From a virus, in the IMG/VR virus record IMGVR_UViG_3300033145_001062, positions 1-57,433 of that record: DNA of 57,433 nucleotides; one strand, written 5' to 3'. Numbering within the stretch: the first letter of the stretch is position 1; each line of letters starts with the position of its first letter. Positions 1-57,433 of the stretch are shown here, piece by piece. The position numbers and the translations under genes were made by a program. The notes below the pieces were generated by a model. That model saw only the letters and a program-made list of their open reading frames with translations. It did not search any database and was not told the origin of the DNA.

Positions 1-114
1 CTGAATATCTTATTTCTGTTATCTACAATCTGCTTCTCAAAATTAGATGTAATTTTAGTACAATTTTCTTTTTGATTTTTTATATCTGTTTTTATACTCC
101 CTATGTCGATTTTC
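1..114. repeat. Terminal direct repeat, left copy
   Basis: These 114 bases are identical to the last 114 bases of the window (57320-57433). Either the assembly closed a circle with a leftover overlap, or the molecule is terminally redundant. The repeat lies inside a reading frame that continues correctly across the junction, which supports circular closure and a unit length of 57319 bases. A physical short direct terminal repeat cannot be excluded from sequence alone. Confidence 0.95.
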
Positions 115-278
115 ATCCCATCAACCTTTTTATCGGTATCATCTACAGTATTTTTAATATCCTTCAAATCAATTCCGTTGCCATTTTGCTTCTTAGTATC
201 CCTTATAATTTTCAACCAACTTCCTATACTTGAAATTACAAGTACAATAATACCGCCTGTTGTTATTGGCTCAACCAT
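1..278 (-). CDS. Membrane-anchored coiled-coil protein (5' part; completed at 57298-57319), candidate inner spanin
   Basis: Starts with ATG at 278 after an AGGAG site. Joined to the other window end it gives 99 residues, with stop at 57298-57300. Residues about 7-22 form one hydrophobic segment (GGIIVLVISSIGSW); the rest is polar and helical with heptad-like spacing. This single N-terminal anchor plus external coiled coil is the topology of phage inner-membrane spanins, and the gene directly upstream encodes a lipoprotein, the expected partner. No family is recognised by sequence, so the spanin role is inference from topology and place. It is translationally coupled (GTGA overlap) to the next gene at 57122-57301. 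Confidence 0.75.
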   Translation of the reverse strand, partial: MVEPITTGGIIVLVISSIGSWLKIIRDTKKQNGNGIDLKDIKNTVDDTDKKVDGMKIDIGSIKTDIKNQKENCTKITSNFEKQIVDNRNKIF

Positions 279-290
279 TTAACTCTCCTG

Positions 291-575
291 TTAATAAATT
301 TCAATTTCATTAATCTCTAATAATCGTTTCATGCGCCAATATTGATAGAGGAATCCTTTGGATACGATTGCTGTGTTTTTATCCTTGATCTTTATCAATA
401 CATCGTCGGGAATAATCCCATTTTTTATAAATCCGTATATCTCAATCTCGCCTATCTCTGTTGAAGGCGTTATGATGACCTGTGGCTTGCAAGCGCTAAG
501 TAAGCAGAAGCTTGCGAACACGATCAGCGTCGCCATCCAGGATAGCCTGTTTAATCGCTTTTTTGTCTTTTGCAT
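291..575 (-). CDS. Small lipoprotein of the lysis module, candidate outer spanin
   Basis: 94 residues. A basic N-terminus is followed by a hydrophobic stretch (about 13-27) and a lipobox LLSAC with the acylated cysteine at about residue 29, a classic lipoprotein signal. The mature part is about 65 residues with no recognised domain and is not proline-rich like lambda Rz1. Its start lies inside the preceding 53-codon gene in another frame, the kind of nested arrangement seen in spanin pairs. It sits between the endolysin group and the membrane-anchored coiled-coil gene. An outer-membrane spanin is the best guess; a superinfection-exclusion lipoprotein is an alternative. Confidence 0.75.
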   Translation of the reverse strand: MQKTKKRLNRLSWMATLIVFASFCLLSACKPQVIITPSTEIGEIEIYGFIKNGIIPDDVLIKIKDKNTAIVSKGFLYQYWRMKRLLEINEIEIY

Positions 576-657
576 TTTTCCTTTTTTTGATATATTTCCC
601 TATGTTTAATATTGCAGTCGTTAAAGCTGACAAAACATTGAATATTTTTTTTTTCAT
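496..657 (-). CDS. 53-residue basic amphipathic protein overlapping the lipoprotein gene
   Basis: ATG at 657 overlaps the stop of the preceding coiled-coil gene (ATGA), and the reading frame runs 80 bases into the lipoprotein gene in a different frame. N-terminus MKKKIFNVLSALTTAILNI is a possible short membrane or amphipathic helix. It is followed by a very basic patch (KYIKKRKNAKDKK) and a C-terminal helix. Not recognised. Coupling and position in the lysis module argue for a lysis accessory role, but nothing shows one directly. Confidence 0.6.
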   Translation of the reverse strand: MKKKIFNVLSALTTAILNIGKYIKKRKNAKDKKAIKQAILDGDADRVRKLLLT

Positions 658-842
658 AGTTTATTAATCTCTTTTTGTAACCCCCGATGATATTTTATCA
701 ATGCGATACTTCTTCTTTCGTAGATAGGACAATAATATTGATTTTTTAATAAATGATTTTCCTTTTCAAGGATTTTAATTCTACGATCCATAAGTTTATT
801 TTGCTTCTTTAATAACTCAATATCTTGCTCTAATTTGCTCAT
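654..842 (-). CDS. 62-residue coiled-coil protein
   Basis: Nearly all of the sequence is predicted helical, with leucine and isoleucine at heptad spacing (LEQDIELLKKQNKLMDRRIK and onward). No membrane segment or signal. It follows the endolysin by 3 bases and overlaps the next gene by ATGA, so it belongs to the same translational chain. Function unknown. Confidence 0.65.
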   Translation of the reverse strand: MSKLEQDIELLKKQNKLMDRRIKILEKENHLLKNQYYCPIYERRSIALIKYHRGLQKEINKL

Positions 843-845
843 CTT

Positions 846-1391
846 TTACCCCTCATCCCCAAACGGATCGCAAACAACAAAATTATCGCCACGATAGTTA
901 ATAGGCCGGATTTTTATAAAAGCGTTCTGGTCATCTGCTTGTAATTCATAAAGTTGTTTTTTTATAATCGTAGGGATAAATTCATTTTCATAGGTTTCAA
1001 ATTGAATCCTAGACATGTTCTCTGGATAGAAAGATTTTAACACTCGGTCGTTTATTATCGTTTCGTACAGGTCAAATTTAGGCCGGCCCCCACCGGAAGC
1101 CCCGATGGTATGATATCCGTCAATTAATATCTCAGTATGGATGACATGTCCAGATTGATTCATCCAGAATGCAAGATACGACCTTTTATAAAAGTTTTTT
1201 TGGTTATCTTTGTATAAATCGAATAATCCGGCTGCTGTATAATCTACATAAGCAGGTAATTTACCAACAGCTTTTAAACATTCAACCTCATATCCGGAGC
1301 AATCGAAAAGAGGCCCATCGCCAGCCCAGACATAACGGCGCCCAATCCAGGACATCGCATAGTCAACAAATATTTCTCTCTTGCTTATCAT
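846..1391 (-). CDS. NlpC/P60-family peptidase, probable endolysin
   Basis: 181 residues. The motif FDCSGY places the catalytic cysteine at residue 31, preceded by the usual YVWAG(D)G segment of NlpC/P60 papain-like peptidases. The downstream GHVIHTEI (histidine 82 or 85) supplies the base. Such enzymes cleave stem-peptide bonds in peptidoglycan. There is no signal peptide, so release would depend on the holin-like protein encoded upstream at 2343-2684. An HNH gene unit now lies between holin and endolysin. The start has no good Shine-Dalgarno site, and a possible promoter ends only 16 bases upstream, so the mRNA may have a very short leader. Confidence 0.85.
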   Translation of the reverse strand: MISKREIFVDYAMSWIGRRYVWAGDGPLFDCSGYEVECLKAVGKLPAYVDYTAAGLFDLYKDNQKNFYKRSYLAFWMNQSGHVIHTEILIDGYHTIGASGGGRPKFDLYETIINDRVLKSFYPENMSRIQFETYENEFIPTIIKKQLYELQADDQNAFIKIRPINYRGDNFVVCDPFGDEG

Positions 1392-1406
1392 GTTGCCAAC
1401 ATAATC

Positions 1407-1435
1407 AAAATAAATGATGAGATCGGAAATGTCAA
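1407..1435 (-). promoter_or_regulatory. Possible sigma-70 promoter for the endolysin group
   Basis: On the minus strand TTGACA, 17 bases, TATTTT, ending 16 bases before the endolysin ATG. The -35 is consensus and the -10 matches four of six. It would restart transcription after the inserted HNH gene. Confidence 0.5.
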
Positions 1436-1451
1436 GAAAAAGAAATGTAAC

Positions 1452-2147
1452 TTATTTTAGATATAACTGATTATTTTCAACATCTTGTCGGTAATCCGCA
1501 ATTTCTATGTGCTTTGTTAAATTACAATGCTGGCATAATATTTGTAAATTATCGAAATTATTAGATCCTCCCTTGGTAACTGGGATTATATGGTCGATAT
1601 GAAAATTATTTGAACAGGGTTTTTTATCCTTTTCGCATGTTATGACCCCGTACTTGAAGATATTGGCATTGATTACTCTATCTACGACACCCTTTTTGAC
1701 CGTGCCATAACTACGCCTTTTTAAATGGTTTTCCCTAACTTTTCCTGGATTTTTTAATTTATATTTTTTATCCCATTCTTTTCTTTTTCCTGGATTTTCA
1801 GCTTGATATTTTTTAATAACTGCTTTTGTTTTTTCCGGATATTCAGCATAATATTTTTTGCGTAGCGCTTTTAATCTTTCTGAATTTTCAGCATAATATT
1901 TTCTCATATATATTTTTATTTTTTCTTTATTTTCCAATCTATATTCTTCTCTTTTTCCTGGATTTTCCAATTTATATTTTTTATCCCATTCTTTTCTTTT
2001 TCCTGGATTTTCCAATTTATATTTTTTACTTAGCATTTTTATTCTCTCTGAATGTTCAATATAATATTTTTTATGATAGCATTCTCCACATAATCCTTTG
2101 GCATGATGTTCTTTGACTTCTTTACAGGCTTTACAAATTATCTTCAT
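1452..2147 (-). CDS. HNH homing-type endonuclease with zinc knuckle and basic repeats
   Basis: 231 residues. An N-terminal CxxC/CxxC zinc knuckle (CKAC, CGEC) is followed by a long basic helical array of repeated Y-x-x-E-N-P-G-K-R type units (about 30-145). A C-terminal HNH nuclease domain follows, with IDHIIPV..GGSNNFDNLQILCQHCN. This is the architecture of phage homing endonucleases: the array probably contacts DNA and the HNH domain cuts. It separates holin from endolysin and is a paralogue of 12599-13267. It is preceded immediately by a promoter and a pseudoknotted RNA unit (2162-2304), and its ATG has no obvious Shine-Dalgarno site. Confidence 0.85.
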   Translation of the reverse strand: MKIICKACKEVKEHHAKGLCGECYHKKYYIEHSERIKMLSKKYKLENPGKRKEWDKKYKLENPGKREEYRLENKEKIKIYMRKYYAENSERLKALRKKYYAEYPEKTKAVIKKYQAENPGKRKEWDKKYKLKNPGKVRENHLKRRSYGTVKKGVVDRVINANIFKYGVITCEKDKKPCSNNFHIDHIIPVTKGGSNNFDNLQILCQHCNLTKHIEIADYRQDVENNQLYLK

Positions 2148-2161
2148 AATTATTCTTAAAT

Positions 2162-2270
2162 AAAAAAACCCCCTTTCGACAGTAGAGAATAAGCACTAAT
2201 GGAATGGCTTATCTGTTTACTCAGGGGTTTTCTTTTTTTAATTGGGTTTTCCATCAATACTTATTCTCTA
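2162..2270 (-). ncRNA. Pseudoknot RNA unit 1 (before HNH gene at 1452)
   Basis: The transcript from the promoter at 2276-2304 would start about 2269. Segment A (2270-2251) pairs with segment C (2202-2183) over 20 bases with three G-U wobbles. Segment B (2231-2223, AAAACCCCU) pairs with segment D (2173-2165, GGGGGUUUU), which runs into seven Us. The order A-B-C-D makes a pseudoknot closed by a terminator-like stem. C can also pair with a local AUAAGC just upstream of it. The HNH ATG follows the T-run by 14 bases. Either a free small RNA or an attenuating leader. Confidence 0.65.
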
Positions 2271-2275
2271 ATATA

Positions 2276-2304
2276 AGTATAACATTTTTTGTAAAATTTT
2301 TCAA
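2276..2304 (-). promoter_or_regulatory. Sigma-70-like promoter of RNA unit 1
   Basis: TTGAAA, 17-base spacer, TATACT on the minus strand. The predicted start falls at the first base of segment A of the RNA unit, as in the other complete copies. Confidence 0.7.
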
Positions 2305-2342
2305 GCATAATCTCCCCCCGCCCATCCCACATGCTTAATTAC

Positions 2343-2684
2343 TTACTTTTTAGCCTTGTTGAATTCTGCTTTGAAAAGTATGCCCATAATTACAGTCAGC
2401 ACAGCGACAATAGCTTCAACTGGCAGTTCAAGCCCGAATGTTTCACTAACCGCTACAAGGATTGCTGATATAAACGCAATAATAAATTTCGGATCCTTAA
2501 ATTTCCCGATCTGTGATCCAATGCGTTTAATATCTGATTTAGCCTCAAATAGCACATAGCACAATATTGCTGTTACTCCGGCTAATACTGACATGCTGTC
2601 TAAGGTTAATCCGAACTGTTCACTGAAAAAAGCAAGTACCGTACCAATAACAGCAAGCACCGACATTAATGATTTTCTCGACAT
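2343..2684 (-). CDS. Holin-like membrane protein with internal duplication
   Basis: 113 residues with about four hydrophobic segments. The two halves look like a tandem duplication: AFFSEQFGLTLDSMSVLAGV near residue 18 aligns with AVSETFGLELPVEAIVAVLT near residue 77. Each ends in a charged stretch (EAKSD and KAEFN). Small size, multiple membrane segments, basic C-terminus and placement before the endolysin indicate a holin. No named holin family is recognised. Excellent ribosome site (AGGAGG then ATG). Confidence 0.7.
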   Translation of the reverse strand: MSRKSLMSVLAVIGTVLAFFSEQFGLTLDSMSVLAGVTAILCYVLFEAKSDIKRIGSQIGKFKDPKFIIAFISAILVAVSETFGLELPVEAIVAVLTVIMGILFKAEFNKAKK

Positions 2685-2730
2685 TTTAAACCTCCTAAAT
2701 TAAGATCAAAGCTCTTCGGATGTTGAATCA

Positions 2731-2919
2731 TTATTCTAATTCAGCCTCCCTCTTTTCTCTCTCTTTCTGTATATCCCAGTAATATTTCTCATCCTTAGCT
2801 TCCTCATAAGCCCTCTCCTCACAATTATCAGGGTCTAATCCCTTAGAGCAGGTCTCGTCATCAGTGAGATGTTCACATTGAATGCTGTGGCAATATTCAT
2901 ATTCTTTAGCTACTTTCAC
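2731..2919 (-). CDS. Small cysteine-containing acidic protein
   Basis: 62 residues starting at GTG, coupled to the upstream gene by a GTGA overlap and preceded by GGAGGGG. Four cysteines in the first half (C9, C14, C23, C33) could bind zinc; the C-terminal half is a charged helix. Unrecognised. Confidence 0.6.
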   Translation of the reverse strand: MKVAKEYEYCHSIQCEHLTDDETCSKGLDPDNCEERAYEEAKDEKYYWDIQKEREKREAELE

Positions 2920-3185
2920 TTTTTCCCCTCCATATCTTCAACACGTTCAAGAGCGACAACCCTAATCCCATCCGGAGTCATAGCCTCATGGCGCCAATAG
3001 CCATCATCTTTTAGAAATTTTATTGAGATATGCTTAAGTAAGTTTTCTTTCCCAAGCTCATGGAATTTATCATCCTCAATCTGGATTTGAATATTGCTTA
3101 TTCCTATAAGCCCCGAATCGCCATAAAGCTCCGCAAATTCCTTTTGTAATTTAGATACCTTTCTTAGAAACTCTTTGTTGGTCAT
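2916..3185 (-). CDS. Hypothetical protein, 89 aa
   Basis: Not recognised. Mixed alpha and beta composition with a central IGISNIQIQIEDDKFHELGK segment. Strong ribosome site (AGGAGG) before ATG. It overlaps the gene before it by 35 bases and the gene after it by 4, so it lies in a tightly packed early operon. Confidence 0.6.
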   Translation of the reverse strand: MTNKEFLRKVSKLQKEFAELYGDSGLIGISNIQIQIEDDKFHELGKENLLKHISIKFLKDDGYWRHEAMTPDGIRVVALERVEDMEGKK

Positions 3186-3516
3186 TTTTTTTCCTCCTTT
3201 CTTTCAAATATTCATCCATAAGCCCTTTTAGAAAATCAAAGAGCAATTTAGCGCTTTCCTCAGCTTTGCCTTCAAATTTTAGAACACCGTCTTCCCAATC
3301 TAATTTTCCAATTTCCTCATTGTCTCTAAAAAACGTCATTTTATAAAGCTCGGTATCTTTAGGTGCTGTAGTAATCTGATTATGTCTGTTGGTCGTTTTT
3401 TCCTCCTTTTTTGTCTTTGGTGCTTCAATCTTAAAGGCATCCTTTTCTTTAACTGAAGCAACCTTCTTGTCGCCAATTAATAAATTTACTACTTTTCCAT
3501 CCTTTTTTTTAGGCAT
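3151..3516 (-). CDS. Hypothetical lysine-rich protein, 121 aa
   Basis: A lysine-rich first third (KKKDGK, KTKKEEKTTN) is followed by a compact segment (about 55-105: ELYKMTFFRDNEEIGKLDWE and onward) and a basic tail. No recognised domain. ATG has an AGGAG site at good spacing. Confidence 0.6.
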   Translation of the reverse strand: MPKKKDGKVVNLLIGDKKVASVKEKDAFKIEAPKTKKEEKTTNRHNQITTAPKDTELYKMTFFRDNEEIGKLDWEDGVLKFEGKAEESAKLLFDFLKGLMDEYLKERRKKNDQQRVSKKGI

Positions 3517-3551
3517 TTTTTCTCTCCTTTTTTATTTAATTGATTTTTCCA

Positions 3552-3908
3552 TTAATAATGATGTTTTAATAGCTGGATATCTTCCTCTGCTTTCTCTAAT
3601 TTTTCCCAAATAAGATCGAATTTTTTCTCTAATTGTATGTGTGTGAAATTATGCAAATCTTTAAAATTTTCTAATTTCCTTAATCTTTCTTCTTCCTCAC
3701 GCATATTGCCTATATTCTCAACTTCCTCATCCTCAATTTTATTTATCTCCAAAAACCAGTTCCTCTCTTTTTTCCCGTGAAACTCTATTGTTTTTTTACA
3801 CCCACATGGTAAATTTATTGACCCTATATACGTATAATCTTCCGGTATATATGGGATTTTGTAATTCTTCTCATGCTTTTCACATCTTATCTCCATTGTA
3901 TAATACAT
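3552..3908 (-). CDS. Hypothetical protein with N-terminal Cys/His cluster and coiled coil, 118 aa
   Basis: CEKHEK near residue 9 and CGCKK near residue 36 suggest a small metal-binding domain. The C-terminal half is a long charged helix with heptads (LEKKFDLIWEKLEKAEEDIQ). Not recognised. ATG at 3908 follows AAAGGAG. Confidence 0.6.
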   Translation of the reverse strand: MYYTMEIRCEKHEKNYKIPYIPEDYTYIGSINLPCGCKKTIEFHGKKERNWFLEINKIEDEEVENIGNMREEEERLRKLENFKDLHNFTHIQLEKKFDLIWEKLEKAEEDIQLLKHHY

Positions 3909-4039
3909 TTTTTCTCCTTTCTTAATCTTTTATTTTCCTCGATTAATCTGGCATTTTCCGTCAATACAGAAAAAAGTAACCTCCTGATTTCCTTCTCTTT
4001 TTGCTCTAAGAGATAAAACGGGTCTTTATGTCTGCCCAT
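3887..4039 (-). CDS. Hypothetical leucine-zipper-like peptide, 50 aa
   Basis: Start chosen at the ATG preceded by GAGGAAAAAA rather than an upstream in-frame ATG lying inside the neighbouring gene. The peptide (MGRHKDPFYLLEQKEKEIRR and onward) is a single charged helix with leucine spacing. Unrecognised. Confidence 0.5.
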   Translation of the reverse strand: MGRHKDPFYLLEQKEKEIRRLLFSVLTENARLIEENKRLRKEKKCIIQWR

Positions 4040-4205
4040 TTTTTTCCTCGATTGATCCAGAAATTTCAATGCTTTTTAGCATTCGTTCATCTAAAATATC
4101 CCTGATATCTAAGAGAACTTCAAGGATACTATTTCGTATTGCCGTGTTTTCAAATGGAGTAGTTGCCTCTATAGCCACCTTACTTCTCATTTTGACTTTT
4201 GACAT
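4026..4205 (-). CDS. Hypothetical protein, 59 aa
   Basis: Start chosen at 4205 because it has a GGAG site 7 bases upstream and avoids overlapping the preceding gene. Basic N-terminus (SKVKMRSKVAI), then an amphipathic helix (ILEVLLDIRDILDERML). Unrecognised. Confidence 0.55.
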   Translation of the reverse strand: MSKVKMRSKVAIEATTPFENTAIRNSILEVLLDIRDILDERMLKSIEISGSIEEKNGQT

Positions 4206-4221
4206 TTTTTTCTCCTTTTTT

Positions 4222-4383
4222 TTAACTTTTGCGCTTATCATATTTACTTCCAATTAAGCCTCTTAAATCATCCCGTGCATCCTCAACGCTATACTCATTA
4301 TTGAGAATTTGCACTAGGTAAAATTTGGGATGTTCCCAGCAGTTATCTATGTCCTCTTCTGTAAAAAACTTTTTTTCATTCAT
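4222..4383 (-). CDS. Hypothetical protein, 53 aa
   Basis: MNEKKFFTEEDIDNCWEHPK and onward, an acidic helical peptide. ATG at 4383 overlaps the stop of the preceding gene, and a GGGGG tract precedes it. Fills what would otherwise be a gap between 4205 and 4380. Unrecognised. Confidence 0.55.
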   Translation of the reverse strand: MNEKKFFTEEDIDNCWEHPKFYLVQILNNEYSVEDARDDLRGLIGSKYDKRKS

Positions 4384-4661
4384 TTCATTTCCCCCTTGCT
4401 CAACTCAAGCTGTAGTTTCCGCAATTCCTGTTGCTCTAATTTTAACTGCTCAATGTAGATTATTAATTTCTGGGTTAAGCTGTCAATTACAACCTTGTCC
4501 TCGATAATCTCAGCAACCTGCTCTTTCAACTCAAGCTGATCGGTTCGAATCTCGCTATTGATTTGTAAACTCATAATAAATGAACCAACCGCCAGTCCAA
4601 TAATAAAGCCGATAATAAATATAATTGTATACCATATTTGGTCATGCTCTTTATTCGTCAT
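4380..4661 (-). CDS. Single-pass membrane protein with cytoplasmic coiled coil, 94 aa
   Basis: Residues about 9-30 (IWYTIIFIIGFIIGLAVGSF) form a transmembrane segment. The remaining 60 residues are a long charged coiled coil (KEQVAEIIEDKVVIDSLTQK and onward). No family recognised. It overlaps both neighbours by a few bases, so it is part of the same operon. One of at least eight small membrane proteins in this genome. Confidence 0.6.
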   Translation of the reverse strand: MTNKEHDQIWYTIIFIIGFIIGLAVGSFIMSLQINSEIRTDQLELKEQVAEIIEDKVVIDSLTQKLIIYIEQLKLEQQELRKLQLELSKGEMK

Positions 4662-5013
4662 TTCCTATTTCCTCCCTTAAATCGCCGTCTCTGAATGTAA
4701 ATGGAAAAAGCTCCAATTGTTCTACATCATCAGCAAGTTCAGGATGGGCATTACATACCCTTTTAAACCTCTCGAATAGTGGGATCGCCTTTTTCCTCAG
4801 ATAGTCCCGGTACTCCAGAATCTCCTCTTTCCTGACCGGATAGAACCCGCCTCTGTCGCAGGTTACAATAGGAAGTTGACTATAAATATTCCTAAATTCT
4901 CGATCTGAAATAATAAATGCAGGGACATGTTTCGACATAAACTTATCCCTGGTTATAGCATTCTCCCTACCCGAATGATGCTCTTTATAGAGCCTTAAAA
5001 TATATTCCTTCAT
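4651..5013 (-). CDS. Probable winged-helix phage protein, 120 aa
   Basis: The segment ISDREFRNIYSQLPIVTCDRGGFYPV followed by a helix with YRDYLRKK resembles a winged-helix module common in phage early regions (ISDREFR...GYF pattern), where the wing precedes a long helix. A DNA-binding regulatory or replication accessory role is likely from the fold but unproven. Confidence 0.55.
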   Translation of the reverse strand: MKEYILRLYKEHHSGRENAITRDKFMSKHVPAFIISDREFRNIYSQLPIVTCDRGGFYPVRKEEILEYRDYLRKKAIPLFERFKRVCNAHPELADDVEQLELFPFTFRDGDLREEIGNDE

Positions 5014-5014
5014 C

Positions 5015-5155
5015 CTATCTTCCCTTTAAAATCTTCAATTCCTTCCTAAGCCTTGCGATCTCTATTTCCAGATCGTACTTGCTACCTGATACAATTGCAG
5101 CATAAATAACCAATATAAAAAGCCCAACAGCTAAACCTCCTAAAAATTCAATCAT
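5015..5155 (-). CDS. Membrane microprotein, 46 aa
   Basis: MIEFLGGLAVGLFILVIYAA then a charged helix (YDLEIEIARLRKELKILKGR). One transmembrane segment with a short cytoplasmic coiled coil. ATG has an AGGAGG site at good spacing and the stop TAG abuts the next start. Unrecognised. Confidence 0.6.
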   Translation of the reverse strand: MIEFLGGLAVGLFILVIYAAIVSGSKYDLEIEIARLRKELKILKGR

Positions 5156-5178
5156 TTCATCCTCCTTTTTTATTTCAT

Positions 5179-6327
5179 TCATTTAGTCAACCTCATTAAT
5201 AATCTTCCCAGCCCCTGCATGTCCCGCCATCGCATAGCCGAGAAGTCATAATAATATCTATCCGGCATTGTATTGTGTATGCCATCTGGCAGTCGGATAT
5301 CATTCTGCCTATGTCCATTAAGCATTTCCATAAGTACAAGACCATCTATATGTGCTTGTTTTAGTAACGCCTTGGCGGTTGCAAGTGGGATAGGGACAGG
5401 TGCATATTGTCCATTCACTCGCCAGCCATCAGTTGAGATTCCGCTAAAATAAGGCATGAGTAGTGTTTTTTTATTGTAGCTTTTCAAATCCCCCACCTGG
5501 TGAATAACTGGAGTAAAATGCTGTCTCGTTCTGGGTGATATTTCAGCTTCAGTCGAGGTAAATCTTCTCCATCTGGGGCAATCCCGACCCCAGGTTTCAT
5601 CAATAATTTCTTTCATCCGCATATGCCAGGCTGTACCAGAATATCCCTCGTTACAGGTTTCGATACTGATATATTTTCTTTCCCTTGGGGACAAGGAATC
5701 ATAAATTCTATTGAGCATATATCGAGTCATGGCTTCTACGATTTTGCCTGTATTTTCCGCTCGAGGACTTCCAAGAGACCACTCTATATAAGCTTCATAA
5801 GCATTTGCGGCTGAAGAAGTTTCTATATTATTATTATCAGGATTAAGAAAATTTTTAGCCCAGGAACAGTTATTTCGATAATGGAATGCACAGCCATCTA
5901 TCAAGGAAATAATCAACATGATTTTCCTGTACACAACTTTTTGTATCCTGGATAACACGGCTGTTTCCCAGTTGGCATTAATATATTTTCCTATTTTTTC
6001 ATCAGCTTCATCGGGATCAGGCATAATAAATTTACCCTCATCATCCCTCACAAACGGTTCTAAATTCCATTTACAATATTCAGGGTGCCAACATTGAGAA
6101 AATAAGAATACTCTTGTGGTATTCCCCGCTTCCATTGTTACGTATTTATCCAGGATCATGTCTAAATCATAAATACGAGTAGTCCAGAGCATTTCAGGAA
6201 TAAATAGAGTTGCCAGGAAAAATGGTTTTCCTGTCTGTTTTTTAATTTCATATACTTGCAGTTCCTTTTTCACCTCTACAGGGATTACGGGGCTATAATT
6301 TGCCGGTGGTATGTTTATTTGTGCCAT
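5179..6327 (-). CDS. Unidentified 382-residue protein, possible TIM-barrel hydrolase
   Basis: Start chosen at 6327, where AGGAGG sits 7 bases before ATG; an upstream in-frame start lacks a site. Tryptophan- and tyrosine-rich in the manner of glycoside hydrolases. Segments such as SIETCNEGYSGTAWHMRMK and VLMEMLNGHRQND have acidic residues at strand ends, and two certain GH5-like proteins are encoded elsewhere here. I cannot align it confidently to a family. It is the first gene preceded by the start-associated repeat (6330-6362). Confidence 0.6.
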   Translation of the reverse strand: MAQINIPPANYSPVIPVEVKKELQVYEIKKQTGKPFFLATLFIPEMLWTTRIYDLDMILDKYVTMEAGNTTRVFLFSQCWHPEYCKWNLEPFVRDDEGKFIMPDPDEADEKIGKYINANWETAVLSRIQKVVYRKIMLIISLIDGCAFHYRNNCSWAKNFLNPDNNNIETSSAANAYEAYIEWSLGSPRAENTGKIVEAMTRYMLNRIYDSLSPRERKYISIETCNEGYSGTAWHMRMKEIIDETWGRDCPRWRRFTSTEAEISPRTRQHFTPVIHQVGDLKSYNKKTLLMPYFSGISTDGWRVNGQYAPVPIPLATAKALLKQAHIDGLVLMEMLNGHRQNDIRLPDGIHNTMPDRYYYDFSAMRWRDMQGLGRLLMRLTK

Positions 6328-6329
6328 TA

Positions 6330-6362
6330 TCAAACCTCCTATAAAAATTAGATTAAGCATTT
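6330..6362 (-). repeat. Start-associated repeat, copy 1
   Basis: On the minus strand AAATGCTTAA, a variable pair, TAATTTTTATAGGAGG, then the ATG of the 382-residue protein. The unit supplies both the end of the preceding gene and the ribosome site of the next. Confidence 0.85.
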
Positions 6363-6637
6363 ATTTTCATCTTTTTAAGCTTTTTCTCCCACCTATCTAA
6401 GCGTATAAGGCGTTCCCTTGTTATATCTTCCCTGAAATTTAAATCACTACAAATCCCTTCTTCAAATAATACCCATAAACAATCGGTGCAATCTTTATTT
6501 TCAGAAATAGCACAAAGGGGACAACCAAAACTATTAATTTCCCCATAATCACATGGTGTATCATCTGATTCATATTTTTCATAGTGCCTTCTTAATTCCT
6601 CAATAGCCTCAAGCCATTGTCCTATTTTTCTTTTCAT
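6353..6637 (-). CDS. Hypothetical cysteine-containing protein, 94 aa
   Basis: Central cysteine cluster (C29, then CPLC and CTDC) suggests a zinc site. Basic helical ends. The last codons AAT GCT TAA are part of repeat copy 1. Unrecognised. Confidence 0.6.
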   Translation of the reverse strand: MKRKIGQWLEAIEELRRHYEKYESDDTPCDYGEINSFGCPLCAISENKDCTDCLWVLFEEGICSDLNFREDITRERLIRLDRWEKKLKKMKINA

Positions 6638-6642
6638 TTACC

Positions 6643-6674
6643 CAAACCTTCTATAAAAATTAGGTTAAGCATTT
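6643..6674 (-). repeat. Start-associated repeat, copy 2
   Basis: Same unit as copy 1 with AGAAGG in place of AGGAGG, directly before the 94-residue gene at 6353-6637. Confidence 0.8.
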
Positions 6675-6784
6675 CGCTTACTTTTAACTCTCCTTGGTTT
6701 TCGTCCCACGCACAAACCAAAAACCCAGGGAGCGTATTTCCCCCAGCGTACATGCTCAAAAAGCCAAAAACATAAATTTCTCAT
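6665..6784 (-). CDS. Small basic aromatic peptide, 39 aa
   Basis: MRNLCFWLFEHVRWGKYAPW and onward, ending KSKRNA. The ATG overlaps the preceding stop (TAATG). Its final codons lie in repeat copy 2, as for its neighbours, which supports a real gene. The ribosome site is weak. Unrecognised. Confidence 0.4.
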   Translation of the reverse strand: MRNLCFWLFEHVRWGKYAPWVFGLCVGRKPRRVKSKRNA

Positions 6785-7020
6785 TAGTATTCTTCGTAAA
6801 TAATTTGCTGAACATACGCACTGTTTATTCGTTGAGTCACAACTGTATGAAGACCTACTTCTGCTACTTTAAACCATACAACGGCAGCCATCTGACCATT
6901 TTCTTCATATGGAATTATCCTCATCTCTGGACAATTCTGTATCATAGTTCCATCGCCCAATACTAACATTTTAATTCTTCTTTCTTCAGACATTATTTTA
7001 GTGCTTTTTATTTCTCCCAT
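6784..7020 (-). CDS. Hypothetical protein, 78 aa
   Basis: Contains RIKMLVLGDGTMIQNCPEMR, a beta-rich pattern also present as RIKILVFGDRYWNYNLEQKR in the product of 10273-10497, so the two are probably distant paralogues. Function unknown. Confidence 0.6.
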   Translation of the reverse strand: MGEIKSTKIMSEERRIKMLVLGDGTMIQNCPEMRIIPYEENGQMAAVVWFKVAEVGLHTVVTQRINSAYVQQIIYEEY

Positions 7021-7027
7021 CTAATTA

Positions 7028-7057
7028 GACCTCCTATAAAAATTATGTTAAGCATTT
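7028..7057 (-). repeat. Start-associated repeat, copy 3
   Basis: AAATGCTTAACATAATTTTT then ATAGGAGGTC, before the 78-residue gene. Confidence 0.85.
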
Positions 7058-7536
7058 GATTCTTTAACTCCAATAGACGCCCTGCATTTTGTTTTATACC
7101 TATATGCTCTAACGCTTATATTTTCAGGCGGATTCTGCCCTATCCGTCTAATGCAAGAAATAAGAATCATCATTTCTTTGGTTAAATCTGAAATAAAAAC
7201 CTCAGACTTTTTTACACACTGGACTTTCCCAGAATCTTTAAGAATTAATAACCCCCATTTTGGAGGTATTTCATCTATTGAGTTTACAACTCCTTCTGGC
7301 ATTAAATAATATCTATATTGACCTACTCCATCTTTAAGCATGCGCCTTGACCATTTATGTCTATCTGCAAAAAAATCCTGCCTATTTGTTTTACATTCTA
7401 TCAGTGTTGATACAAAACTTTTCCATCCAAAAACATCGGGTGTTTCCACAGCCCAGGTTGTCAACTCCGTTACGACTATATCACATTTTCCCCAAAGCCA
7501 CTTCTTGCCGATTTCAACTAATTCCCTATGAGTCAT
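7048..7536 (-). CDS. Putative PD-(D/E)XK-type nuclease, 162 aa
   Basis: The segment ETPDVFGWKSFVSTLIECK contains PD followed at strand spacing by ECK, the hallmark of PD-(D/E)XK nucleases. Upstream GKKWLWGKCDIVVTEL and downstream GVGQYRYYLMPEG match a phage family of this fold. It would cut DNA in a metal-dependent way; specificity unknown. It lies in the repeat-bounded run of small early genes. Confidence 0.6.
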   Translation of the reverse strand: MTHRELVEIGKKWLWGKCDIVVTELTTWAVETPDVFGWKSFVSTLIECKTNRQDFFADRHKWSRRMLKDGVGQYRYYLMPEGVVNSIDEIPPKWGLLILKDSGKVQCVKKSEVFISDLTKEMMILISCIRRIGQNPPENISVRAYRYKTKCRASIGVKESNA

Positions 7537-7541
7537 TTGAC

Positions 7542-7573
7542 CAAACTCCCTATAAAGATTAGATTAAGCATTT
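7542..7573 (-). repeat. Start-associated repeat, copy 4
   Basis: Same unit with AATCTTTATAGGGAG in its centre, before the PD-(D/E)XK gene. Confidence 0.85.
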
Positions 7574-7727
7574 ATTTAATCTTCACTCCGATTGATTTAA
7601 GCCAACTTTCGATATATCTAATTTCTCTTTCATATAATTCTACATTATCGCTTTCATCTTCTACGATAGTTATTAAATTATTATAAAAATCAAAAATATC
7701 TTTTTTTGTTATTTCGCATGTTTTCAT
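7572..7727 (-). CDS. Hypothetical acidic peptide, 51 aa
   Basis: MKTCEITKKDIFDFYNNLIT and onward, helical and acidic. ATG at 7727 follows repeat copy 5, which supplies GGGAGG. Unrecognised. Confidence 0.55.
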   Translation of the reverse strand: MKTCEITKKDIFDFYNNLITIVEDESDNVELYEREIRYIESWLKSIGVKIK

Positions 7728-7732
7728 TTCAA

Positions 7733-7764
7733 CAGTCCTCCCATAAAAATTATGTTAAGCATTT
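7733..7764 (-). repeat. Start-associated repeat, copy 5
   Basis: AAATGCTTAACATAATTTTT then ATGGGAGGACTG, before the 51-codon gene. Confidence 0.85.
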
Positions 7765-7927
7765 ATTTTCTATCAGATGACTCAAATGGAGAACAAAATT
7801 CATCCAATAATTCCTTTAATGTATTCATGGCTTTAATTATATTTACTAATTTAACATCATTTATCTTATAGCGGTTCACTCCCCAATCTGCTAGGTCTTT
7901 AACTGTTATCTTTTTTTTTCTTTTCAT
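7763..7927 (-). CDS. Hypothetical peptide, 54 aa
   Basis: MKRKKKITVKDLADWGVNRY then a long helix (NIIKAMNTLKELLDEF). The first part could be a small helix-turn-helix, but it is too short to be sure. Preceded by repeat copy 6. Unrecognised. Confidence 0.55.
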   Translation of the reverse strand: MKRKKKITVKDLADWGVNRYKINDVKLVNIIKAMNTLKELLDEFCSPFESSDRK

Positions 7928-7934
7928 TTAATTA

Positions 7935-7964
7935 ATTCTCCTATAAAAATTATGTTAAGCATTT
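7935..7964 (-). repeat. Start-associated repeat, copy 6
   Basis: AAATGCTTAACATAATTTTT then ATAGGAGAAT, before the 54-codon gene. Last copy of the series. Confidence 0.85.
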
Positions 7965-8147
7965 ATGTTTTTTCTTCCCCCAGCTTGCTGGCGGCAACTC
8001 CCTATCAAGGGCATCCGTTATTCCCGAATATTCTTCTTCCATTAAGCTAATATTAATTATATCGTTTTTTAATTTCTTTGTAGGCTCTATTCCATGTCTC
8101 GGCAACATTTCATCCAGGCTATTTTCCCAATATTTTCGTGAATTCAT
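7950..8147 (-). CDS. Hypothetical protein, 65 aa
   Basis: MNSRKYWENSLDEMLPRHGI and onward, with IINISLMEEEYSGITDALDR. The final codons are read from the repeat in a different frame from its neighbours. ATG overlaps the stop of the HNH gene upstream. Unrecognised. Confidence 0.6.
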   Translation of the reverse strand: MNSRKYWENSLDEMLPRHGIEPTKKLKNDIINISLMEEEYSGITDALDRELPPASWGKKKHKCLT

Positions 8148-8779
8148 TTAACCAAACCTCCCGCATAATATTTGTTCTTTCGTAAGTTATCTTTCGCCCA
8201 TAATGGTTGAAGATTATCTAATGCCCAACATTGTCGAAACTCTTTATCCTTATAAGAATCAAAATCAAAACTAAAAATGGGTCTAATATGGTCTATATGC
8301 CATTTTCCCTGATTATCCCAAGTCATCCCTTCTTTAAATTGTGATTCTAAGTGTTGTATTAAATTATCCAAGGTGTATCCAACTAATTTCTCCCAATGAT
8401 ATCCATTTTTATTTCTTTTTAGAGATTGTCGCATAAGGGTACTAATGGCATTACTTAGTTTATTTCTGGGATTTTTAAGAAATTCTTTATAACGGCTGTT
8501 GATTTCATCTCTATGGCGTTCTCGATAAGTTACTTGATATTGTTTCGCTTTCTTTGGATTATTTTCTCTCCATTTTTGATTTTTCTTATTAACTCGATCT
8601 GGATTGTCTTTGGCATATTTAATTACTCTTTGGATGATGTGTTCTTGATGCTTGAGATAATAGCTTCTCTTCTGCTCTTTGACTGCCTCTAGATTATCTA
8701 AACGATATTGCTTACATTGCTCATTCTCTTTTTTTTTATTCTTTAAATAACGTTTTCTTCTAGATTCTTTATTTTCCAT
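8144..8779 (-). CDS. HNH endonuclease with basic helical array, 211 aa
   Basis: The N-terminal 100 residues are a highly basic helical array (RYLKNKKKENEQCKQYRLDN and similar). The C-terminal domain carries WHIDHIRPI...CWALDNLQPLWAKDNLRKN, the beta-beta-alpha HNH motif of a common phage endonuclease group. Probably a homing endonuclease. No RNA unit precedes it, unlike three other HNH genes here. Confidence 0.8.
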   Translation of the reverse strand: MENKESRRKRYLKNKKKENEQCKQYRLDNLEAVKEQKRSYYLKHQEHIIQRVIKYAKDNPDRVNKKNQKWRENNPKKAKQYQVTYRERHRDEINSRYKEFLKNPRNKLSNAISTLMRQSLKRNKNGYHWEKLVGYTLDNLIQHLESQFKEGMTWDNQGKWHIDHIRPIFSFDFDSYKDKEFRQCWALDNLQPLWAKDNLRKNKYYAGGLVK

Positions 8780-9770
8780 TTAGCTGCCTCGCCATTTCAC
8801 CAGCATATTTTAGCATATCTCTATAGTCAAACGGATCGTCATTTTTCAAGCCCGGAAACATCGAAGAGTCCCTAAAGCCATAGTAGGTGACTGCTTGAAT
8901 GTCACATTTAAAAGCAAGATTCATAATCTGCTTAGTTCGGGCAAGGCTCATCCCGGAGCGAAAGGCAAAGAATTCATTGAAGACCACTGGTTTCCCCCTT
9001 CGCACATCTTCTCTGAATGAGGCTTCTTGCCAAGCTCGGTGATGGCTATTAATATCCAAGCCATTATATAGATTATGGAAATCAATTGATTGCCTCAATC
9101 CCTTGAGACCACTCCATGCCCCACCGCTTATAATGCAACCCTGGTGTTTTAACCATTTAGCTACATCTATAGCCATTTCTACATTCTTTGGTTCATCAAG
9201 AAATTCATTATTGATATCAAAAAATACATTACCCAACTTAGCCAGCTCTCCCATTTCATCTAATTCAACTAATAATCCCTTTGATTTTTTGTGTGCTCTA
9301 AACACAGTCACCTCAACTATAATTCCAGCATCTTTCATCCGCTTGCAATGGTTATAAAGAAGATTGGTATTCCTAATCCCTCCATGCCTGACATAGTTTA
9401 TGCCCGACTCTATAAGTTTATTTTCATACCACTCAAGGCTGTACTGCCCCCAGTCATATGGATAGCCATGTTCACCCGTTGCCCGCCATAGGGCTTCCCA
9501 GCGGGATACACCACAGAGCTTAATGGGGCTTCCGCCATATAATATCTTGCCATTCTCAACTGTAAGCTTTTTGTCGGGAGTGGGGTTGGGATCAGGTTCT
9601 CCCTTGCATTCCCTAAGGTCATCCTCACAATCTGTAAGACGTCTTCCGCATTCGTTAAGTTCTTCCTTACAGCTCTGATATTTGTTTCTCCATATATTCC
9701 TTAAATGTCGCATATCCAAATATTTCTCTTTCCATTCTAAAGCTCGTTTTTTCCACCACGCCTTCGTCAT
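8769..9770 (-). CDS. GH5-like glycoside hydrolase with N-terminal helix
   Basis: 333 residues. A basic helical region (1-60) and a short P-rich linker precede a (beta/alpha)8-type domain. The cellulase-family signatures are FFDINNEF (acid/base glutamate about 189) and PVVFNEFF (nucleophile about 266). It is a paralogue of 23228-24163. Retaining GH5-type enzymes hydrolyse beta-glycosidic bonds in polysaccharides. There is no signal peptide, so it is probably virion-borne or released at lysis; attack on a capsule or cell-wall glycan is likely. Substrate unknown. Strong ribosome site. Confidence 0.7.
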   Translation of the reverse strand: MTKAWWKKRALEWKEKYLDMRHLRNIWRNKYQSCKEELNECGRRLTDCEDDLRECKGEPDPNPTPDKKLTVENGKILYGGSPIKLCGVSRWEALWRATGEHGYPYDWGQYSLEWYENKLIESGINYVRHGGIRNTNLLYNHCKRMKDAGIIVEVTVFRAHKKSKGLLVELDEMGELAKLGNVFFDINNEFLDEPKNVEMAIDVAKWLKHQGCIISGGAWSGLKGLRQSIDFHNLYNGLDINSHHRAWQEASFREDVRRGKPVVFNEFFAFRSGMSLARTKQIMNLAFKCDIQAVTYYGFRDSSMFPGLKNDDPFDYRDMLKYAGEMARQLNGK

Positions 9771-10225
9771 TTTACCCTCCTTTTGTTTTCCATATGTCTT
9801 TTAGTAATATTTTCTACTATTTCTATAAACCTACAATTACCAAACACATAGTGTCTATCGGTATAAATCCGGTCAATAGATGGTCGCACCATTTCAGAAG
9901 CGTTATCTCTGAGGTATAGAGTCCTAACCTCATCCTTTGTGAGCTTAAACTGTATACCTTTGCCACCGTAATATCTATAGTCTTTATTATTGGGATTATT
10001 ACAACGCTGTTCTGCAAGGTGATGATGATTTTCCCATGGATTCTCTGCACGATATTCTCTTATGTATACTTTTCTTTCTTCTTTATGGTCAGCGTTATAT
10101 TTTTTCTGCTTTTCCAATATCTCTTTTCTGTTGGCAATATACCATATTTTTTCCCGTTCCTTTATTTTCTTTCTGTTTTTAATGTAATATTTTCTATCGT
10201 ACTCTTTTTTTTCTGCTTTATTCAT
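9767..10225 (-). CDS. HNH-type endonuclease (YGGKGI/SIDRI subgroup), 152 aa
   Basis: Basic N-terminal helical array, then RCNNPNNKDYRYYGGKGI and RPSIDRIYTDRHYVFGNCRF. This pair of segments defines a His-Me-finger nuclease group frequent in phages. A homing-type endonuclease is likely. It overlaps the GH5-like gene by 4 bases. Good AAGGA site. Confidence 0.7.
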   Translation of the reverse strand: MNKAEKKEYDRKYYIKNRKKIKEREKIWYIANRKEILEKQKKYNADHKEERKVYIREYRAENPWENHHHLAEQRCNNPNNKDYRYYGGKGIQFKLTKDEVRTLYLRDNASEMVRPSIDRIYTDRHYVFGNCRFIEIVENITKRHMENKRRVK

Positions 10226-10272
10226 TTTATCCTTCTGTTATTTTAACGTTAGAAAATATAATAATCAGGATT

Positions 10273-10497
10273 TTATCTCCTCTTTTTTACTCGCCATGAC
10301 TCTACATAGCGCACACGTTTTTGCTCTAAATTATAATTCCAATATCTGTCTCCAAATACGAGTATTTTTATTCGTCCCCCATCCATTTCTTTAAGCGGTA
10401 TACAAGGCATCGTATATTCCAAACAATTATGCCCTAGACAATGCCTACAGCTTAGAATATGGGTACAATCCGTCCTTTTCCAATGTTCCTTATTCAT
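10273..10497 (-). CDS. Cysteine-rich hypothetical protein, 74 aa
   Basis: Start chosen at 10497, with GGAGG 6 bases upstream. CTHILSCRHCLGHNCLEY is a probable zinc site. The second half, RIKILVFGDRYWNYNLEQKR, resembles the product of 6784-7020. Function unknown. Confidence 0.6.
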   Translation of the reverse strand: MNKEHWKRTDCTHILSCRHCLGHNCLEYTMPCIPLKEMDGGRIKILVFGDRYWNYNLEQKRVRYVESWRVKKRR

Positions 10498-10498
10498 C

Positions 10499-11119
10499 TT
10501 ATCCTCCTGTCGGAAATTCTTGTATAAGTTTCTCACCCCAGATTTCCTTGAGATTGTTTTTTAGGTGTATTTTCTTATGGCACTTTTTACATAATGTAAG
10601 CCCATTATTAACATCAAAAATTAATTCTAAATTTTTATTTTTGATGCAATCACTCACAAAAATAATATGATGGGCTTCCAGTATATTTCCTTTATAAAAT
10701 CCGCAATTTTGACAGATATAGCCGTCTCTCTTGAATACAGATTCACGCCACGATGCATATTTCTTTAAACCTCTTATTTTTATAATTAGGGCAGTAGTTC
10801 CACCCCTCCAACATGGATTATTTTTTCCATTTAGATTTTCAGTTTGCCACAAGCCTTTGCATTTTCTTGAACAAAATTTTTTATCCTTCTTGTGTGGTTC
10901 GGCTTGAAATTTTACCTTACAAAACAAACATTCTTTTTGTATCTTGCCACCTTTCCATGCGGGATTGTCTGCCCCTAACATTTTGCCTGTTTTCCCTTCA
11001 CTTATTTTTACTCCCCACGTAACCTTTCTTCCCTTTTTTATCCATGTATTTTTCCTTCCCTTTAAAGCTCTGCTCATTTTTTCTTTATGTTCTTGTGTTC
11101 TTACATAATATCCAGCCAT
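10499..11119 (-). CDS. NUMOD3-HNH homing endonuclease, 206 aa
   Basis: Start chosen at the ATG at 11119, just after the T-run of RNA unit 2; an upstream in-frame start would lie inside that RNA. Domains in order: NUMOD3-like DNA-binding repeats (HKEKMSRALKGRK, ISEGKTGKMLGADNP), a zinc finger (CLFCKVKF...CSRKCKG), then an HNH nuclease (CQNCGFYKGNILEAHHIIF...GLTLCKKCHKKIH). It should nick or cut a specific site to spread itself. No Shine-Dalgarno site is visible. Confidence 0.85.
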   Translation of the reverse strand: MAGYYVRTQEHKEKMSRALKGRKNTWIKKGRKVTWGVKISEGKTGKMLGADNPAWKGGKIQKECLFCKVKFQAEPHKKDKKFCSRKCKGLWQTENLNGKNNPCWRGGTTALIIKIRGLKKYASWRESVFKRDGYICQNCGFYKGNILEAHHIIFVSDCIKNKNLELIFDVNNGLTLCKKCHKKIHLKNNLKEIWGEKLIQEFPTGG

Positions 11120-11128
11120 ATTAAAAAT

Positions 11129-11227
11129 AAAACCCCCGTTCAGCAATGGATAGCACAAGGCAGAATTGACTTGCATGCCTAATAGGGGGTTTTTTCTCAA
11201 GCTAAATTTCCTACCATTATACTATCC
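11129..11227 (-). ncRNA. Pseudoknot RNA unit 2 (before the NUMOD3-HNH gene)
   Basis: Transcript predicted from 11227. A (11227-11217, GGAUAGUAUAA) pairs with C (11158-11148, UUGUGCUAUCC) over 11 bases with two G-U wobbles. B (11195-11185, AAAAAACCCCC) pairs with D (11137-11129, GGGGGUUUU). An AGGCA/UGCCU hairpin lies between B and C. Same A-B-C-D order as unit 1 with different sequence. The first bases look tRNA-like, but no T-arm can be drawn. Confidence 0.65.
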
Positions 11228-11233
11228 AAATAT

Positions 11234-11262
11234 ATTATATAATTTCCATATCATATTGTCAA
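11234..11262 (-). promoter_or_regulatory. Consensus sigma-70 promoter of RNA unit 2
   Basis: Perfect TTGACA, 17 bases, perfect TATAAT. Predicted start at G 11227, the first base of segment A. The -35 overlaps the 3' end of the gene upstream. Confidence 0.85.
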
Positions 11263-11918
11263 TCTCTTGGCCATTCTTGTATCAAAGGGCCTAAAACTGG
11301 CCCCCATATTTTAGCTAAATTATTCTTTAAAAAAACCGGAATCCCTGCATTTTGGCAAAAGCCAACAATAGCCTTAATCCATTCTATTTGCGGGTCATAT
11401 TTCTTTCCGTAGCCGGATAATTTTCCAACGATCGCCCAATTAACACATTTTGGAATGCTCCATCCTGGCGGAAGTGGATTGCTAAATAGTGGTTCCCATG
11501 AAATGAATTTAATTTTAGCCTTTATCCTATGAAGATAACTCATCCTTTCTTGGTCACCCATGCCCGTAATACTCACCCCCAAATGCACATTATCCGGCAT
11601 AGGTCGGTCAATATTCTCAGGCATTTTAGTTAGGATTTGGAAGGTGTGTTGGGGAAAATCCTCCATTCTCTTAAATATCTTATCCCTCCAATCCTTTGGA
11701 ATCCAGCTCCCGAATAATTCATGGGTCGAGCAGAGAAATATCTTCCTGGGAGACTTTGGAAGCCTATCGAAAGCTGATAATTCAAGTCGAATAGGCTCAG
11801 ATAATCGCCCCATTTTATACATCGGAAGGGTATAGCAATACCAACATCCTCCCTTGCATTTACCCTTTATCGGATTACATGTTTTATCTGTCCAGCCAAT
11901 TGATTCTTTTAAGCTCAT
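11259..11918 (-). CDS. Phage Gp37/Gp68-family protein (DUF5131), 219 aa
   Basis: Begins SLKESIGWTDKTCNPIKG with CKGGCWYCY, the cysteine cluster of the phage Gp37/Gp68 family, then FLCSTHELFGSWIPKDW and FQILTKMPENI, all typical. The cluster and fold resemble radical-SAM proteins, so an iron-sulfur site is plausible. The reaction is unknown. Good GGAGGG site. Confidence 0.8.
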   Translation of the reverse strand: MSLKESIGWTDKTCNPIKGKCKGGCWYCYTLPMYKMGRLSEPIRLELSAFDRLPKSPRKIFLCSTHELFGSWIPKDWRDKIFKRMEDFPQHTFQILTKMPENIDRPMPDNVHLGVSITGMGDQERMSYLHRIKAKIKFISWEPLFSNPLPPGWSIPKCVNWAIVGKLSGYGKKYDPQIEWIKAIVGFCQNAGIPVFLKNNLAKIWGPVLGPLIQEWPRD

Positions 11919-11919
11919 T

Positions 11920-12096
11920 TTACCCTCCTATTATTTTCTCATATTTTAGCTTGATTGTTTTTTCCGGTACAAATTCAAGATTTAAACATTCCGCCATAGC
12001 CTCAAGCCGATTATATAAATCCTCCCTATCCCTTTCCAACTGGATTACCTGATTTTTTAAATTATCTATCATGTCTTCTAGCTCTGATTTTCTCAT
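11920..12096 (-). CDS. Coiled-coil peptide, 58 aa
   Basis: MRKSELEDMIDNLKNQVIQL and onward, a charged helix, then a short basic tail. The gene ends in the ribosome site (GGAGGG) of the next. Unrecognised. Confidence 0.55.
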   Translation of the reverse strand: MRKSELEDMIDNLKNQVIQLERDREDLYNRLEAMAECLNLEFVPEKTIKLKYEKIIGG

Positions 12097-12105
12097 TTTA
12101 ATCCC

Positions 12106-12594
12106 TCATTTTTCTCTATCTTCGAATTCATTTATTCCCCAAGCTAAAATACAAACCGCATCCGCCTCGTCATCTGAAATTATCTCTCTCCCTGGACTTC
12201 TTTTCTGATTCTTAAATATTTTATTAGCAGCTTTTATCATATCTTTTTTACTTGCCTTACCTGAACCGGTTATAAATTTCTTTACCGCTCCGGAGTGGAC
12301 TTTCATATAATCTGTTTTTAATATACTGCATATTTCTTCTATCCTTGATGTTAGCCCGACTTGTATTTGAGTAGCAGCGCCACCCCTTAAATGGCTCATT
12401 TCATAAATTATCAAATCCGGTTTAATCCTTTTTATTATTCTATCTAACCAGGTCCGGAAATATAAATATCGCATCCCCGGACTCTCCCCCCGCCTTGTTC
12501 TAAATGTCTGTACTCCAGATTCAATGCGATTCATATCGTTAAAAAAAACAGCCCATCCTGTAGATAATCCTGGATCAATTGCGAATATTTTCAT
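12106..12594 (-). CDS. RuvC-like Holliday junction resolvase, 162 aa
   Basis: RNase-H-fold signature: FAIDPGLSTGW (catalytic D7), LIIYEMSH (E65) and DDEADAVCIL (D142 or D145). Basic helix with SGKASKKDM before the last motif. RuvC-type phage enzymes resolve recombination and replication junctions before packaging. It follows an HNH gene by 4 bases. A short frame resembling its own N-terminus lies on the far side of that HNH unit (13443-13469). Confidence 0.85.
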   Translation of the reverse strand: MKIFAIDPGLSTGWAVFFNDMNRIESGVQTFRTRRGESPGMRYLYFRTWLDRIIKRIKPDLIIYEMSHLRGGAATQIQVGLTSRIEEICSILKTDYMKVHSGAVKKFITGSGKASKKDMIKAANKIFKNQKRSPGREIISDDEADAVCILAWGINEFEDREK

Positions 12595-12598
12595 TTAT

Positions 12599-13267
12599 TC
12601 ACCTCAAATATAATTGATTATTATTACTATTTTCTCGATAATCCATTATTTTAGCTTGCTTGCTTTGATTACAATAAGCACAGAGAATTTGAAGATTATT
12701 ATAATCATTACTTCCGCCTCGACTTATGGGCACGATATGATCTATGTGGAAACCATTCTCGCAATGCTCATAATGCCCATCTTCCTTTTTGCCATTTATA
12801 TTTTCGCAGGTTATGACCCCGTACTTGAAAATATTGGCATTGATTACTCTATCGATTACACCTTTTCTTACTCGCCCATTAGCCCTTCTTTTTATATGAG
12901 CTTGCCTGTTGTTTAACTTACCCTTAAATGACTGCCGATATTCTCTTATTTTTTCTTTATTTTCACCATAATATTTTTTACTATACGCCTTTATTTTCTC
13001 TGGATTTTCAACCCGGTATTTCTCAACATGTGCTTTCACCTTTTCTTTATTTTCAAGATAATATTTTCTATTACACTTCTTTATGCTTTCTTTATTCTCA
13101 AGCCTATATTTAATTCTTTTTCCTGAATTTTCAGCCCGGTATTTTTTATGGCGTGCCTTTATCTTCTCTTTATTCTCAAGCCAATATTTCTGACAGTAAC
13201 ATTTTTTACACATCCCTTTAGCACAATGTTCTTTAAGTTCTCCACATTCCTTACAAATTTTTTTCAT
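12599..13267 (-). CDS. HNH homing-type endonuclease, paralogue of 1452-2147
   Basis: 222 residues from the ATG at 13267, just after RNA unit 3. Zinc knuckle (CKECGELKEHCAKGMCKKCY), basic repeat array (YRAENSGKR, YYLENKEKV and so on), then HNH domain IDHIVPISRGGSNDYNNLQI with CAYCN. About 44 bases encoding the segment before the nuclease (12810-12853) are almost identical to 1639-1682 of the paralogue, more than elsewhere. This suggests recent conversion or duplication. Confidence 0.85.
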   Translation of the reverse strand: MKKICKECGELKEHCAKGMCKKCYCQKYWLENKEKIKARHKKYRAENSGKRIKYRLENKESIKKCNRKYYLENKEKVKAHVEKYRVENPEKIKAYSKKYYGENKEKIREYRQSFKGKLNNRQAHIKRRANGRVRKGVIDRVINANIFKYGVITCENINGKKEDGHYEHCENGFHIDHIVPISRGGSNDYNNLQILCAYCNQSKQAKIMDYRENSNNNQLYLR

Positions 13268-13281
13268 AATTATCCCAATAT

Positions 13282-13383
13282 AAAAAAGCCTGTTCACAGC
13301 TGAGACACTGGAATTGCTCTGGATTGAGCAAGACAGATACTATAAACAGGCTTTTATTTGCTTTCATTTATCCAGCGTCTCAT
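13282..13383 (-). ncRNA. Pseudoknot RNA unit 3 (before HNH gene at 12599)
   Basis: Transcript predicted from 13383. A (13382-13371, UGAGACGCUGGA) pairs with C (13312-13301, UCCAGUGUCUCA) over 12 bases with one G-U. B (13351-13345, GCCUGUU) pairs with D (13294-13288, AACAGGC), followed by six Ts. Between B and C is the hairpin UUGCUC-AAUCCA-GAGCAA. The HNH ATG lies 15 bases after the T-run. Confidence 0.7.
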
Positions 13384-13389
13384 AATAAT

Positions 13390-13418
13390 ATTCTATAAAA
13401 ATCTAATACAAAAGTCAA
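13390..13418 (-). promoter_or_regulatory. Sigma-70-like promoter of RNA unit 3
   Basis: TTGACT, 17 bases, TAGAAT. Predicted start about 13383, one base before segment A. Confidence 0.75.
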
Positions 13419-13442
13419 GTGATTTTATCATTTTTTTCTGAA

Positions 13443-13513
13443 TTATCCATCAATCGTTAAAATATTCAATTTAGCCTCCTATACACTATTTTAAGCGGGA
13501 ATATTTTATTCAT
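13443..13513 (-). pseudogene. Two short frames, probable remnant of a gene start next to the inserted HNH unit
   Basis: ATG at 13513 opens a 15-codon frame (MNKIFPLKIVYRRLN) that ends overlapping a TTG start. A strong AGGAGG (13475-13480) precedes this TTG, which reads NILTIDG and then stops. The sequence resembles the first residues of the RuvC-like protein (KIFAIDPG). The HNH unit lies between the two. One reading is that the unit inserted at the 5' end of a resolvase gene and left this stub. Confidence 0.35.
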
Positions 13514-13518
13514 TTTAC

Positions 13519-13734
13519 TTATTCCCTTTCAAGCTCCATAAAAGCATTATCAAATTCTGATAAAAGACGAATCCTCATATCTTCTAATGTTCTTCTAAGC
13601 ATATATTTAATTTCTCTGGAGCCTTTTTCTGATAAATAATCAGAAGCAAAATCATTTCTTGCTCTAAATTCTAAAGTTGAAACTCCTGGAAATTTTTCAT
13701 GTAAATATTTACTTTTGAATGATTTTGTGCTCAT
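13519..13734 (-). CDS. Hypothetical protein, 71 aa
   Basis: MSTKSFKSKYLHEKFPGVST and onward. It contains an arginine-rich helix (REIKYMLRRTLEDMRIRLLS) and a charged end. ATG follows GGGAG. Unrecognised. Confidence 0.6.
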   Translation of the reverse strand: MSTKSFKSKYLHEKFPGVSTLEFRARNDFASDYLSEKGSREIKYMLRRTLEDMRIRLLSEFDNAFMELERE

Positions 13735-13745
13735 TTTATTCTCCC

Positions 13746-13895
13746 TTAATTACTCTTTTTATTTTTAAAATAATCATTTATTAAACAAATATAAGCAACC
13801 CCAGACATAAAACCAATCAAAGAGTTTGGTATTATCTTTAATCCATGTAATATCATTTGAAGAAAAATAATAATAATAAACAATGCAATTCTCAT
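13746..13895 (-). CDS. Membrane microprotein, 49 aa
   Basis: MRIALFIIIIFLQMILHGLK then NSLIGFMSGVAYICLI: two hydrophobic segments with a short basic C-terminus. ATG overlaps the stop of the preceding gene. Unrecognised. Confidence 0.55.
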   Translation of the reverse strand: MRIALFIIIIFLQMILHGLKIIPNSLIGFMSGVAYICLINDYFKNKKSN

Positions 13896-14176
13896 TTCAT
13901 AACCTCTTCTTTAAGGATTCTATCCCAATAAAAATTACCAATATGCTTTTTACTCAAAGCCCTTGCATACCAAAATCCACCAATAAACCCCTTATTTTCT
14001 ATTTTCTTCAATCTTTGATACCAATCATCCTTTGTAGAATATGAAAATTCTACCGTATCTCGATATACTTCAATCATATAAGAAGATAAAACATCTTTTT
14101 CGTATGTATAACTAAATACTCTTTTCCACACAAATTTAATTCTTGCTTTTTTGTACCACCCCTTTCTTTTTCTCAT
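13892..14176 (-). CDS. Hypothetical basic aromatic protein, 94 aa
   Basis: Rich in lysine, tyrosine and tryptophan (RKGWYKKARIKFVWKRVF). Possible nucleic-acid-binding beta protein. Not recognised. One base separates it from the replisome organiser gene upstream. Confidence 0.6.
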   Translation of the reverse strand: MRKRKGWYKKARIKFVWKRVFSYTYEKDVLSSYMIEVYRDTVEFSYSTKDDWYQRLKKIENKGFIGGFWYARALSKKHIGNFYWDRILKEEVMK

Positions 14177-14177
14177 T

Positions 14178-14942
14178 TTATAACCTCACTTTATATTTAA
14201 AATCCTTATGCTCCCTCCACTTATCAGATCGCAGCCAGGTTGAAGCATATTTTTTCCTTTTATCGAAATTATTAACCAGCCTTTCATGCTTTAAATAATC
14301 AGCCTCCCCCCAAAGTGCTTTTATTAACTCATCTTTAGTTATTTTTTTTCGTAGCGTTTTGAATGCTTTTTTAGCCATCCCTTTGTCCCCTACCGGATTT
14401 TTAGGGTTTCCCATAGCTTTATAACCTTTCCAGAATTCTTCAAATTCTTCTTCTAATTCGGTTTTTTTAGTCGTTGGTTTTTCGGGTATATGTTTTATAT
14501 CTTTATTCTTTATATCTTTATTCTTTATATCTTTATTCTTATAGGCGTCCTTTTTTCCGGCCGGTATGTCCTCATTTCCGGCCATTTCATTAATTATATC
14601 TTTTTTTATCCGTCTTTTATGCCGTTCTGATAGCTGATATTTATTCCATTTAATGATATATAAAACTCCACTTTTCTCTTTCCCTAATTTACCAATCCTT
14701 ATAAATTTATGTATAGCATTCCTTAACTGATCTTCTTTAATTACTAACATTCCAGCAAGTTGAGTTATTAAATACGGCGTATCCTCATTTGCTCTTATAA
14801 ATCCATTATCTTTTGACGCAAGTGCTAATAAATCAATCCATATAGCACGTTCAATAATAGTACATTCAATCCGCATTGAACCAAATATCCATTTATCCGT
14901 CCAGAATGGAAACCATTTCATTTTAGAATCACGTTCTTTCAT
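14178..14942 (-). CDS. Phage replisome organiser-like protein
   Basis: 254 residues. The N-terminal domain (KWFPFWTDKWIFGSMRIECT and onward through LAGMLVIKEDQLRNAI) matches the winged-helix domain of phage replisome organisers, which bind the origin and recruit host replicative helicase. A low-complexity linker with (NKDIK)x3 encoded by three exact 15-base repeats follows. A C-terminal helical domain (EFWKGYKAMGNPKNPVGDKG... KYASTWLRSDKW) is typical of the same proteins. No helicase or polymerase is encoded, so host replication proteins would be used. The origin may lie in or near this gene. Confidence 0.7.
   Translation of the reverse strand: MKERDSKMKWFPFWTDKWIFGSMRIECTIIERAIWIDLLALASKDNGFIRANEDTPYLITQLAGMLVIKEDQLRNAIHKFIRIGKLGKEKSGVLYIIKWNKYQLSERHKRRIKKDIINEMAGNEDIPAGKKDAYKNKDIKNKDIKNKDIKHIPEKPTTKKTELEEEFEEFWKGYKAMGNPKNPVGDKGMAKKAFKTLRKKITKDELIKALWGEADYLKHERLVNNFDKRKKYASTWLRSDKWREHKDFKYKVRL
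14495..14539 (-). repeat. Three tandem 15-base repeats inside the replisome organiser gene
   Basis: Three exact copies of TTATATCTTTATTCT (plus strand), in frame, encoding repeated NKDIK. In phage initiator genes such internal iterons can be the origin itself, as in lambda O. Here they are very AT-rich. Whether they are an origin or only a flexible linker is open. Confidence 0.85.
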
Positions 14943-14945
14943 TTC

Positions 14946-15272
14946 TTAATCCTTTAACTCTATACCTCTAATATTGGCAATTTTTTCCATACATTTTGTA
15001 CATAAGATATCTTTTATATTATAAGTAACCCCACAAATTGTTTTCCATTTTTCATTATCAATCATTTTTAAATCCGGCCACATTTTACCGCATCTTACAC
15101 ATATTGTAGGGTATAATAAAAATGGCTCTCTTTCGTTATCAGAAAGCTTGCAATCACATTGAAGTTTTTGTCCTCCACATTTTGGACATCTTTCCATATC
15201 GCAACCTCGCCAATGCAGCTCACCTTCTTTAACTCCACAATCAGGACAAGTTTGTATTGCTTTTTTTAGCAT
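14946..15272 (-). CDS. Multi-zinc-ribbon protein, 108 aa
   Basis: Start chosen at the ATG at 15272 with GGAAGAG upstream. Four or five CxxC pairs (CPDC, CPKC, CDC, CVRC, CTKC) indicate two or more zinc ribbons. A DNA- or protein-binding adaptor next to the replication genes. Truncated RNA unit 5 lies directly before it. Confidence 0.65.
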
Positions 15273-15295
15273 TTTATCTCTTCCCCCCAATATAT

Positions 15296-15366
15296 AAAAA
15301 GCCCGCCTCCAACTAAGACATCAGGGATCGCTCTGGATAGAGCAAGTTGAATACCAGTAACGGGCT
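15296..15366 (-). ncRNA. Truncated pseudoknot RNA unit (copy 5), possible terminator
   Basis: Retains B (15365-15361, GCCCG), a hairpin with GCUC-UAUCCA-GAGC very similar to unit 3, a C-like segment and D (15307-15301, GGCGGGC) followed by a T-run. It has no promoter and no complementary A segment, because the region where they should be is the end of the gene at 15378-15632. It may now act only as a terminator for that gene. Confidence 0.55.
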
Positions 15367-15377
15367 TATTTTATTGT

Positions 15378-15632
15378 TCATTTTTCATTTCTTCCCGTAA
15401 AAGCATTTTTCCAGCAATTTAAACTAATCGGATGCTGGGTTGCCCCACTATGAACAAAGACCCAAACCTTACCAAAAAACAAGACTTTCAATCTTTCAAC
15501 AAAGGTCACTTTCCAACAGCTTAAGCAACTTGCTCCATCTGTATAAATAGGCAACGCTCCGCATTCTTCGTCTGCCATGCTATTTGGTTTCATCAGTGTT
15601 TGATTTGATTCTTTAAATTCTATTGGCTTCAT
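15378..15632 (-). CDS. Conserved phage protein of unknown function, 84 aa
   Basis: Contains LPIYTDGASCLSCWKVTFVE then RLKVLFFGKVWVFVHSGATQ. This SCWK...ERL..LFFGKVW pattern recurs in many phage and prophage early regions, always uncharacterised. It lies between complete RNA unit 4 and truncated unit 5. Its ATG has GGGAG upstream. Confidence 0.7.
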   Translation of the reverse strand: MKPIEFKESNQTLMKPNSMADEECGALPIYTDGASCLSCWKVTFVERLKVLFFGKVWVFVHSGATQHPISLNCWKNAFTGRNEK

Positions 15633-15650
15633 TTATTTCTCCCTAAAATA

Positions 15651-15755
15651 AAAAAAGCCCGCCTGCAGCTGAGCCACCAAGTCTGCCGATATGGCAGAAA
15701 AGATTGGACTACAAGACGGGCTTTATTGTTATTTCTCATTTTCTTGGTAGCTCAT
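15651..15755 (-). ncRNA. Pseudoknot RNA unit 4
   Basis: Transcript predicted from 15755. A (15754-15743, UGAGCUACCAAG) pairs with C (15681-15670, CUUGGUGGCUCA) over 12 bases with one U-G. B (15721-15715, GCCCGUC) pairs with D (15663-15657, GGCGGGC), followed by a T-run. Between B and C is the hairpin UCUGCC-AUAUC-GGCAGA. Unlike units 1-3 the next gene is not an HNH nuclease. Confidence 0.7.
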
Positions 15756-15761
15756 ACTCAT

Positions 15762-15790
15762 ATACTATAAAATCCAATATCATTTGTCAA
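15762..15790 (-). promoter_or_regulatory. Sigma-70-like promoter of RNA unit 4
   Basis: TTGACA, 17 bases, TAGTAT. It starts immediately after the T-run of the terminator at 15792-15859, so transcription stops and restarts here. Confidence 0.8.
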
Positions 15791-15791
15791 G

Positions 15792-15859
15792 AAAAAAAAG
15801 GGCGCAGGCAAAAAAGGTGTCAAGGAGGGGATATGCGGTTTGTTAAACCACCTGCGCCC
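15792..15859 (-). terminator. Intrinsic terminator ending the replication gene transcript
   Basis: GGGCGCAGG and CCTGCGCCC form a perfect 9-base stem followed by eight Ts on the minus strand. The long loop contains a sub-hairpin GGUUU-AACA-AAACC, whose GGUUU could alternatively pair with AAACC just upstream of the terminator, a possible antiterminator. It lies 12 bases after the stop of the SSB-like gene. Confidence 0.8.
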
Positions 15860-15871
15860 TGGTTTGCCATG

Positions 15872-16282
15872 TTAAAAGGGGATTTCTTCCCCGTCATCAT
15901 CATTAACATCATCACCTTCAACTTGAATATTAGCCAATCTTGCCCATTTTTTCCCCGGTTCCTTCTCGTCTTCTACGTGAATAATATTCGCTTTAAATGA
16001 AGTTCCGACAATATCAAGGTTCTCGCTTAGATGAATTGTGCCATCTTCCCTTTCCTTCCCGCCCAAAGCTTTTAGGAGCTGGCCATAACGCTCATCCCAA
16101 GGGATAAAAGATTCAGCATGCCAGCGTTTTTCCTCATTGTTTCCGGTAACCCTAAATTTGAATAATACGGTTACAAAATCCCCCTGGCTGCCGGATCGCT
16201 TTCGCTTTTCAGGTTCCTCTGAAAGCATAAAAGTATAGGTTCCTTCCGGTAACATTCTCGGTTGATGATCTGGTAATTTCAT
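15872..16282 (-). CDS. Single-strand DNA-binding-like protein, 136 aa
   Basis: A compact beta-rich domain (about 8-118, LPEGTYTFMLSEEPEKRKRS and onward with VTVLFKFRVTG) followed by an acidic tail ending DDDGEEIPF. That tail is the hallmark of SSB proteins, used to recruit partners. Encoded three genes after a Sak4-like ATPase, a usual pairing. It should coat single-stranded DNA during replication and annealing. Core homology to classical SSB is weak, so the call rests on tail, size and context. Confidence 0.65.
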   Translation of the reverse strand: MKLPDHQPRMLPEGTYTFMLSEEPEKRKRSGSQGDFVTVLFKFRVTGNNEEKRWHAESFIPWDERYGQLLKALGGKEREDGTIHLSENLDIVGTSFKANIIHVEDEKEPGKKWARLANIQVEGDDVNDDDGEEIPF

Positions 16283-16557
16283 TATTTATCTCCTTTAATT
16301 TTGTTTAATGGTTTGAAAATATAGTAACGATATGTATAATCAAAATCATCACAAAAAGTACCAACATAATTAGGGTATCTACCCACTGTGCAATCTGGCT
16401 CATTTGAAGCCCCATCCCTCGCACATATAGCAAGGTAGCCCGCTTTAGCTATATTTTCATAGGGATCATCTGAATCTAAAACTTGATAATTCCGATACCT
16501 AAGCCCAATTGTTTCGGGGTCTAATCCAAAAACTTCCTTAATTTTTTCTTCATTCAT
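16282..16557 (-). CDS. Hypothetical protein, 91 aa
   Basis: Contains a cysteine-rich middle (ICARDGASNEPDCTVGRYPN) and an aromatic C-terminus (DYTYRYYIF). Coupled to both neighbours by base overlaps. Unrecognised. Confidence 0.6.
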   Translation of the reverse strand: MNEEKIKEVFGLDPETIGLRYRNYQVLDSDDPYENIAKAGYLAICARDGASNEPDCTVGRYPNYVGTFCDDFDYTYRYYIFKPLNKIKGDK

Positions 16558-16730
16558 TTCTTCTCCTTTTTTAATACGATTATTTCATATTCTAAGCTAA
16601 AAATTTTATCTTTTAAGCTGGCTATCTTCTCTGTCAATTTGCTACAGCATGTGCTGCAAAAAACAAGCTCCCCTCCCTCCATATCTTTCCTACACTCATC
16701 ACAATAACTTAATATTGCCGCTATAGTCAT
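16554..16730 (-). CDS. Zinc-finger plus coiled-coil peptide, 58 aa
   Basis: SYCDECRKDMEGGELVFCST then CC, followed by a helix KLTEKIASLKDKIFSLEYEI. Same layout and similar sequence as the product of 20008-20205, so the two are paralogues. Overlaps both neighbours by ATGA-type junctions. A DNA- or protein-binding adaptor is likely. Confidence 0.65.
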   Translation of the reverse strand: MTIAAILSYCDECRKDMEGGELVFCSTCCSKLTEKIASLKDKIFSLEYEIIVLKKEKK

Positions 16731-17782
16731 TATTTCTTCTCCTTCTCTTTCTTAGGTTTTTCTTCTTCGACCTTAGCCTTGATTAATGATTTATTCTTCA
16801 AAGCCTTATAGCCGATAATTAAAATTTCAGTTTGCATTCCGCTTATTTCTTTTTTTGATTTAGTGTTAAATATCTCCTGCATGAGTTTCAGTCGGGCAGT
16901 TTTGACATCACTGTTTTGAGCTGATCCTGGACAAAGCAGGTGAATCTCTGCTTCAATTTTTTCAATCATAATATCATGTTCTCTCCCTCTATCATATCTG
17001 TTATTATCTGGGAACATGTCCTCAGAATTACGCTCAGAATCAAGAGCCCTGTGTTTACCATGAATATTTAATTTTTTAATGTGCGGTAAAAATTCCTTGA
17101 ATCCAGGATCATCAAAATGTTTCCCGTCAATAGTATCAAATCTGTCTTTTACAACCCAGGCTCTATGGACCCAGCCGGCCCCCGCCCTTGCTGATGTGCG
17201 GTGTTTTACAAGCTCTACAAGAAGAGATGGTTCAAATGCAGTCTCAACCTCAGCCTTCATTTTAGTTCCAGTTCGTTTTGTTTCAAGTACGCCTTCCTCA
17301 TCTTCAATATCTTCCCAGACATCGCCTACCCTACCGCACATGATTATATGAAGTTTGGAGTTTACAAATTTCTCTGTAAACTCTCTCCAGGTCTGTTTTA
17401 GGGGTATCCAATGACGTAAAGTTATCCTGGATAAATTATGCTTTTTCTGATAGGCGTCCATTAATTCATTCCAGAAATGTGTTATTGAATCGATTATTAT
17501 TATTGAACCCTTCTTTTCAGCCTCATCAACTCCGGCAATCAGATCCTTAAACGCTCTTGATTTTGCTACAAGAAGCTTAACTTTAGCATCCTTAAATTTC
17601 TCCAGCACAAAATCACTTCCTGTTTCCGTATCGAGGAAATATACCGGCTTTTTAGCTTTAGTAAAAGCATGTAAACCTATGGCAATATCAGAAGCCGTCC
17701 ACGTCTTCCCGCTTCCCGCCCCGCCATACATTCCCATTTTTAGAAAAGCCATTTCTAATTCTCCAACTTTAAAAATACTCAT
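16730..17782 (-). CDS. Sak4-like RecA-fold ATPase (single-strand annealing)
   Basis: 350 residues. Walker A GGAGSGKT (about 20-27) and Walker B IIIIDSITHF (about 95-104) in a RecA-type core, with VYFLDTETGS between them as in phage Sak4 proteins. Sak4 anneals complementary single strands with the help of SSB and supports phage recombination. The SSB-like protein is three genes downstream and RuvC is nearby. The C-terminus is lysine- and glutamate-rich. Confidence 0.75.
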   Translation of the reverse strand: MSIFKVGELEMAFLKMGMYGGAGSGKTWTASDIAIGLHAFTKAKKPVYFLDTETGSDFVLEKFKDAKVKLLVAKSRAFKDLIAGVDEAEKKGSIIIIDSITHFWNELMDAYQKKHNLSRITLRHWIPLKQTWREFTEKFVNSKLHIIMCGRVGDVWEDIEDEEGVLETKRTGTKMKAEVETAFEPSLLVELVKHRTSARAGAGWVHRAWVVKDRFDTIDGKHFDDPGFKEFLPHIKKLNIHGKHRALDSERNSEDMFPDNNRYDRGREHDIMIEKIEAEIHLLCPGSAQNSDVKTARLKLMQEIFNTKSKKEISGMQTEILIIGYKALKNKSLIKAKVEEEKPKKEKEKK

Positions 17783-17795
17783 TTTATTTTCTCCT

Positions 17796-17840
17796 TTATT
17801 TAAAACTTTTTTTGGAATCCTTTTTTTTGATAACTGTCAT
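17796..17840 (-). CDS. Possible 14-residue leader peptide
   Basis: AAAGGAG, then ATG, reading MTVIKKKDSKKSFK, then stop 14 bases before the ATG of the Sak4-like gene. It has a good ribosome site and could couple translation. It is too short to be certain. Confidence 0.25.
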   Translation of the reverse strand: MTVIKKKDSKKSFK

Positions 17841-17850
17841 TTTTTCTCCT

Positions 17851-18285
17851 TTACTTGATATCAGAAAAATACATTGTAAAGTGCTTTAAGAAATATGCCT
17901 TTTTGCGTTCAATTTCCTCTATTTCCTGTTTTTTCTTTTTAATTTCATCATCAAGTTGAGCTACAACTTCACCCTTATTAATCTGCAATGTTTCGTCATA
18001 ATCACCTGCAATCTCAACATCTTTAGATTCGCTATTATAAGATAAGAATACGAGTTTTGTTTCACTATAAGAGATATCAAGATAAACAACAGTTGCCGTT
18101 GGCAATTTTTCGAATAAAGTAAATCCAACAATTACTCCGCTATGGACTTCAAAGGTATCGGTGTATTTTTTAGTTAAAACCTTAACCCTATCTCCAACTC
18201 TGAACCTGTCGACTCGCTTCATTTGGCGAGTATCGACCTCAAACTTTACTCCATTAATCTCAATAAGTCTTTTTTCTTCATTCAT
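17851..18285 (-). CDS. Conserved phage protein with KOW-like N-terminus and coiled-coil tail, 144 aa
   Basis: RFRVGDRVKVLTKKYTDTFE then VHSGVIVGFTLFEKLPTATV is a small beta-barrel pattern (KOW-like), followed by ETLQINKGEVVAQLDDEIKK, a charged helix and YFLKHFTMYFSDIK. This whole pattern recurs in phage early regions without a known function. Overlapping on the other strand is a small RNA promoter at 18296-18324, just upstream of its start. Confidence 0.65.
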   Translation of the reverse strand: MNEEKRLIEINGVKFEVDTRQMKRVDRFRVGDRVKVLTKKYTDTFEVHSGVIVGFTLFEKLPTATVVYLDISYSETKLVFLSYNSESKDVEIAGDYDETLQINKGEVVAQLDDEIKKKKQEIEEIERKKAYFLKHFTMYFSDIK

Positions 18286-18295
18286 TTTTTTCTCC

Positions 18296-18324
18296 TTGAC
18301 AATGAATAACCAACAATATATATT
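18296..18324 (+). promoter_or_regulatory. Plus-strand sigma-70-like promoter
   Basis: TTGACA, 17 bases, TATATT on the plus strand, opposite to all surrounding genes. A hairpin with a T-tract lies 30-65 bases downstream, so it should drive only a short RNA. Confidence 0.75.
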
Positions 18325-18330
18325 AGCTAT

Positions 18331-18395
18331 ATTGATAGATTTTCATCCTTTTGAGTCCCCCATTTAACTCCTTTTTTGGGGGGCTTTTTCTCTAC
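18331..18395 (+). ncRNA. Candidate plus-strand small RNA of about 60 nt
   Basis: From the promoter above, the RNA would start near 18331 and end in the hairpin AGUCCCCC/GGGGGGCU (8 pairs, one U-G) plus five Us. The 16-base loop exposes ACUCCUUUUUU, complementary to AAAAAAGGAG-type ribosome sites found before several genes of this phage. It is also antisense to the leader of the gene at 17851-18285. No open frame. Confidence 0.6.
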
Positions 18396-18449
18396 CAAAA
18401 ATTTTACCCAATTTAAAATCTTTCCATATAGCCTCCATTTTAATTATTT

Positions 18450-18716
18450 TCATATATTCTCTTTTAATTTTTTAATTTGCTTCATTAATTTTTTAATTTG
18501 CTTTCTCTGATAGACTGCGGTAATATAGATTTCTGCTAATTGATGATCATGTGTCCCGAAAAAAAAGCCAGATCCAAACATATGGGGTAGAAAATTAAAT
18601 CTCATCATTTCCGCAAATTTTTGTTTAAATTTTTTATCTTCAAATTCGTTTGAATAAACTTTTAAAAAATTATCAATTAGCTCCATAAACGCAGCCGTAT
18701 CTAATTCATATGACAT
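18450..18716 (-). CDS. Hypothetical protein, 88 aa
   Basis: MSYELDTAAFMELIDNFLKV and onward, mostly helical, with FNFLPHMFGSGFFFGTHDHQ in the middle and a lysine-rich coiled tail. AGGAG site. Unrecognised. Confidence 0.6.
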   Translation of the reverse strand: MSYELDTAAFMELIDNFLKVYSNEFEDKKFKQKFAEMMRFNFLPHMFGSGFFFGTHDHQLAEIYITAVYQRKQIKKLMKQIKKLKENI

Positions 18717-18736
18717 TTTATCTTATCTCCTCCATT

Positions 18737-18865
18737 TTAATTATTTTTCCTCAATTCCCTTAAAGCCTCATCAAGCTTCCAGGCCAGTTTCAATATCATG
18801 CTCCGGCCTTTAAAGATAAAGAATATATCAATTACTAATAATAAGGCTATGATTAGCCGAATCAT
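18737..18865 (-). CDS. Membrane microprotein, 42 aa
   Basis: MIRLIIALLLVIDIFFIFKG then a charged helix LAWKLDEALRELRKNN. One membrane segment. The start overlaps the stop of the HTH gene (ATGA). Unrecognised. Confidence 0.55.
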   Translation of the reverse strand: MIRLIIALLLVIDIFFIFKGRSMILKLAWKLDEALRELRKNN

Positions 18866-19134
18866 CTTAACCGCTCCAATTCAATTTTGATCTTAGCCTG
18901 TTTTTTTTCAAGCTCGATAATTCTGTTATCATCCGGTATCAGACCCAGGAAACGTCCAACAATTTCAGCATATTTGTCGCTGGGCCTAAATCGCTCGGAT
19001 TCCCAGTTGCTCAATGTTTGATAAGATATGCCAGTAGCTTTCATTATGCGATATTTATTAGTCTTTTTCTTCTGCATAGTTCCTGTAAAATTCGATCCGG
19101 ATAGTTTAATTTTTATTTTATATAGAGTAGTCAT
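18862..19134 (-). CDS. Small helix-turn-helix DNA-binding protein, 90 aa
   Basis: MKATGISYQTLSNWESERFR then PSDKYAEIV is an XRE/Cro-type helix-turn-helix with the recognition helix QTLSNWES. A C-terminal charged helix may dimerise. This is the only clear transcription regulator candidate here. It overlaps its neighbours by 4 bases, in the early operon. Confidence 0.65.
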   Translation of the reverse strand: MTTLYKIKIKLSGSNFTGTMQKKKTNKYRIMKATGISYQTLSNWESERFRPSDKYAEIVGRFLGLIPDDNRIIELEKKQAKIKIELERLR

Positions 19135-19538
19135 TTATCCATCCCAAGCTTAATTTGTGAGATTATTTTATTTATATCAAAATTATTTAACCAAAGAACA
19201 TTTTCAAAGTTCCTATTTGTTTTATTATAAATAGGTTTAAATTGTTCAATTAATTGTGCCTCAACTATTAATAATTCTTTTCCATTTTCAATTCTAATAA
19301 TTTTTATTCTCATAATTTCATCTGAATATGGGCTATTTAATGAACAATGACTCCTCAATCTATTACCTATGCCACCTGAACAGCCAATATAAATAATATC
19401 TTTATTTGAATATAGTATATAAATTCCCCTTATACAAAGATGACGAAAAAATAACTTATTTATTGGAATTGATATAATTTTCCCACAAGGGAAATGGGAA
19501 TCAATTACATTTTCAATATCTTCTATAAAAGTACTCAT
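19131..19538 (-). CDS. GIY-YIG endonuclease, 135 aa
   Basis: RGIYILYSNKDIIYIGCSGG then IGNRLRSH and EAQLIEQFKPIYN are the successive motifs of the GIY-YIG nuclease domain (catalytic R near residue 60, E near 94). Probably a free-standing homing endonuclease or a small repair-type nuclease. No extra DNA-binding module is visible. Confidence 0.8.
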   Translation of the reverse strand: MSTFIEDIENVIDSHFPCGKIISIPINKLFFRHLCIRGIYILYSNKDIIYIGCSGGIGNRLRSHCSLNSPYSDEIMRIKIIRIENGKELLIVEAQLIEQFKPIYNKTNRNFENVLWLNNFDINKIISQIKLGMDK

Positions 19539-19777
19539 TATCCCAACCTTTCTAATTTAGCTTTGATTTCTTCAATTTCCTTCCCTTGTCTTGAAACCTC
19601 TGAAATAATAGTCCTATCTCCGCATCTTATCCGTTTCCAATACTCCTGCTGATGTTCTGTACAACAAAAATAATGTTCTTTCCTGTTTGTATCAAAACTA
19701 ACTTCGCATTCTTCTAATCGGCAAATTCTATGAAACTTAAATTTAAGGGCTTTTTGTGCTTTCTTTGTGGTTTTCAT
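19538..19777 (-). CDS. Zinc-finger-like protein, first gene after an early promoter, 79 aa
   Basis: CRLEECEVSF...YFCCTEHQQEYWKRIRC is a CxxxxC...CCxxH type finger, followed by a helix. Similar modules flank HNH nucleases. It directly follows the promoter at 19820-19848 with a GGAGG site. Confidence 0.6.
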   Translation of the reverse strand: MKTTKKAQKALKFKFHRICRLEECEVSFDTNRKEHYFCCTEHQQEYWKRIRCGDRTIISEVSRQGKEIEEIKAKLERLG

Positions 19778-19819
19778 TATTTAACCTCCGTTTTTTCTAT
19801 ATCATTCATGTACACGATT

Positions 19820-19848
19820 ATTATATAGCCTCTATAGCACAAAGTCAA
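19820..19848 (-). promoter_or_regulatory. Strong early promoter
   Basis: TTGACT, 17 bases, TATAAT. It drives the gene block from 19777 leftward and lies directly after the stop of the microprotein gene at 19858. Confidence 0.8.
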
Positions 19849-19857
19849 CCCCCAATC

Positions 19858-19980
19858 TCACCCCTTCCGCCTCTTCCTCTTCTTTGATTTAAAAATAGCC
19901 TTCCAGAGCAGCCCGATTACAATCAATAAATCAATGAAAATTAGCGCTGCGATTATAGCCATTGCTGTTATTTCTATCAT
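19858..19980 (-). CDS. Membrane microprotein, 40 aa
   Basis: MIEITAMAIIAALIFIDLLI then VIGLLWKAIF and a very basic tail (KSKKRKRRKG). One membrane segment with a cytoplasmic basic end, a holin- or toxin-like layout, but in the early region. AGGGGG site. Unrecognised. Confidence 0.55.
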   Translation of the reverse strand: MIEITAMAIIAALIFIDLLIVIGLLWKAIFKSKKRKRRKG

Positions 19981-20007
19981 TTATCTTTCCCCCTTTTTAT
20001 TAAAAAA

Positions 20008-20205
20008 TTAATCTGGCAGCTTTGATATTGCTGTCTTTAAATCCCATTCTAATCCGGCTATTTTATCTTCTAATTCTTTTACTCTCTCTGCACAGCCGGC
20101 TAAGCCACCCTCTAATTTACTATAACAATCCCTGCAATAAACTAGATTGCCCTCCTCAAGTTGTTTCTGACAGCTATCACAAGTCGTTTCAATTTTAATT
20201 GGCAT
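20008..20205 (-). CDS. Zinc-finger plus coiled-coil protein, 65 aa
   Basis: TTCDSCQKQLEEGNLVYCRD then C, followed by the helix ERVKELEDKIAGLEWDLKTA. Paralogue of 16554-16730. GGAGG site. Confidence 0.6.
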   Translation of the reverse strand: MPIKIETTCDSCQKQLEEGNLVYCRDCYSKLEGGLAGCAERVKELEDKIAGLEWDLKTAISKLPD

Positions 20206-20208
20206 TAT

Positions 20209-20409
20209 TTAATCCTCCGTTTTTCCAAACATTATATTGTTAAGATTCATATCTATTATAAGCTGTCCAGTATGCCGACCAAAGAATACAACCTCAGCAC
20301 GCCTTAGCTCTACTTTTCCATTATACCGGAAAGGCTCAATTTCCTTGAGGATCTCAACTGGAGTTCCATATTTTGTTTTGCCTTTCAATCCTGGAGTTAT
20401 TTCTATCAT
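20209..20409 (-). CDS. Hypothetical beta-rich protein, 66 aa
   Basis: MIEITPGLKGKTKYGTPVEI and onward. Short beta-barrel-like composition. Unrecognised. Strong GGGGGG site. Confidence 0.55.
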   Translation of the reverse strand: MIEITPGLKGKTKYGTPVEILKEIEPFRYNGKVELRRAEVVFFGRHTGQLIIDMNLNNIMFGKTED

Positions 20410-20420
20410 TTATCCCCCTT

Positions 20421-20645
20421 CTAAAATGGGATAGTCTCAATATAATCATATCCAGTTTTATCTAATAATTCAGAATAAGTGCCTACGAAATATTTATCTT
20501 GATTGATTTCGTATATATGAACAGTCTCAGTCATGCTTCGTTTAAAAGTATAGTCAAACCCCATTAGTTTTTTATATACTTTTTTAGCCTCTGAATATGT
20601 CGTGTAATGTTTTTTTATTTTTTTCGGCTCCTCCAAATTTGCCAT
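20421..20645 (-). CDS. Hypothetical protein, 74 aa
   Basis: MANLEEPKKIKKHYTTYSEA and onward, with alternating strand and helix. The start overlaps the upstream stop (TAATG). Unrecognised. Confidence 0.6.
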   Translation of the reverse strand: MANLEEPKKIKKHYTTYSEAKKVYKKLMGFDYTFKRSMTETVHIYEINQDKYFVGTYSELLDKTGYDYIETIPF

Positions 20646-20797
20646 TATTTTTTCTCCTTATCTTTAGTTATTACCACAATTAATAAACAAGTTATTATTG
20701 CTGCTAATACATTATCCTGGGCAAGACAAAGCACCACTGTGCCTATACCTATTACAAGAACCGTAATATTTTCCCAAAAAGAACCTTTTAATTTCAT
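20645..20797 (-). CDS. Two-pass membrane microprotein, 50 aa
   Basis: ITVLVIGIGTVVLCLAQDNV then LAAIITCLLIVVIT: two hydrophobic segments with a short turn and a basic end. Overlaps both neighbours. Unrecognised. Confidence 0.55.
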   Translation of the reverse strand: MKLKGSFWENITVLVIGIGTVVLCLAQDNVLAAIITCLLIVVITKDKEKK

Positions 20798-21090
20798 CCA
20801 AATCTCCTTTTTAATAAATTTAAAACATAGGCAGCAGCGATAAAAGACCCTCTATGAAATTCTCTTGTAGCGTTGTCAAGAGCAGAATTCTTTCCTTTTC
20901 TATGTGCTATTTTGTAATTTATCAAGGTCTCTTTGAGGTCATTTATTTTCTTTTTTAGCTTTATATTTTCTTCTTCAGGGCTTAGTTCCGTAATTATATT
21001 TTTCATCCCTACCTTCTTTTTCTCCGCATCTTTCTCCAGCTTTGCAAGCCTTGTTACGGTAGAGTAAAATCCTTCAGTTAATTCGTCCAT
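20794..21090 (-). CDS. Hypothetical coiled-coil protein, 98 aa
   Basis: Charged helices (LAKLEKDAEKKKVGMKN; IKLKKKINDLKETLINYKIA) and a more compact C-terminus (FHRGSFIAAAYVLNLLKRRF). Unrecognised. Confidence 0.55.
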   Translation of the reverse strand: MDELTEGFYSTVTRLAKLEKDAEKKKVGMKNIITELSPEEENIKLKKKINDLKETLINYKIAHRKGKNSALDNATREFHRGSFIAAAYVLNLLKRRFG

Positions 21091-21093
21091 TTA

Positions 21094-21228
21094 TCACCTC
21101 ATATAATTTAATCGATATTGCCTTCTTTTCCTCTCTCCGATCCGCTTGCGCTCCTGGATATAGACGCTCAATACTTTTTTATCTATCGCAGACAGCTTGA
21201 TTTTCTTGGTTTTCTTTTTCTCTTTCAT
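21094..21228 (-). CDS. Very basic peptide, 44 aa
   Basis: MKEKKKTKKIKLSAIDKKVL then a run rich in R and K (ERKRIGERKRRQYRLNYMR). Probably binds nucleic acid. Its ATG overlaps the upstream stop (ATGA). Confidence 0.5.
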   Translation of the reverse strand: MKEKKKTKKIKLSAIDKKVLSVYIQERKRIGERKRRQYRLNYMR

Positions 21229-21401
21229 TGCCCCGCACCGGATGACCCGATTTTAACTATGAGATTATGGGTTGTTGTGATTATCTTTTCCTTGAGAAAT
21301 CTCAACTCTTTTGGATTTAATTTTCTATTAATGAGGTTTTTTGCAGATATTTGTATAGTAGATTCTAACCAATATAAAAAAATTTTATCATTTTTTTTCA
21401 T
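21225..21401 (-). CDS. Hypothetical protein, 58 aa
   Basis: MKKNDKIFLYWLESTIQISA and onward, helical. AAGGAG upstream and ATGA coupling to the next gene. Unrecognised. Confidence 0.5.
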   Translation of the reverse strand: MKKNDKIFLYWLESTIQISAKNLINRKLNPKELRFLKEKIITTTHNLIVKIGSSGAGQ

Positions 21402-21426
21402 CCTTTTTTTTCTCCTTTTATTTTCC

Positions 21427-21690
21427 TTAAACAGCCCAGGCGCCAGGATAGGTTTTTGCGTGTTTATCCAAAGCTTTATTCCACGCTGTTACTGGGAAAA
21501 AAACATCACTAAGGCTCCTTGCCCCATTAAAAGCCTCAACCGGGACTATTTTAATATATTCCCTATGATCTACTCCCAGCTCAGCCTCAAATATGTTACA
21601 AAAATTCACAAGATCGTCAAAGTCCCCGCAAAATAAATGGCCTAACATAGCCTGGTCAACCTCATAAGTTTGTTTTTCATTTTCATTCAT
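21427..21690 (-). CDS. Hypothetical acidic protein, 87 aa
   Basis: Start chosen at 21690 (AGGGATGG upstream), because the in-frame extension runs through the preceding zinc-ribbon gene. Contains VDQAMLGHLFCGDFDDLVNF and REYIKIVPVEAFNGARSLSD. Unrecognised. Confidence 0.6.
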   Translation of the reverse strand: MNENEKQTYEVDQAMLGHLFCGDFDDLVNFCNIFEAELGVDHREYIKIVPVEAFNGARSLSDVFFPVTAWNKALDKHAKTYPGAWAV

Positions 21691-21691
21691 T

Positions 21692-21862
21692 TTAATACCA
21701 TCCCTTTTTTTTATTTTCATCAACTTTTTTCCCAAACTCATCCGCTTTACATTGTAAGCATAATTTTTTACCAGCATAAATTTCATGTAGGGTTATTTTC
21801 CCGCATTTTTCACAATAGATTTTTTCCGTTGGGACCTGGTTTAATAATTGTTTTAAATTCAT
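21692..21862 (-). CDS. Zinc-ribbon peptide, 56 aa
   Basis: MNLKQLLNQVPTEKIYCEKC then CLQC form a four-cysteine ribbon (C17, C20, C35, C38). ATG follows AAAGGAG. First well-supported protein gene after the early promoter at 22159-22187. Confidence 0.6.
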   Translation of the reverse strand: MNLKQLLNQVPTEKIYCEKCGKITLHEIYAGKKLCLQCKADEFGKKVDENKKKGWY

Positions 21863-21863
21863 T

Positions 21864-22145
21864 TTATTTTCTCCTTTTGATATTCAAAGGACAAGAAGTA
21901 TCCAACGCCCAATCAACTGTGTCAGGCTCGTTGAGAGCTACATAGCTCCTATTATCATTGAAATCCGATAATGAGGCTTTACTTCTTTCCACGCCCCCAG
22001 TCCAAAATACTCGATACCTACTAATGACATAACGTCTACCAATGCCCGAAGGTCTTTTGGATTTTTCAGTATTTTTCTCCGCTGGTTGGTGCGTCCTGTT
22101 TACCATGATTTTTGTCTCGTGTCTCCTTGTCCTTTGATGTCTCAT
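21864..22145 (-). CDS. Doubtful 93-codon frame overlapping a structured RNA candidate
   Basis: An open frame rich in arginine (MRHQRTRRHETK and onward) with no ribosome site and no recognisable domain. The base composition is richer in GC than neighbouring genes. The same bases can fold into an RNA with complementary ends (next entry). Either a basic DNA-binding protein or a chance frame; I favour chance. Confidence 0.25.
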   Translation of the reverse strand: MRHQRTRRHETKIMVNRTHQPAEKNTEKSKRPSGIGRRYVISRYRVFWTGGVERSKASLSDFNDNRSYVALNEPDTVDWALDTSCPLNIKRRK

Positions 22146-22152
22146 TTGTTAT
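21884..22152 (-). ncRNA. Candidate structured RNA of about 265 nt
   Basis: The RNA from the promoter at 22159-22187 would start near 22152. UCAAAGGACAAG (22137-22126) and CUUGUCCUUUGA (21895-21884) are perfectly complementary over 12 bases and would close the molecule. Inside, local hairpins AUUAUC/GAUAAU, GAGCU-AUGU-AGCUC and UCAAC/GUUGA follow each other, and CCAAC/GUUGG can extend the closing helix. The composition is less AT-rich than the surroundings. No known RNA class is recognised. Confidence 0.4.
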
Positions 22153-22158
22153 ATATAT

Positions 22159-22187
22159 AATATAGTATATAAAGCAATGTTTGTCAA
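22159..22187 (-). promoter_or_regulatory. Main early promoter
   Basis: TTGACA, 17 bases, TATATT on the minus strand, at the boundary between the end of the tail operon and the early region. Confidence 0.8.
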
Positions 22188-22311
22188 CCCCTAAATTCGA
22201 GCTATTTTCAGGGATAGCCATAACTTGTTTATTTATATAGAGTTAGAGGGGTAAATTAATTTAAAATAAATTGAAATGAAAGAGTCGGTTTTAGGTAAAA
22301 GAGGGCAATTT
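22188..22311. other. Non-coding boundary between late and early regions
   Basis: No supported gene. It contains a short hairpin (GCUAU/AUAGC at about 22200) and inverted ACCCCU/AGGGGU segments. No convincing terminator with a T-tract is visible for the late operon, so read-through into the early region is possible. Confidence 0.5.
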
Positions 22312-22434
22312 TTAATTTTTATCTTCCCGTGGCTCTATTCTGTTATGGTATATCAGCAAAAAAACTGGGAAAATAATCACCCCATAAGCTAATCCAATCG
22401 TTATCCCTAGCATAGTTTTGAGCAGGTTTTTCAT
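22312..22434 (-). CDS. Membrane microprotein at the end of the tail operon, 40 aa
   Basis: MKNLLKTMLGITIGLAYGVI then IFPVFLLIY and a charged end. One membrane segment. It starts one base after the preceding stop. Unrecognised. Confidence 0.5.
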   Translation of the reverse strand: MKNLLKTMLGITIGLAYGVIIFPVFLLIYHNRIEPREDKN

Positions 22435-22435
22435 C

Positions 22436-22804
22436 TTATTCCTCTAAAGTCAGCGTCAAGGTTTGATTCGTCGGGGTCACAGACAGCCGGATCCCACGTA
22501 AAAGCCCCGTATGATTAACGTCTTTTGTCGCCGAAACTCTCTCCTCCACTGTAATTGAATCACGAATCTCTACAGGAACTGGACAGAATTCGGAGACTAC
22601 CTCGAGATATTCCTTCTTATCCTTTAGGCGAGCTAATAAAGCCGTTGCCATATTCCCAGCATCCGCATCGCTCTGGAAGAGTACATTATCGACCTGTAAA
22701 GACTTCTCCCCTCCGACTAAAGCTTTATCAGCATCCGAGGCTTCTGCTGATCCCCTAAATTTGAAGATTTCCGTCTGCTCTGGCTTGCTATATATTACGG
22801 CCAT
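22436..22804 (-). CDS. Hypothetical late protein, 122 aa
   Basis: Beta-rich (VEIRDSITVEERVSATKDVN; LLRGIRLSVTPTNQTLTLTL) and acidic, as expected for a small virion or tail-tip component. It is the penultimate gene of the tail operon. Unrecognised. Confidence 0.6.
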   Translation of the reverse strand: MAVIYSKPEQTEIFKFRGSAEASDADKALVGGEKSLQVDNVLFQSDADAGNMATALLARLKDKKEYLEVVSEFCPVPVEIRDSITVEERVSATKDVNHTGLLRGIRLSVTPTNQTLTLTLEE

Positions 22805-23040
22805 TATTTTTTACCCTTCCCATTTGGTATTGTCTTTTTTGGAATAGCTGGGACGTCCTTTCTTTCAAGAAATCGATTGTCATTAGACAAGCTCCATTGT
22901 TCACCTGGATTATCAAGGCTTATCCCGAGTTCGACTGCTATTTCGTTTAAAAGTTCTTGCACCTCTGCTTGAACCTGCCTGGCCTCATTTTTTGCAGCCC
23001 TAATAGCATATTGCTGTACCTTGCTTAGTTCTTTTTTCAT
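22804..23040 (-). CDS. Hypothetical late protein, 78 aa
   Basis: Helical first half (KVQQYAIRAAKNEARQVQAE) containing ELGISLDNPGEQWSLSNDNR. Overlaps its neighbours. Unrecognised; similar helical proteins often sit at the end of phage tail operons. Confidence 0.6.
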   Translation of the reverse strand: MKKELSKVQQYAIRAAKNEARQVQAEVQELLNEIAVELGISLDNPGEQWSLSNDNRFLERKDVPAIPKKTIPNGKGKK

Positions 23041-23222
23041 ATTTTTGTCTCCAATTTTACTGAACCTATATATATCTCCCCACCATCACATTCAGGGCAA
23101 ATATCTACTCCTCCACATGACGCATTAAGCACAGGCTTGCCACAGCCAATACAAGGGGCAGTTTCGTCATACTCTATTTCCTTATAAGTCCCGTCTTTTT
23201 TCGGTATTCTTAATTTTTTCAT
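23037..23222 (-). CDS. Zinc-ribbon protein in the tail operon, 61 aa
   Basis: Start chosen at 23222, after GGAGAT. CIGCGKPVLNASCGGVDICP then EC gives a four-cysteine ribbon. Unrecognised. Confidence 0.55.
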   Translation of the reverse strand: MKKLRIPKKDGTYKEIEYDETAPCIGCGKPVLNASCGGVDICPECDGGEIYIGSVKLETKI

Positions 23223-23227
23223 TTTTT

Positions 23228-24163
23228 TTATCTCCGATTTATTTCTTTGCAATAACTTCCTGCAAACCTCAACCGTTCTCTCCAATTATAATCAAACATA
23301 TAATACTGGCATCCCTGCCCTCCAGCCTCTATAGTCTCTTTCATAATCCGCTTCATACCTGCAAATCCCAGGCTCGTGTCTATGTCGAAATATTCGTTAC
23401 GAATAACTGGTTTATCATATCCTAAATATTGTTTAATCCAGTCTTTTGTCCACTCTCTATGAATAGATATAATTTGGTTATCGCTCTTTATCGGATCAAA
23501 TCTGTCTGAATATTCCCGCCCATTGGTGCAATGCCCCCAAGCTCCCGCCGAACAGATACCACCCCTATCATTTACATATTTTATTATCTCCCTTACCTTG
23601 TTTATATTATCTACGGCACAAAATTCATTGTGAGCGTCATAAAATACATTCGGCAAATCTATAGTAGCATCTACCGCCTGACGATAATCACCCATCTGGT
23701 CTATAAGCCCGTGATTATAAAGTCCCACCTCTACGATAATCCCATTTTTACCCATCTTTATACAATGTTGTCGCCATAGCCCCATGTCCTTACATATACC
23801 ATGTCGGACATAATTAATCCCAGATTTAATCAGTTCACTTTCATACTCTTCTAAATCTGCTACTCCCCAGTTGTTCCACCATTTTTTCTCTAAAAATAAT
23901 GCTTTCCAACGTGAACAACCAATCAATATAATGGGTTCTGTACCGCCATCTTTATAACAGAGAACACCATCATGGATTGCAAGCTTAGCGGGCTTCAGTG
24001 TTGGGGGGGGTTCGGGCGGTTCGGGCGGCGTTGGTTCAGGCGGTTCAGGCGGTTCAGGCGGTTTAATTGGGTCGGGATCGGGGTTTCCGGTTGAAGCCTT
24101 TCGGTAAAATAAAACAATCCCTATGATTAATATAACAGCCAATAATATTATTAATAATTTCAT
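23228..24163 (-). CDS. Membrane-anchored GH5-like glycoside hydrolase with proline-rich linker
   Basis: 311 residues. A membrane anchor (residues 1-20, MKLLIILLAVILIIGIVLFY) is followed by a proline/glutamate-rich linker (about 28-57, PPEPPEP repeats) and a TIM-barrel-type domain. VFYDAHNEFC (acid/base about E170) and KPVIRNEYFD (nucleophile about E247) are cellulase-family signatures. It is a paralogue of 8769-9770. Its place right after the tail-tip gene suggests a tail-associated or cell-surface polysaccharide hydrolase. An N-terminal anchor is unusual for a virion protein, so display on the infected cell is an alternative. Confidence 0.7.
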   Translation of the reverse strand: MKLLIILLAVILIIGIVLFYRKASTGNPDPDPIKPPEPPEPPEPTPPEPPEPPPTLKPAKLAIHDGVLCYKDGGTEPIILIGCSRWKALFLEKKWWNNWGVADLEEYESELIKSGINYVRHGICKDMGLWRQHCIKMGKNGIIVEVGLYNHGLIDQMGDYRQAVDATIDLPNVFYDAHNEFCAVDNINKVREIIKYVNDRGGICSAGAWGHCTNGREYSDRFDPIKSDNQIISIHREWTKDWIKQYLGYDKPVIRNEYFDIDTSLGFAGMKRIMKETIEAGGQGCQYYMFDYNWRERLRFAGSYCKEINRR

Positions 24164-27100
24164 TTACCTTAACCTCGCCTCTAATTTATCTATTCTTTCT
24201 TTAAGAGTCTGATTTTTCTCTTCAAGTTGGCGTATTGCTCCCATAAAAAGCAGATTCATTTTTTTGCCTGAAATATATCTATCAAGTCTCGTTCCTTTTC
24301 CATCAGCTTTATATCTTGTCCTTCTGTATCCCTTTAATTTCTTTCTGTCTTCTGGTTTTAAAGCACCAAACGTTTCTTCAACCTCACTTACATGGACAAT
24401 TTTATGTTTCTTAAATACATCTTTTTCTTTCATTTTAGTTCTTGAAATCTTTGAGGTAAGTATTTCTTCAACTTCTTTAACCAATTGAATATCGTCTTCA
24501 TCTTGGAATCCTGAACCCGCCCCATCATGAAAATAATCACCATCTTCATCCACAAAAAAGACCATTTTTTCATTTGCACCAGCAGGAACAGTTCTAATCC
24601 CCCAGATGTTTGCATTAGCATTCCAATGACCATAAGTATGATTAGTAGCATCACCCAATAATGGTTCTTCTACTATAACAGTCGAAGTAGTACCATCTTT
24701 AACTGTAGCGGCATAAGCATTCATGAAAGCATATACAGCCCAAGAAGCCCAGACTAAACCATCGGCTAGGGAGCACCACCAAATCCCACCTCTATCTGGG
24801 TCACTTATCCTTTGAGTTAAAAATGTATCCGTTTCTATAGAACCCCATCCTCCCCAATTTGTAATTTGATGGTTAACGCCTGTTCCCTTATAATCTATTA
24901 ATTCAGTAACATCGGTTCCTTGATATATAAGTAATTTTTCATCAACATTGTCACTGTCGCTAATTTTTAATTGATTAGTGGTAATCGAATTAGTATATAC
25001 TTTCCCCCCATCAATATAAGTTGCGTCAGCCCCATGCATCCACTCTTCAGGTACTTGATGTGGCTTCCAATTCGTAAGCTTATCTCCTGGCTCAAACTGT
25101 AAGCCTGTGGCCAATGATGATACTCTCGTCCCAGCCGCAGGATGATATATCGGATAAAATCTAATTCGCACATATTTACAATCCGCAGGAAAGGCTACGT
25201 CATAATCATCACTATTTGGCCCGAAAGTCCCCGAATAACGTGTCCATGAATCAGAAGTGTCAGATATAGCCTCCATTGAAGTAGGGTAGCCAATGGCAGG
25301 ATCGCAAGCGACTTTATCAGAATCATAAAAAAATAATCCAAGATACCATTTAATGACATCACTAGAGGAAACTTTTCTTACCCATACGCTGAGAGTATAC
25401 GGGTCTGTTCTCTCGACAGGGATATATTCATCACCCGCCAATAAGATTACGCCAGCACCATCATTATTTTCTGCTGCTTGGTGAGAATTATAAGCATACT
25501 CCCAGGGGTATTTTTTGTAGGGTGCCGTGGCTTTCCAAGCAAAATGATTCTCCCAGGTTCCGCCTACTGTTAAATGCCAATGAACGGGCTCGTCTATATT
25601 CTGTCCATCATAGTTAAAAACGCTGTTCTTTATGAGGTTTTGATGTCCTATTTCCGTAAAAGCATCATCGGATACTTCACCAAGAGTCAAGGTCTTGGCT
25701 GCGATTGAATTAGCAAGTATCGAGTTTGTATAAATGTCTCCACCGTCTATAAGTGTAGTATCGCTTGCATGTCTCCAAGCCTCGATATTGGTTTTGATTG
25801 TGCTGCTGCCAAACATTCTATCAGTTACGGCAGCATTCAATCCAGCTACGACTATTGAACTTGTATATATAAATCCACCATCTATATAGGTTGTATCTCC
25901 GGCTTTCATCCAAGCCTCGATATTACCTTTGGCTGTCGGATTAGTGAACATCCGATCTGTGACTTCCGCATCGCAGCCGGCAATAATAATTTTACCAGCA
26001 GAAACTGAAGTTAATGGCATTCTGACATATGAGTCTCCGTCTGGTACATCATCAAGGTCAAACATTATTTCCGTACCGTCTAAAATGCGCAAGAGCGGAT
26101 CATAGGTTGAATATTCCTCTCCCTCAATTATAATATGATTCCTTACCTCATCGATGTTTTCGATATATTTAAAAGTGCTTATAAGTTCTTTCCCGAATGT
26201 GAAATCAGCAGCGCCTACAGTTGCAATAGATCGAAAAACAGGCGTCCCATCGTATTTGAAAAAGAATTCATAATCTACTCTCTCGCATATTTTCTGAATG
26301 GCATATAACGCAGAAACTCCGGTATTGAATCTTACCCTGTCTATAGTTACCCCAGTCGCCTCATAATCCATAGCCGCAAGGGCTGCTGCTCTATCGTCAT
26401 AAAGCCCAGCAGTAACAAGGATATCCGCCACGACATTTTCAGGCGCTTGAGACGTGTAATAATAAATGAGAAGCTCAAGATCGCTTGCTGCGGGTATGCT
26501 GCTTGGAAGAAACCAAAATTTCTTTGTGGCATCATCTATGCCCTTATCATAAATCCAGGTATCTGGGGCATATATCTGCGTACCATCCAGGTATGCGATA
26601 TAAGCACCATTGCACCCCAAACCAGTCAAACTATAATCAGCCTGATCTGCAACTGTTACCGTGTCTTTAACGGCTCCCCAATAATTATCAGGACTCTTGA
26701 GTTTCACTTCCGTCAAATATTGTGCATAGTCAAAGCCCTTGATGGTGATTTGATTTGCACTATTATTAATCTGGACATCAGAAATTACCCCTACGAACCA
26801 TTTCCAGAGATAATCTGAGGCTCCAATTTTAAATCCCGTCCAGAACCTAACCTTTCTACCAATTTTAAAAAAGGAATTGTATATCCCCTCATCATTTTTT
26901 GGGTTTAAATTCCCGTCAATATCATCTATGATTGCTGTAAATTCTGCCGCTATCGGACAATATGAAAGTTCACGTTGCCCGCTCGAATAATTAGCCTCAA
27001 TGAGATAATTCTTGCTATCAAGATCACAAAGATTTTCTGACAATGAATAGCAGGATATTTCATCAAAATAGAAAGCCTGAGAAGCGATTATACAATAAAG

Positions 27101-27760
27101 CGTAATATAGGTTGTTGTAGTTGTAGCTTCAAAAATTACCGTATATGCTGTCCAGGCATCAGCGGTAATTGTCCCCGAATCATAATATTGCGCTCCTGCA
27201 ATAGCAGTACCAATCTTTATCTTTCCGTCAATGCCGGTAGTTATGTCTTTAGCATAAACAGTTACCTTATATACCTTACCAATGACAGTAGTGATTTCCT
27301 GTGACGTGTATCTTGTCCCCGTGGCGTCTGCTAAAACTTTCATGCAGTTGCCAATTTTACCCCCCGCCTCTGTTGTTAAAGTACATCCTGTTCCAGCTAC
27401 CCATCCTGGGGGCGGGTCGGTATCTACACTAAAATCACCATTCTGGACTAAATCTACCCCAACGCCTGAGTCGGGATGATTTACATCGGCTGTAGCTCCG
27501 GATGTCCCCCCTGTTATTTGCTCATTATCATGAAATTTACCGCTGCAATTATCAAGAATTAAGGTGGATCCGTCATCAGATCGCACTATTGCTGTAGCTC
27601 CGGATGTTCCCCCTGTTATTTCCTCAAGCACATCAAAAGCCCCTACTAAATTGTCATAATTTAACGAACCAATAGGGTCAACTTGGAGTTCTAGCCTAGA
27701 AATGGGCTGCTTGGTTTTGACCTCAAAATCAGCAGCAGCAAGGCCTAGTAAATTCTGCAT
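24164..27760 (-). CDS. Large tail-tip or receptor-binding protein, 1198 aa
   Basis: Two GGTSGATA repeats near the N-terminus precede a carbohydrate-binding-like beta sandwich (about 100-245, QNGDFSVDTDPPPGW and onward to YFDEISCYS). A tail-hub-like region (about 250-560, FVGVISDVQINNSANQITIK) follows. Then come three IDGG-IYT-SI units typical of phage tail fibres, a second carbohydrate-binding-like domain, and a C-terminal coiled coil (LFMGAIRQLEEKNQTLKERI). The end resembles S74-type intramolecular chaperone domains, but no catalytic pair is identified. Likely attaches the phage to a surface glycan. Follows the tape measure and distal tail genes, as expected. Confidence 0.75.
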   Translation of the reverse strand: MQNLLGLAAADFEVKTKQPISRLELQVDPIGSLNYDNLVGAFDVLEEITGGTSGATAIVRSDDGSTLILDNCSGKFHDNEQITGGTSGATADVNHPDSGVGVDLVQNGDFSVDTDPPPGWVAGTGCTLTTEAGGKIGNCMKVLADATGTRYTSQEITTVIGKVYKVTVYAKDITTGIDGKIKIGTAIAGAQYYDSGTITADAWTAYTVIFEATTTTTYITLYCIIASQAFYFDEISCYSLSENLCDLDSKNYLIEANYSSGQRELSYCPIAAEFTAIIDDIDGNLNPKNDEGIYNSFFKIGRKVRFWTGFKIGASDYLWKWFVGVISDVQINNSANQITIKGFDYAQYLTEVKLKSPDNYWGAVKDTVTVADQADYSLTGLGCNGAYIAYLDGTQIYAPDTWIYDKGIDDATKKFWFLPSSIPAASDLELLIYYYTSQAPENVVADILVTAGLYDDRAAALAAMDYEATGVTIDRVRFNTGVSALYAIQKICERVDYEFFFKYDGTPVFRSIATVGAADFTFGKELISTFKYIENIDEVRNHIIIEGEEYSTYDPLLRILDGTEIMFDLDDVPDGDSYVRMPLTSVSAGKIIIAGCDAEVTDRMFTNPTAKGNIEAWMKAGDTTYIDGGFIYTSSIVVAGLNAAVTDRMFGSSTIKTNIEAWRHASDTTLIDGGDIYTNSILANSIAAKTLTLGEVSDDAFTEIGHQNLIKNSVFNYDGQNIDEPVHWHLTVGGTWENHFAWKATAPYKKYPWEYAYNSHQAAENNDGAGVILLAGDEYIPVERTDPYTLSVWVRKVSSSDVIKWYLGLFFYDSDKVACDPAIGYPTSMEAISDTSDSWTRYSGTFGPNSDDYDVAFPADCKYVRIRFYPIYHPAAGTRVSSLATGLQFEPGDKLTNWKPHQVPEEWMHGADATYIDGGKVYTNSITTNQLKISDSDNVDEKLLIYQGTDVTELIDYKGTGVNHQITNWGGWGSIETDTFLTQRISDPDRGGIWWCSLADGLVWASWAVYAFMNAYAATVKDGTTSTVIVEEPLLGDATNHTYGHWNANANIWGIRTVPAGANEKMVFFVDEDGDYFHDGAGSGFQDEDDIQLVKEVEEILTSKISRTKMKEKDVFKKHKIVHVSEVEETFGALKPEDRKKLKGYRRTRYKADGKGTRLDRYISGKKMNLLFMGAIRQLEEKNQTLKERIDKLEARLR

Positions 27761-28119
27761 TATGTTTCCTCGACTGCGAAATTTACCCTATAATATTTTG
27801 TTGTATCGTTTGGGTTTATACATTCGTAAGAAAAATCAGTCATTACGACATCATATGATGTAGCTGATTCATAATTGTTTTGAAATTTTAATACTTGGTT
27901 ACGTTCCCACTCTGTGATGAGGGATGTAAGTTGAGCATTAGTTGTTTTATTGCAAGTTACTCGCCACCGCCTGAACTGGTCATAAAATCCCCAACGTCTA
28001 CTTCCGTCTGACATTTCAACTCGTCGCAATTGTTTAGAATATTCAATAGGCATAGAGATTGCAACGCCCGCTACTGTTATTTCAGAACCCGAAACGCCAA
28101 GTTTTATTGTGCTCGCCAT
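27760..28119 (-). CDS. Minor tail protein, 119 aa
   Basis: Begins MASTIKLGVSGSEITVAGVA and is beta-rich with RRVEMSDGSRRWGFYDQFRR. Its size and its place between tape measure and tail-tip gene match a distal-tail or tip adaptor protein. Adjacent stops and starts overlap. No named family. Confidence 0.6.
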   Translation of the reverse strand: MASTIKLGVSGSEITVAGVAISMPIEYSKQLRRVEMSDGSRRWGFYDQFRRWRVTCNKTTNAQLTSLITEWERNQVLKFQNNYESATSYDVVMTDFSYECINPNDTTKYYRVNFAVEET

Positions 28120-31103
28120 TATCGCCCTCCCCTCCTGGCTTCTTGCCTCTCTACAGCAGCAAATATTTTCTCAGCAGCCGTATTTATTGTATAGTCATCA
28201 AGTTTTTGAGCGTAAATATTTATAATATTAGTCATTGTAGCCCCTGTATTTAAATTAGCATTTTGAGGAGATGATGGACTCAATGACAATGAGCTTAAAT
28301 TTTTTGATGGAATAAAATATTCTGGTTCCGATGGCGTTCCGTGTGCCATAACCAATTGAGGCGATGTTATAACCGCACCCGATGAGGCCCCCTGGAGCTT
28401 TTTTATGAGTTTAGAAATTCTGCCTAAGAGAATATTTGAGGAATCAAGCTTTCTACATATTGCATCCTGTTGCTTCCAAACTAAATCTTCTAATAGTCTA
28501 TTAGTATAATCTAAATTTACTGATGGCTTAAGAGCATTGAAAATGGCCGCCACGCCAAGGGCAAGAATTCCCAATGCGCCTATCGTAGATAATAAAGAGG
28601 TTGCGGCAGTTCCGGTTGTTGTAATTATACCAGCAGCACCTGTGGCAGCTCCGCCAATCCCATCTGTTATTTTTTTGCCAATGTCAGTAATGCTTGTAAG
28701 AATATTAGATACAAATTTAGTTGTCCATTTTGCTATCATCTGACCTACCATATCTGCAAATTGGACAACAACAGCATCCCAGATTCCTTTTAATCCATCC
28801 TTTAGAGATGTCGCCCCTCTCAGAACCTCGCTTATCGTAGAAGCCCATTTAGTTTGCAAACCATCCGCCATTTCGTCCCAGGCAGATTTTGTTTTTTTTG
28901 CTGCATCCTCAGCTTTATCAGGAATGCTTCCCAGTCCATACCCCATATCTTCAAGAACAGTGTTAGCTGTATCTCCAAAGTCTATCCATTCTTCCGCATC
29001 ATCTTCAATTGCCATATCAAGGTCACTAAACTCATCTTTCAAGGCGCTTATTTTGCCCTTTAGCTCTACAGCCTGATTAATAAACGTTTGCCAGGCAGCT
29101 TCACCTTTAAAAACTTTTGCCATTAAATCCCAGTATTTAGATTCTAATTTTTCAACTTCTGTCCTTTCATCTTTGATTTTGGGGATAATTCTTGTTGTTT
29201 CATCGAAATTTTCTTTCTGGGCATCAATTAAGGCTTCAAGGGCTAATTTACGTTTTTCTAATTGATCAATTAATTTTGGGGTTAAATTGGCCTTGTCCCT
29301 TAATGCGGCAGTAATTTTATTATATGCTTTAAAGAGCAAATCCAAGCTAGTTAATTCACCCCGCATTTTTTCAAGTTCCTTCTTTCGTTCTTCTGTAAGA
29401 GTTCCTTTAATTTTCGCAATTTCTATTAGATTGTCAATATAGGCGTCAACCCCCTTGGATAACATCGTATAGCTTTCACGCAACCCTCTCTGTGCCGTTT
29501 TTGTTGCATTTGTAATTCTATTTAATTTTCCCTCTGCAATGGCTGCCTCTTCAGCTGCCTTTTTAGCAATTTCGGCATTTTTCTTTACATAATTATAGGC
29601 AAGTTGTAGATTTTTTGCATGTTTTAGTGTCCCATCTGCCAACTTTTTCATAACCTTTGTAACATCACCATGATTGCGTTGGATAGCATTTGCAAATTCA
29701 TTGCTATGTAAAGTTGAATCTTTTATAGCAACCCAAAAAGCTCTTAGAGATACAACAGCATTTTCGGTTTCTTTTTCAAAATCGTAAACAGATTTTCCCA
29801 TATTTTTAAAATCTGCAATTATCCCTGGTATTCGACTTGCAATAATAGCAAGTCCCCCAATTACTATTCCAATTGGGCCTGATAATGCAGCAAGAGCCAC
29901 TTTTATTTTAGGCAAAATAACCAGCAATTTACCAAAAATCAGCAGAAGCGGGCCTGCTGCGGCTGCTAAACCAGCGACTGTAATAATTGTTTTTTTAGTG
30001 CCCTCTGAGAGCTTGTTGAACCACAAAACAGCAGGCTTGAGTTTGTTATCAACTAAGTCTTTAATCCCAGGGCCAAGAATCTTAAATATCTGAATTGCAG
30101 CCTCAGTCAATGCAGAGGTAAGCAGTTTAAAGCTACCCTTCAGCGTATTTATCTGCATCTCCGCCATTTTCGCAGCAGCTTCTGTACCGGTAATTTCTTT
30201 TTCAAATTTCCGGATCGCATCGCTTCCCTTTGAAAGGAGTGCAGCAAAAGCGGGTCCAGCTCTTACCCCGAATATTTCGATAATATTTTTTGTTGTTGCT
30301 CCCCGCTCACCTAAAATTTCAATAATATCAGCAAAATGTTTAGTTGTTGGGTCTATATCCTCAATAGTAAGTCCTAATTTTGCCAGGGTTTTTTGTGCTT
30401 CTGATGTAGGTTTCAATAATCGTGCAATTCCCATACGCAATGCAGTTCCTGCCATTGATGCTTCATAACCAGCATTATACAAAACCATCAATGTAGCAGC
30501 AGCCTCCTCTACGGATTTTCCCATGCTGTTAAAAATAGGCCCTACATAAGTCATTGATGTATTTAATTTCTCCAGAGTAGCCTGAGAATTGCTGATAGCT
30601 GCGGCAAAAACATTTGTTACTCGCTCTGCATCACCTGAGCCAAGCTGAAATTGATTAAGAGAAGCCACGACCGTATCTGTAGTAAAAGCTAAATTAGATT
30701 GAGTTGCAGCAGCTAGATCAAGAGTCGGCTTAATAGCCCTACCCATATCATTAACTTTCCAGCCAGCAGAGGCCATGAAATACATAGCATCGGCAGATTG
30801 TTTAGCTGAAAATACCGTAGTTTCACCCATTTCACGGGCAATCCCCTCCATCCGCTTAAGCTCTTCACCTGTTGCACCCGATACTGATGCAGCATTCATC
30901 ATTGACTGCTCAAAATCAGCTCCCATTTTAACAGCAGCAGCCCCCACGGCAAGGATAGGCAAAGTCACCATCATTGTCAGTTTCTTGCCGACAGCGGCAA
31001 ATCTTGCTCCGACCTTTACCATAGCCTTCTCTGCATCGGACATGCCTTTATAGAAGCGGTCTAATTTTGTGTCAAGAACAATAAAAAGTTCTCCGACTTT
31101 CAT
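28119..31103 (-). CDS. Tail tape measure protein, TP901 family, 994 aa
   Basis: Starts with GELFIVLDTKLDRFYKGMSD and continues with MGADFEQSMMNAASVSGATG and AKQSADAMYFMASAGW, the conserved core of TP901-type tape measures. Hydrophobic segments (about 365-425, and around 820-860) and long helices follow. It sets tail length and helps DNA delivery. It lies directly after the frameshifted chaperone pair. 994 residues would predict a tail of roughly 150 nm at the usual 0.15 nm per residue. Confidence 0.9.
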   Translation of the reverse strand: MKVGELFIVLDTKLDRFYKGMSDAEKAMVKVGARFAAVGKKLTMMVTLPILAVGAAAVKMGADFEQSMMNAASVSGATGEELKRMEGIAREMGETTVFSAKQSADAMYFMASAGWKVNDMGRAIKPTLDLAAATQSNLAFTTDTVVASLNQFQLGSGDAERVTNVFAAAISNSQATLEKLNTSMTYVGPIFNSMGKSVEEAAATLMVLYNAGYEASMAGTALRMGIARLLKPTSEAQKTLAKLGLTIEDIDPTTKHFADIIEILGERGATTKNIIEIFGVRAGPAFAALLSKGSDAIRKFEKEITGTEAAAKMAEMQINTLKGSFKLLTSALTEAAIQIFKILGPGIKDLVDNKLKPAVLWFNKLSEGTKKTIITVAGLAAAAGPLLLIFGKLLVILPKIKVALAALSGPIGIVIGGLAIIASRIPGIIADFKNMGKSVYDFEKETENAVVSLRAFWVAIKDSTLHSNEFANAIQRNHGDVTKVMKKLADGTLKHAKNLQLAYNYVKKNAEIAKKAAEEAAIAEGKLNRITNATKTAQRGLRESYTMLSKGVDAYIDNLIEIAKIKGTLTEERKKELEKMRGELTSLDLLFKAYNKITAALRDKANLTPKLIDQLEKRKLALEALIDAQKENFDETTRIIPKIKDERTEVEKLESKYWDLMAKVFKGEAAWQTFINQAVELKGKISALKDEFSDLDMAIEDDAEEWIDFGDTANTVLEDMGYGLGSIPDKAEDAAKKTKSAWDEMADGLQTKWASTISEVLRGATSLKDGLKGIWDAVVVQFADMVGQMIAKWTTKFVSNILTSITDIGKKITDGIGGAATGAAGIITTTGTAATSLLSTIGALGILALGVAAIFNALKPSVNLDYTNRLLEDLVWKQQDAICRKLDSSNILLGRISKLIKKLQGASSGAVITSPQLVMAHGTPSEPEYFIPSKNLSSLSLSPSSPQNANLNTGATMTNIINIYAQKLDDYTINTAAEKIFAAVERQEARRGGR

Positions 31104-31561
31104 TATCTTTTCCTCTTTTTCTCATGCAAAGCTTTGTAATCTTCCTCGTCAAAAATCTTCACCTTGCCATCCTTATCCGTTTTAAGAAGAGTCCAGAATT
31201 TCTTCTTATGAAATTGTAACATTTCTTGTGTTCTTTTTTCCTTTTCCTCTGGGTTTAACGGTGTTATAGCCTCTTTTTTTACCTCGTCTTTAAACCCAAC
31301 CAATTCATTTGCGCTGATATCCCTTTTATAAGTCTTGCCGGCTGTGTTAATAATCCACGATGAAATAAAAGCTGCACGTCTCCACTCTTGTTTATCCTTT
31401 TCTCTTTCTCTCTCAAAATACGCCTCCGCTATTTCAGCAAGCTCAACTGGTTTCAGCTTCCAAAATATGCCAGGCAAAATTCCGATTTTTAAGGCTAAGT
31501 TGTAACTTTCTTCGATGTAGTCTTTTTTGCTCCAGTCTTCGGTATCTTTGGCTTCACTATT
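31103..31561 (-). CDS. Tail assembly chaperone T part, reached by -1 frameshift
   Basis: This frame is open from the A10 run at 31560-31569 to the stop at 31103. Read in the -1 frame it gives NSEAKDTEDWSKKDYIEESY and onward, then PGIFWKLKPVELAEIAEAYF and a basic tail. It has no good start of its own (a TTG without a site). As in lambda G/GT and most siphoviruses, a fraction of ribosomes should slip to make a G-T fusion of about 269 residues, a chaperone of the tape measure. It lies just before the tape measure gene. Confidence 0.85.
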   Translation of the reverse strand, partial: NSEAKDTEDWSKKDYIEESYNLALKIGILPGIFWKLKPVELAEIAEAYFEREREKDKQEWRRAAFISSWIINTAGKTYKRDISANELVGFKDEVKKEAITPLNPEEKEKRTQEMLQFHKKKFWTLLKTDKDGKVKIFDEEDYKALHEKKRKR

Positions 31562-31911
31562 TTTTTTTTAGGGTTTTTAAAAAATGTGCTCTGCATGATT
31601 GCATCCATCAATTTCCCGCCCAACTCTTCCGGATTGTTCATAAAACAATTATCAAGAATTTTTCCAACCTCTTTGATCGTTATATCGGGTGTCTCGTCCA
31701 AAAGCCCAGCCCAAAGAAAACCACGCAATTCATATAATGGCAATACTATTCCTGATTTTTTATCTTTACCTTCCCCAGCAATGCTCACGAATTTCTGCAA
31801 ATCAAAAAATGATACTCCGCATTCTCTCTGAAGCTCTGCAAAGGCATTAAAGTCAAAACAAAGTCGCCTTTTTTTGTCTAACTGAATTGGTATAGATTTA
31901 ACTACTGGCAT
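31495..31911 (-). CDS. Tail assembly chaperone G part, 138 aa
   Basis: Begins MPVVKSIPIQLDKKRRLCFD, with FNAFAELQRECGVSFFDLQK, typical of tail chaperones and gene-transfer-agent homologues. The in-frame product ends with a lysine/threonine-rich tail after the slippery run. It works with the -1 product 31103-31561. Confidence 0.8.
   Translation of the reverse strand: MPVVKSIPIQLDKKRRLCFDFNAFAELQRECGVSFFDLQKFVSIAGEGKDKKSGIVLPLYELRGFLWAGLLDETPDITIKEVGKILDNCFMNNPEELGGKLMDAIMQSTFFKNPKKKIVKPKIPKTGAKKTTSKKVTT
31560..31569 (-). promoter_or_regulatory. Programmed -1 frameshift site (ten As)
   Basis: Ten consecutive A on the minus strand, read as AAA AAA AAA A in the G frame. Slipping back one base enters the T frame, which is open to 31103. 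The mod-3 relation of the two frames fits -1 exactly. Confidence 0.85.
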
Positions 31912-31935
31912 AATTTCTTACCTCCGTTTTCTTCT

Positions 31936-32355
31936 TTAGCTTGCTGAAATAGTCAGCGCATCGGTTCCTTCAAGTGTAAACGTGAACACAGCAGCTCCGG
32001 CATCTGGAGAAGGAAAATCCAAAGATGTCAGAAAAGCTTTGCCTGTAGCTGTCACAGCACCGTCAGCAAAAGTGAAAATAACATCAATATAAACAGTACC
32101 TATATTAGTGTCACGGTTCTGCCAATGCTCAACAAGTACTTTTTTGCCGATGTTTCCAGTAAAATAGTTGCCAGTACCTGTCATAGACCAATCCCTTGTT
32201 GAAGAAATCAATTGCCGCCAATAACCAGAATCTCTATTAGTCAAATCAACTACAGCCTGACCGCAATGCAAAGAAAAATCCGTACTTTCTGCAATTGCTG
32301 CACCCTCTACCGTGAGGGTTGCTAAATGACCTGTCATTCCTGATGTTTCTCCCAT
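31936..32355 (-). CDS. Major tail tube protein, 139 aa
   Basis: SGMTGHLATLTVEGAAIAES then DWSMTGTGNYFTG and KAFLTSLDFPSPDAGAAVFT is the beta-sandwich pattern of TP901-like tail tube proteins. It would stack in rings to form the flexible tail. Located between the tail terminator and the tail chaperones, the canonical place. AGGAGG start. Confidence 0.8.
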   Translation of the reverse strand: MGETSGMTGHLATLTVEGAAIAESTDFSLHCGQAVVDLTNRDSGYWRQLISSTRDWSMTGTGNYFTGNIGKKVLVEHWQNRDTNIGTVYIDVIFTFADGAVTATGKAFLTSLDFPSPDAGAAVFTFTLEGTDALTISAS

Positions 32356-32383
32356 AATATCCTCCTAAAAAATATATATATTT

Positions 32384-32815
32384 CTAAACAGGACTCATGT
32401 CCTGCCTAAATCTTAAAATTCCATGTCTTAAAAAAAGCTCAGGATTCTCTGGATCGAGCATAATTCCTGCGTAATCTAAATAAAAATGAATATTATAATA
32501 ACCTGTTATCGATAAAACAGACGATGTAAGCGCCTGAATAATATTATTCTGCATATCCGCACAAGCTTTGTCGCCTAGTCCGGAAGTCCGATCAACCCAA
32601 CTGTCAACCTGGAAGGCATTGTCCTCTCCCTCTGTATCTCTAGTTGTAAACTCTGCGGATTTTACTCCCATCAGCATACCAATAACATGATATGGGTATG
32701 CTGTATTGTCCGGTACATGATTATAAAATGAATATGAACTGGTTAAAGCATGAGTTGTCAATCGAGAATAAACTGCTGTTAAAAGTGCTGAAAATCCTAA
32801 TTTTCTTGTTGTCAT
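32384..32815 (-). CDS. Tail terminator protein (DUF3168-like), 143 aa
   Basis: FSALLTAVYSRLTTHALTSS with YPYHVIGMLMGV and FQVDSWVDRTSGLGDKACAD is typical of DUF3168 and lambda gpU-like tail completion proteins. It caps the tail tube and joins the head. Its normal partners (head closure and gp10-like genes) are separated from it by the sugar cassette at 32820-39823. Confidence 0.75.
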   Translation of the reverse strand: MTTRKLGFSALLTAVYSRLTTHALTSSYSFYNHVPDNTAYPYHVIGMLMGVKSAEFTTRDTEGEDNAFQVDSWVDRTSGLGDKACADMQNNIIQALTSSVLSITGYYNIHFYLDYAGIMLDPENPELFLRHGILRFRQDMSPV

Positions 32816-32819
32816 TTTA

Positions 32820-35006
32820 TTAAAACCTATTTATAACCCTGTGTATTTCATGTTTATTATTAAAATAATTATTTGACGATGATCGTCTAAAATAATTATA
32901 GTTTGAATCATGGATTGAATTCATATGAACTGCCTGAGCATTAAGACAACTTGCCACCTTCCATTTTGTTTTTTTCAATTCCAAAAAGAAATCTAAATGT
33001 TCCCATTCAACTTTGATTCTATTGTCCCACATGACATTATCAAAAACCGCTCTTTTAGCAAGAAAAAAATTAACAACTTGATCAGCATAAACATACATAG
33101 AGTCAATTGCCTTATATATTTTTTTTGCATTTGGGCGTCTAAAAAGCATTCCTCGGTCAATCTCAAATTGCACTCCCCTTTGATAGCTTTCGCTTGTTAG
33201 ATAATCGCCATTTTCTGAAAAAAGCATCCCAGAGCAAATACCTATATTTCTATTCATATCCAAAACACTTTTCATTTTAATAATAGATTCTGAATCCTGA
33301 AGTGCTATATCATCATCCATTATCAATATATAATCCTCTGTTGATTTTTTTATAATCTCATTTCTGCCAACTGATATTCCACTATTGAAGGGAAGTTTTA
33401 TTATCATATGACCATCATTTGTAAGCTGTTGATAGCGGTATTCCTTTTCAATGGAAATATCCCCATCATCAGCTATATAGAGCCTATAAGGAATTGATAA
33501 ATGTTCCTCTATCGAATCTATGGTTTTAAAAAGACTCTCCTCCCGCAAAAATGTTTTAATACCAACTGCTATTTTAGCATTATTTATTTTGGTTCTTTTT
33601 AAATTGCTTTTTACCGGCATAGTCACTATTTTGCCTTTTTTAAAAAAATCCTTATTAATGGCTTTGCAATCCTGCCAATATTTATAATTTCTATCAGGCG
33701 TTCTCCAATTGTCTCCATATCGTTCCCTAAGATATTGTTTTACAGGGAAAGGAACGAAACATCTTTTTCCACGAAAAAATATTTCCTGGAGATCCAAAAA
33801 AAGATTTTCTGAGAAAATAACCGGATAAAAAATCATATTTTTACCCCACCGCCCTTTATCATCGGGCCCAAAAACACCATGCCAGCGGAAATTGCCTTTG
33901 CGATAAAAGAAAAATAAATCAAGCTTTATGCCTTTTCTTTTAAAGCTTAGTTCAGTTTTCTTACCTTTATATTCCCATCCCTTATATAGGCTAAATCCGG
34001 CCTCCTGAAATTCTTTTTTAAAGGTTTCCCATAATCTAACATGTCGCCCATCCATGCCAATATCTATATCAGGGTCCCATCCGATAAAATTATTTTCCCT
34101 TATCGCACCTAAACATGTTCCTGCCTCCAGCCACCATTTGCACTTATGTTTATTAAGAATATTAATTGCAAGCTCTAAATTCTCATCTTTCATACTGTAA
34201 TCCGGAAACATAGAATCAAATGCAATAGGATTTTTTAAATTATAGGATGATACACTATATTTTATATTCCATTTTTTCCCAAACAATTTCCAGCCAGCAG
34301 GTCGCCCTCTATATTTTGTATAACCTGTTTTTATTACCATGTCTTTTTTATGATACATCCAAACATCCGGTGTATAAGCAACCTTCCAGGGTGTATCATA
34401 TTTTATGCGCAGGAAAAAATCTGAATGTTCAAATGCTGTTTTAAACTGATTATCCCATTTACAGCCTTCCCACACTATCCGCCTCATCATAAAAACATTC
34501 AGTATCAAATCACACAGGAAGTATTTAATTTTCCCGATTTTTTTCCACTCCGGATATTCAATTTTATTGATATAATGTGTATCATTTTCGATTTTTATAT
34601 TAGCTTCGTAATGCTGTTCTTTAACCTCATTAGTTTTTAATAGCCCGCCAACTATTCCGATTTTGTCTTTTTTATCCAGCACCTCTAACCACTTCTCAAG
34701 CTTAGTACCTTCGGTAAAAATAATATCATCTTCGCATACAACAATAGTTTTATATTTTTTTGGTATCAATTTAAGGCTTTCGTTTCTTACTCCACTCACC
34801 CCTAAATCAAATGGCAACTCAAATAGCTTGCATTTATGCTGCTGACAAAATTTCTTCTTTTGCTTATTCGGCTCTCCATTGTCGCCGATAAAAATGGCAA
34901 TTTCAGGGTAATATTTACGTATAGATTTAATACAGCGATAAAGGCACTCATCCCGCAGAAATGTTGTAACCATAATTGCAGTACTTTTAAAGCGATTTTC
35001 ATTCAT
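32820..35006 (-). CDS. Three-domain sugar-transfer protein: GT-A, LicD-like, GT-A
   Basis: 728 residues. The N-terminal GT-A fold (about 1-240) has VVCEDDIIF near 92. A central LicD-type domain has WWLEAGTCLGAIRENNFIGW (about 291-310) and DPDIDIGM. A second GT-A domain (about 480-728) has ILIMDDDIAL near 570. GT-A domains transfer sugars from nucleotide sugars at the DxD motif. LicD-type domains attach phosphocholine-like or other phosphodiester-linked groups. The triple fusion points to building a decorated glycan on one acceptor. First of a run of sugar genes in the structural operon. Confidence 0.75.
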   Translation of the reverse strand: MNENRFKSTAIMVTTFLRDECLYRCIKSIRKYYPEIAIFIGDNGEPNKQKKKFCQQHKCKLFELPFDLGVSGVRNESLKLIPKKYKTIVVCEDDIIFTEGTKLEKWLEVLDKKDKIGIVGGLLKTNEVKEQHYEANIKIENDTHYINKIEYPEWKKIGKIKYFLCDLILNVFMMRRIVWEGCKWDNQFKTAFEHSDFFLRIKYDTPWKVAYTPDVWMYHKKDMVIKTGYTKYRGRPAGWKLFGKKWNIKYSVSSYNLKNPIAFDSMFPDYSMKDENLELAINILNKHKCKWWLEAGTCLGAIRENNFIGWDPDIDIGMDGRHVRLWETFKKEFQEAGFSLYKGWEYKGKKTELSFKRKGIKLDLFFFYRKGNFRWHGVFGPDDKGRWGKNMIFYPVIFSENLFLDLQEIFFRGKRCFVPFPVKQYLRERYGDNWRTPDRNYKYWQDCKAINKDFFKKGKIVTMPVKSNLKRTKINNAKIAVGIKTFLREESLFKTIDSIEEHLSIPYRLYIADDGDISIEKEYRYQQLTNDGHMIIKLPFNSGISVGRNEIIKKSTEDYILIMDDDIALQDSESIIKMKSVLDMNRNIGICSGMLFSENGDYLTSESYQRGVQFEIDRGMLFRRPNAKKIYKAIDSMYVYADQVVNFFLAKRAVFDNVMWDNRIKVEWEHLDFFLELKKTKWKVASCLNAQAVHMNSIHDSNYNYFRRSSSNNYFNNKHEIHRVINRF

Positions 35007-36570
35007 TATTTAATATCTCCTTAACTAAGGGATGAGAGAATACAATTTCTTTTCTCTTAAAATGTTCCTGGCTTGTAAGATTATCAACTTTTTCCTTTTT
35101 CCATATTCTCGAGGAATACCAGTTATGATAAATCGTCGCCTTATCATTAATATAATACTCATCTCCCCACGCCCCATCATAGAATTTCTTTTTATTCGGT
35201 TCATATCCGGCAGGGATTCTCAAAACCTTATAACCTAAATTAATTACATCATAATAATTCTTGCGCCCTACATCATAACCATTCATGGGGGCAAAGCTCA
35301 GTTTGTTATCAATAAAGAATTTTGTTTCAAAGAATTGAAAACAGGCGTGGATTGGCTTTGTTCTCGGATTGCCTGTTACCCATTTTTTTGCTGCTTCCTC
35401 ATTATATAATTTTCCTTCAGGATCGCCGCCTTTAGCTGCTATAAGTTTTATTTTAGGATCAGAGTAAAATAGCTCTTTAAAATCATAGTCCCATTTACTA
35501 CGTTGAAGGTGTGCATCGATATCCAAAACCAGGCAAAAATATTCACTTGCTGTTCTAATAGCTAAATCTAATCCCCTTCCATGTCCTATATTTTTCCCTA
35601 AAAAAATGGTATTAACATCTTTTTGAGTTTCCAGCCATTCCTTAGAGCCATCTTCGGAAGCATTATCTATAATAATGATTTCATAGGGAAGGGCGGTAAA
35701 TTTTCTTACAGAATTTACCAATAGCTTCACCCAATCTAAACAGTTATAATTTACAGAAAGAATAGATACATTTATATCATTTACCACCCTTAATGTTTTG
35801 AGATTTTTCTTAATTGCTTTCCATCGTGGCGCAATCATGGGATGTTCAGGCCGGAAGTGATTGCGAGTTATGCCTCCATAATGTTTAACCCTTATATCCC
35901 AAAAATTCAAAGGCATTGGATGTATTTTATATTTGTTATTCGTCTCAAAAAGCACTTTTTCGGTGAACCTCCATGCTGTATCTCTGCTAACATTATCCTT
36001 TTTGACCTCTCTTTGACCTGGCGTTGTTATCACCAACCCAAGCTGAGAATAACCAGCTTTGTCGAATATATGCTTATATTTATAATCCTTATAGCTAATT
36101 CCGTTTTGCTGCCAATCATCTTCACCTTCAAATTCCCTGTAAAGATTGACATTGAGAAGCATAACGCAAGGCCAGTATACGGGGGCTATACAATGACCAT
36201 CTGCTGCAATTCCACCCCATCTAAATCTTGCAACGCCCAAATCATTAGCATTCCTAACCTTATTGGCCAGGAGTGAAAGCCAATCTCCCTGAATAATTTC
36301 ACAGTCACTATCCAAAAGACAGGCAAATTTTGTATCGCATTTTTTCAAAAGTGCTGACAAGGCTTGTCCATGTCCCAACTTGCGTTTGCTTTCTAAAAGC
36401 TTTATATCATTGCAATTTCTCAGGTATTCTTTATCTGCTGAGTCTTCAGGTGAAGAGTCCATGACAACAATTTTATAATCAATCCCTCTTGTTCGTTCAA
36501 TAATGCTCTCAATGCAGAGTTCTATAGCTTCATGTCCCTGATAGTTTGCAATCAAAATGGATATTGTCAA
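34999..36570 (-). CDS. Two-domain glycosyltransferase (family 2 type), 523 aa
   Basis: Two GT-A domains in tandem: MTISILIANYQGHEAIELCI with LLDSDCE near 85-91, and VSILSVNYNCLDWVKLLVNS with VLDIDAHL near 355. Both carry acidic metal-binding motifs. Such tandem enzymes can add alternating or successive sugars. It overlaps its neighbours, so it is expressed with the head-tail genes. Confidence 0.75.
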   Translation of the reverse strand: MTISILIANYQGHEAIELCIESIIERTRGIDYKIVVMDSSPEDSADKEYLRNCNDIKLLESKRKLGHGQALSALLKKCDTKFACLLDSDCEIIQGDWLSLLANKVRNANDLGVARFRWGGIAADGHCIAPVYWPCVMLLNVNLYREFEGEDDWQQNGISYKDYKYKHIFDKAGYSQLGLVITTPGQREVKKDNVSRDTAWRFTEKVLFETNNKYKIHPMPLNFWDIRVKHYGGITRNHFRPEHPMIAPRWKAIKKNLKTLRVVNDINVSILSVNYNCLDWVKLLVNSVRKFTALPYEIIIIDNASEDGSKEWLETQKDVNTIFLGKNIGHGRGLDLAIRTASEYFCLVLDIDAHLQRSKWDYDFKELFYSDPKIKLIAAKGGDPEGKLYNEEAAKKWVTGNPRTKPIHACFQFFETKFFIDNKLSFAPMNGYDVGRKNYYDVINLGYKVLRIPAGYEPNKKKFYDGAWGDEYYINDKATIYHNWYSSRIWKKEKVDNLTSQEHFKRKEIVFSHPLVKEILNNE

Positions 36571-37026
36571 TTATCCCTCCCACACTTTCCTGAGTTTTTT
36601 TGTCCTCCAGTCGCCATACCTTATCTTGAGATATTTTTCAACAGGATGGGGAACATTGTAATCTCTATTTTTATAATTCACTTTGTCAAAAGATTGGAGA
36701 AAAATTCGATCAGAAAATTCAAAATAAATGTCAAGCAATATACCATATTTAAGGAAATGCCTATTCTTGCCATATGTCCGCCTATTTATGAATCCATTTT
36801 TAATCAATTCTGCTGTAAGTTCCTCAAGTCCCCCTAATATTCCCACATCAATATCATTATCGCCGATTATATATCCACCATCCCTTACAAAGCCAAGACA
36901 ACTCCCATAAAGCAAAAATGTTTTAATTTTTAATCTCTCTGCTATATCCCAGTATTCATTTAACAATTTATCTGCAATATCTGGTATTTTACATGGGTCG
37001 ATATTCCCATATGGATGCCATCTCAT
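36571..37026 (-). CDS. LicD/nucleotidyltransferase-fold protein, 151 aa
   Basis: Start chosen at 37026 (ATGA overlap, TGGAG site). LLYGSCLGFVRDGGYIIGDN with DIDVGI is the LicD/fukutin motif (GSxLGxxR...DxD), and LLDIYFEF supplies the third acidic residue. Shorter than usual LicD proteins and lacking the C-terminal part. It resembles the central domain of the 728-residue protein, including the C-terminal KYLKIRYGDWRT. Confidence 0.75.
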   Translation of the reverse strand: MRWHPYGNIDPCKIPDIADKLLNEYWDIAERLKIKTFLLYGSCLGFVRDGGYIIGDNDIDVGILGGLEELTAELIKNGFINRRTYGKNRHFLKYGILLDIYFEFSDRIFLQSFDKVNYKNRDYNVPHPVEKYLKIRYGDWRTKKLRKVWEG

Positions 37027-37742
37027 TTTATACTCCAGTTGCTCCAATGTGTAATTTTTCGTGAAGCATGTTTCATGTAATATTTCTGATCTTCTGTCAG
37101 ATTTTCAGGATCAAGATACCAGTCTAAATGCCTTGCTGAATATGGAGCTAGAACCCTAGCTCCCCGCATCGGCCTTACCCATCGCTTTCCTGCCCTAATC
37201 ATCCCGAAAGTAGTATCAATAGGAGCAAACACGTATTTTATAATCTTATCTTCATACAGAATTGTATTTATCTTTCTTGAATGAAAATCTTTATGCCAAC
37301 CGCCGGAAAGCAACTTTTCTTTTTTCGGGTAACAATCTGGAATATCATCTATCCTCAACATCGGGCCAACTACGCTGATTTGCTTTATATTTTCCAGAAG
37401 ATAACTATAAACATCCAAAATATTACCCTCAATATTATCTAAAGCTATATCAGGGTCAGTCACTACATAATTGCTTTTAGGATGACTTTCGAAATAATTT
37501 TGAATAATCCCATCAATGCTATTGAGTTCAGCCTTTAAGCTGATTCTGTCTTGCCAGTATATTTTCATATTTTCATTTTCTAATTTTTTCAGAAAATCAA
37601 TCATGGGGCCGAAACTTGAACCAAAATCAATGATGACAACTTCAAAGGGTGTTTTGATATAATCATAGTAAGATTGCATTGACTTTTTCAGCGCCTCTAA
37701 TCTGTCACAAGTTATTATAAATATTGGTATCATCTTAATCAA
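37023..37742 (-). CDS. GT-A-type glycosyltransferase-like protein, 239 aa
   Basis: PIFIITCDRLEALKKSMQSY opens a GT-A-like Rossmann domain. VVTDPDIALDN near residue 93 takes the place of the DxD. KHASRKITHWSNWSIK ends it. Acceptor and donor unknown. Confidence 0.65.
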   Translation of the reverse strand: MIKMIPIFIITCDRLEALKKSMQSYYDYIKTPFEVVIIDFGSSFGPMIDFLKKLENENMKIYWQDRISLKAELNSIDGIIQNYFESHPKSNYVVTDPDIALDNIEGNILDVYSYLLENIKQISVVGPMLRIDDIPDCYPKKEKLLSGGWHKDFHSRKINTILYEDKIIKYVFAPIDTTFGMIRAGKRWVRPMRGARVLAPYSARHLDWYLDPENLTEDQKYYMKHASRKITHWSNWSIK

Positions 37743-38754
37743 CGCTTCCTTCTAATGAGTTTGCTGGATTCAAATCAAAGAGACCGCCACGTTTATTTAT
37801 TACATTTTTATATTCACTTGGAATTTCTTTGATAGCTCTTAATCCTTCAAAATCAAATGCTTTTCCGTAAGTTCTATTCCATCCACCGCAATGTTCTTTC
37901 AACAAGCAGGAATTACAAGGCTCTCCCTTAATTCCAACCTTTTTACTTGATCTGCTTGAAAATTCCCACACCCGCTCTATGTCTTCTGAGTAATGTCTAT
38001 ATTCCCATTCCCAGGGATCAAATAAAACATATCGTGCATTTGTAACATATTTCCAAAAATGGGGCTTTAATAGGCACATAGGGAAATATCTAAGAGTAAA
38101 AATTATTTTATTTTCTTCCATATACGCCATCGCCTCTTCTAAAACATCAACCAATTCAACGGGGTTAACCGCCACTTTTCTCAAATATAACCTCCAATGA
38201 TAATGAGGAAGAAAATTCAAAAGAGAAATATGAAATGCCCCAAGTTGAGCAGCCTTTTTGACGATATCGAAAATTTCATATTGATTCAATTGCTGAAGTG
38301 TTATATTAATTCTAAATGGGTAATTGTTTCTATTTAACCATTTTAAAAGTTCCATTTGTTTCTGTCCTGCTCTTTTTCTCTCTGCAATTTTATCTAATGT
38401 TTTCCCTAATCCGTGCATAGAAACCTGAAGATGATCCAATCCCAAATCATATAATCGCTGATATTTTTCAATACTTATACTACCATTAGTTATTATCAGA
38501 GATTTCATCCCTATTCTTGAAATATAACTAATAATCTCATCAATTTGATCATGTAACATCGGCTCGCCTTTTCCGCAAAGAACCACAGAATCACAACCAC
38601 GGCTTTTGCCGGCATCTATTTCCCTTTTAAGCTGATCTAAAGGAGTATCCTTATTTGTATGTAATTCTTCAAATCTTCTGAAAAAGCAATGTTTACAGTT
38701 CCAGTTACATTTCCATGTAACATTTTCCAGACCAACTACTTTACAAGGTTTCAT
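37735..38754 (-). CDS. Radical-SAM enzyme with C-terminal cysteine cluster, 339 aa
   Basis: CNWNCKHC (C16, C20, C23) is the CxxxCxxC motif binding a 4Fe-4S cluster and SAM. GKGEPMLH and LIITNGS follow as in MoaA/PqqE-type enzymes. A second cluster, CNSCLLKEHCGG, near the C-terminus suggests a SPASM-like or twitch domain. It could modify a peptide, lipid or sugar by radical chemistry. Rare among phage structural genes; here it is sandwiched between a glycosyltransferase and a methyltransferase. Confidence 0.8.
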   Translation of the reverse strand: MKPCKVVGLENVTWKCNWNCKHCFFRRFEELHTNKDTPLDQLKREIDAGKSRGCDSVVLCGKGEPMLHDQIDEIISYISRIGMKSLIITNGSISIEKYQRLYDLGLDHLQVSMHGLGKTLDKIAERKRAGQKQMELLKWLNRNNYPFRINITLQQLNQYEIFDIVKKAAQLGAFHISLLNFLPHYHWRLYLRKVAVNPVELVDVLEEAMAYMEENKIIFTLRYFPMCLLKPHFWKYVTNARYVLFDPWEWEYRHYSEDIERVWEFSSRSSKKVGIKGEPCNSCLLKEHCGGWNRTYGKAFDFEGLRAIKEIPSEYKNVINKRGGLFDLNPANSLEGSVD

Positions 38755-39269
38755 ATTTTCCTAAAAATTATTAAATATCTTTCTCTTCCAATCTCTTGAT
38801 ATTTAGGTTTTATGTTTTTATTCACAAAATCTGTAACATCTTTTTTATAACCATAATCATGAAAGGCTATAATTCCACCTTTTCTAACAAAGCCAATCCA
38901 TTCCATATCCTTATTCAATGCCTTTTCTGTATGTTTGCTGTCTATAAATAGCCCATCTATTATCATGCTCCAAGATCCTAAGACATCTTCACTTTTTTTC
39001 TTGTGCCAAATGATATTTTTGCCTTTGATCCTTGATTTAAAGATCTTCTCTACTCCATTCATGATCACTTTATCATTAGGATCATATCCATTTATGAACG
39101 GGTCTATAGCAATGACTATATTATTTTCAGCAAGTGCGCATGTTGTTTTTCCTACGTAACTACCTATCTCAACAATTATCTTGTTGCTTTCTATGACCTT
39201 TTTAAGCAGATCAACTTCCTTGTCTGTCATTGAAATTCTTTTATAAGCCGTCTCTAAATTCATTGCCAT
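38751..39269 (-). CDS. SAM-dependent methyltransferase (class I), 172 aa
   Basis: IIVEIGSYVGKTTCALAENN then VIAIDPFINGY and IDGLFIDSKHTEKALNKDME with GGIIAFHDYG match class-I methyltransferases of the group common in glycan loci. Coupled to the radical-SAM gene by 4 bases. Methylation of a sugar is the simplest reading. Confidence 0.75.
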   Translation of the reverse strand: MAMNLETAYKRISMTDKEVDLLKKVIESNKIIVEIGSYVGKTTCALAENNIVIAIDPFINGYDPNDKVIMNGVEKIFKSRIKGKNIIWHKKKSEDVLGSWSMIIDGLFIDSKHTEKALNKDMEWIGFVRKGGIIAFHDYGYKKDVTDFVNKNIKPKYQEIGRERYLIIFRKI

Positions 39270-39823
39270 TTGCTCCTGAAATAATCTCTATTTTGAGTAT
39301 TAAAAGGGTTTTTATGTTCATTCCTATGTACTATTTTCACTTTATTCGCAACAAAGAATTTCCCTCCCAGTTGTTTACAGAAATCAGTATCCTCAAAACC
39401 ACTTCCTTTATAGTTCTCGTCAAATCTCAATTTGGTATTTCTGAAAGCACAGCAAGCTGTAATCATAGTTCTGACTTCAATAAAATCCTTCGATATATCT
39501 AAATTTCCATAATTTGTTTTATGCAGTGTACCATCAGGATTTAACAATCTTGCTCCAACCATGCTTGCTTTTGTTTTTTTCAATGCATTAATTAAATCCT
39601 TATCCCATCCGCAAGGGAAACCCTCTACATCATCATCACACATAATTATAAATTCGCCCCGTGCTTTATCTAATCCAATATTTCTATTTTTTGCCGCAGA
39701 CTTATTAGCATTTGATACTATAATCAAATCCAATTCATATACCACGGAGTTTTTGATTTCAGAAATTAAATCTGCTATTTCCTTTTCTGTTTTTATTGTA
39801 GGAATTATTATACTTACCTTCAT
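39260..39823 (-). CDS. Family 2-type glycosyltransferase, 187 aa
   Basis: KVSIIIPTIKTEKEIADLIS opens the domain and FIIMCDDDVEGFP is the DDD metal site. GSGFEDTDFCKQLGGKF is the usual ED acceptor motif. It overlaps the gp10-like gene by 4 bases, which ties the sugar cassette to the head-tail operon. Confidence 0.8.
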   Translation of the reverse strand: MKVSIIIPTIKTEKEIADLISEIKNSVVYELDLIIVSNANKSAAKNRNIGLDKARGEFIIMCDDDVEGFPCGWDKDLINALKKTKASMVGARLLNPDGTLHKTNYGNLDISKDFIEVRTMITACCAFRNTKLRFDENYKGSGFEDTDFCKQLGGKFFVANKVKIVHRNEHKNPFNTQNRDYFRSKWQ

Positions 39824-40248
39824 TTCAGCCTCACATCCTTTTTCATAATTATCCCAATAGCCTTAATCGTCTCACCTTCGTGCATAAAATAAGCAGGGAA
39901 AAGATACGGTTGAGCTGCCATTTTTTTCGTTCCGTGTTCTTGCCAGTAGCCGTACTTGACATTAGTTCCAACGACATAAACTAAATCTTTTGGCCCTTCA
40001 GGTTTTTTTATCCCATCGCCTGGCTTTGCCTTTTTCCCTGTTTTCCCTTCGCTCATAGGACTGTCAGCCCAATTAGTTGAGATTGAGGCCCGGAGACGAC
40101 CCGTATCAACAGGACACCCCTCTTTAGCAGCCAACTCAATCTTAAAAGCCTGTTTTTTCAGCCTGTCCTTAATAGCTTGAGTTTTGATAATCTGATATTT
40201 TTTCAAATTAGCAACGACCTCTGGAATTCCTTTTACATATGTAGGCAT
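39820..40248 (-). CDS. HK97 gp10-like neck/tail completion protein, 142 aa
   Basis: KRLKKQ-type helix then PVDTGRLRASIS and GTNVKYGYWQEHGTKKMAAQ PYLFPA are the landmarks of HK97 gp10 proteins. It joins the connector to the tail. It follows the head closure gene without a gap. Confidence 0.9.
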   Translation of the reverse strand: MPTYVKGIPEVVANLKKYQIIKTQAIKDRLKKQAFKIELAAKEGCPVDTGRLRASISTNWADSPMSEGKTGKKAKPGDGIKKPEGPKDLVYVVGTNVKYGYWQEHGTKKMAAQPYLFPAYFMHEGETIKAIGIIMKKDVRLK

Positions 40249-40589
40249 TATATTTCCCTCCCTACCTCTACACAGGCAAGTTTCATAAATCGCCCTTTCT
40301 CCCTCCAGGGCAGTACAAGCTTAATGTCATACACTCGGCTTCCCCAGTAAATACGCTGCGATTCTTCAACTCCTGATAAATATTCCATGTACCAGAAAAC
40401 CTCAGCAAAAACATCTACTTTGTTATATTTAAATATCTCCTTACCTTTAGGGATAAGCACTAAAGCCCCCTTAACCCTTTTATATGTAGTCGTCCAGGTT
40501 GAAGGCAAATAACCACCCGCACCATCTGGAGCACCTTTAGTAAAATCCTTTATCTTCACTGTCTTATCCAAGTGACCTGCAAAGCTCAT
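40248..40589 (-). CDS. Head closure (Gp16-like) protein, 113 aa
   Basis: MSFAGHLDKTVKIKDFTKGA then GGYLPSTWTTTYKRVKGALV and WGSRVYDIKLVLPWREKGRF fit the small beta-barrel head-tail adaptors of the SPP1 gp16 type. It plugs the connector after packaging. Confidence 0.75.
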   Translation of the reverse strand: MSFAGHLDKTVKIKDFTKGAPDGAGGYLPSTWTTTYKRVKGALVLIPKGKEIFKYNKVDVFAEVFWYMEYLSGVEESQRIYWGSRVYDIKLVLPWREKGRFMKLACVEVGREI

Positions 40590-40960
40590 CTCCTACTCCT
40601 AATCATTGACGTGGGGTTCACGCCATATGTCCCATCAACAGAAGGTTGCATCGGGCCTAGCTCACGTATTAGCCGCACTTTCCTTCTTATCCTTCGTCTA
40701 ATATTTATATCCTTATAATATATTTCAACTGATATATCACTTGTTACATCGCTTATTTTCTCTATTTTTAGTATTTTTGCACTTATAAATTTATGCCTAA
40801 ATTGATTAAATAATTTTTTCTCCATATCTGGATACATAGCGCTCCATGAAATCTGACAATACCTGGCCATCATCTTCCAGTTCCGCTTCTCCCAAGCCTC
40901 AAGGAATTTAGCCATAGTCCATTCAGGGCTTTTTTTAGGATAGTCAGTTGACTTAATCAT
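40586..40960 (-). CDS. Hypothetical connector-region protein, 124 aa
   Basis: SPEWTMAKFLEAWEKRNWKM then beta-strands and an arginine-rich segment (NIRRRIRRKVRLIREL). The fold may be NTF2-like (helix, then curved sheet). Unknown; its place suggests a neck protein. Confidence 0.55.
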   Translation of the reverse strand: MIKSTDYPKKSPEWTMAKFLEAWEKRNWKMMARYCQISWSAMYPDMEKKLFNQFRHKFISAKILKIEKISDVTSDISVEIYYKDINIRRRIRRKVRLIRELGPMQPSVDGTYGVNPTSMIRSRR

Positions 40961-41091
40961 TTTATTATTCCGATTTTAGATTCTCGTTTGCTTTTCTGCA
41001 CACGCCGTCTAATTATTTGCAATCTAAAGAAATGAATGATCGTGACCAAAAGCACAGCAATACCAACCCATACTATGTAAATTTCTTTCAT
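40957..41091 (-). CDS. Membrane microprotein in the head-tail operon, 44 aa
   Basis: MKEIYIVWVGIAVLLVTIIH then a basic end (RRRVQKSKRESK). One membrane segment. ATGA overlap with the next gene. Unexpected among virion genes. Confidence 0.55.
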   Translation of the reverse strand: MKEIYIVWVGIAVLLVTIIHFFRLQIIRRRVQKSKRESKIGIIK

Positions 41092-41092
41092 C

Positions 41093-42247
41093 CTAAAAAC
41101 TCCTCTTTTTAAATAAATCTAGCCCGTTTTGAATCTCTATTGGCATTATGGCTCTGGCCTTTTCAAAATCCGATATGGAGATTTTCTCATACTCATAATC
41201 TGCGCCTTCACCAAACACCTCGCTTTTCAATTCCTCATCACCCGCTCGCTTTGATTTGCCATAAACATAGCATACCAGGTGTATGCAAAATTGCTCTAAT
41301 ACATAAGGAATTGTAATGTAGCCGGCTGTAAAGTCAATAAAATATTCCTGGCCTGCGCTGAAACCGCCGGCTTTATACAAAATCCCCTCATTCCTAGCCT
41401 CGGAGGGATTCAACAGCTTATAATCCGTTATGTCATCATCTACAGTCTCGCAATAAGCCTGCTTTGTAGCATTTACAAACATTGACGGTCTAATCAGGAG
41501 TTCAGAAGCATTTCTGGTAGCCGTATCCGTAGCCATTGTAGTTATTGACCAGCCTTTCGCTAAAGCATTTATAGCAGTTATTAGGTCATCTATTTTGTCA
41601 TAATCAGTAAGGGTAAGCTCCGTATCATCAGCATTTGTCCCACCATCTACGATGAGTCTGATTTTAGTCGACGTTATCTCGACTGTACAAAAATTAGCAT
41701 CTGTGGATGTATTTTTAATTGAGAACGAATTAGCCCGCCCCACAGACAGCCTTGTTACTCTTGTTACTGGATACTGCTCAAGTAGTAATTTGCTGAATCC
41801 TGCGCCATAATATATTTCTCTTGTGTAATTAGTTGTCTTGAGGATCCGGTTGCAATAACGATTAATCATGTCGGAGGCTCGGTCTATTAGTCTCTCGATG
41901 AGATATCTATCCTGTATCGTAAACACCTGCTCATTTTCATCACCCAGCGTATTTAAAGCACCCGTTACAAGTAAATCATCCGACTCAGCAGAACCATGAT
42001 AAATAAGCCCAGCCTTCCAATCGGTAGTATCGTTTATTTCATCTACAAGTTTGGTCAGCGTATCATAGGTTGCAAAAAGAATATCGCCTCCAGGAGTTAA
42101 GGTTAATCTGTCGTCTTTCACCTCTAATGTTGAAGGGTCTACAGCTCCGGCATAATATACCCAGAGTGCATCACGTTTAGCGTCTTCTCCTAAAAAAGCT
42201 AAAACTTCAGAAATACTGGTTAAGCTTATTGTGCTGTCAAGTGCCAT
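41093..42247 (-). CDS. Head-tail connector protein with insertion, 384 aa
   Basis: IQDRYLIERLIDRASDMINR near 118 and YGKSKRAGDEELKSE near the end fit gp6-like connectors, which form the ring below the portal. It is much longer than the usual 100-200 residues. The extra parts at 45-100 and 180-260 are repeats of a small beta domain (LTPGGDILFATYDTLTKLVD; LTDYDKIDDLITAINAL), also seen in other phage connectors. Confidence 0.65.
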   Translation of the reverse strand: MALDSTISLTSISEVLAFLGEDAKRDALWVYYAGAVDPSTLEVKDDRLTLTPGGDILFATYDTLTKLVDEINDTTDWKAGLIYHGSAESDDLLVTGALNTLGDENEQVFTIQDRYLIERLIDRASDMINRYCNRILKTTNYTREIYYGAGFSKLLLEQYPVTRVTRLSVGRANSFSIKNTSTDANFCTVEITSTKIRLIVDGGTNADDTELTLTDYDKIDDLITAINALAKGWSITTMATDTATRNASELLIRPSMFVNATKQAYCETVDDDITDYKLLNPSEARNEGILYKAGGFSAGQEYFIDFTAGYITIPYVLEQFCIHLVCYVYGKSKRAGDEELKSEVFGEGADYEYEKISISDFEKARAIMPIEIQNGLDLFKKRSF

Positions 42248-42263
42248 TTATCTCTCCTATAAT

Positions 42264-42899
42264 TTATTCTAAATCAGTATGCTCATGCCATTTCATTCTG
42301 AAACTTCCTTCATTATTATCCAGATAGGACGTTGCTCTGGCTAAATATTTTGTGTTCTTTTTTAAGACAAATCCTAAACTTTTCCCGTCGCCCCCTGCCT
42401 TTCCTGTAGCCTCAGTTGCTATTAGTGCCGCAGCGGTAGCAGCTGTAATAGTAGGGCCGGTTGTAATAGTGAGCGTAGATGTAATATCTGAATTTCTATT
42501 CCTATTTATCGGGGTTATAGCACTGCCTCCTGATACATTGAATTCCGCTGCATTTCCTGTATCCTCAAAAAGCTCCCAGTATGCCGGTAGATTCGCCTCT
42601 CCATAGAGAGCTATATGTGAATGTTTTGTTGTATTTGGAGTTATGATATAAAATGATAAAGGCGATAATATATCAAAAGCATCAACCGCACTTCTCTGAC
42701 TCACAACAAAAGCATGTCCTGCATGAACCTCATAATCCATAAAATCTATTACCTGAAGAGAAAAAGTTGCAGGGTCTATTCTTAAATTCTGATAGGTTGT
42801 ACCAGTATATCCCTGTATCCGTACCACTGCATCAACAACATTATAACTATAATCGTCAATATCTGAATCATATTCCCATTTTACTCTATAATCTGACAT
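42264..42899 (-). CDS. Virion protein, probable decoration or fibre protein, 211 aa
   Basis: MDYEVHAGHAFVVSQRSAVD, ITPINRNRNSDITSTLTITT and KSLGFVLKKNTKYLARATSY with WHEHTDLE are landmarks of a widespread phage structural family next to capsid genes. Their biochemical role is not established. They probably bind the capsid surface. Confidence 0.65.
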   Translation of the reverse strand: MSDYRVKWEYDSDIDDYSYNVVDAVVRIQGYTGTTYQNLRIDPATFSLQVIDFMDYEVHAGHAFVVSQRSAVDAFDILSPLSFYIITPNTTKHSHIALYGEANLPAYWELFEDTGNAAEFNVSGGSAITPINRNRNSDITSTLTITTGPTITAATAAALIATEATGKAGGDGKSLGFVLKKNTKYLARATSYLDNNEGSFRMKWHEHTDLE

Positions 42900-42900
42900 T

Positions 42901-43080
42901 TTATTTCTCCTTCTCTGCTACCTCTATCATTTTATTCTTAGGAGGCCTGCTTAAAGCCTTTGCATAACCGGCCTCAATGACCACTGCTGCAAACTGCGGC
43001 CTAGACGACCTCTTAAATCTATCGCCCTTCTTCCAGCAGCTAGTCCAATCCTTAGTAAATACGATTACATCATCATTCAT
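42901..43080 (-). CDS. Small head-region protein, 59 aa
   Basis: MNDDVIVFTKDWTSCWKKGD then RFKRSSRPQFAAVVIEAGYA. The pattern of a short strand pair then a helix resembles small proteins encoded near phage capsid genes. ATGA overlap with the glycosyltransferase gene. Confidence 0.55.
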   Translation of the reverse strand: MNDDVIVFTKDWTSCWKKGDRFKRSSRPQFAAVVIEAGYAKALSRPPKNKMIEVAEKEK

Positions 43081-44222
43081 TTAAGCCTCTTTTCCATTTC
43101 CTTAAACACTGGAAGCCAGTATTTCTTCCATACATTATTCCAATCATATTCCATAATATTAGTCATTGCTTTTTTTCTCATGGAATCAAATCCGCCTGAC
43201 TCCCAGAGAGAAAAAGCATCCTCTAATTTCTCTAATATCGCAGATGGTTTAGCCTCAAATCTCCACGTCTCATTTGGCAGCCATCGACTGTCATCCTCAG
43301 TCGTATTGATAAGCCATCCTGTTTTGCAGAGTTCCGTACAGCTTGTTGTATTTGTCAGTATTGCAGGAATTCCGCAGGCTTGAGCCTCTATTATCGGGAG
43401 CCCAAAACCTTCGCCTTTTGTTGGAAGGCAGAATACATCGAATCCATTGTAAATATCAGCTAGCCAATCCGGATCTATTCTACTCAGTGCATAATCCAAC
43501 TGTGGAGGCCATATCAGGGCTTTATCTATCCCAAGATTAGCTGCTATTTTATGATAATTTATAAAGCTTTGCCTTGAATCCCTCTCATTTGCAAGGGAAT
43601 GAAGATAAAGTATAGATTTTGGATGCCTCTTGTGAAATTCCTTAAAAGCCCGCATAAGGGGTACGTATCCTTTCCGGTCATCTCCATAATTAAGACCTAC
43701 AGAGCCTATTACAAAATGTTCATCTGAAAGCCCGAATTCACCTCTAAATGCTTTCCTTGCCTCGGGCTTAGGCTTGAATATTTTTGTATCAACCCCAAAA
43801 GGTGCATAAAAAGGTTTAAGCCCTATAGACTTCAACTCCCTCTCCCCATGCTTTGACATCGCCACTTGCATTCCAGTATTTTTGCAGACATCAGCTAATG
43901 TTTTGCTTATATACTCTGTATCTACGGGAACATAGGCTACCCATTTCTCTTTTGGATACTGCCTTTTGCCTTGCAGAAGCCAGATATCCCAAAGAGTAAA
44001 GATATAATCAAAATTTTCAGTTTCAATCATTTGATTAATGAAAAATGTATCCGTTCCTTCAAATATCTCAAACTCATCCCATTTATACCATCCATGATCC
44101 GCATGTTTAGTCCCGACTCTCACAAAATGACCTGCATCCCTAAGCCTCCGGATTATCTCTTTTGTGACTACTGCATAACCTGAATTGGCCATAGGCGATG
44201 CCGAATGCCAAAGTATTCTCAT
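43077..44222 (-). CDS. Family 4-type glycosyltransferase, 381 aa
   Basis: GT-B fold. N-terminal ILWHSASPMANSGYAVVTKE, a middle MSKHGERELKSIGLKPFYAP FGVD, and GEGFGLPIIEAQACGIPAIL (the EGFGL.E motif that binds the donor) near 275. These transfer sugars with retention. It sits between two structural genes next to the decoration-like gene, separate from the main sugar cassette. Confidence 0.85.
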   Translation of the reverse strand: MRILWHSASPMANSGYAVVTKEIIRRLRDAGHFVRVGTKHADHGWYKWDEFEIFEGTDTFFINQMIETENFDYIFTLWDIWLLQGKRQYPKEKWVAYVPVDTEYISKTLADVCKNTGMQVAMSKHGERELKSIGLKPFYAPFGVDTKIFKPKPEARKAFRGEFGLSDEHFVIGSVGLNYGDDRKGYVPLMRAFKEFHKRHPKSILYLHSLANERDSRQSFINYHKIAANLGIDKALIWPPQLDYALSRIDPDWLADIYNGFDVFCLPTKGEGFGLPIIEAQACGIPAILTNTTSCTELCKTGWLINTTEDDSRWLPNETWRFEAKPSAILEKLEDAFSLWESGGFDSMRKKAMTNIMEYDWNNVWKKYWLPVFKEMEKRLK

Positions 44223-44293
44223 ATATCCTCCTTATAAAAAGAAGGGATCAGGAGGCAAGCCAAAGCCTGCCCCCTGTCCTAACTCATTCAAAA

Positions 44294-44740
44294 TTAAGCA
44301 GGCAATGTTGCCTGTGCATATCTTGGTCTCAACTGTAATAGCACACCGCCAACCTTCTCCGTCCCGCTTCCCGCATCAGTTGCGAGTTTAAACCCCACAT
44401 ACTGAAAACCGCTATCTACATCCAGGTCTTCGCCTCGAACCTGAGCCACCAGAACATCTGTATCGCTTGTAGCGGTAGACGTGAATGTATCGCTTGCACC
44501 TGAAACTGTCTTAGAGCCGCTGCCATCTGAAGCAGTTGCCTGCCACATGGCAAGTGTTAATACCGCATCGCTTGCAACTCCAGAAGCATGAGCAAGACCC
44601 ACAACCAGATCATAATTTGCCATGTTGACAAATTCAGCAGAAACAACTGTGTCAGCAGGTGTAGTCTCTCCGCCCAATGCAGAGCTGAAAGCACCATATC
44701 TTGAACGAACGTTCTCTGTAAATTTGTGTATGTTTGCCAT
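44294..44740 (-). CDS. Probable capsid decoration protein, 148 aa
   Basis: Small, rich in A, S, T and G with regular beta-strands (DLVVGLAHASGVASDAVLTL; SGFQYVGFKLATDAGSGTEK). Directly after the second capsid gene with a good AGGAGG site. Composition and place fit an exterior cement or tube-like protein. No family. Confidence 0.6.
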   Translation of the reverse strand: MANIHKFTENVRSRYGAFSSALGGETTPADTVVSAEFVNMANYDLVVGLAHASGVASDAVLTLAMWQATASDGSGSKTVSGASDTFTSTATSDTDVLVAQVRGEDLDVDSGFQYVGFKLATDAGSGTEKVGGVLLQLRPRYAQATLPA

Positions 44741-44756
44741 AGTTTTTTACCTCCTA

Positions 44757-45827
44757 TTAGCTTGTTGTTGTTAATACAATAAACATCCCCAGGTCATTAG
44801 CTCCTCGCTTCGGTGTAATGTCTGCACTCAGAAGCGGTTGGCCGTCTGTCCTGAGAACAATCTTCCAAAACGTCTCATCAGTTTCAAAGCCGTATGTTTC
44901 GCTTGTCTCAAGAGATGTGTCTTCATATTTAACATGACGAGACGCTGATATTCTCATTTCCCTGTCGCCTATAAGATAATGCCCGTGACCAAAGTCAGCA
45001 AGGATTATGTCGCCTTCCGTTCCCATTGCCTGGCATTTCTCCGTAGGGATGAACGGTATCCCCCAAAGCATACGATTGCTAAGATCTAGAGCTGTCGCTT
45101 GATTTGCTGCCGGTGATGTCGCCTCGAATAATTCACCTATCACATCGGGATTCAATAGCCAGACAGCGCTTTCCCAGCTTCGTGGGAGTAACCGCTTGGC
45201 CATATTAGCAATATCTCTCCAGTCAATTACTCCAACCGCAGCCCGTGTAACTTGTGTTCTGCATCCGGCCTGTTCAATACCTAAGGGCATTCCACCACCT
45301 GTACCATTGATAAAAGCATCATCTTCAACGAATCGAATAGCCTGCCCGAATGATGTTTTAGCAAATTCGCCAAAACTCTCATAGTCATCCTCAAGTTCAT
45401 TACTAACAAAACAACTGCCTACTAGTTTGTGAACATTTAACTCAACTTTACCAATTGCCGGTTTAGATATAGCATCAACTTTTGATCCTCGTTCCTCTAC
45501 CCAACTAAATGTAATTCCACCAAATAGATTTGAGCTTCTATCAGAATCCTTTAATACTCGTATCACCAGCGAATCTCTTTTCATCGGGAAAACCTTAGCC
45601 CGTGGCCTAACAATCGCATTTTCCATAGCTGCATGATAAATTTCTTTAGCCCATTGTTTCGGGACTAAAGCTCCACCCTGTGAGTCTGTTCCTTCCTCCA
45701 TGTGCCCTGCGGTCTTTCCAAAAATTAGCCGACTATCCGGCTGTCCTTCGCCATCGTAAGCTTTACGGACTTTGACAAGAAATTCACCTACACATTTAAA
45801 TCCGCCCGTTTTGTCTTTATATTCCAT
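44757..45827 (-). CDS. Second HK97-type major capsid protein, 356 aa
   Basis: GTDSQGGALVPKQWAKEIYH and MENAIVRPRAKVFPM open the HK97 fold, followed by WVEERGSKVDAISKPAIGKV and EDDAFINGTGGGMPLGIEQA. It has only about 45 residues before the core, not a scaffold domain. It shares the fold and key motifs with the product of 45837-47150 but is clearly divergent. A minor capsid subunit, a pentamer, or an unused duplicate are possible. Confidence 0.85.
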   Translation of the reverse strand: MEYKDKTGGFKCVGEFLVKVRKAYDGEGQPDSRLIFGKTAGHMEEGTDSQGGALVPKQWAKEIYHAAMENAIVRPRAKVFPMKRDSLVIRVLKDSDRSSNLFGGITFSWVEERGSKVDAISKPAIGKVELNVHKLVGSCFVSNELEDDYESFGEFAKTSFGQAIRFVEDDAFINGTGGGMPLGIEQAGCRTQVTRAAVGVIDWRDIANMAKRLLPRSWESAVWLLNPDVIGELFEATSPAANQATALDLSNRMLWGIPFIPTEKCQAMGTEGDIILADFGHGHYLIGDREMRISASRHVKYEDTSLETSETYGFETDETFWKIVLRTDGQPLLSADITPKRGANDLGMFIVLTTTS

Positions 45828-45836
45828 TTCGATCTC

Positions 45837-47150
45837 TTAGCTTGTGGCGTTATCTAGTACAACAAAAGGTGACATTGAGGTTACAGGTGCAGCTGCATTT
45901 CTAGGAGTTATTACACTCTGCGGCCAACATTGACCAGCAACCCTAAGCACAAATCTCCAGCAATCCTCATCAGTAACAAAAGCAACGTGTGAGCTGAAGT
46001 CTATTGTGATTGGCTGCCGATTGAAAATGAGGTAATACCGCATATCAAAATAACCAACATCGCCTTGTGTACCAAGACTTGGCATTTTCTCACTAATGAA
46101 AAACGGCCTTCCAAAGATTCTGCCAGGGATAGGATTCTGTGCGCCCATGTCTCGATTGATCCAGATAGGATTTGAAGTAGCAGCGGGAGCAGTGTCGCCA
46201 GATGTCATACCAATAAGGTCAGGAAGCACACTAGGATTAATTACCCATACTGCATAAGGATGAGAAGCAGGAAGCATGCAAGCATACATTTCACGTAAGT
46301 CTTCAAAATATAATCGACTAGATGTATTCCTGAGAACAGCCTTTACGCAACTACAATTCTGAATCCCCAACGGTTGACCAGCACCAGAGCCGTTAAGAAA
46401 AGCATCATCTGTAAAATAACCCCATGCAGAACCAAACATCCGCTTAATCAGCGGAACAAGAGCAATGGCAGAATCATCTCGCAGCTCATGTGAAAGATAG
46501 GTTACCCCCGCTAATTTATGCGGGGTCAGAGTCAATTGTCCGAATTCAGGTTTAGTAGCCCCTTTTATTCCCTTCTCTGCTACCCATTTAGCTTGTACTC
46601 CACCGAATACTGTCGTTGCATGAGAGGTGTCATCTACAAATGGAATTTTAATCGAATCTGTTTTAACTGGAGGGATAATTGTAGCCCCATTTGGCATTAC
46701 TATTGAATTTTCAAGAGCAATCATTTGAAGGTCTGATTTAAAAACCTCAGGTACAAGAAATCCACCCTGGCTGTCTTCGCCCTCTACCATATGGCCTGCT
46801 GTTTTAATATTACCTCCAGATGTAATAAAAGTTAATCGTTCATCAACAACTCTTTTCGCCAAGCCAATATCTTTAGCTTTAATTATTGCCTCTAAATATT
46901 CCTCGGGTTTTTCAAACTCTTTGCCTCTCTCAACTGCCTCTTCTTCCTTTTCGGTAGGTTTTAGACCGTCAAGAACTTCATTAACTTTCTTTTTGTCTAG
47001 ATTTATTTTGCTTTCTTCAGCTAATTCACCTAACTTATCCTCAACTGCTTTTTTTGCAAACTCATCAAGATTTTTCCTCGTTGTATCCAGAATATGCTGA
47101 GTGAGTTCAGCTTCTGTCATTGTTTTTTTCTCTTTATTTTCTTCACTCAA
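45837..47150 (-). CDS. HK97-type major capsid protein with scaffold domain, 437 aa
   Basis: The first 110 residues are charged coiled coil, a delta-type scaffold domain. The core begins near MVEGEDSQGGFLVPEVFKSD and continues with WVAEKGIKGATKPEFGQLTL and TDDAFLNGSGAGQPLGIQNC. Starts at TTG 47150, seven bases after GGAG; an ATG 12 codons later is possible. The fused prohead protease upstream is expected to cleave the scaffold domain. Confidence 0.9.
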   Translation of the reverse strand: MSEENKEKKTMTEAELTQHILDTTRKNLDEFAKKAVEDKLGELAEESKINLDKKKVNEVLDGLKPTEKEEEAVERGKEFEKPEEYLEAIIKAKDIGLAKRVVDERLTFITSGGNIKTAGHMVEGEDSQGGFLVPEVFKSDLQMIALENSIVMPNGATIIPPVKTDSIKIPFVDDTSHATTVFGGVQAKWVAEKGIKGATKPEFGQLTLTPHKLAGVTYLSHELRDDSAIALVPLIKRMFGSAWGYFTDDAFLNGSGAGQPLGIQNCSCVKAVLRNTSSRLYFEDLREMYACMLPASHPYAVWVINPSVLPDLIGMTSGDTAPAATSNPIWINRDMGAQNPIPGRIFGRPFFISEKMPSLGTQGDVGYFDMRYYLIFNRQPITIDFSSHVAFVTDEDCWRFVLRVAGQCWPQSVITPRNAAAPVTSMSPFVVLDNATS

Positions 47151-47340
47151 TTTTTTTCTCCATTCTCTACTGGCTGTTAAATTTCAGGTCCTTCAACTTG
47201 CCTTCGTGCCTAATGTCTCCGTAGATTCAGCACATGTTAACTGATTGCTCTGTGTCAACCTCCGCTAACTGCCTCACTCTACTGACATCGCCGGAAAAGA
47301 TTAGCCTACTCTTTCCCAAAGCCAGCAGGATTAATAAAAC
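47151..47340 (-). other. Unexplained region before the capsid gene
   Basis: No gene passes inspection. Short frames are seen: a 12-codon one (MSFINPAGFGKE) overlapping the preceding stop, and, in another frame, SRLIFSGDVSRVRQLAEVDT then a UGA and IYGDIRHEGKLKDLKFNSQ. The ends CUGCUGGCU and AGCCAGUAG are complementary over 9 bases with one G-U. A decayed gene or a structured leader are the two options. The composition is less AT-rich than the surroundings. Confidence 0.4.
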
Positions 47341-47646
47341 TCATTTGCGTGAAATGAGCTTTGTTAATCGTCGAAATTTATTACGGAAAAACAGGGTGTA
47401 TAATACCTTAAATGGAATTTCTTTGTCACCAACTCTTTCCATAGCTATAGCCCCGTTTTTTCTTCTAATTATTTTAAACGGTTCGTTCAATATAAGTCCG
47501 CTCCGTCCTGTACCAAAGCCTCTGAAAATATCAAAACTATAATTAATGCCTTCAATGTTTACTTCCTGTTTTTTTATATTCTGTTTAATCCTTAACCGCT
47601 TCAAATCAGAACCCCATCCCGTTTCAACATTATCCTTGCCAAACAT
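47341..47646 (-). CDS. Hypothetical basic protein, 101 aa
   Basis: MFGKDNVETGWGSDLKRLRI, then IEGINYSFDIFRGFGTGRSG and a basic C-terminus (FFRNKFRRLTKLISRK). Unrecognised. Set between protease and capsid genes. Confidence 0.6.
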   Translation of the reverse strand: MFGKDNVETGWGSDLKRLRIKQNIKKQEVNIEGINYSFDIFRGFGTGRSGLILNEPFKIIRRKNGAIAMERVGDKEIPFKVLYTLFFRNKFRRLTKLISRK

Positions 47647-48060
47647 TTAACGCTCCTTCCTAAATTCCTGATTGATTATGCCAAGGTTATCACTCCACCA
47701 TCGCCTAAAATCATCCCTATCACATTTGAATATCTTTGCCAATTGTGTCAGAGAGTTGCCTTCTTTGTGTTTTTTAACAACTTTCCTGATGTCAAGATTT
47801 AGTCTTTTCTCCGGCTTCTCTTCTAATACAGGAATCTCTTTTTCCAATCTTTTTCTAATTGTCTTGACCATCCCGGGATTTGCTTCAATAAGATTTGTTA
47901 TTACTGTTGCACGCTTATTCACCCACTCTCGCAATCGCTTCTCATTTAGATACATTTCATAAGCAACTTTTTCTGTTGACCAATTCAAAGCCTGCTTGAA
48001 ATAATCCCACTTGACAGCATTCTCTAAGGTTTCAATATGACTTAATTCTTTTTTATTCAT
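47647..48060 (-). CDS. Helix-turn-helix-like protein, 137 aa
   Basis: The C-terminal LNLDIRKVVKKHKEGNSLTQ LAKIFKCDRDDFRRWWSDN is a homeodomain-like helix-turn-helix. The N-terminal part has a second similar unit (STEKVAYEMYLNEKRLREWV). Odd between head genes: a DNA-binding or regulatory protein. It overlaps the protease-AAA gene by 4 bases. Confidence 0.6.
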   Translation of the reverse strand: MNKKELSHIETLENAVKWDYFKQALNWSTEKVAYEMYLNEKRLREWVNKRATVITNLIEANPGMVKTIRKRLEKEIPVLEEKPEKRLNLDIRKVVKKHKEGNSLTQLAKIFKCDRDDFRRWWSDNLGIINQEFRKER

Positions 48061-51000
48061 TCCACCCTCCCTAATTTCCTTTTAATTTTTATATCCACAG
48101 CCTCACCCACAGCCTTACCTAACAACTCCTTCAGATTATCACCACTCAATATCTTCTCAATCGCCTTAGCCAGCCTAGTGTCTAATTCAGGCTTTTTAAC
48201 ATCCTTTTCTATGACCAAGCTCTTCTCTGTTGCAATTTTTGTTTCCTTTTCCTCATCCCTGCTAACCGGCTCAGTCGCATTGTAAAGTTCATCTAGATGT
48301 TCCTTGAGTGCAGTCAAGGCGTCTATTGTATCCTTAACCATCGTACGGTTTTTCGTGCTTAGGACTCGGCCTTCCTTTAGTTCTACAATCTGCTCTTGCA
48401 TCATATTGAGATTTTCCTTGAGTTCTGGAATATCCATGATTCTAAGTTCAGTTACAAGCTTATCGTCTCCCAGGATTACACCTTTCTCTGCTAACTCTGT
48501 GCGCACTTCGCTTCCATCAATAACTGAATCGCCTTTAATTTCAAATTCCGTCTCTTTTCCTGGCCCAGGCCTTTCGCTTCGCCTCATATCACCACCACAT
48601 TTAGGACATTTAATCTTATCGCAATGTTCCTCGCTCTCCATCTTATATCCGCAAGAAATACACTCGCAGTTAAACTTTTCCTGCTTCTCGTCATTGTCTT
48701 TTTTAATCTCTATTTCTTTCGTCATTTTAATATTCCCATCAATCCACTTCACCTTATCCCAAAATGCCTTAACATCAACCTTATTCCCCTTAATTTCCTC
48801 TATCAGCTCCCTCTGCTCAATCAGCTTATCAAGGCTTTTTAGCAATGCCTTCCCTATTCCTAGCTCATCTTCTTCGGCAATCATCTTAGCAAATTCAACC
48901 AATTCTTTCAAATGGGCCCCTGAAAATCCCTTTGTCTTCTCTACGATATCATCAAACAAATCCTTCTCTATATCCCCAGCCCACAGGGTAAGCATCTGTG
49001 TCCTTTCCTTTGATCCTGGCAATTCAAAATTGATAATATGATGGAATCTACCCGGTCTGTCTAGCAAAGCGTCTGGGAGTTTCTCCGGATAGTTAGATGT
49101 CATTATGGTAATCAGCCCCTTATTCTGCTTTATGCCATCCATCTCAGCCTTTACTAAATCTGTCACAAATTCCATTTCACCCCTCAGCCAAGTATCTATA
49201 TCCTCAAGGAAAAGAATCGATGGAGATAAGTCCCGAGCAAGAGAAAAGCCCAAGGCTAAAGCCCTTAGCGGGCCGACCTGCCGGAAATCTCGGCTAGATA
49301 CCCAGATGAATGTCGTATCCAATTCATTCATTAATACCCGGCCCGTCTTTGTCTTGCCTGTACCGGGGGGCCCGATAAATAACAATCCACGCCCTGTAAG
49401 ATTCTTCCCCTTCTTTTCTAAAAAGTTAGCTGATTTGATTATCGAATCCTTATACTTAGAATCTAAAATAAGATTATCCCAATTATCACCTGGCTCATCC
49501 AGGAACTCGCCACTGAGTGCAAACTTTTCACCTCTAAGGAAATTGTTTTCATAAGCCCAATTATGCACCTTATCCAGAAGGTCTTTATTCCATTCTTTAT
49601 TCTCATTTGCCGTTACAAGCGAGACATCAATCCCGCTCCAGCCAGAACTAAATTTCACTATAAGCGGCTTACCATTCGCATCGTAAAAACAGACTCCATT
49701 GATAAGGAAATCATCTGATTTATCAGAATTAAGTTTAATTATCTCAGATACTGGGGGAACCTCCCCACCGTCCCAATTAAAGCTTCTAGTGTCCTTTAAT
49801 TTGAAGTCGCCTAAAATCTTTTTGAACCCGGCCAGATATGTCCCGAGTAATGGACTAGGGATTGAATAGCTATTAAGGAAAACATCCTTAACTTTACACT
49901 CTAAGAATTTTTCATAAAGGGCATAGCTGAACGATGCTATAGGAGCTTGAACTGCTGCTATATCAAATGCTTTAGATAGTGATTTATTCCAGCGTTCCTT
50001 ATATCCAGGCTCTTTTATTTTAATATCTGCAAAATCCTTATTTTCTGAAACCCACTTTTTAGCTTCCGCCATTGTCCATTTTTCCACATCGAAAAGATAT
50101 GTATGAATTTTCTTAACCTCTCCGCAGTAGAGAGCCTTAATTCCTTCCTTTGCCGATATGGTTATTGTTGCTGTTATTTTACATCCTGGATTGACTGGGA
50201 TTCTGTGATATTGGTCGGTCGTTTCGGGCTTTGTGATTGTTTCCTTCTCTTCTTTTGCTCCTGCCTTCTCCGCCTTTTCCCCTTTGATCTCTTTTTCTTC
50301 TTTATCATTTTTGTCCTTTATCACCTCGATTTCCTTGTCATTGTTTGCAATAGGGGGGCTAAAAGTTGTCACCCCATCTTTGCCTTTTATAACCTCTATC
50401 TCGACATCCTTATCCTTCACAACCTCTATCTCTAAGTCTTTTTTGAGACGAGGGGATTTGATTGTAATCTCTCCCTTGCTTACAGCCAGGTTTAAACTTT
50501 GAGCATTTGAGGCAACTGGGACGTCTGAGTGTTCTAACATTAACCATTTTGTATAAATTGTCTTTGCCTTGTCACTCTCACCCATCTCTATCCCATAGTC
50601 CTTTTCAAGAACGCCCTGCCATTCTGCAAAAGCTTTTTTATCATCCTCCCGATTCACAGCTTCAATGGGTATAAATCCAACTGAATTAGAGTTAAGATGT
50701 TTAGCCTTTACACACTGATAAACATCCTCTGCAAACTGATGTTTAGCATAAATCGTCTTAGCTAAGATACCTTCCTTTGTCTGCTTTATCCACTGGTCGC
50801 TACCCACTGGCAAGCCTTTATAGTCGTGGCCATAAAGTACACTTGGAGACTGCCGGAAGTCATCCAGAATAGCTCCACTAGGAATCAATATCTCCCCATC
50901 CCGGTCAAGATGAGGAGTCGTTACCAACCTTATCGCAGCCCTTTCCCCCTCTTTTATTCCAATATCTTTAGGGTCAATCGGAATACCTTTTCGAATAAAC

Positions 51001-51101
51001 TCAATCTCTCCGGCCTTTTTATGTAACTTTTGAGCGTACTTTTTAGTCTTATCCGGGAATAACTCTTTTAGTTTATAGCGATCTGTGCGTAATTCTTGCA
51101 T
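48057..51101 (-). CDS. Prohead protease fused to AAA+ ATPase and zinc ribbon, 1014 aa
   Basis: Residues about 52-215 are an HK97-type prohead protease: SVLYGHDYKGLPVG (H92), HLNSNSVGFIPIE (S140) and LEHSDVPVASNAQSL. A lysine/glutamate-rich linker (215-300) and a module with IHTYLFDVEKWTMAEAKKWV (about 332-351) follow. An AAA+ domain has Walker A GPPGTGKT (577-584), Walker B ILFLEDID (629-636), sensor TSNYP (668-672) and DRPGRF (681-686), as in proteasomal or FtsH-like ATPases. Then a four-cysteine ribbon (C814, C817, C832, C835) and a helical tail. The usual protease is about 200 residues and acts alone. An ATPase on the same chain suggests energy-driven unfolding or assembly inside the prohead. 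Confidence 0.85.
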   Translation of the reverse strand: MQELRTDRYKLKELFPDKTKKYAQKLHKKAGEIEFIRKGIPIDPKDIGIKEGERAAIRLVTTPHLDRDGEILIPSGAILDDFRQSPSVLYGHDYKGLPVGSDQWIKQTKEGILAKTIYAKHQFAEDVYQCVKAKHLNSNSVGFIPIEAVNREDDKKAFAEWQGVLEKDYGIEMGESDKAKTIYTKWLMLEHSDVPVASNAQSLNLAVSKGEITIKSPRLKKDLEIEVVKDKDVEIEVIKGKDGVTTFSPPIANNDKEIEVIKDKNDKEEKEIKGEKAEKAGAKEEKETITKPETTDQYHRIPVNPGCKITATITISAKEGIKALYCGEVKKIHTYLFDVEKWTMAEAKKWVSENKDFADIKIKEPGYKERWNKSLSKAFDIAAVQAPIASFSYALYEKFLECKVKDVFLNSYSIPSPLLGTYLAGFKKILGDFKLKDTRSFNWDGGEVPPVSEIIKLNSDKSDDFLINGVCFYDANGKPLIVKFSSGWSGIDVSLVTANENKEWNKDLLDKVHNWAYENNFLRGEKFALSGEFLDEPGDNWDNLILDSKYKDSIIKSANFLEKKGKNLTGRGLLFIGPPGTGKTKTGRVLMNELDTTFIWVSSRDFRQVGPLRALALGFSLARDLSPSILFLEDIDTWLRGEMEFVTDLVKAEMDGIKQNKGLITIMTSNYPEKLPDALLDRPGRFHHIINFELPGSKERTQMLTLWAGDIEKDLFDDIVEKTKGFSGAHLKELVEFAKMIAEEDELGIGKALLKSLDKLIEQRELIEEIKGNKVDVKAFWDKVKWIDGNIKMTKEIEIKKDNDEKQEKFNCECISCGYKMESEEHCDKIKCPKCGGDMRRSERPGPGKETEFEIKGDSVIDGSEVRTELAEKGVILGDDKLVTELRIMDIPELKENLNMMQEQIVELKEGRVLSTKNRTMVKDTIDALTALKEHLDELYNATEPVSRDEEKETKIATEKSLVIEKDVKKPELDTRLAKAIEKILSGDNLKELLGKAVGEAVDIKIKRKLGRVE

Positions 51102-51127
51102 CTTATTGCCTCCCTTGCTAAATTTGC

Positions 51128-51156
51128 TTTACATTTATTGATTAGTTTTGTATAAT
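51128..51156 (+). promoter_or_regulatory. Plus-strand promoter for the zinc-finger endonuclease gene
   Basis: TTTACA, 17 bases, TATAAT. The start is expected about 51163, only about 7 bases before the ATG at 51170, so the mRNA would be almost leaderless. Confidence 0.75.
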
Positions 51157-51169
51157 GTCTATATAAGTT

Positions 51170-51979
51170 ATGTATATATGCAAACACTGTGGAAAAGAAT
51201 TTACTCCTAAATATAAAGTTCTCTCTTGTCATAATCCTCTTTATTGTTCTCAACGTTGTTATCATGAGGCAACAAAAACTGGAGCTTTTAAGACTTGTAA
51301 ACAATGCGGCAAAAAATTTTATATTCATAGAGGTAGAATTAAGCGAGAATTTTGCTCTAAAGAATGTAGGAAAAAATCCAAGCAAATTACTAAAATATGC
51401 CCTGCTTGCAAAAAGCCCTTTACTGTTTATAAATCTATGGGTCAAAGATATATCTTTTGTAGCATGGCTTGTAAAAATAAATTTACCCTTTATAAAACTT
51501 GTCTTAGATGCGGAAAAATATTTACAGCCAAAAGAGAGGATATTAAGTATTGCTCTGAAGAATGCCGGCGCCCACCTGTTTATATTAAATGTTTGAACTG
51601 TGGCAATAAATTTAGAGTGGTTCCGTCTCAAAAAGAAACTAAACGATTTTGCTCCTTCTCCTGCTATAGAAAATATTCCGGAGAAAGCTCTATTGAGAAA
51701 ATAATTAGAAAATCCCTTGACAGGCTGAATATTAAATATATTCAAGAATTTCAAATTAATAGCTATAGTGTTGATTTTTACCTCCCAAATAATAATATAT
51801 GCCTTGAAGTAGATGGAAAATATTGGCATAAAGATGTTAAAAAGGATGCCCTAAGAGATGATAAGCTCAAGGCATTGGGATATAGTATCGTTCGCATAAA
51901 AGAATTAGACATAATAAATACAGACAATATTGATAATTTAGTCATTGTTAATTTAAACATTCATGCCTCTTCAATATAA
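51170..51979 (+). CDS. Zinc-finger-array endonuclease of the VSR/DUF559 type, the only plus-strand protein gene
   Basis: 269 residues. Five CxxC...C repeat fingers (starting CKHCGKEF, CKQCGKKF, CPACKKPF, CLRCGKIF, CLNCGNKF) occupy about 1-170. The C-terminal domain has NSYSVDFYLPNNNICLEVDG KYWH and LKALGYSIVRIKELDI, the VSR/DUF559 PD-(D/E)XK nuclease pattern. This matches a group of free-standing homing endonucleases. It is inserted against the direction of the head operon, with its own promoter and no Shine-Dalgarno site. Its end overlaps the MuF-like gene by 19 bases. Confidence 0.8.
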   Translation: MYICKHCGKEFTPKYKVLSCHNPLYCSQRCYHEATKTGAFKTCKQCGKKFYIHRGRIKREFCSKECRKKSKQITKICPACKKPFTVYKSMGQRYIFCSMACKNKFTLYKTCLRCGKIFTAKREDIKYCSEECRRPPVYIKCLNCGNKFRVVPSQKETKRFCSFSCYRKYSGESSIEKIIRKSLDRLNIKYIQEFQINSYSVDFYLPNNNICLEVDGKYWHKDVKKDALRDDKLKALGYSIVRIKELDIINTDNIDNLVIVNLNIHASSI

Positions 51980-52896
51980 GCTGCTATGCTGCATTTGCAA
52001 AGAGGGTGTAAAGGGGGCACATTAATTTCTTCATAATCCATTTTTAATTTTTGTTCCTTTCCGTCTATTTTAACTATTGATTCATCACCTAAATCAAAAA
52101 AATTAGTTTCTAAGCTAATTATAGTTCCATCTAATTGTTCACAATGTGGACATAGACGAGGCCCGAAATATGCCACCCAAATCTTCTTCTTAACCACTCC
52201 GCTCTGCCTGTATACATTTAACGCTGCCTTATTCGATGCCCGGATAACCTGATTCTGTGCTATTATCTCAGCCCGCTTAAATCCCCAGTCTTTATAAGTC
52301 TCATAAACCCGATTTGTGAGCTCTGGTACTCCCTCGCCTGCCTCTATACCTTCGATAAGCGTTGCCCTCAGCTTTTTAACATTCACCTCTTCAAGCTTCT
52401 CTGAGAACATAGGCATATAGCTTTCCAGCCATTTTGTAACCTCTGGATTCTGCACATCAAATATCATATCAAAATCATAGAGCTCAACAACTCGTGGCCC
52501 CTCTTTTTCCATCACCTCAATGCATACATTAGTCGCTCCATTAGCCAGCTTCTTCTCAAATATAGACGTAGGATATAAAATATCATCAACCTTATCTTTT
52601 GTAAGCCACGCCTTTTTCATTTTCTTTATATTGGCTATCAGGATCCGTTCCTCTTCGCCCCATACCCTTTTTAGCATCTCCTGAAATTTCTTTTCAAACG
52701 GTGCAATAGATTTAAAGAGTGCGTTAAACAGAATATCATGGGCTAGCTTTTTATCGTCTTCTTTTAGTTCCTTATTTACTGCGATGTATATTTCTTCTTT
52801 AAAAATTGAGGCTGCCTTACCGGCACATATATCATTTAAATATTGCCATGCTATCTGCTCGGCAAGTTTGTCAGTGAGGAGGTTTTGTTTAATCAT
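51961..52896 (-). CDS. MuF/SPP1 gp7-like head morphogenesis protein, 311 aa
   Basis: A long helical N-terminus is followed by RAEIIAQNQVIRASNKAALN and VAYFGPRLCPHCEQLDGTII with PPLHPLCKCSIAAYI, the conserved C-terminal metal-binding domain of MuF-type proteins. They bind the portal and are incorporated in the prohead. Follows portal and a small zinc protein, as expected. Confidence 0.85.
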   Translation of the reverse strand: MIKQNLLTDKLAEQIAWQYLNDICAGKAASIFKEEIYIAVNKELKEDDKKLAHDILFNALFKSIAPFEKKFQEMLKRVWGEEERILIANIKKMKKAWLTKDKVDDILYPTSIFEKKLANGATNVCIEVMEKEGPRVVELYDFDMIFDVQNPEVTKWLESYMPMFSEKLEEVNVKKLRATLIEGIEAGEGVPELTNRVYETYKDWGFKRAEIIAQNQVIRASNKAALNVYRQSGVVKKKIWVAYFGPRLCPHCEQLDGTIISLETNFFDLGDESIVKIDGKEQKLKMDYEEINVPPLHPLCKCSIAAYIEEA

Positions 52897-53189
52897 CTAG
52901 GTTCCCACATCTCACCAAAATTACAGAATCCTATATCTAACGGACCGTTATATGGCAATCTATCACATAAATAGCCACTTCCCTTACAGTGCTGGCAAAT
53001 CATATATTCTTCGGGTTTTATTACAACCCCCGCGGTAGTTTTCCATGCGGGAATTTCCTCTTTTGTTTTTCTATTAATATAAAATTTTAAACACCTTAGC
53101 CTCTTCGTCCCTTTATATTTCACATGCCTATATTTTCTATTAGTTGCAAGGCCAACCCCATCACAATATGGACATACTTCTATTTGCAT
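52893..53189 (-). CDS. Zinc-ribbon protein between portal and MuF, 98 aa
   Basis: CPYCDGVGLATNR and CQHCKGSGYLC are DnaJ-type CxxCxGxG repeats. Coupled to the MuF-like gene by 4 bases. Function unknown. Confidence 0.6.
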   Translation of the reverse strand: MQIEVCPYCDGVGLATNRKYRHVKYKGTKRLRCLKFYINRKTKEEIPAWKTTAGVVIKPEEYMICQHCKGSGYLCDRLPYNGPLDIGFCNFGEMWEPR

Positions 53190-53211
53190 AATTATCTCTC
53201 CTTTAGTTTAA

Positions 53212-53325
53212 TCATTTTTCTATATAATACCTTTCGTACTTATCACAGAATCGCATAGTTTCAAGATGGCAAAAATAATTAAATATATCCCACATTTCTA
53301 TGAATATTTTCTTAATTAATTTCAT
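53212..53325 (-). CDS. Small basic aromatic peptide after the portal gene, 37 aa
   Basis: MKLIKKIFIEMWDIFNYFCH and onward. It has an excellent AAAGGAGG site and ATGA overlap with the portal stop, which supports it. Unrecognised. Confidence 0.5.
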   Translation of the reverse strand: MKLIKKIFIEMWDIFNYFCHLETMRFCDKYERYYIEK

Positions 53326-54764
53326 CCTAAAACCTCCTTTGCATATTTTATCACCTTAGCTGTAAATTCCCTTATCTCCCCCTCATCCACCTCGCCCAGG
53401 CTATTTATAGGCACTAACCGGCCATCAACAAGTAACTCATTTGCCAGCCCCCCAATCGCCTCCAATCCCTGCTCCAATCTCACCTCATCTCGTGTCGATA
53501 TGCCAGCCTTTACCCGCTCAGTCTGCTCCCTCAGTAATAATGCCCTATCCTCCGGCACCGGATTATCAAACACACAAAAAATATTATCGTCATATAAAGG
53601 TAAAAACTTCTCATTTAACTTATCAGCAAGCCTATCACAACGAGGCAATACACCATTCTTGGAATGCCTATAATCTGCAACCTTAGCATTGGCAAGGTTG
53701 ACGCTCTTGGAGGTTAATACACCTGGGGGGATATCAAATCCTAAGCATATCTCTTCCATGTTAATATAACGGCCTTCAATAAAGTTCATCTCCTCCGGTG
53801 TCATTGTATCACTTTTAAGGTCCATGTCTAAAGGGGGAATAACTAATTGTCCTGATTTTTTTGCACCGGCATAAGCTTGAGCAAACTGAACTTTTAGCCT
53901 CTCTTGATCTTTATCGCTTATATTTACACCAGCCTTTGGTGACAGCACCCCGCCAATTCTTGCCTTGTTCTCAAACAATGCTTTTTCAAAATCATCCATC
54001 TGCTCCCGGAGATATACAGCAGTTGCTACACCCCTAACACTGCCAAAGCCTGTAAATACGTTATTCGGATTCGGGTATGTAAAGAAAATTATCTGATCCT
54101 CTGGAATCTCAACGTTTATCGCTCCCGTCCTGTATCTATAGCTCTTTATAGGTTCATCTAGATTATCCCCGAATACAGGGTTAATGAATTGTGATGGTAT
54201 AGGCCAAATCTGCTCTGGCACTCCTAGTGCATCCTTCCTTAGCCACCAATAACATTCACCTGTCAAGTCCTGATATAAAACGGTATATTCCTTCAAATCC
54301 CTCGAATTATGTTGCGGATTAACTTGCTTCATAAGGTCAAGCCAGACATGGCTTGTTACCTCCTCTACATCTGCCGCTTTAGTTAGCCAAGGGTCAAGGT
54401 TCTGTCGTGAATATATCCAAGTCTTTAGCTTATTACTCAGCGGCCTTGTCTCAATTGTGCGATAAATTTTAGTCTTCTCTTTCTTTGCCACGTATAGCCG
54501 CAGTCGCTGAGACGCTACAGTCTGGCTGTTCAACTTTGCACATATATAGACAAATCCCTGAAATGCCCGGATAAACTCTTTTTTTGTCTTTGGTTCCTTG
54601 CCAGCCAGTAACCCAGCCCCCCACATCTCCAAGTCCATAAATGCGGAGTCATCACTCATTCCTGGACGAGATAGGCCGGTTGTTGAAAATACCTCATCTA
54701 AGCCTTTGAGATAATGACCCTTTGAGCGGCCTATCATGTTCGCTATTCTTTCTATAACATTCAT
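53322..54764 (-). CDS. HK97-type portal protein, 480 aa
   Basis: FVYICAKLNSQTVASQRLRL, DLTGECYWWLRKDALGVPEQ with IWPIPSQFINPV, and DQIIFFTYPNPNNVFTGFGS are typical portal segments; FIEGRYINMEEICLGFDIPP GVL follows. The protein forms the dodecameric vertex for packaging. Immediately after the large terminase. Confidence 0.9.
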   Translation of the reverse strand: MNVIERIANMIGRSKGHYLKGLDEVFSTTGLSRPGMSDDSAFMDLEMWGAGLLAGKEPKTKKEFIRAFQGFVYICAKLNSQTVASQRLRLYVAKKEKTKIYRTIETRPLSNKLKTWIYSRQNLDPWLTKAADVEEVTSHVWLDLMKQVNPQHNSRDLKEYTVLYQDLTGECYWWLRKDALGVPEQIWPIPSQFINPVFGDNLDEPIKSYRYRTGAINVEIPEDQIIFFTYPNPNNVFTGFGSVRGVATAVYLREQMDDFEKALFENKARIGGVLSPKAGVNISDKDQERLKVQFAQAYAGAKKSGQLVIPPLDMDLKSDTMTPEEMNFIEGRYINMEEICLGFDIPPGVLTSKSVNLANAKVADYRHSKNGVLPRCDRLADKLNEKFLPLYDDNIFCVFDNPVPEDRALLLREQTERVKAGISTRDEVRLEQGLEAIGGLANELLVDGRLVPINSLGEVDEGEIREFTAKVIKYAKEVLG

Positions 54765-54768
54765 AATT

Positions 54769-56241
54769 TTACCCCACCACTATAACATCCCCAATCGTCT
54801 CATATGGATTGTGAAAACACAATAAGAAAGCATCAGCCTTGTCCGGTGATGGGAAGCCTCGTTTTTTATAATCTTTCTTGCTCTCAACAACCCGTCTGCC
54901 TTTCCTGTCTAGCTCAGGTAGATATTTCCTATTCACCAACTCTTTCTTCAGCCTGTCATCCTCTGGACATGCTATCTCGTGGATAAATTTAGATACCTCA
55001 AACCACATCTCCGATATCATGTTGGGATATTTATCCGGGTCATTAGCTGATTGCTGGAAGTTAATCCTAATAATATTATAGCGTCTCCGCTCCATGATAT
55101 TTGTCAGCCCTCCACCTACTCCACCATCATCTATCTTTATCCGCATATTTTTATTTCGCCCTACAAATATCTCCAGCTCATCGGCCAGAAACTCCAATTC
55201 CTCCGTAGGTGGTAAATTTTGCGTCGGGATAACTTTACTATCAACAACCTTTAGTCCCTTTCTCCTGTAAAATACTGTGTCATCATCGCCCCCTCTAGCC
55301 ACGTCCACGCCGGCTTCTTCCTGCCCCTCGACATTAAAATTCTTATCATCCCAATTCTCCTCCATCTTCTTAACCTGGCTCAACTTGATTATCGTATCAG
55401 CACCCTGGTCAGCTATCTCACCCTTAACCTTTGTAAGATATAGTACCGAATCTTTGCCCCATTCCCTCTCACACTCCTCAACCCATGCCGGACTTGCAAT
55501 CTGGACGCCTAGCTCTGCCGGGGTCATCTCTTTTCTCTCAAATCGCTCCGGGTGCTCTAAGTCCGGTACGTCTATATATTTGAATGCCTCACCTGTCATA
55601 TATGGCGATTCATCGGCTGAAATGTGAATCTTATTCCAGTCTGACTTTTTATCCTCAAATGCTTTGTAGAAGTTTTCACCCACTCCCACGCCATCCGTTG
55701 TTGATATAACCAGCCAGCGACAAAACCCACCCGTCATCAACCCCCGTACTGAGTCCCATTGCCATTGCTCAATGCCTTTAGCCTCGTCAAATATAAATAG
55801 CAATGCCGGGGCATGCCAGCCCTCAGCTCTTGCCGGTTTATCCGTGCTGAATCCTATAGCATAATGGTCAGCCTGATCTGTTTTTATAATCGTAGTCAGG
55901 CATTCACCTTCAAGTTGTATCCGGCTTGTCTGATATATCTGGCTTATCTCAGCCCATAGGAGATTTTTGATTTGTGAGAATGTGGGAGCAGTTGTGATTA
56001 CTTTAGAGTTGTCAAAATTATTGAGGAACCAGACAGTTACTTCTGCCGCTGAAAACGTTTTGGAGCTTCCGTGGCAAGCTCTAACTGCCGTCTTCTTATT
56101 CTCTGCGACAGACTTTAATATCTCCCTTTGCTTTTTCCACGTTTTATGACCCAACGCCCATTCTACGAAAAAGACAGGATTCTTCCTGCATTCCTGCATG
56201 AGAGTGGCTTGGACTTGGATTGACTCTTCAGCTAGTTGCAA
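54769..56241 (-). CDS. Terminase large subunit, 490 aa
   Basis: ATPase: Walker A-like CHGSSKT (about 56-62) and Walker B LLFIFDEA (147-154) followed by the coupling TST-like WLVISTTDG. Nuclease: GVDVARGGDDDTV (about 310), IDDGGVGGG and FPSPDKADAFLL. It is the packaging motor and cuts the DNA. The gene order TerS-two small genes-TerL-portal is canonical. Confidence 0.92.
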   Translation of the reverse strand: MQLAEESIQVQATLMQECRKNPVFFVEWALGHKTWKKQREILKSVAENKKTAVRACHGSSKTFSAAEVTVWFLNNFDNSKVITTAPTFSQIKNLLWAEISQIYQTSRIQLEGECLTTIIKTDQADHYAIGFSTDKPARAEGWHAPALLFIFDEAKGIEQWQWDSVRGLMTGGFCRWLVISTTDGVGVGENFYKAFEDKKSDWNKIHISADESPYMTGEAFKYIDVPDLEHPERFERKEMTPAELGVQIASPAWVEECEREWGKDSVLYLTKVKGEIADQGADTIIKLSQVKKMEENWDDKNFNVEGQEEAGVDVARGGDDDTVFYRRKGLKVVDSKVIPTQNLPPTEELEFLADELEIFVGRNKNMRIKIDDGGVGGGLTNIMERRRYNIIRINFQQSANDPDKYPNMISEMWFEVSKFIHEIACPEDDRLKKELVNRKYLPELDRKGRRVVESKKDYKKRGFPSPDKADAFLLCFHNPYETIGDVIVVG

Positions 56242-56486
56242 TTGTTGTCCTCTTTTTTATATAGCCAAAACTTCCACCACTTTCTTTTATAGTCGGGACA
56301 ATCATTGTTTGCATTTTTGCTCCACGGGTAATTTCTGCACTTAATATATGGTTTTCTGTAATGACCATAATCTTCTATTTCTAACTTACACCCATCAAAA
56401 ATCGTGCGTTTCTCATTAAGATCAATTGGTTGGCGTATAACCCTTGACATAAAATATTTGCAATCTTTACAATAAACTTTCTTCAT
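56232..56486 (-). CDS. Cysteine-rich small protein, 84 aa
   Basis: CKDCKYFMSR, then IFDGCKLEIEDYGHYRKPYI, CRNYPWSKNANNDCPDYKRK: six cysteines in pairs (CKDC...C...C...C) as in small phage zinc proteins. Lies between TerS and TerL. Unknown role. Confidence 0.6.
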   Translation of the reverse strand: MKKVYCKDCKYFMSRVIRQPIDLNEKRTIFDGCKLEIEDYGHYRKPYIKCRNYPWSKNANNDCPDYKRKWWKFWLYKKEDNNCN

Positions 56487-56488
56487 CC

Positions 56489-56722
56489 CTAAACCTCCTT
56501 TTCTTTTACTTTGCTCGCAGTACGCTCATGATAAACTCTAAAAGCTTCAAATGTATCGCGCAAATCCTTGATGACTATTAAAGAAAACTCAGTTTCACAT
56601 ACATCACAAGACGCCTCATATAAATATTTTCCGCCATCGGTTTTATAACAATATTCATATTTTAGCGTCCTTTCTCCACACATGGGGCATTGGCTTTTCC
56701 TGGGTCTTATTATTGTTTCCAT
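56489..56722 (-). CDS. Zinc-ribbon protein, 77 aa
   Basis: Start chosen at 56722 with AGGAGG. CPMCGERTLKYEYCY and CDVCETEF form a four-cysteine ribbon. Unknown role, next to the packaging genes. Confidence 0.6.
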   Translation of the reverse strand: METIIRPRKSQCPMCGERTLKYEYCYKTDGGKYLYEASCDVCETEFSLIVIKDLRDTFEAFRVYHERTASKVKEKEV

Positions 56723-56804
56723 TTTAAACCTCCTAAGCATACTATAGAGGTTATTTTTCTGTTTATCAAACTATGCACCTATTTCAAAGCCTCCCTTATA
56801 TCTT

Positions 56805-57125
56805 TCATTTCTTACACTCTTCCATAGATTTTTTCAAATCAACCATTGATAGCCTATGTTCATGTTTTATGTTTCCTTCTATCCCTACGTTTGATGGTAA
56901 CATTTTTGCAATCATTTTATAAAACTCACCTTGACATTTATTATTCTTTTTCGCCCACTTGACTAAACCATCAACACCACCTAGCTCTTCAAACGCTTCT
57001 AAAAATGCTTCTTTTAATTCAGTAAATTTATTCTTACTCCCCTTTGGCCTTCCCGGCCCAGCTTCGGTAAGCTTGTGTTTACCGTTTTTCTGTTTGTCTT
57101 CTGTTTTTTTAACAGATTCACTCAT
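56805..57125 (-). CDS. Terminase small subunit-like protein, 106 aa
   Basis: GRPKGSKNKFTELKEAFLEA then LGGVDGLVKWAKKNNKCQGE FYKMIAKMLPSNV match the small-terminase-like family with a GRPKGSKNK start. It recognises the packaging site. It lies upstream of TerL by two small genes. The start overlaps the preceding stop. Confidence 0.75.
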   Translation of the reverse strand: MSESVKKTEDKQKNGKHKLTEAGPGRPKGSKNKFTELKEAFLEAFEELGGVDGLVKWAKKNNKCQGEFYKMIAKMLPSNVGIEGNIKHEHRLSMVDLKKSMEECKK

Positions 57126-57301
57126 TCTATTTCATCCATCAAAACTACCATAATACTATCATCCGCCTTATGGAGCTTATTAATCTTATTCAATATATCA
57201 TCAGTCGGTGTAAATTGTAAAATCAATCTTGATTCTTTGTCGCCTGATACTAAACTTTTTGTAGTCAATTGCTTCACCAAAGATTTAAACGCAACTTTCA
57301 C
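57122..57301 (-). CDS. Hypothetical protein, 59 aa
   Basis: Starts at GTG 57301, coupled to the membrane coiled-coil gene by GTGA; the site is the run AAAGGGAAAGGGAA. Reads KVAFKSLVKQLTTKSLVSGD and onward. Overlaps the small terminase gene by ATGA. It resembles no known family; it may belong to the packaging group. Confidence 0.6.
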   Translation of the reverse strand: MKVAFKSLVKQLTTKSLVSGDKESRLILQFTPTDDILNKINKLHKADDSIMVVLMDEIE

Positions 57302-57433
57302 TTCCCTTTCCCTTTCATACTGAATATCTTATTTCTGTTATCTACAATCTGCTTCTCAAAATTAGATGTAATTTTAGTACAATTTTCTTTTTGATTTTTT
57401 ATATCTGTTTTTATACTCCCTATGTCGATTTTC
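57298..57433 (-). CDS. 3' part of the 99-residue membrane coiled-coil protein
   Basis: Continuation of the gene at 1-278 after circular closure. Bases 57320-57433 repeat 1-114. The last residues are KIFSMKGKGK, then stop at 57298-57300. Confidence 0.75.
   Translation of the reverse strand, partial: KIDIGSIKTDIKNQKENCTKITSNFEKQIVDNRNKIFSMKGKGK
57320..57433. repeat. Terminal direct repeat, right copy
   Basis: Exact copy of bases 1-114; see the left copy. The joined sequence keeps one reading frame. Confidence 0.95.

What the first reader, a model, noticed from the sequence alone, without database searches (positions are those of the whole stretch)
32820..44222. Sugar-modification cassette inside the head-tail operon
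Four GT-A-type glycosyltransferase genes (one with two GT domains, one GT-LicD-GT), a separate LicD-like gene, a radical-SAM enzyme and a methyltransferase lie between the neck gene (39820) and the tail terminator (32815). A GT-B enzyme lies next to the decoration gene. Overlapping starts show co-translation with virion proteins. Glycosyltransferases near structural genes are known to glycosylate capsids and tails of some actinobacteriophages. Adding LicD and radical-SAM chemistry suggests an elaborate modified glycan on the particle.
Basis: partly seen in the sequence, partly recalled or inferred. Interest (0 to 1): 0.75.

Follow-up and report, generated by a model that had tools for sequence, protein, structure and literature searches.

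The report
Swappable sugar-building island in phage
An uncultured tailed phage carries seven sugar-building and sugar-modifying genes wedged between the genes that join its head to its tail; relatives carry different sugar genes in exactly the same place, so these viruses probably paint their own particles with sugars that they change quickly, which matters because such coats can hide phages from things that bind or attack them.

Summary
Seven translationally coupled genes (39823-32820, minus strand) lie between neck1 and the tail terminator: GT2, methyltransferase, radical SAM, probable GT-A, LicD-like, GT2-GT2, GT2-LicD-GT2. A separate GT-B gene is at 43077-44222. In IMG/VR relatives that span the site a sugar cassette is always there (9 contigs plus the window), but its content differs: aminotransferase, acetyltransferase, epimerases, formyltransferase, deacetylases, methyltransferases, sulfotransferase-like genes. 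Only the last gene's GT pair, abutting the tail terminator, is constant; between its GT domains sit, optionally, LicD or LicD plus a CDP-alcohol-type cytidylyltransferase. Two contigs 96% identical from that gene onward carry different cassettes upstream. No cassette protein looks membrane-bound, so usual host-envelope remodelling is unlikely; no thymidylate-synthase-type base-modification gene was found. Best explanation: a cytosolic pathway that glycosylates virion subunits, with a conserved core GT pair and exchangeable decorating enzymes. Glycosylation is inferred, not shown. Ser-ending tails of both capsid proteins and the tail tube protein are candidate acceptors, but HK97 ends similarly, so this is only a lead. 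New variant of a known kind (Che8/Corndog-type virion glycosylation).

The parts
39260..39823 (-). GT2 (GT-A) glycosyltransferase, 187 aa, first cassette gene; start overlaps the neck1 stop by 4 bp
   Evidence: Pfam PF00535 5e-9; relative (42%) next to a related radical SAM gene in an otherwise unrelated viral contig L043
38751..39269 (-). SAM methyltransferase (Methyltransf_24), probable sugar O-methyltransferase
   Evidence: PF13578 3e-10; methyltransferases recur in most relatives' cassettes
37735..38754 (-). Radical SAM enzyme with CxxxCxxC and a C-terminal CxxCx5CGG motif (SPASM/twitch-like)
   Evidence: PF04055 2e-20; nearest solved chains PqqE, SkfB, MoaA; motifs CNWNCKHC and CNSCLLKEHCGG read in sequence
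37023..37742 (-). Probable GT-A glycosyltransferase (TDPD motif), no family match
   Evidence: weak; AlphaFold uninformative
36571..37047 (-). Small stand-alone LicD-like nucleotidyltransferase-fold protein, catalytic motif GSCLG...DNDIDVG
   Evidence: PF04991 1e-7; motif
34999..36570 (-). Two GT2 domains in one protein (separate genes in L026 and L027)
   Evidence: PF00535 8e-28, two stretches
32820..35006 (-). GT2 - LicD - GT2 protein, 728 aa; its C-terminal GT is the most constant part of the island
   Evidence: Pfam; AlphaFold: two GT-A domains at pLDDT about 90, LicD part poor; Foldseek best B4GALNT1, then bifunctional chondroitin/heparosan synthases and ppGalNAc-transferases
39820..40248 (-). 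neck1 / tail completion protein, fixed upstream border of the island
   Evidence: phrog_5 4e-18
32384..32815 (-). tail terminator, fixed downstream border of the island
   Evidence: phrog_176 3e-14
43077..44222 (-). GT-B glycosyltransferase next to the small virion-operon gene 44294; second, separate sugar locus
   Evidence: PF13692 2e-12, phrog_2170 2e-30
44294..44740 (-). Small protein with an S/T-rich stretch (possible decoration protein); this type co-occurs with the GT-B gene
   Evidence: type >=92% identical: GT-B follows in 7 of 7 contigs; other types (<=50%): GT-B in 0 of 10 contigs with at least 1.6 kb of room downstream
45837..47150 (-). HK97-fold major capsid protein 1, C-terminus ...LDNATS; candidate acceptor
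   Evidence: PF05065 4e-35; C-terminal Ser in 12/12 distinct relatives
44757..45827 (-). HK97-fold major capsid protein 2, C-terminus ...VLTTTS; candidate acceptor
   Evidence: phrog_10 1e-28; C-terminal Ser in 12/12
31936..32355 (-). major tail (tube) protein, C-terminus ...LTISAS; candidate acceptor
   Evidence: phrog_1407 2e-14; C-terminal Ser in 20/20

Best explanation
The island encodes a cytosolic pathway that builds a short, heavily decorated glycan on the phage's own virion subunits during late gene expression. Proposed steps: (1) the conserved GT pair of the last gene (32820-35006), always beside the tail terminator, attaches or starts the glycan on an abundant structural protein (inferred; the capsid and tail tube proteins are the likeliest acceptors); (2) the other GTs lengthen or branch it using host nucleotide sugars (inferred from GT2 folds and acidic motifs); (3) the LicD domain adds a phospho-alcohol or phosphonate group from a CDP/CMP-linked donor (inferred; relatives fuse a matching cytidylyltransferase next to it); (4) the methyltransferase caps sugars and the radical SAM enzyme alters a sugar or an acceptor residue (inferred, least certain). 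The variable genes are exchanged between phages so that related particles carry different glycans, probably to escape binding by lectins, receptors, predators or rivals that recognise particles. Shown here: gene content, operon linkage, fixed site, variable content, exchange breakpoint, absence of export machinery. Not shown: any glycan.
For: Fixed site: of relatives found by neck and tail queries (not by the sugar genes), 9 of 9 with at least 500 bp after neck1 have a sugar gene next, and 10 of 10 with sequence before the tail terminator have the constant GT. Variable content: sugar aminotransferase, GNAT, epimerases, formyltransferase, PIG-L, deacetylase, methyltransferases. Exchange: L022 and L054 are 95.7% identical over 4,402 bp from the start of the last gene, but only patchy 70-77% matches upstream. 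The cytidylyltransferase occurs only fused next to LicD, with an intact HxGH motif in 4 lineages and a decayed copy in others; its best PDB relatives include ethanolamine-phosphate and glycerol-3-phosphate cytidylyltransferases. No cassette ORF of 170 looks like a membrane protein; six single marginal peaks only. The GT pair folds like B4GALNT1, two-GT-domain polymerases and protein GalNAc-transferases. Precedent: cluster O mycobacteriophages (PMC4351075).
Against: No acceptor is identified. The C-terminal Ser tails of both capsid proteins and the tube protein (44 of 44) are suggestive, and Che8 and Firecracker show the same, but HK97 (both proteins) and the lambda tube protein also end in Ser without glycosylation known to me, so the sign is not diagnostic. 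The host is unknown, so the supply of donor sugars cannot be checked. Enzymes acting on the cell surface can be encoded in late operons too.
Confidence: 0.7

Rival explanations
1. The enzymes remodel the host envelope (teichoic acid, capsule or O-antigen) to block superinfection or disguise the infected cell, as proposed for licD in Flandersviridae and for the GT of Gratiaviridae.
For: LicD enzymes classically add phosphocholine to teichoic acids; phage licD and a late-operon phage GT have been read this way (PMC8008677). The PHROG for the GT2-GT2 protein is a GtrB-like family.
Against: No flippase, polymerase, GtrA/GtrB-type membrane anchor or oligosaccharyltransferase among 170 cassette ORFs; the genes are locked between virion genes in every lineage, late for most exclusion roles; the licD of Flandersviridae lies in the replication module and is present in only some members.
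Confidence: 0.13
2. The GTs and decorating enzymes hypermodify phage DNA bases.
For: Virus GTs are known to put diverse glycans on DNA (Pyle 2024, cited in PMC12619734); sub-threshold hit to a TET-associated GT in L030; one GT weakly hits a hydroxymethylcytosine-glucosyltransferase PHROG.
Against: No thymidylate synthase/hydroxymethylase family member in the window or four long relatives, with working controls; no TET/JBP match (whose control did not ring, so weak); no such gene among the scanned early ORFs; the genes sit in the head-tail region, not with replication genes.
Confidence: 0.07
3. A generic accessory-gene hotspot: sugar genes accumulate here as morons with unrelated functions, without a joint pathway.
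For: Content is highly variable and homing-endonuclease-like genes also insert nearby.
Against: Apart from endonuclease-like genes nearly every identifiable gene is sugar-related, and the GT pair is conserved in all lineages; aminotransferase plus acetyltransferase, and LicD plus cytidylyltransferase, form chemically coherent pairs.
Confidence: 0.07

Closest known systems
Cluster O mycobacteriophages (Corndog, Firecracker) modification genes
   Same: GTs and an O-methyltransferase inside the virion structural operon of a siphophage (PMC4351075); Corndog virion proteins reported glycosylated (Freeman 2023 as cited in PMC12363180)
   Different: There four genes between portal and protease, with no LicD, cytidylyltransferase, radical SAM or amino-sugar genes annotated; here a variable island between neck1 and tail terminator
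Che8 (cluster F) virion glycosylation
   Same: Phage-encoded GT glycosylates virion proteins (as cited in PMC12363180, PMC12619734)
   Different: No GT is annotated among Che8 genes 1-18; the capsid GT is gp110 (PMC12363180)
Megavirinae fibril glycosylation clusters
   Same: Virus-encoded, clade-specific clusters of 6-33 genes making bacterial-like amino sugars on the particle (PMC10117803); giant viruses also encode LicD-GT proteins found here by fold search
   Different: Giant eukaryotic viruses; clusters can be much larger; unrelated virion
licD in Flandersviridae gut phages
   Same: Phage-encoded LicD enzyme (PMC8008677)
   Different: Stand-alone next to ispD in the replication module, not fused with GTs in the virion operon
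Salinibacter ruber phages (e.g. 4_2, OR896287)
   Same: A GT2 relative of both GT domains of 32820-35006 lies in the virion operon, second gene after the capsid gene, preceded by a P-loop protein resembling the sulfotransferase-like cassette genes
   Different: One GT only, different position, 24% identity; no glycosylation study found in the held library

Membership tests
Virion-glycosylating phage system (Che8/Corndog type) | GT genes expressed with the virion genes | tested here: met
   Seven coupled genes between neck1 and tail terminator; expression itself is inferred from gene coupling
Virion-glycosylating phage system (Che8/Corndog type) | Glycans present on capsid and/or tail tube subunits | not testable with these tools
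   Needs mass spectrometry of virions
Virion-glycosylating phage system (Che8/Corndog type) | Soluble, cytosolic GTs | tested here: met
   No hydrophobic segment above threshold in the window's cassette proteins
gtr-type serotype conversion | Membrane GtrA flippase, membrane-anchored GtrB, membrane Gtr GT | tested here: not met
DNA base glycosylation | Base hydroxymethylase/TS-type enzyme in the genome | tested here: not met
   PF00303 absent in 5 records, 9 of 14 control genomes ring; records may be incomplete
DNA base glycosylation | TET/JBP-type base hydroxylase in the genome | tested here: inconclusive
   No match, but no control genome rang
LicD family (PF04991) | Profile match above cut-off and nucleotidyltransferase motif G[ST]xxG...DxDxD | tested here: met
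   42.6 and 32.6 bits vs 22.6; motif intact in both window copies and in 11 relative contigs
LicD family (PF04991) | Phospho-alcohol transfer from a CDP donor | not testable with these tools
   Indirect: fused cytidylyltransferase domain in relatives
Radical SAM superfamily | CxxxCxxC and SAM-binding core | tested here: met
   PF04055 1.6e-20; CNWNCKHC near the N-terminus
GT2 family (PF00535) | Profile match; GT-A fold with acidic motif | tested here: met
   for 32820; for 34999 and 39260; 37023 is inconclusive

The most novel reading that the evidence does not exclude
A previously undescribed phage serotype locus: a fixed slot between the neck and tail-terminator genes where whole glycan pathways are swapped behind a conserved core GT pair, including a built-in LicD/cytidylyltransferase unit that puts phospho-alcohols or phosphonates on glycans at the C-termini of capsid and tail tube subunits, giving tailed phages O-antigen-like particle serotypes.
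Probability: 0.35. Interest if true: 0.85.

Novelty: new variant of a known kind. Interest (0 to 1): 0.62.

Why it matters
Phage virion glycosylation is known from a few actinobacteriophages, where it shields particles from antibodies; what it is for in an environmental phage is open. A locus where the structural genes stay and the sugar pathway is swapped argues that particle surface identity itself is under diversifying selection. It also offers a family of phage enzymes (GT pairs with LicD and cytidylyltransferase modules) for making phospho-decorated glycoproteins without membranes, and cultured Salinibacter phages as a possible way to test it.

Tried and rejected
(1) Megablast of the region against phage genomes: no match. 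(2) Radical SAM in bacterial genomes: none; a host assignment from capsid relatives gave only three MAG contigs, the nearest (64%) a 6.6 kb virus-like contig in an Aminicenantes MAG, too weak to name a host. (3) Single-sequence AlphaFold of 37023-37742 failed; no viral relatives found. (4) C-terminal Ser tails as a diagnostic glycosylation mark: 44/44 in this family and present in Che8 and Firecracker, but HK97 and lambda counterexamples demote it to a lead; the probable tail chaperone 31495 also ends in S/T in most relatives. (5) GT-B/44294 pairing: perfect association but adjacent genes, and the capsid tree needs only two changes, so linkage alone could explain it. (6) A methanogen virus (vir525) gives the best TerL hit but is a different virus annotated with a tail sheath. 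(7) Sulfotransferase identity of the P-loop cassette genes: no Pfam hit and no phage hit, left as 'sulfotransferase-like'.

Full report
What is there. The window is an IMG/VR virus record of 57,433 bp, a siphophage-like genome with its late genes on the minus strand: TerL, portal, Mu-F-like protein, a protease-position protein with a AAA domain, two tandem HK97-fold capsid proteins (about 35% identical to each other), a small protein with an S/T-rich stretch, a GT-B gene, adaptor, stopper, neck1, the sugar cassette, tail terminator, major tail protein, two probable tail-assembly chaperones (named by position), tape measure. The cassette is seven genes at 39823-32820: GT2, Methyltransf_24, radical SAM, probable GT-A, LicD-like, GT2-GT2, GT2-LicD-GT2. 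Starts and stops overlap or nearly touch through the whole run from neck1 to the tail terminator, and neither promoter-like nor terminator-like sites exceed chance.

Is it a fixed feature? Relatives were collected with capsid, tail and neck queries, independent of the sugar genes. Nine of nine contigs with at least 500 bp downstream of a related neck1 have a sugar gene next, and ten of ten with sequence upstream of a related tail terminator have the constant GT domain. Distant neck1 relatives at 27-29% identity (L039-L042) had no match to any cassette family nearby. A search with the constant GT then added further lineages; these were chosen by the GT and are not counted above. Nine contigs besides the window span the whole interval, with 2 to 9 cassette ORFs of at least 140 aa.

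What varies and what does not. The last gene always ends in the pair GTn...GTc. Five architectures occur: GTn-GTc; GT-GTn-GTc; GTn-LicD-GTc (window); GTn-LicD-cytidylyltransferase-GTc; and a longer form of the latter with about 260 extra N-terminal residues (L069) (the extra N-terminal GT was confirmed by Pfam for L030 and is inferred from length for the others). GTc is 72-78% identical among near relatives, close to the tail terminator (77-88%), while GTn drops to 48-51% in the L030 and L032 types and the rest of the window's cassette is not shared with them beyond generic GT2 similarity. Relatives' other genes include a DegT sugar aminotransferase with a GNAT acetyltransferase, two NAD epimerases, a second DegT with a formyltransferase and a PIG-L deacetylase, a polysaccharide deacetylase, methyltransferases, and P-loop 'GRCGSKF' proteins that resemble sulfotransferases but match no Pfam family. 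L022 and L054 are 95.7% identical over 4.4 kb from the start of the last gene into the tape measure gene, but upstream only patches of 70-77% align: the cassette was swapped while the flank stayed.

Chemistry. The LicD motif is intact in both window copies and in the relatives. The cytidylyltransferase domain is found only next to LicD; it keeps HxGH in L028, L038/L058, L062 and L069, and has lost it in L060, L063 and L068. Its solved relatives are a domain deposited as phosphoenolpyruvate phosphomutase (5x3d; from my own knowledge the Fom1 hydroxyethylphosphonate cytidylyltransferase domain), then ethanolamine-phosphate and glycerol-3-phosphate cytidylyltransferases. This points to a CDP-alcohol or CMP-phosphonate donor for LicD; which one is open. 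The window lacks that domain and would have to use a host-made donor. The radical SAM enzyme has PqqE/SkfB/MoaA-type relatives in the PDB; its substrate is unknown. AlphaFold of the 728-aa protein gives two good GT-A domains and a poor LicD region; the best PDB folds are B4GALNT1, the bifunctional chondroitin and heparosan synthases, LARGE1 and protein GalNAc-transferases, and viral hits include giant-virus GT and LicD-GT proteins.

Where the glycan goes. None of 170 cassette ORFs (some contigs counted more than once) looks like a membrane protein: six single marginal hydrophobic peaks, in protein types that are normally soluble where a family could be named. That argues against lipid-linked export and gtr-type conversion and for a cytosolic acceptor. 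Thymidylate-synthase-type base modification genes are absent with working controls; TET/JBP was not found but its control was uninformative. A virion protein is therefore the likeliest acceptor. Both capsid proteins and the tail tube protein end in a short S/T-rich tail with a terminal Ser in every distinct relative (12/12, 12/12, 20/20), unlike nearly all other families; glycans have been reported at the C-termini of capsid and tail tube subunits of mycobacteriophages (PMC12619734), and Che8 and Firecracker capsid and tail proteins end in Ser too. Yet HK97 and lambda provide counterexamples. More distant capsid relatives (L047, L048) end in Thr-rich tails on capsid and probable tail protein, but their contigs are too short to know whether they carry GTs.

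A second locus. The GT-B gene 43077-44222 accompanies one type of the neighbouring protein 44294 in all seven contigs that have it and is missing in all ten contigs with other types and enough room; on the capsid-2 tree the pair changed at least twice. This would fit an enzyme with its substrate, but the genes are adjacent and could simply travel together.

Verdict. Function on the virion is inferred. Kind: virion glycosylation of the Che8/Corndog sort, in a richer and modular form. Literature searches in the held library did not find this locus described, but most subscription papers are not held.

Noticed in passing
window 44757-47150: Two adjacent HK97-fold capsid genes, about 35% identical, kept as a pair in the near relatives examined; a mixed capsid or division of labour is possible.
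   Followed up: partly
window 45837, 44757 and 31936 (MCP1, MCP2, MTP C-termini) and relatives: All three major virion proteins end in S/T-rich tails with terminal Ser in 44 of 44 distinct relatives; HK97 and lambda V are counterexamples for specificity.
   Followed up: partly
L047:9437-10978, 12782-13390; L048:3-614, 4389-5021: Distant relatives have Thr-rich mucin-like C-terminal tails on capsid and probable tail tube proteins (e.g. TTTTEAPTTTTELPTTTTT).
   Followed up: partly
L043:516-1652: The viral contig with the closest non-family radical SAM + GT2 pair also encodes a protein with a long Ser/Thr-rich stretch, a possible O-glycosylation acceptor.
   Followed up: no
L026:4312-5163, L049:3679-4593, L051:90-1004, L055:2-871, L037:4228-4605: Homing-endonuclease-like genes sit beside or inside the sugar island in several relatives and could drive its exchange.
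   Followed up: no
OR896287.1 (L045) 28886-30639: Cultured Salinibacter ruber phages carry a P-loop sulfotransferase-like gene and a GT2 gene right after the capsid gene; the capsid protein and a possible tail protein (32930-33388) both end in AGS.
   Followed up: partly
window 48057-51101: The protease-position protein of 1014 aa carries a AAA+ ATPase domain; the region that contains it is missing from the same gene in some relatives (L005-L007).
   Followed up: no
window 23228-24163: Protein with an N-terminal hydrophobic segment, a Pro/Glu-rich linker and no Pfam or PHROG match, at the end of the tail module.
   Followed up: no
window 11259-11918: DUF5131 gene in the early region amid several HNH endonuclease genes.
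   Followed up: no
L038:6461-7708: 415-aa protein made of repeats of the type YxGDIPLSVLPD between the 44294 homologue and the adaptor.
   Followed up: no
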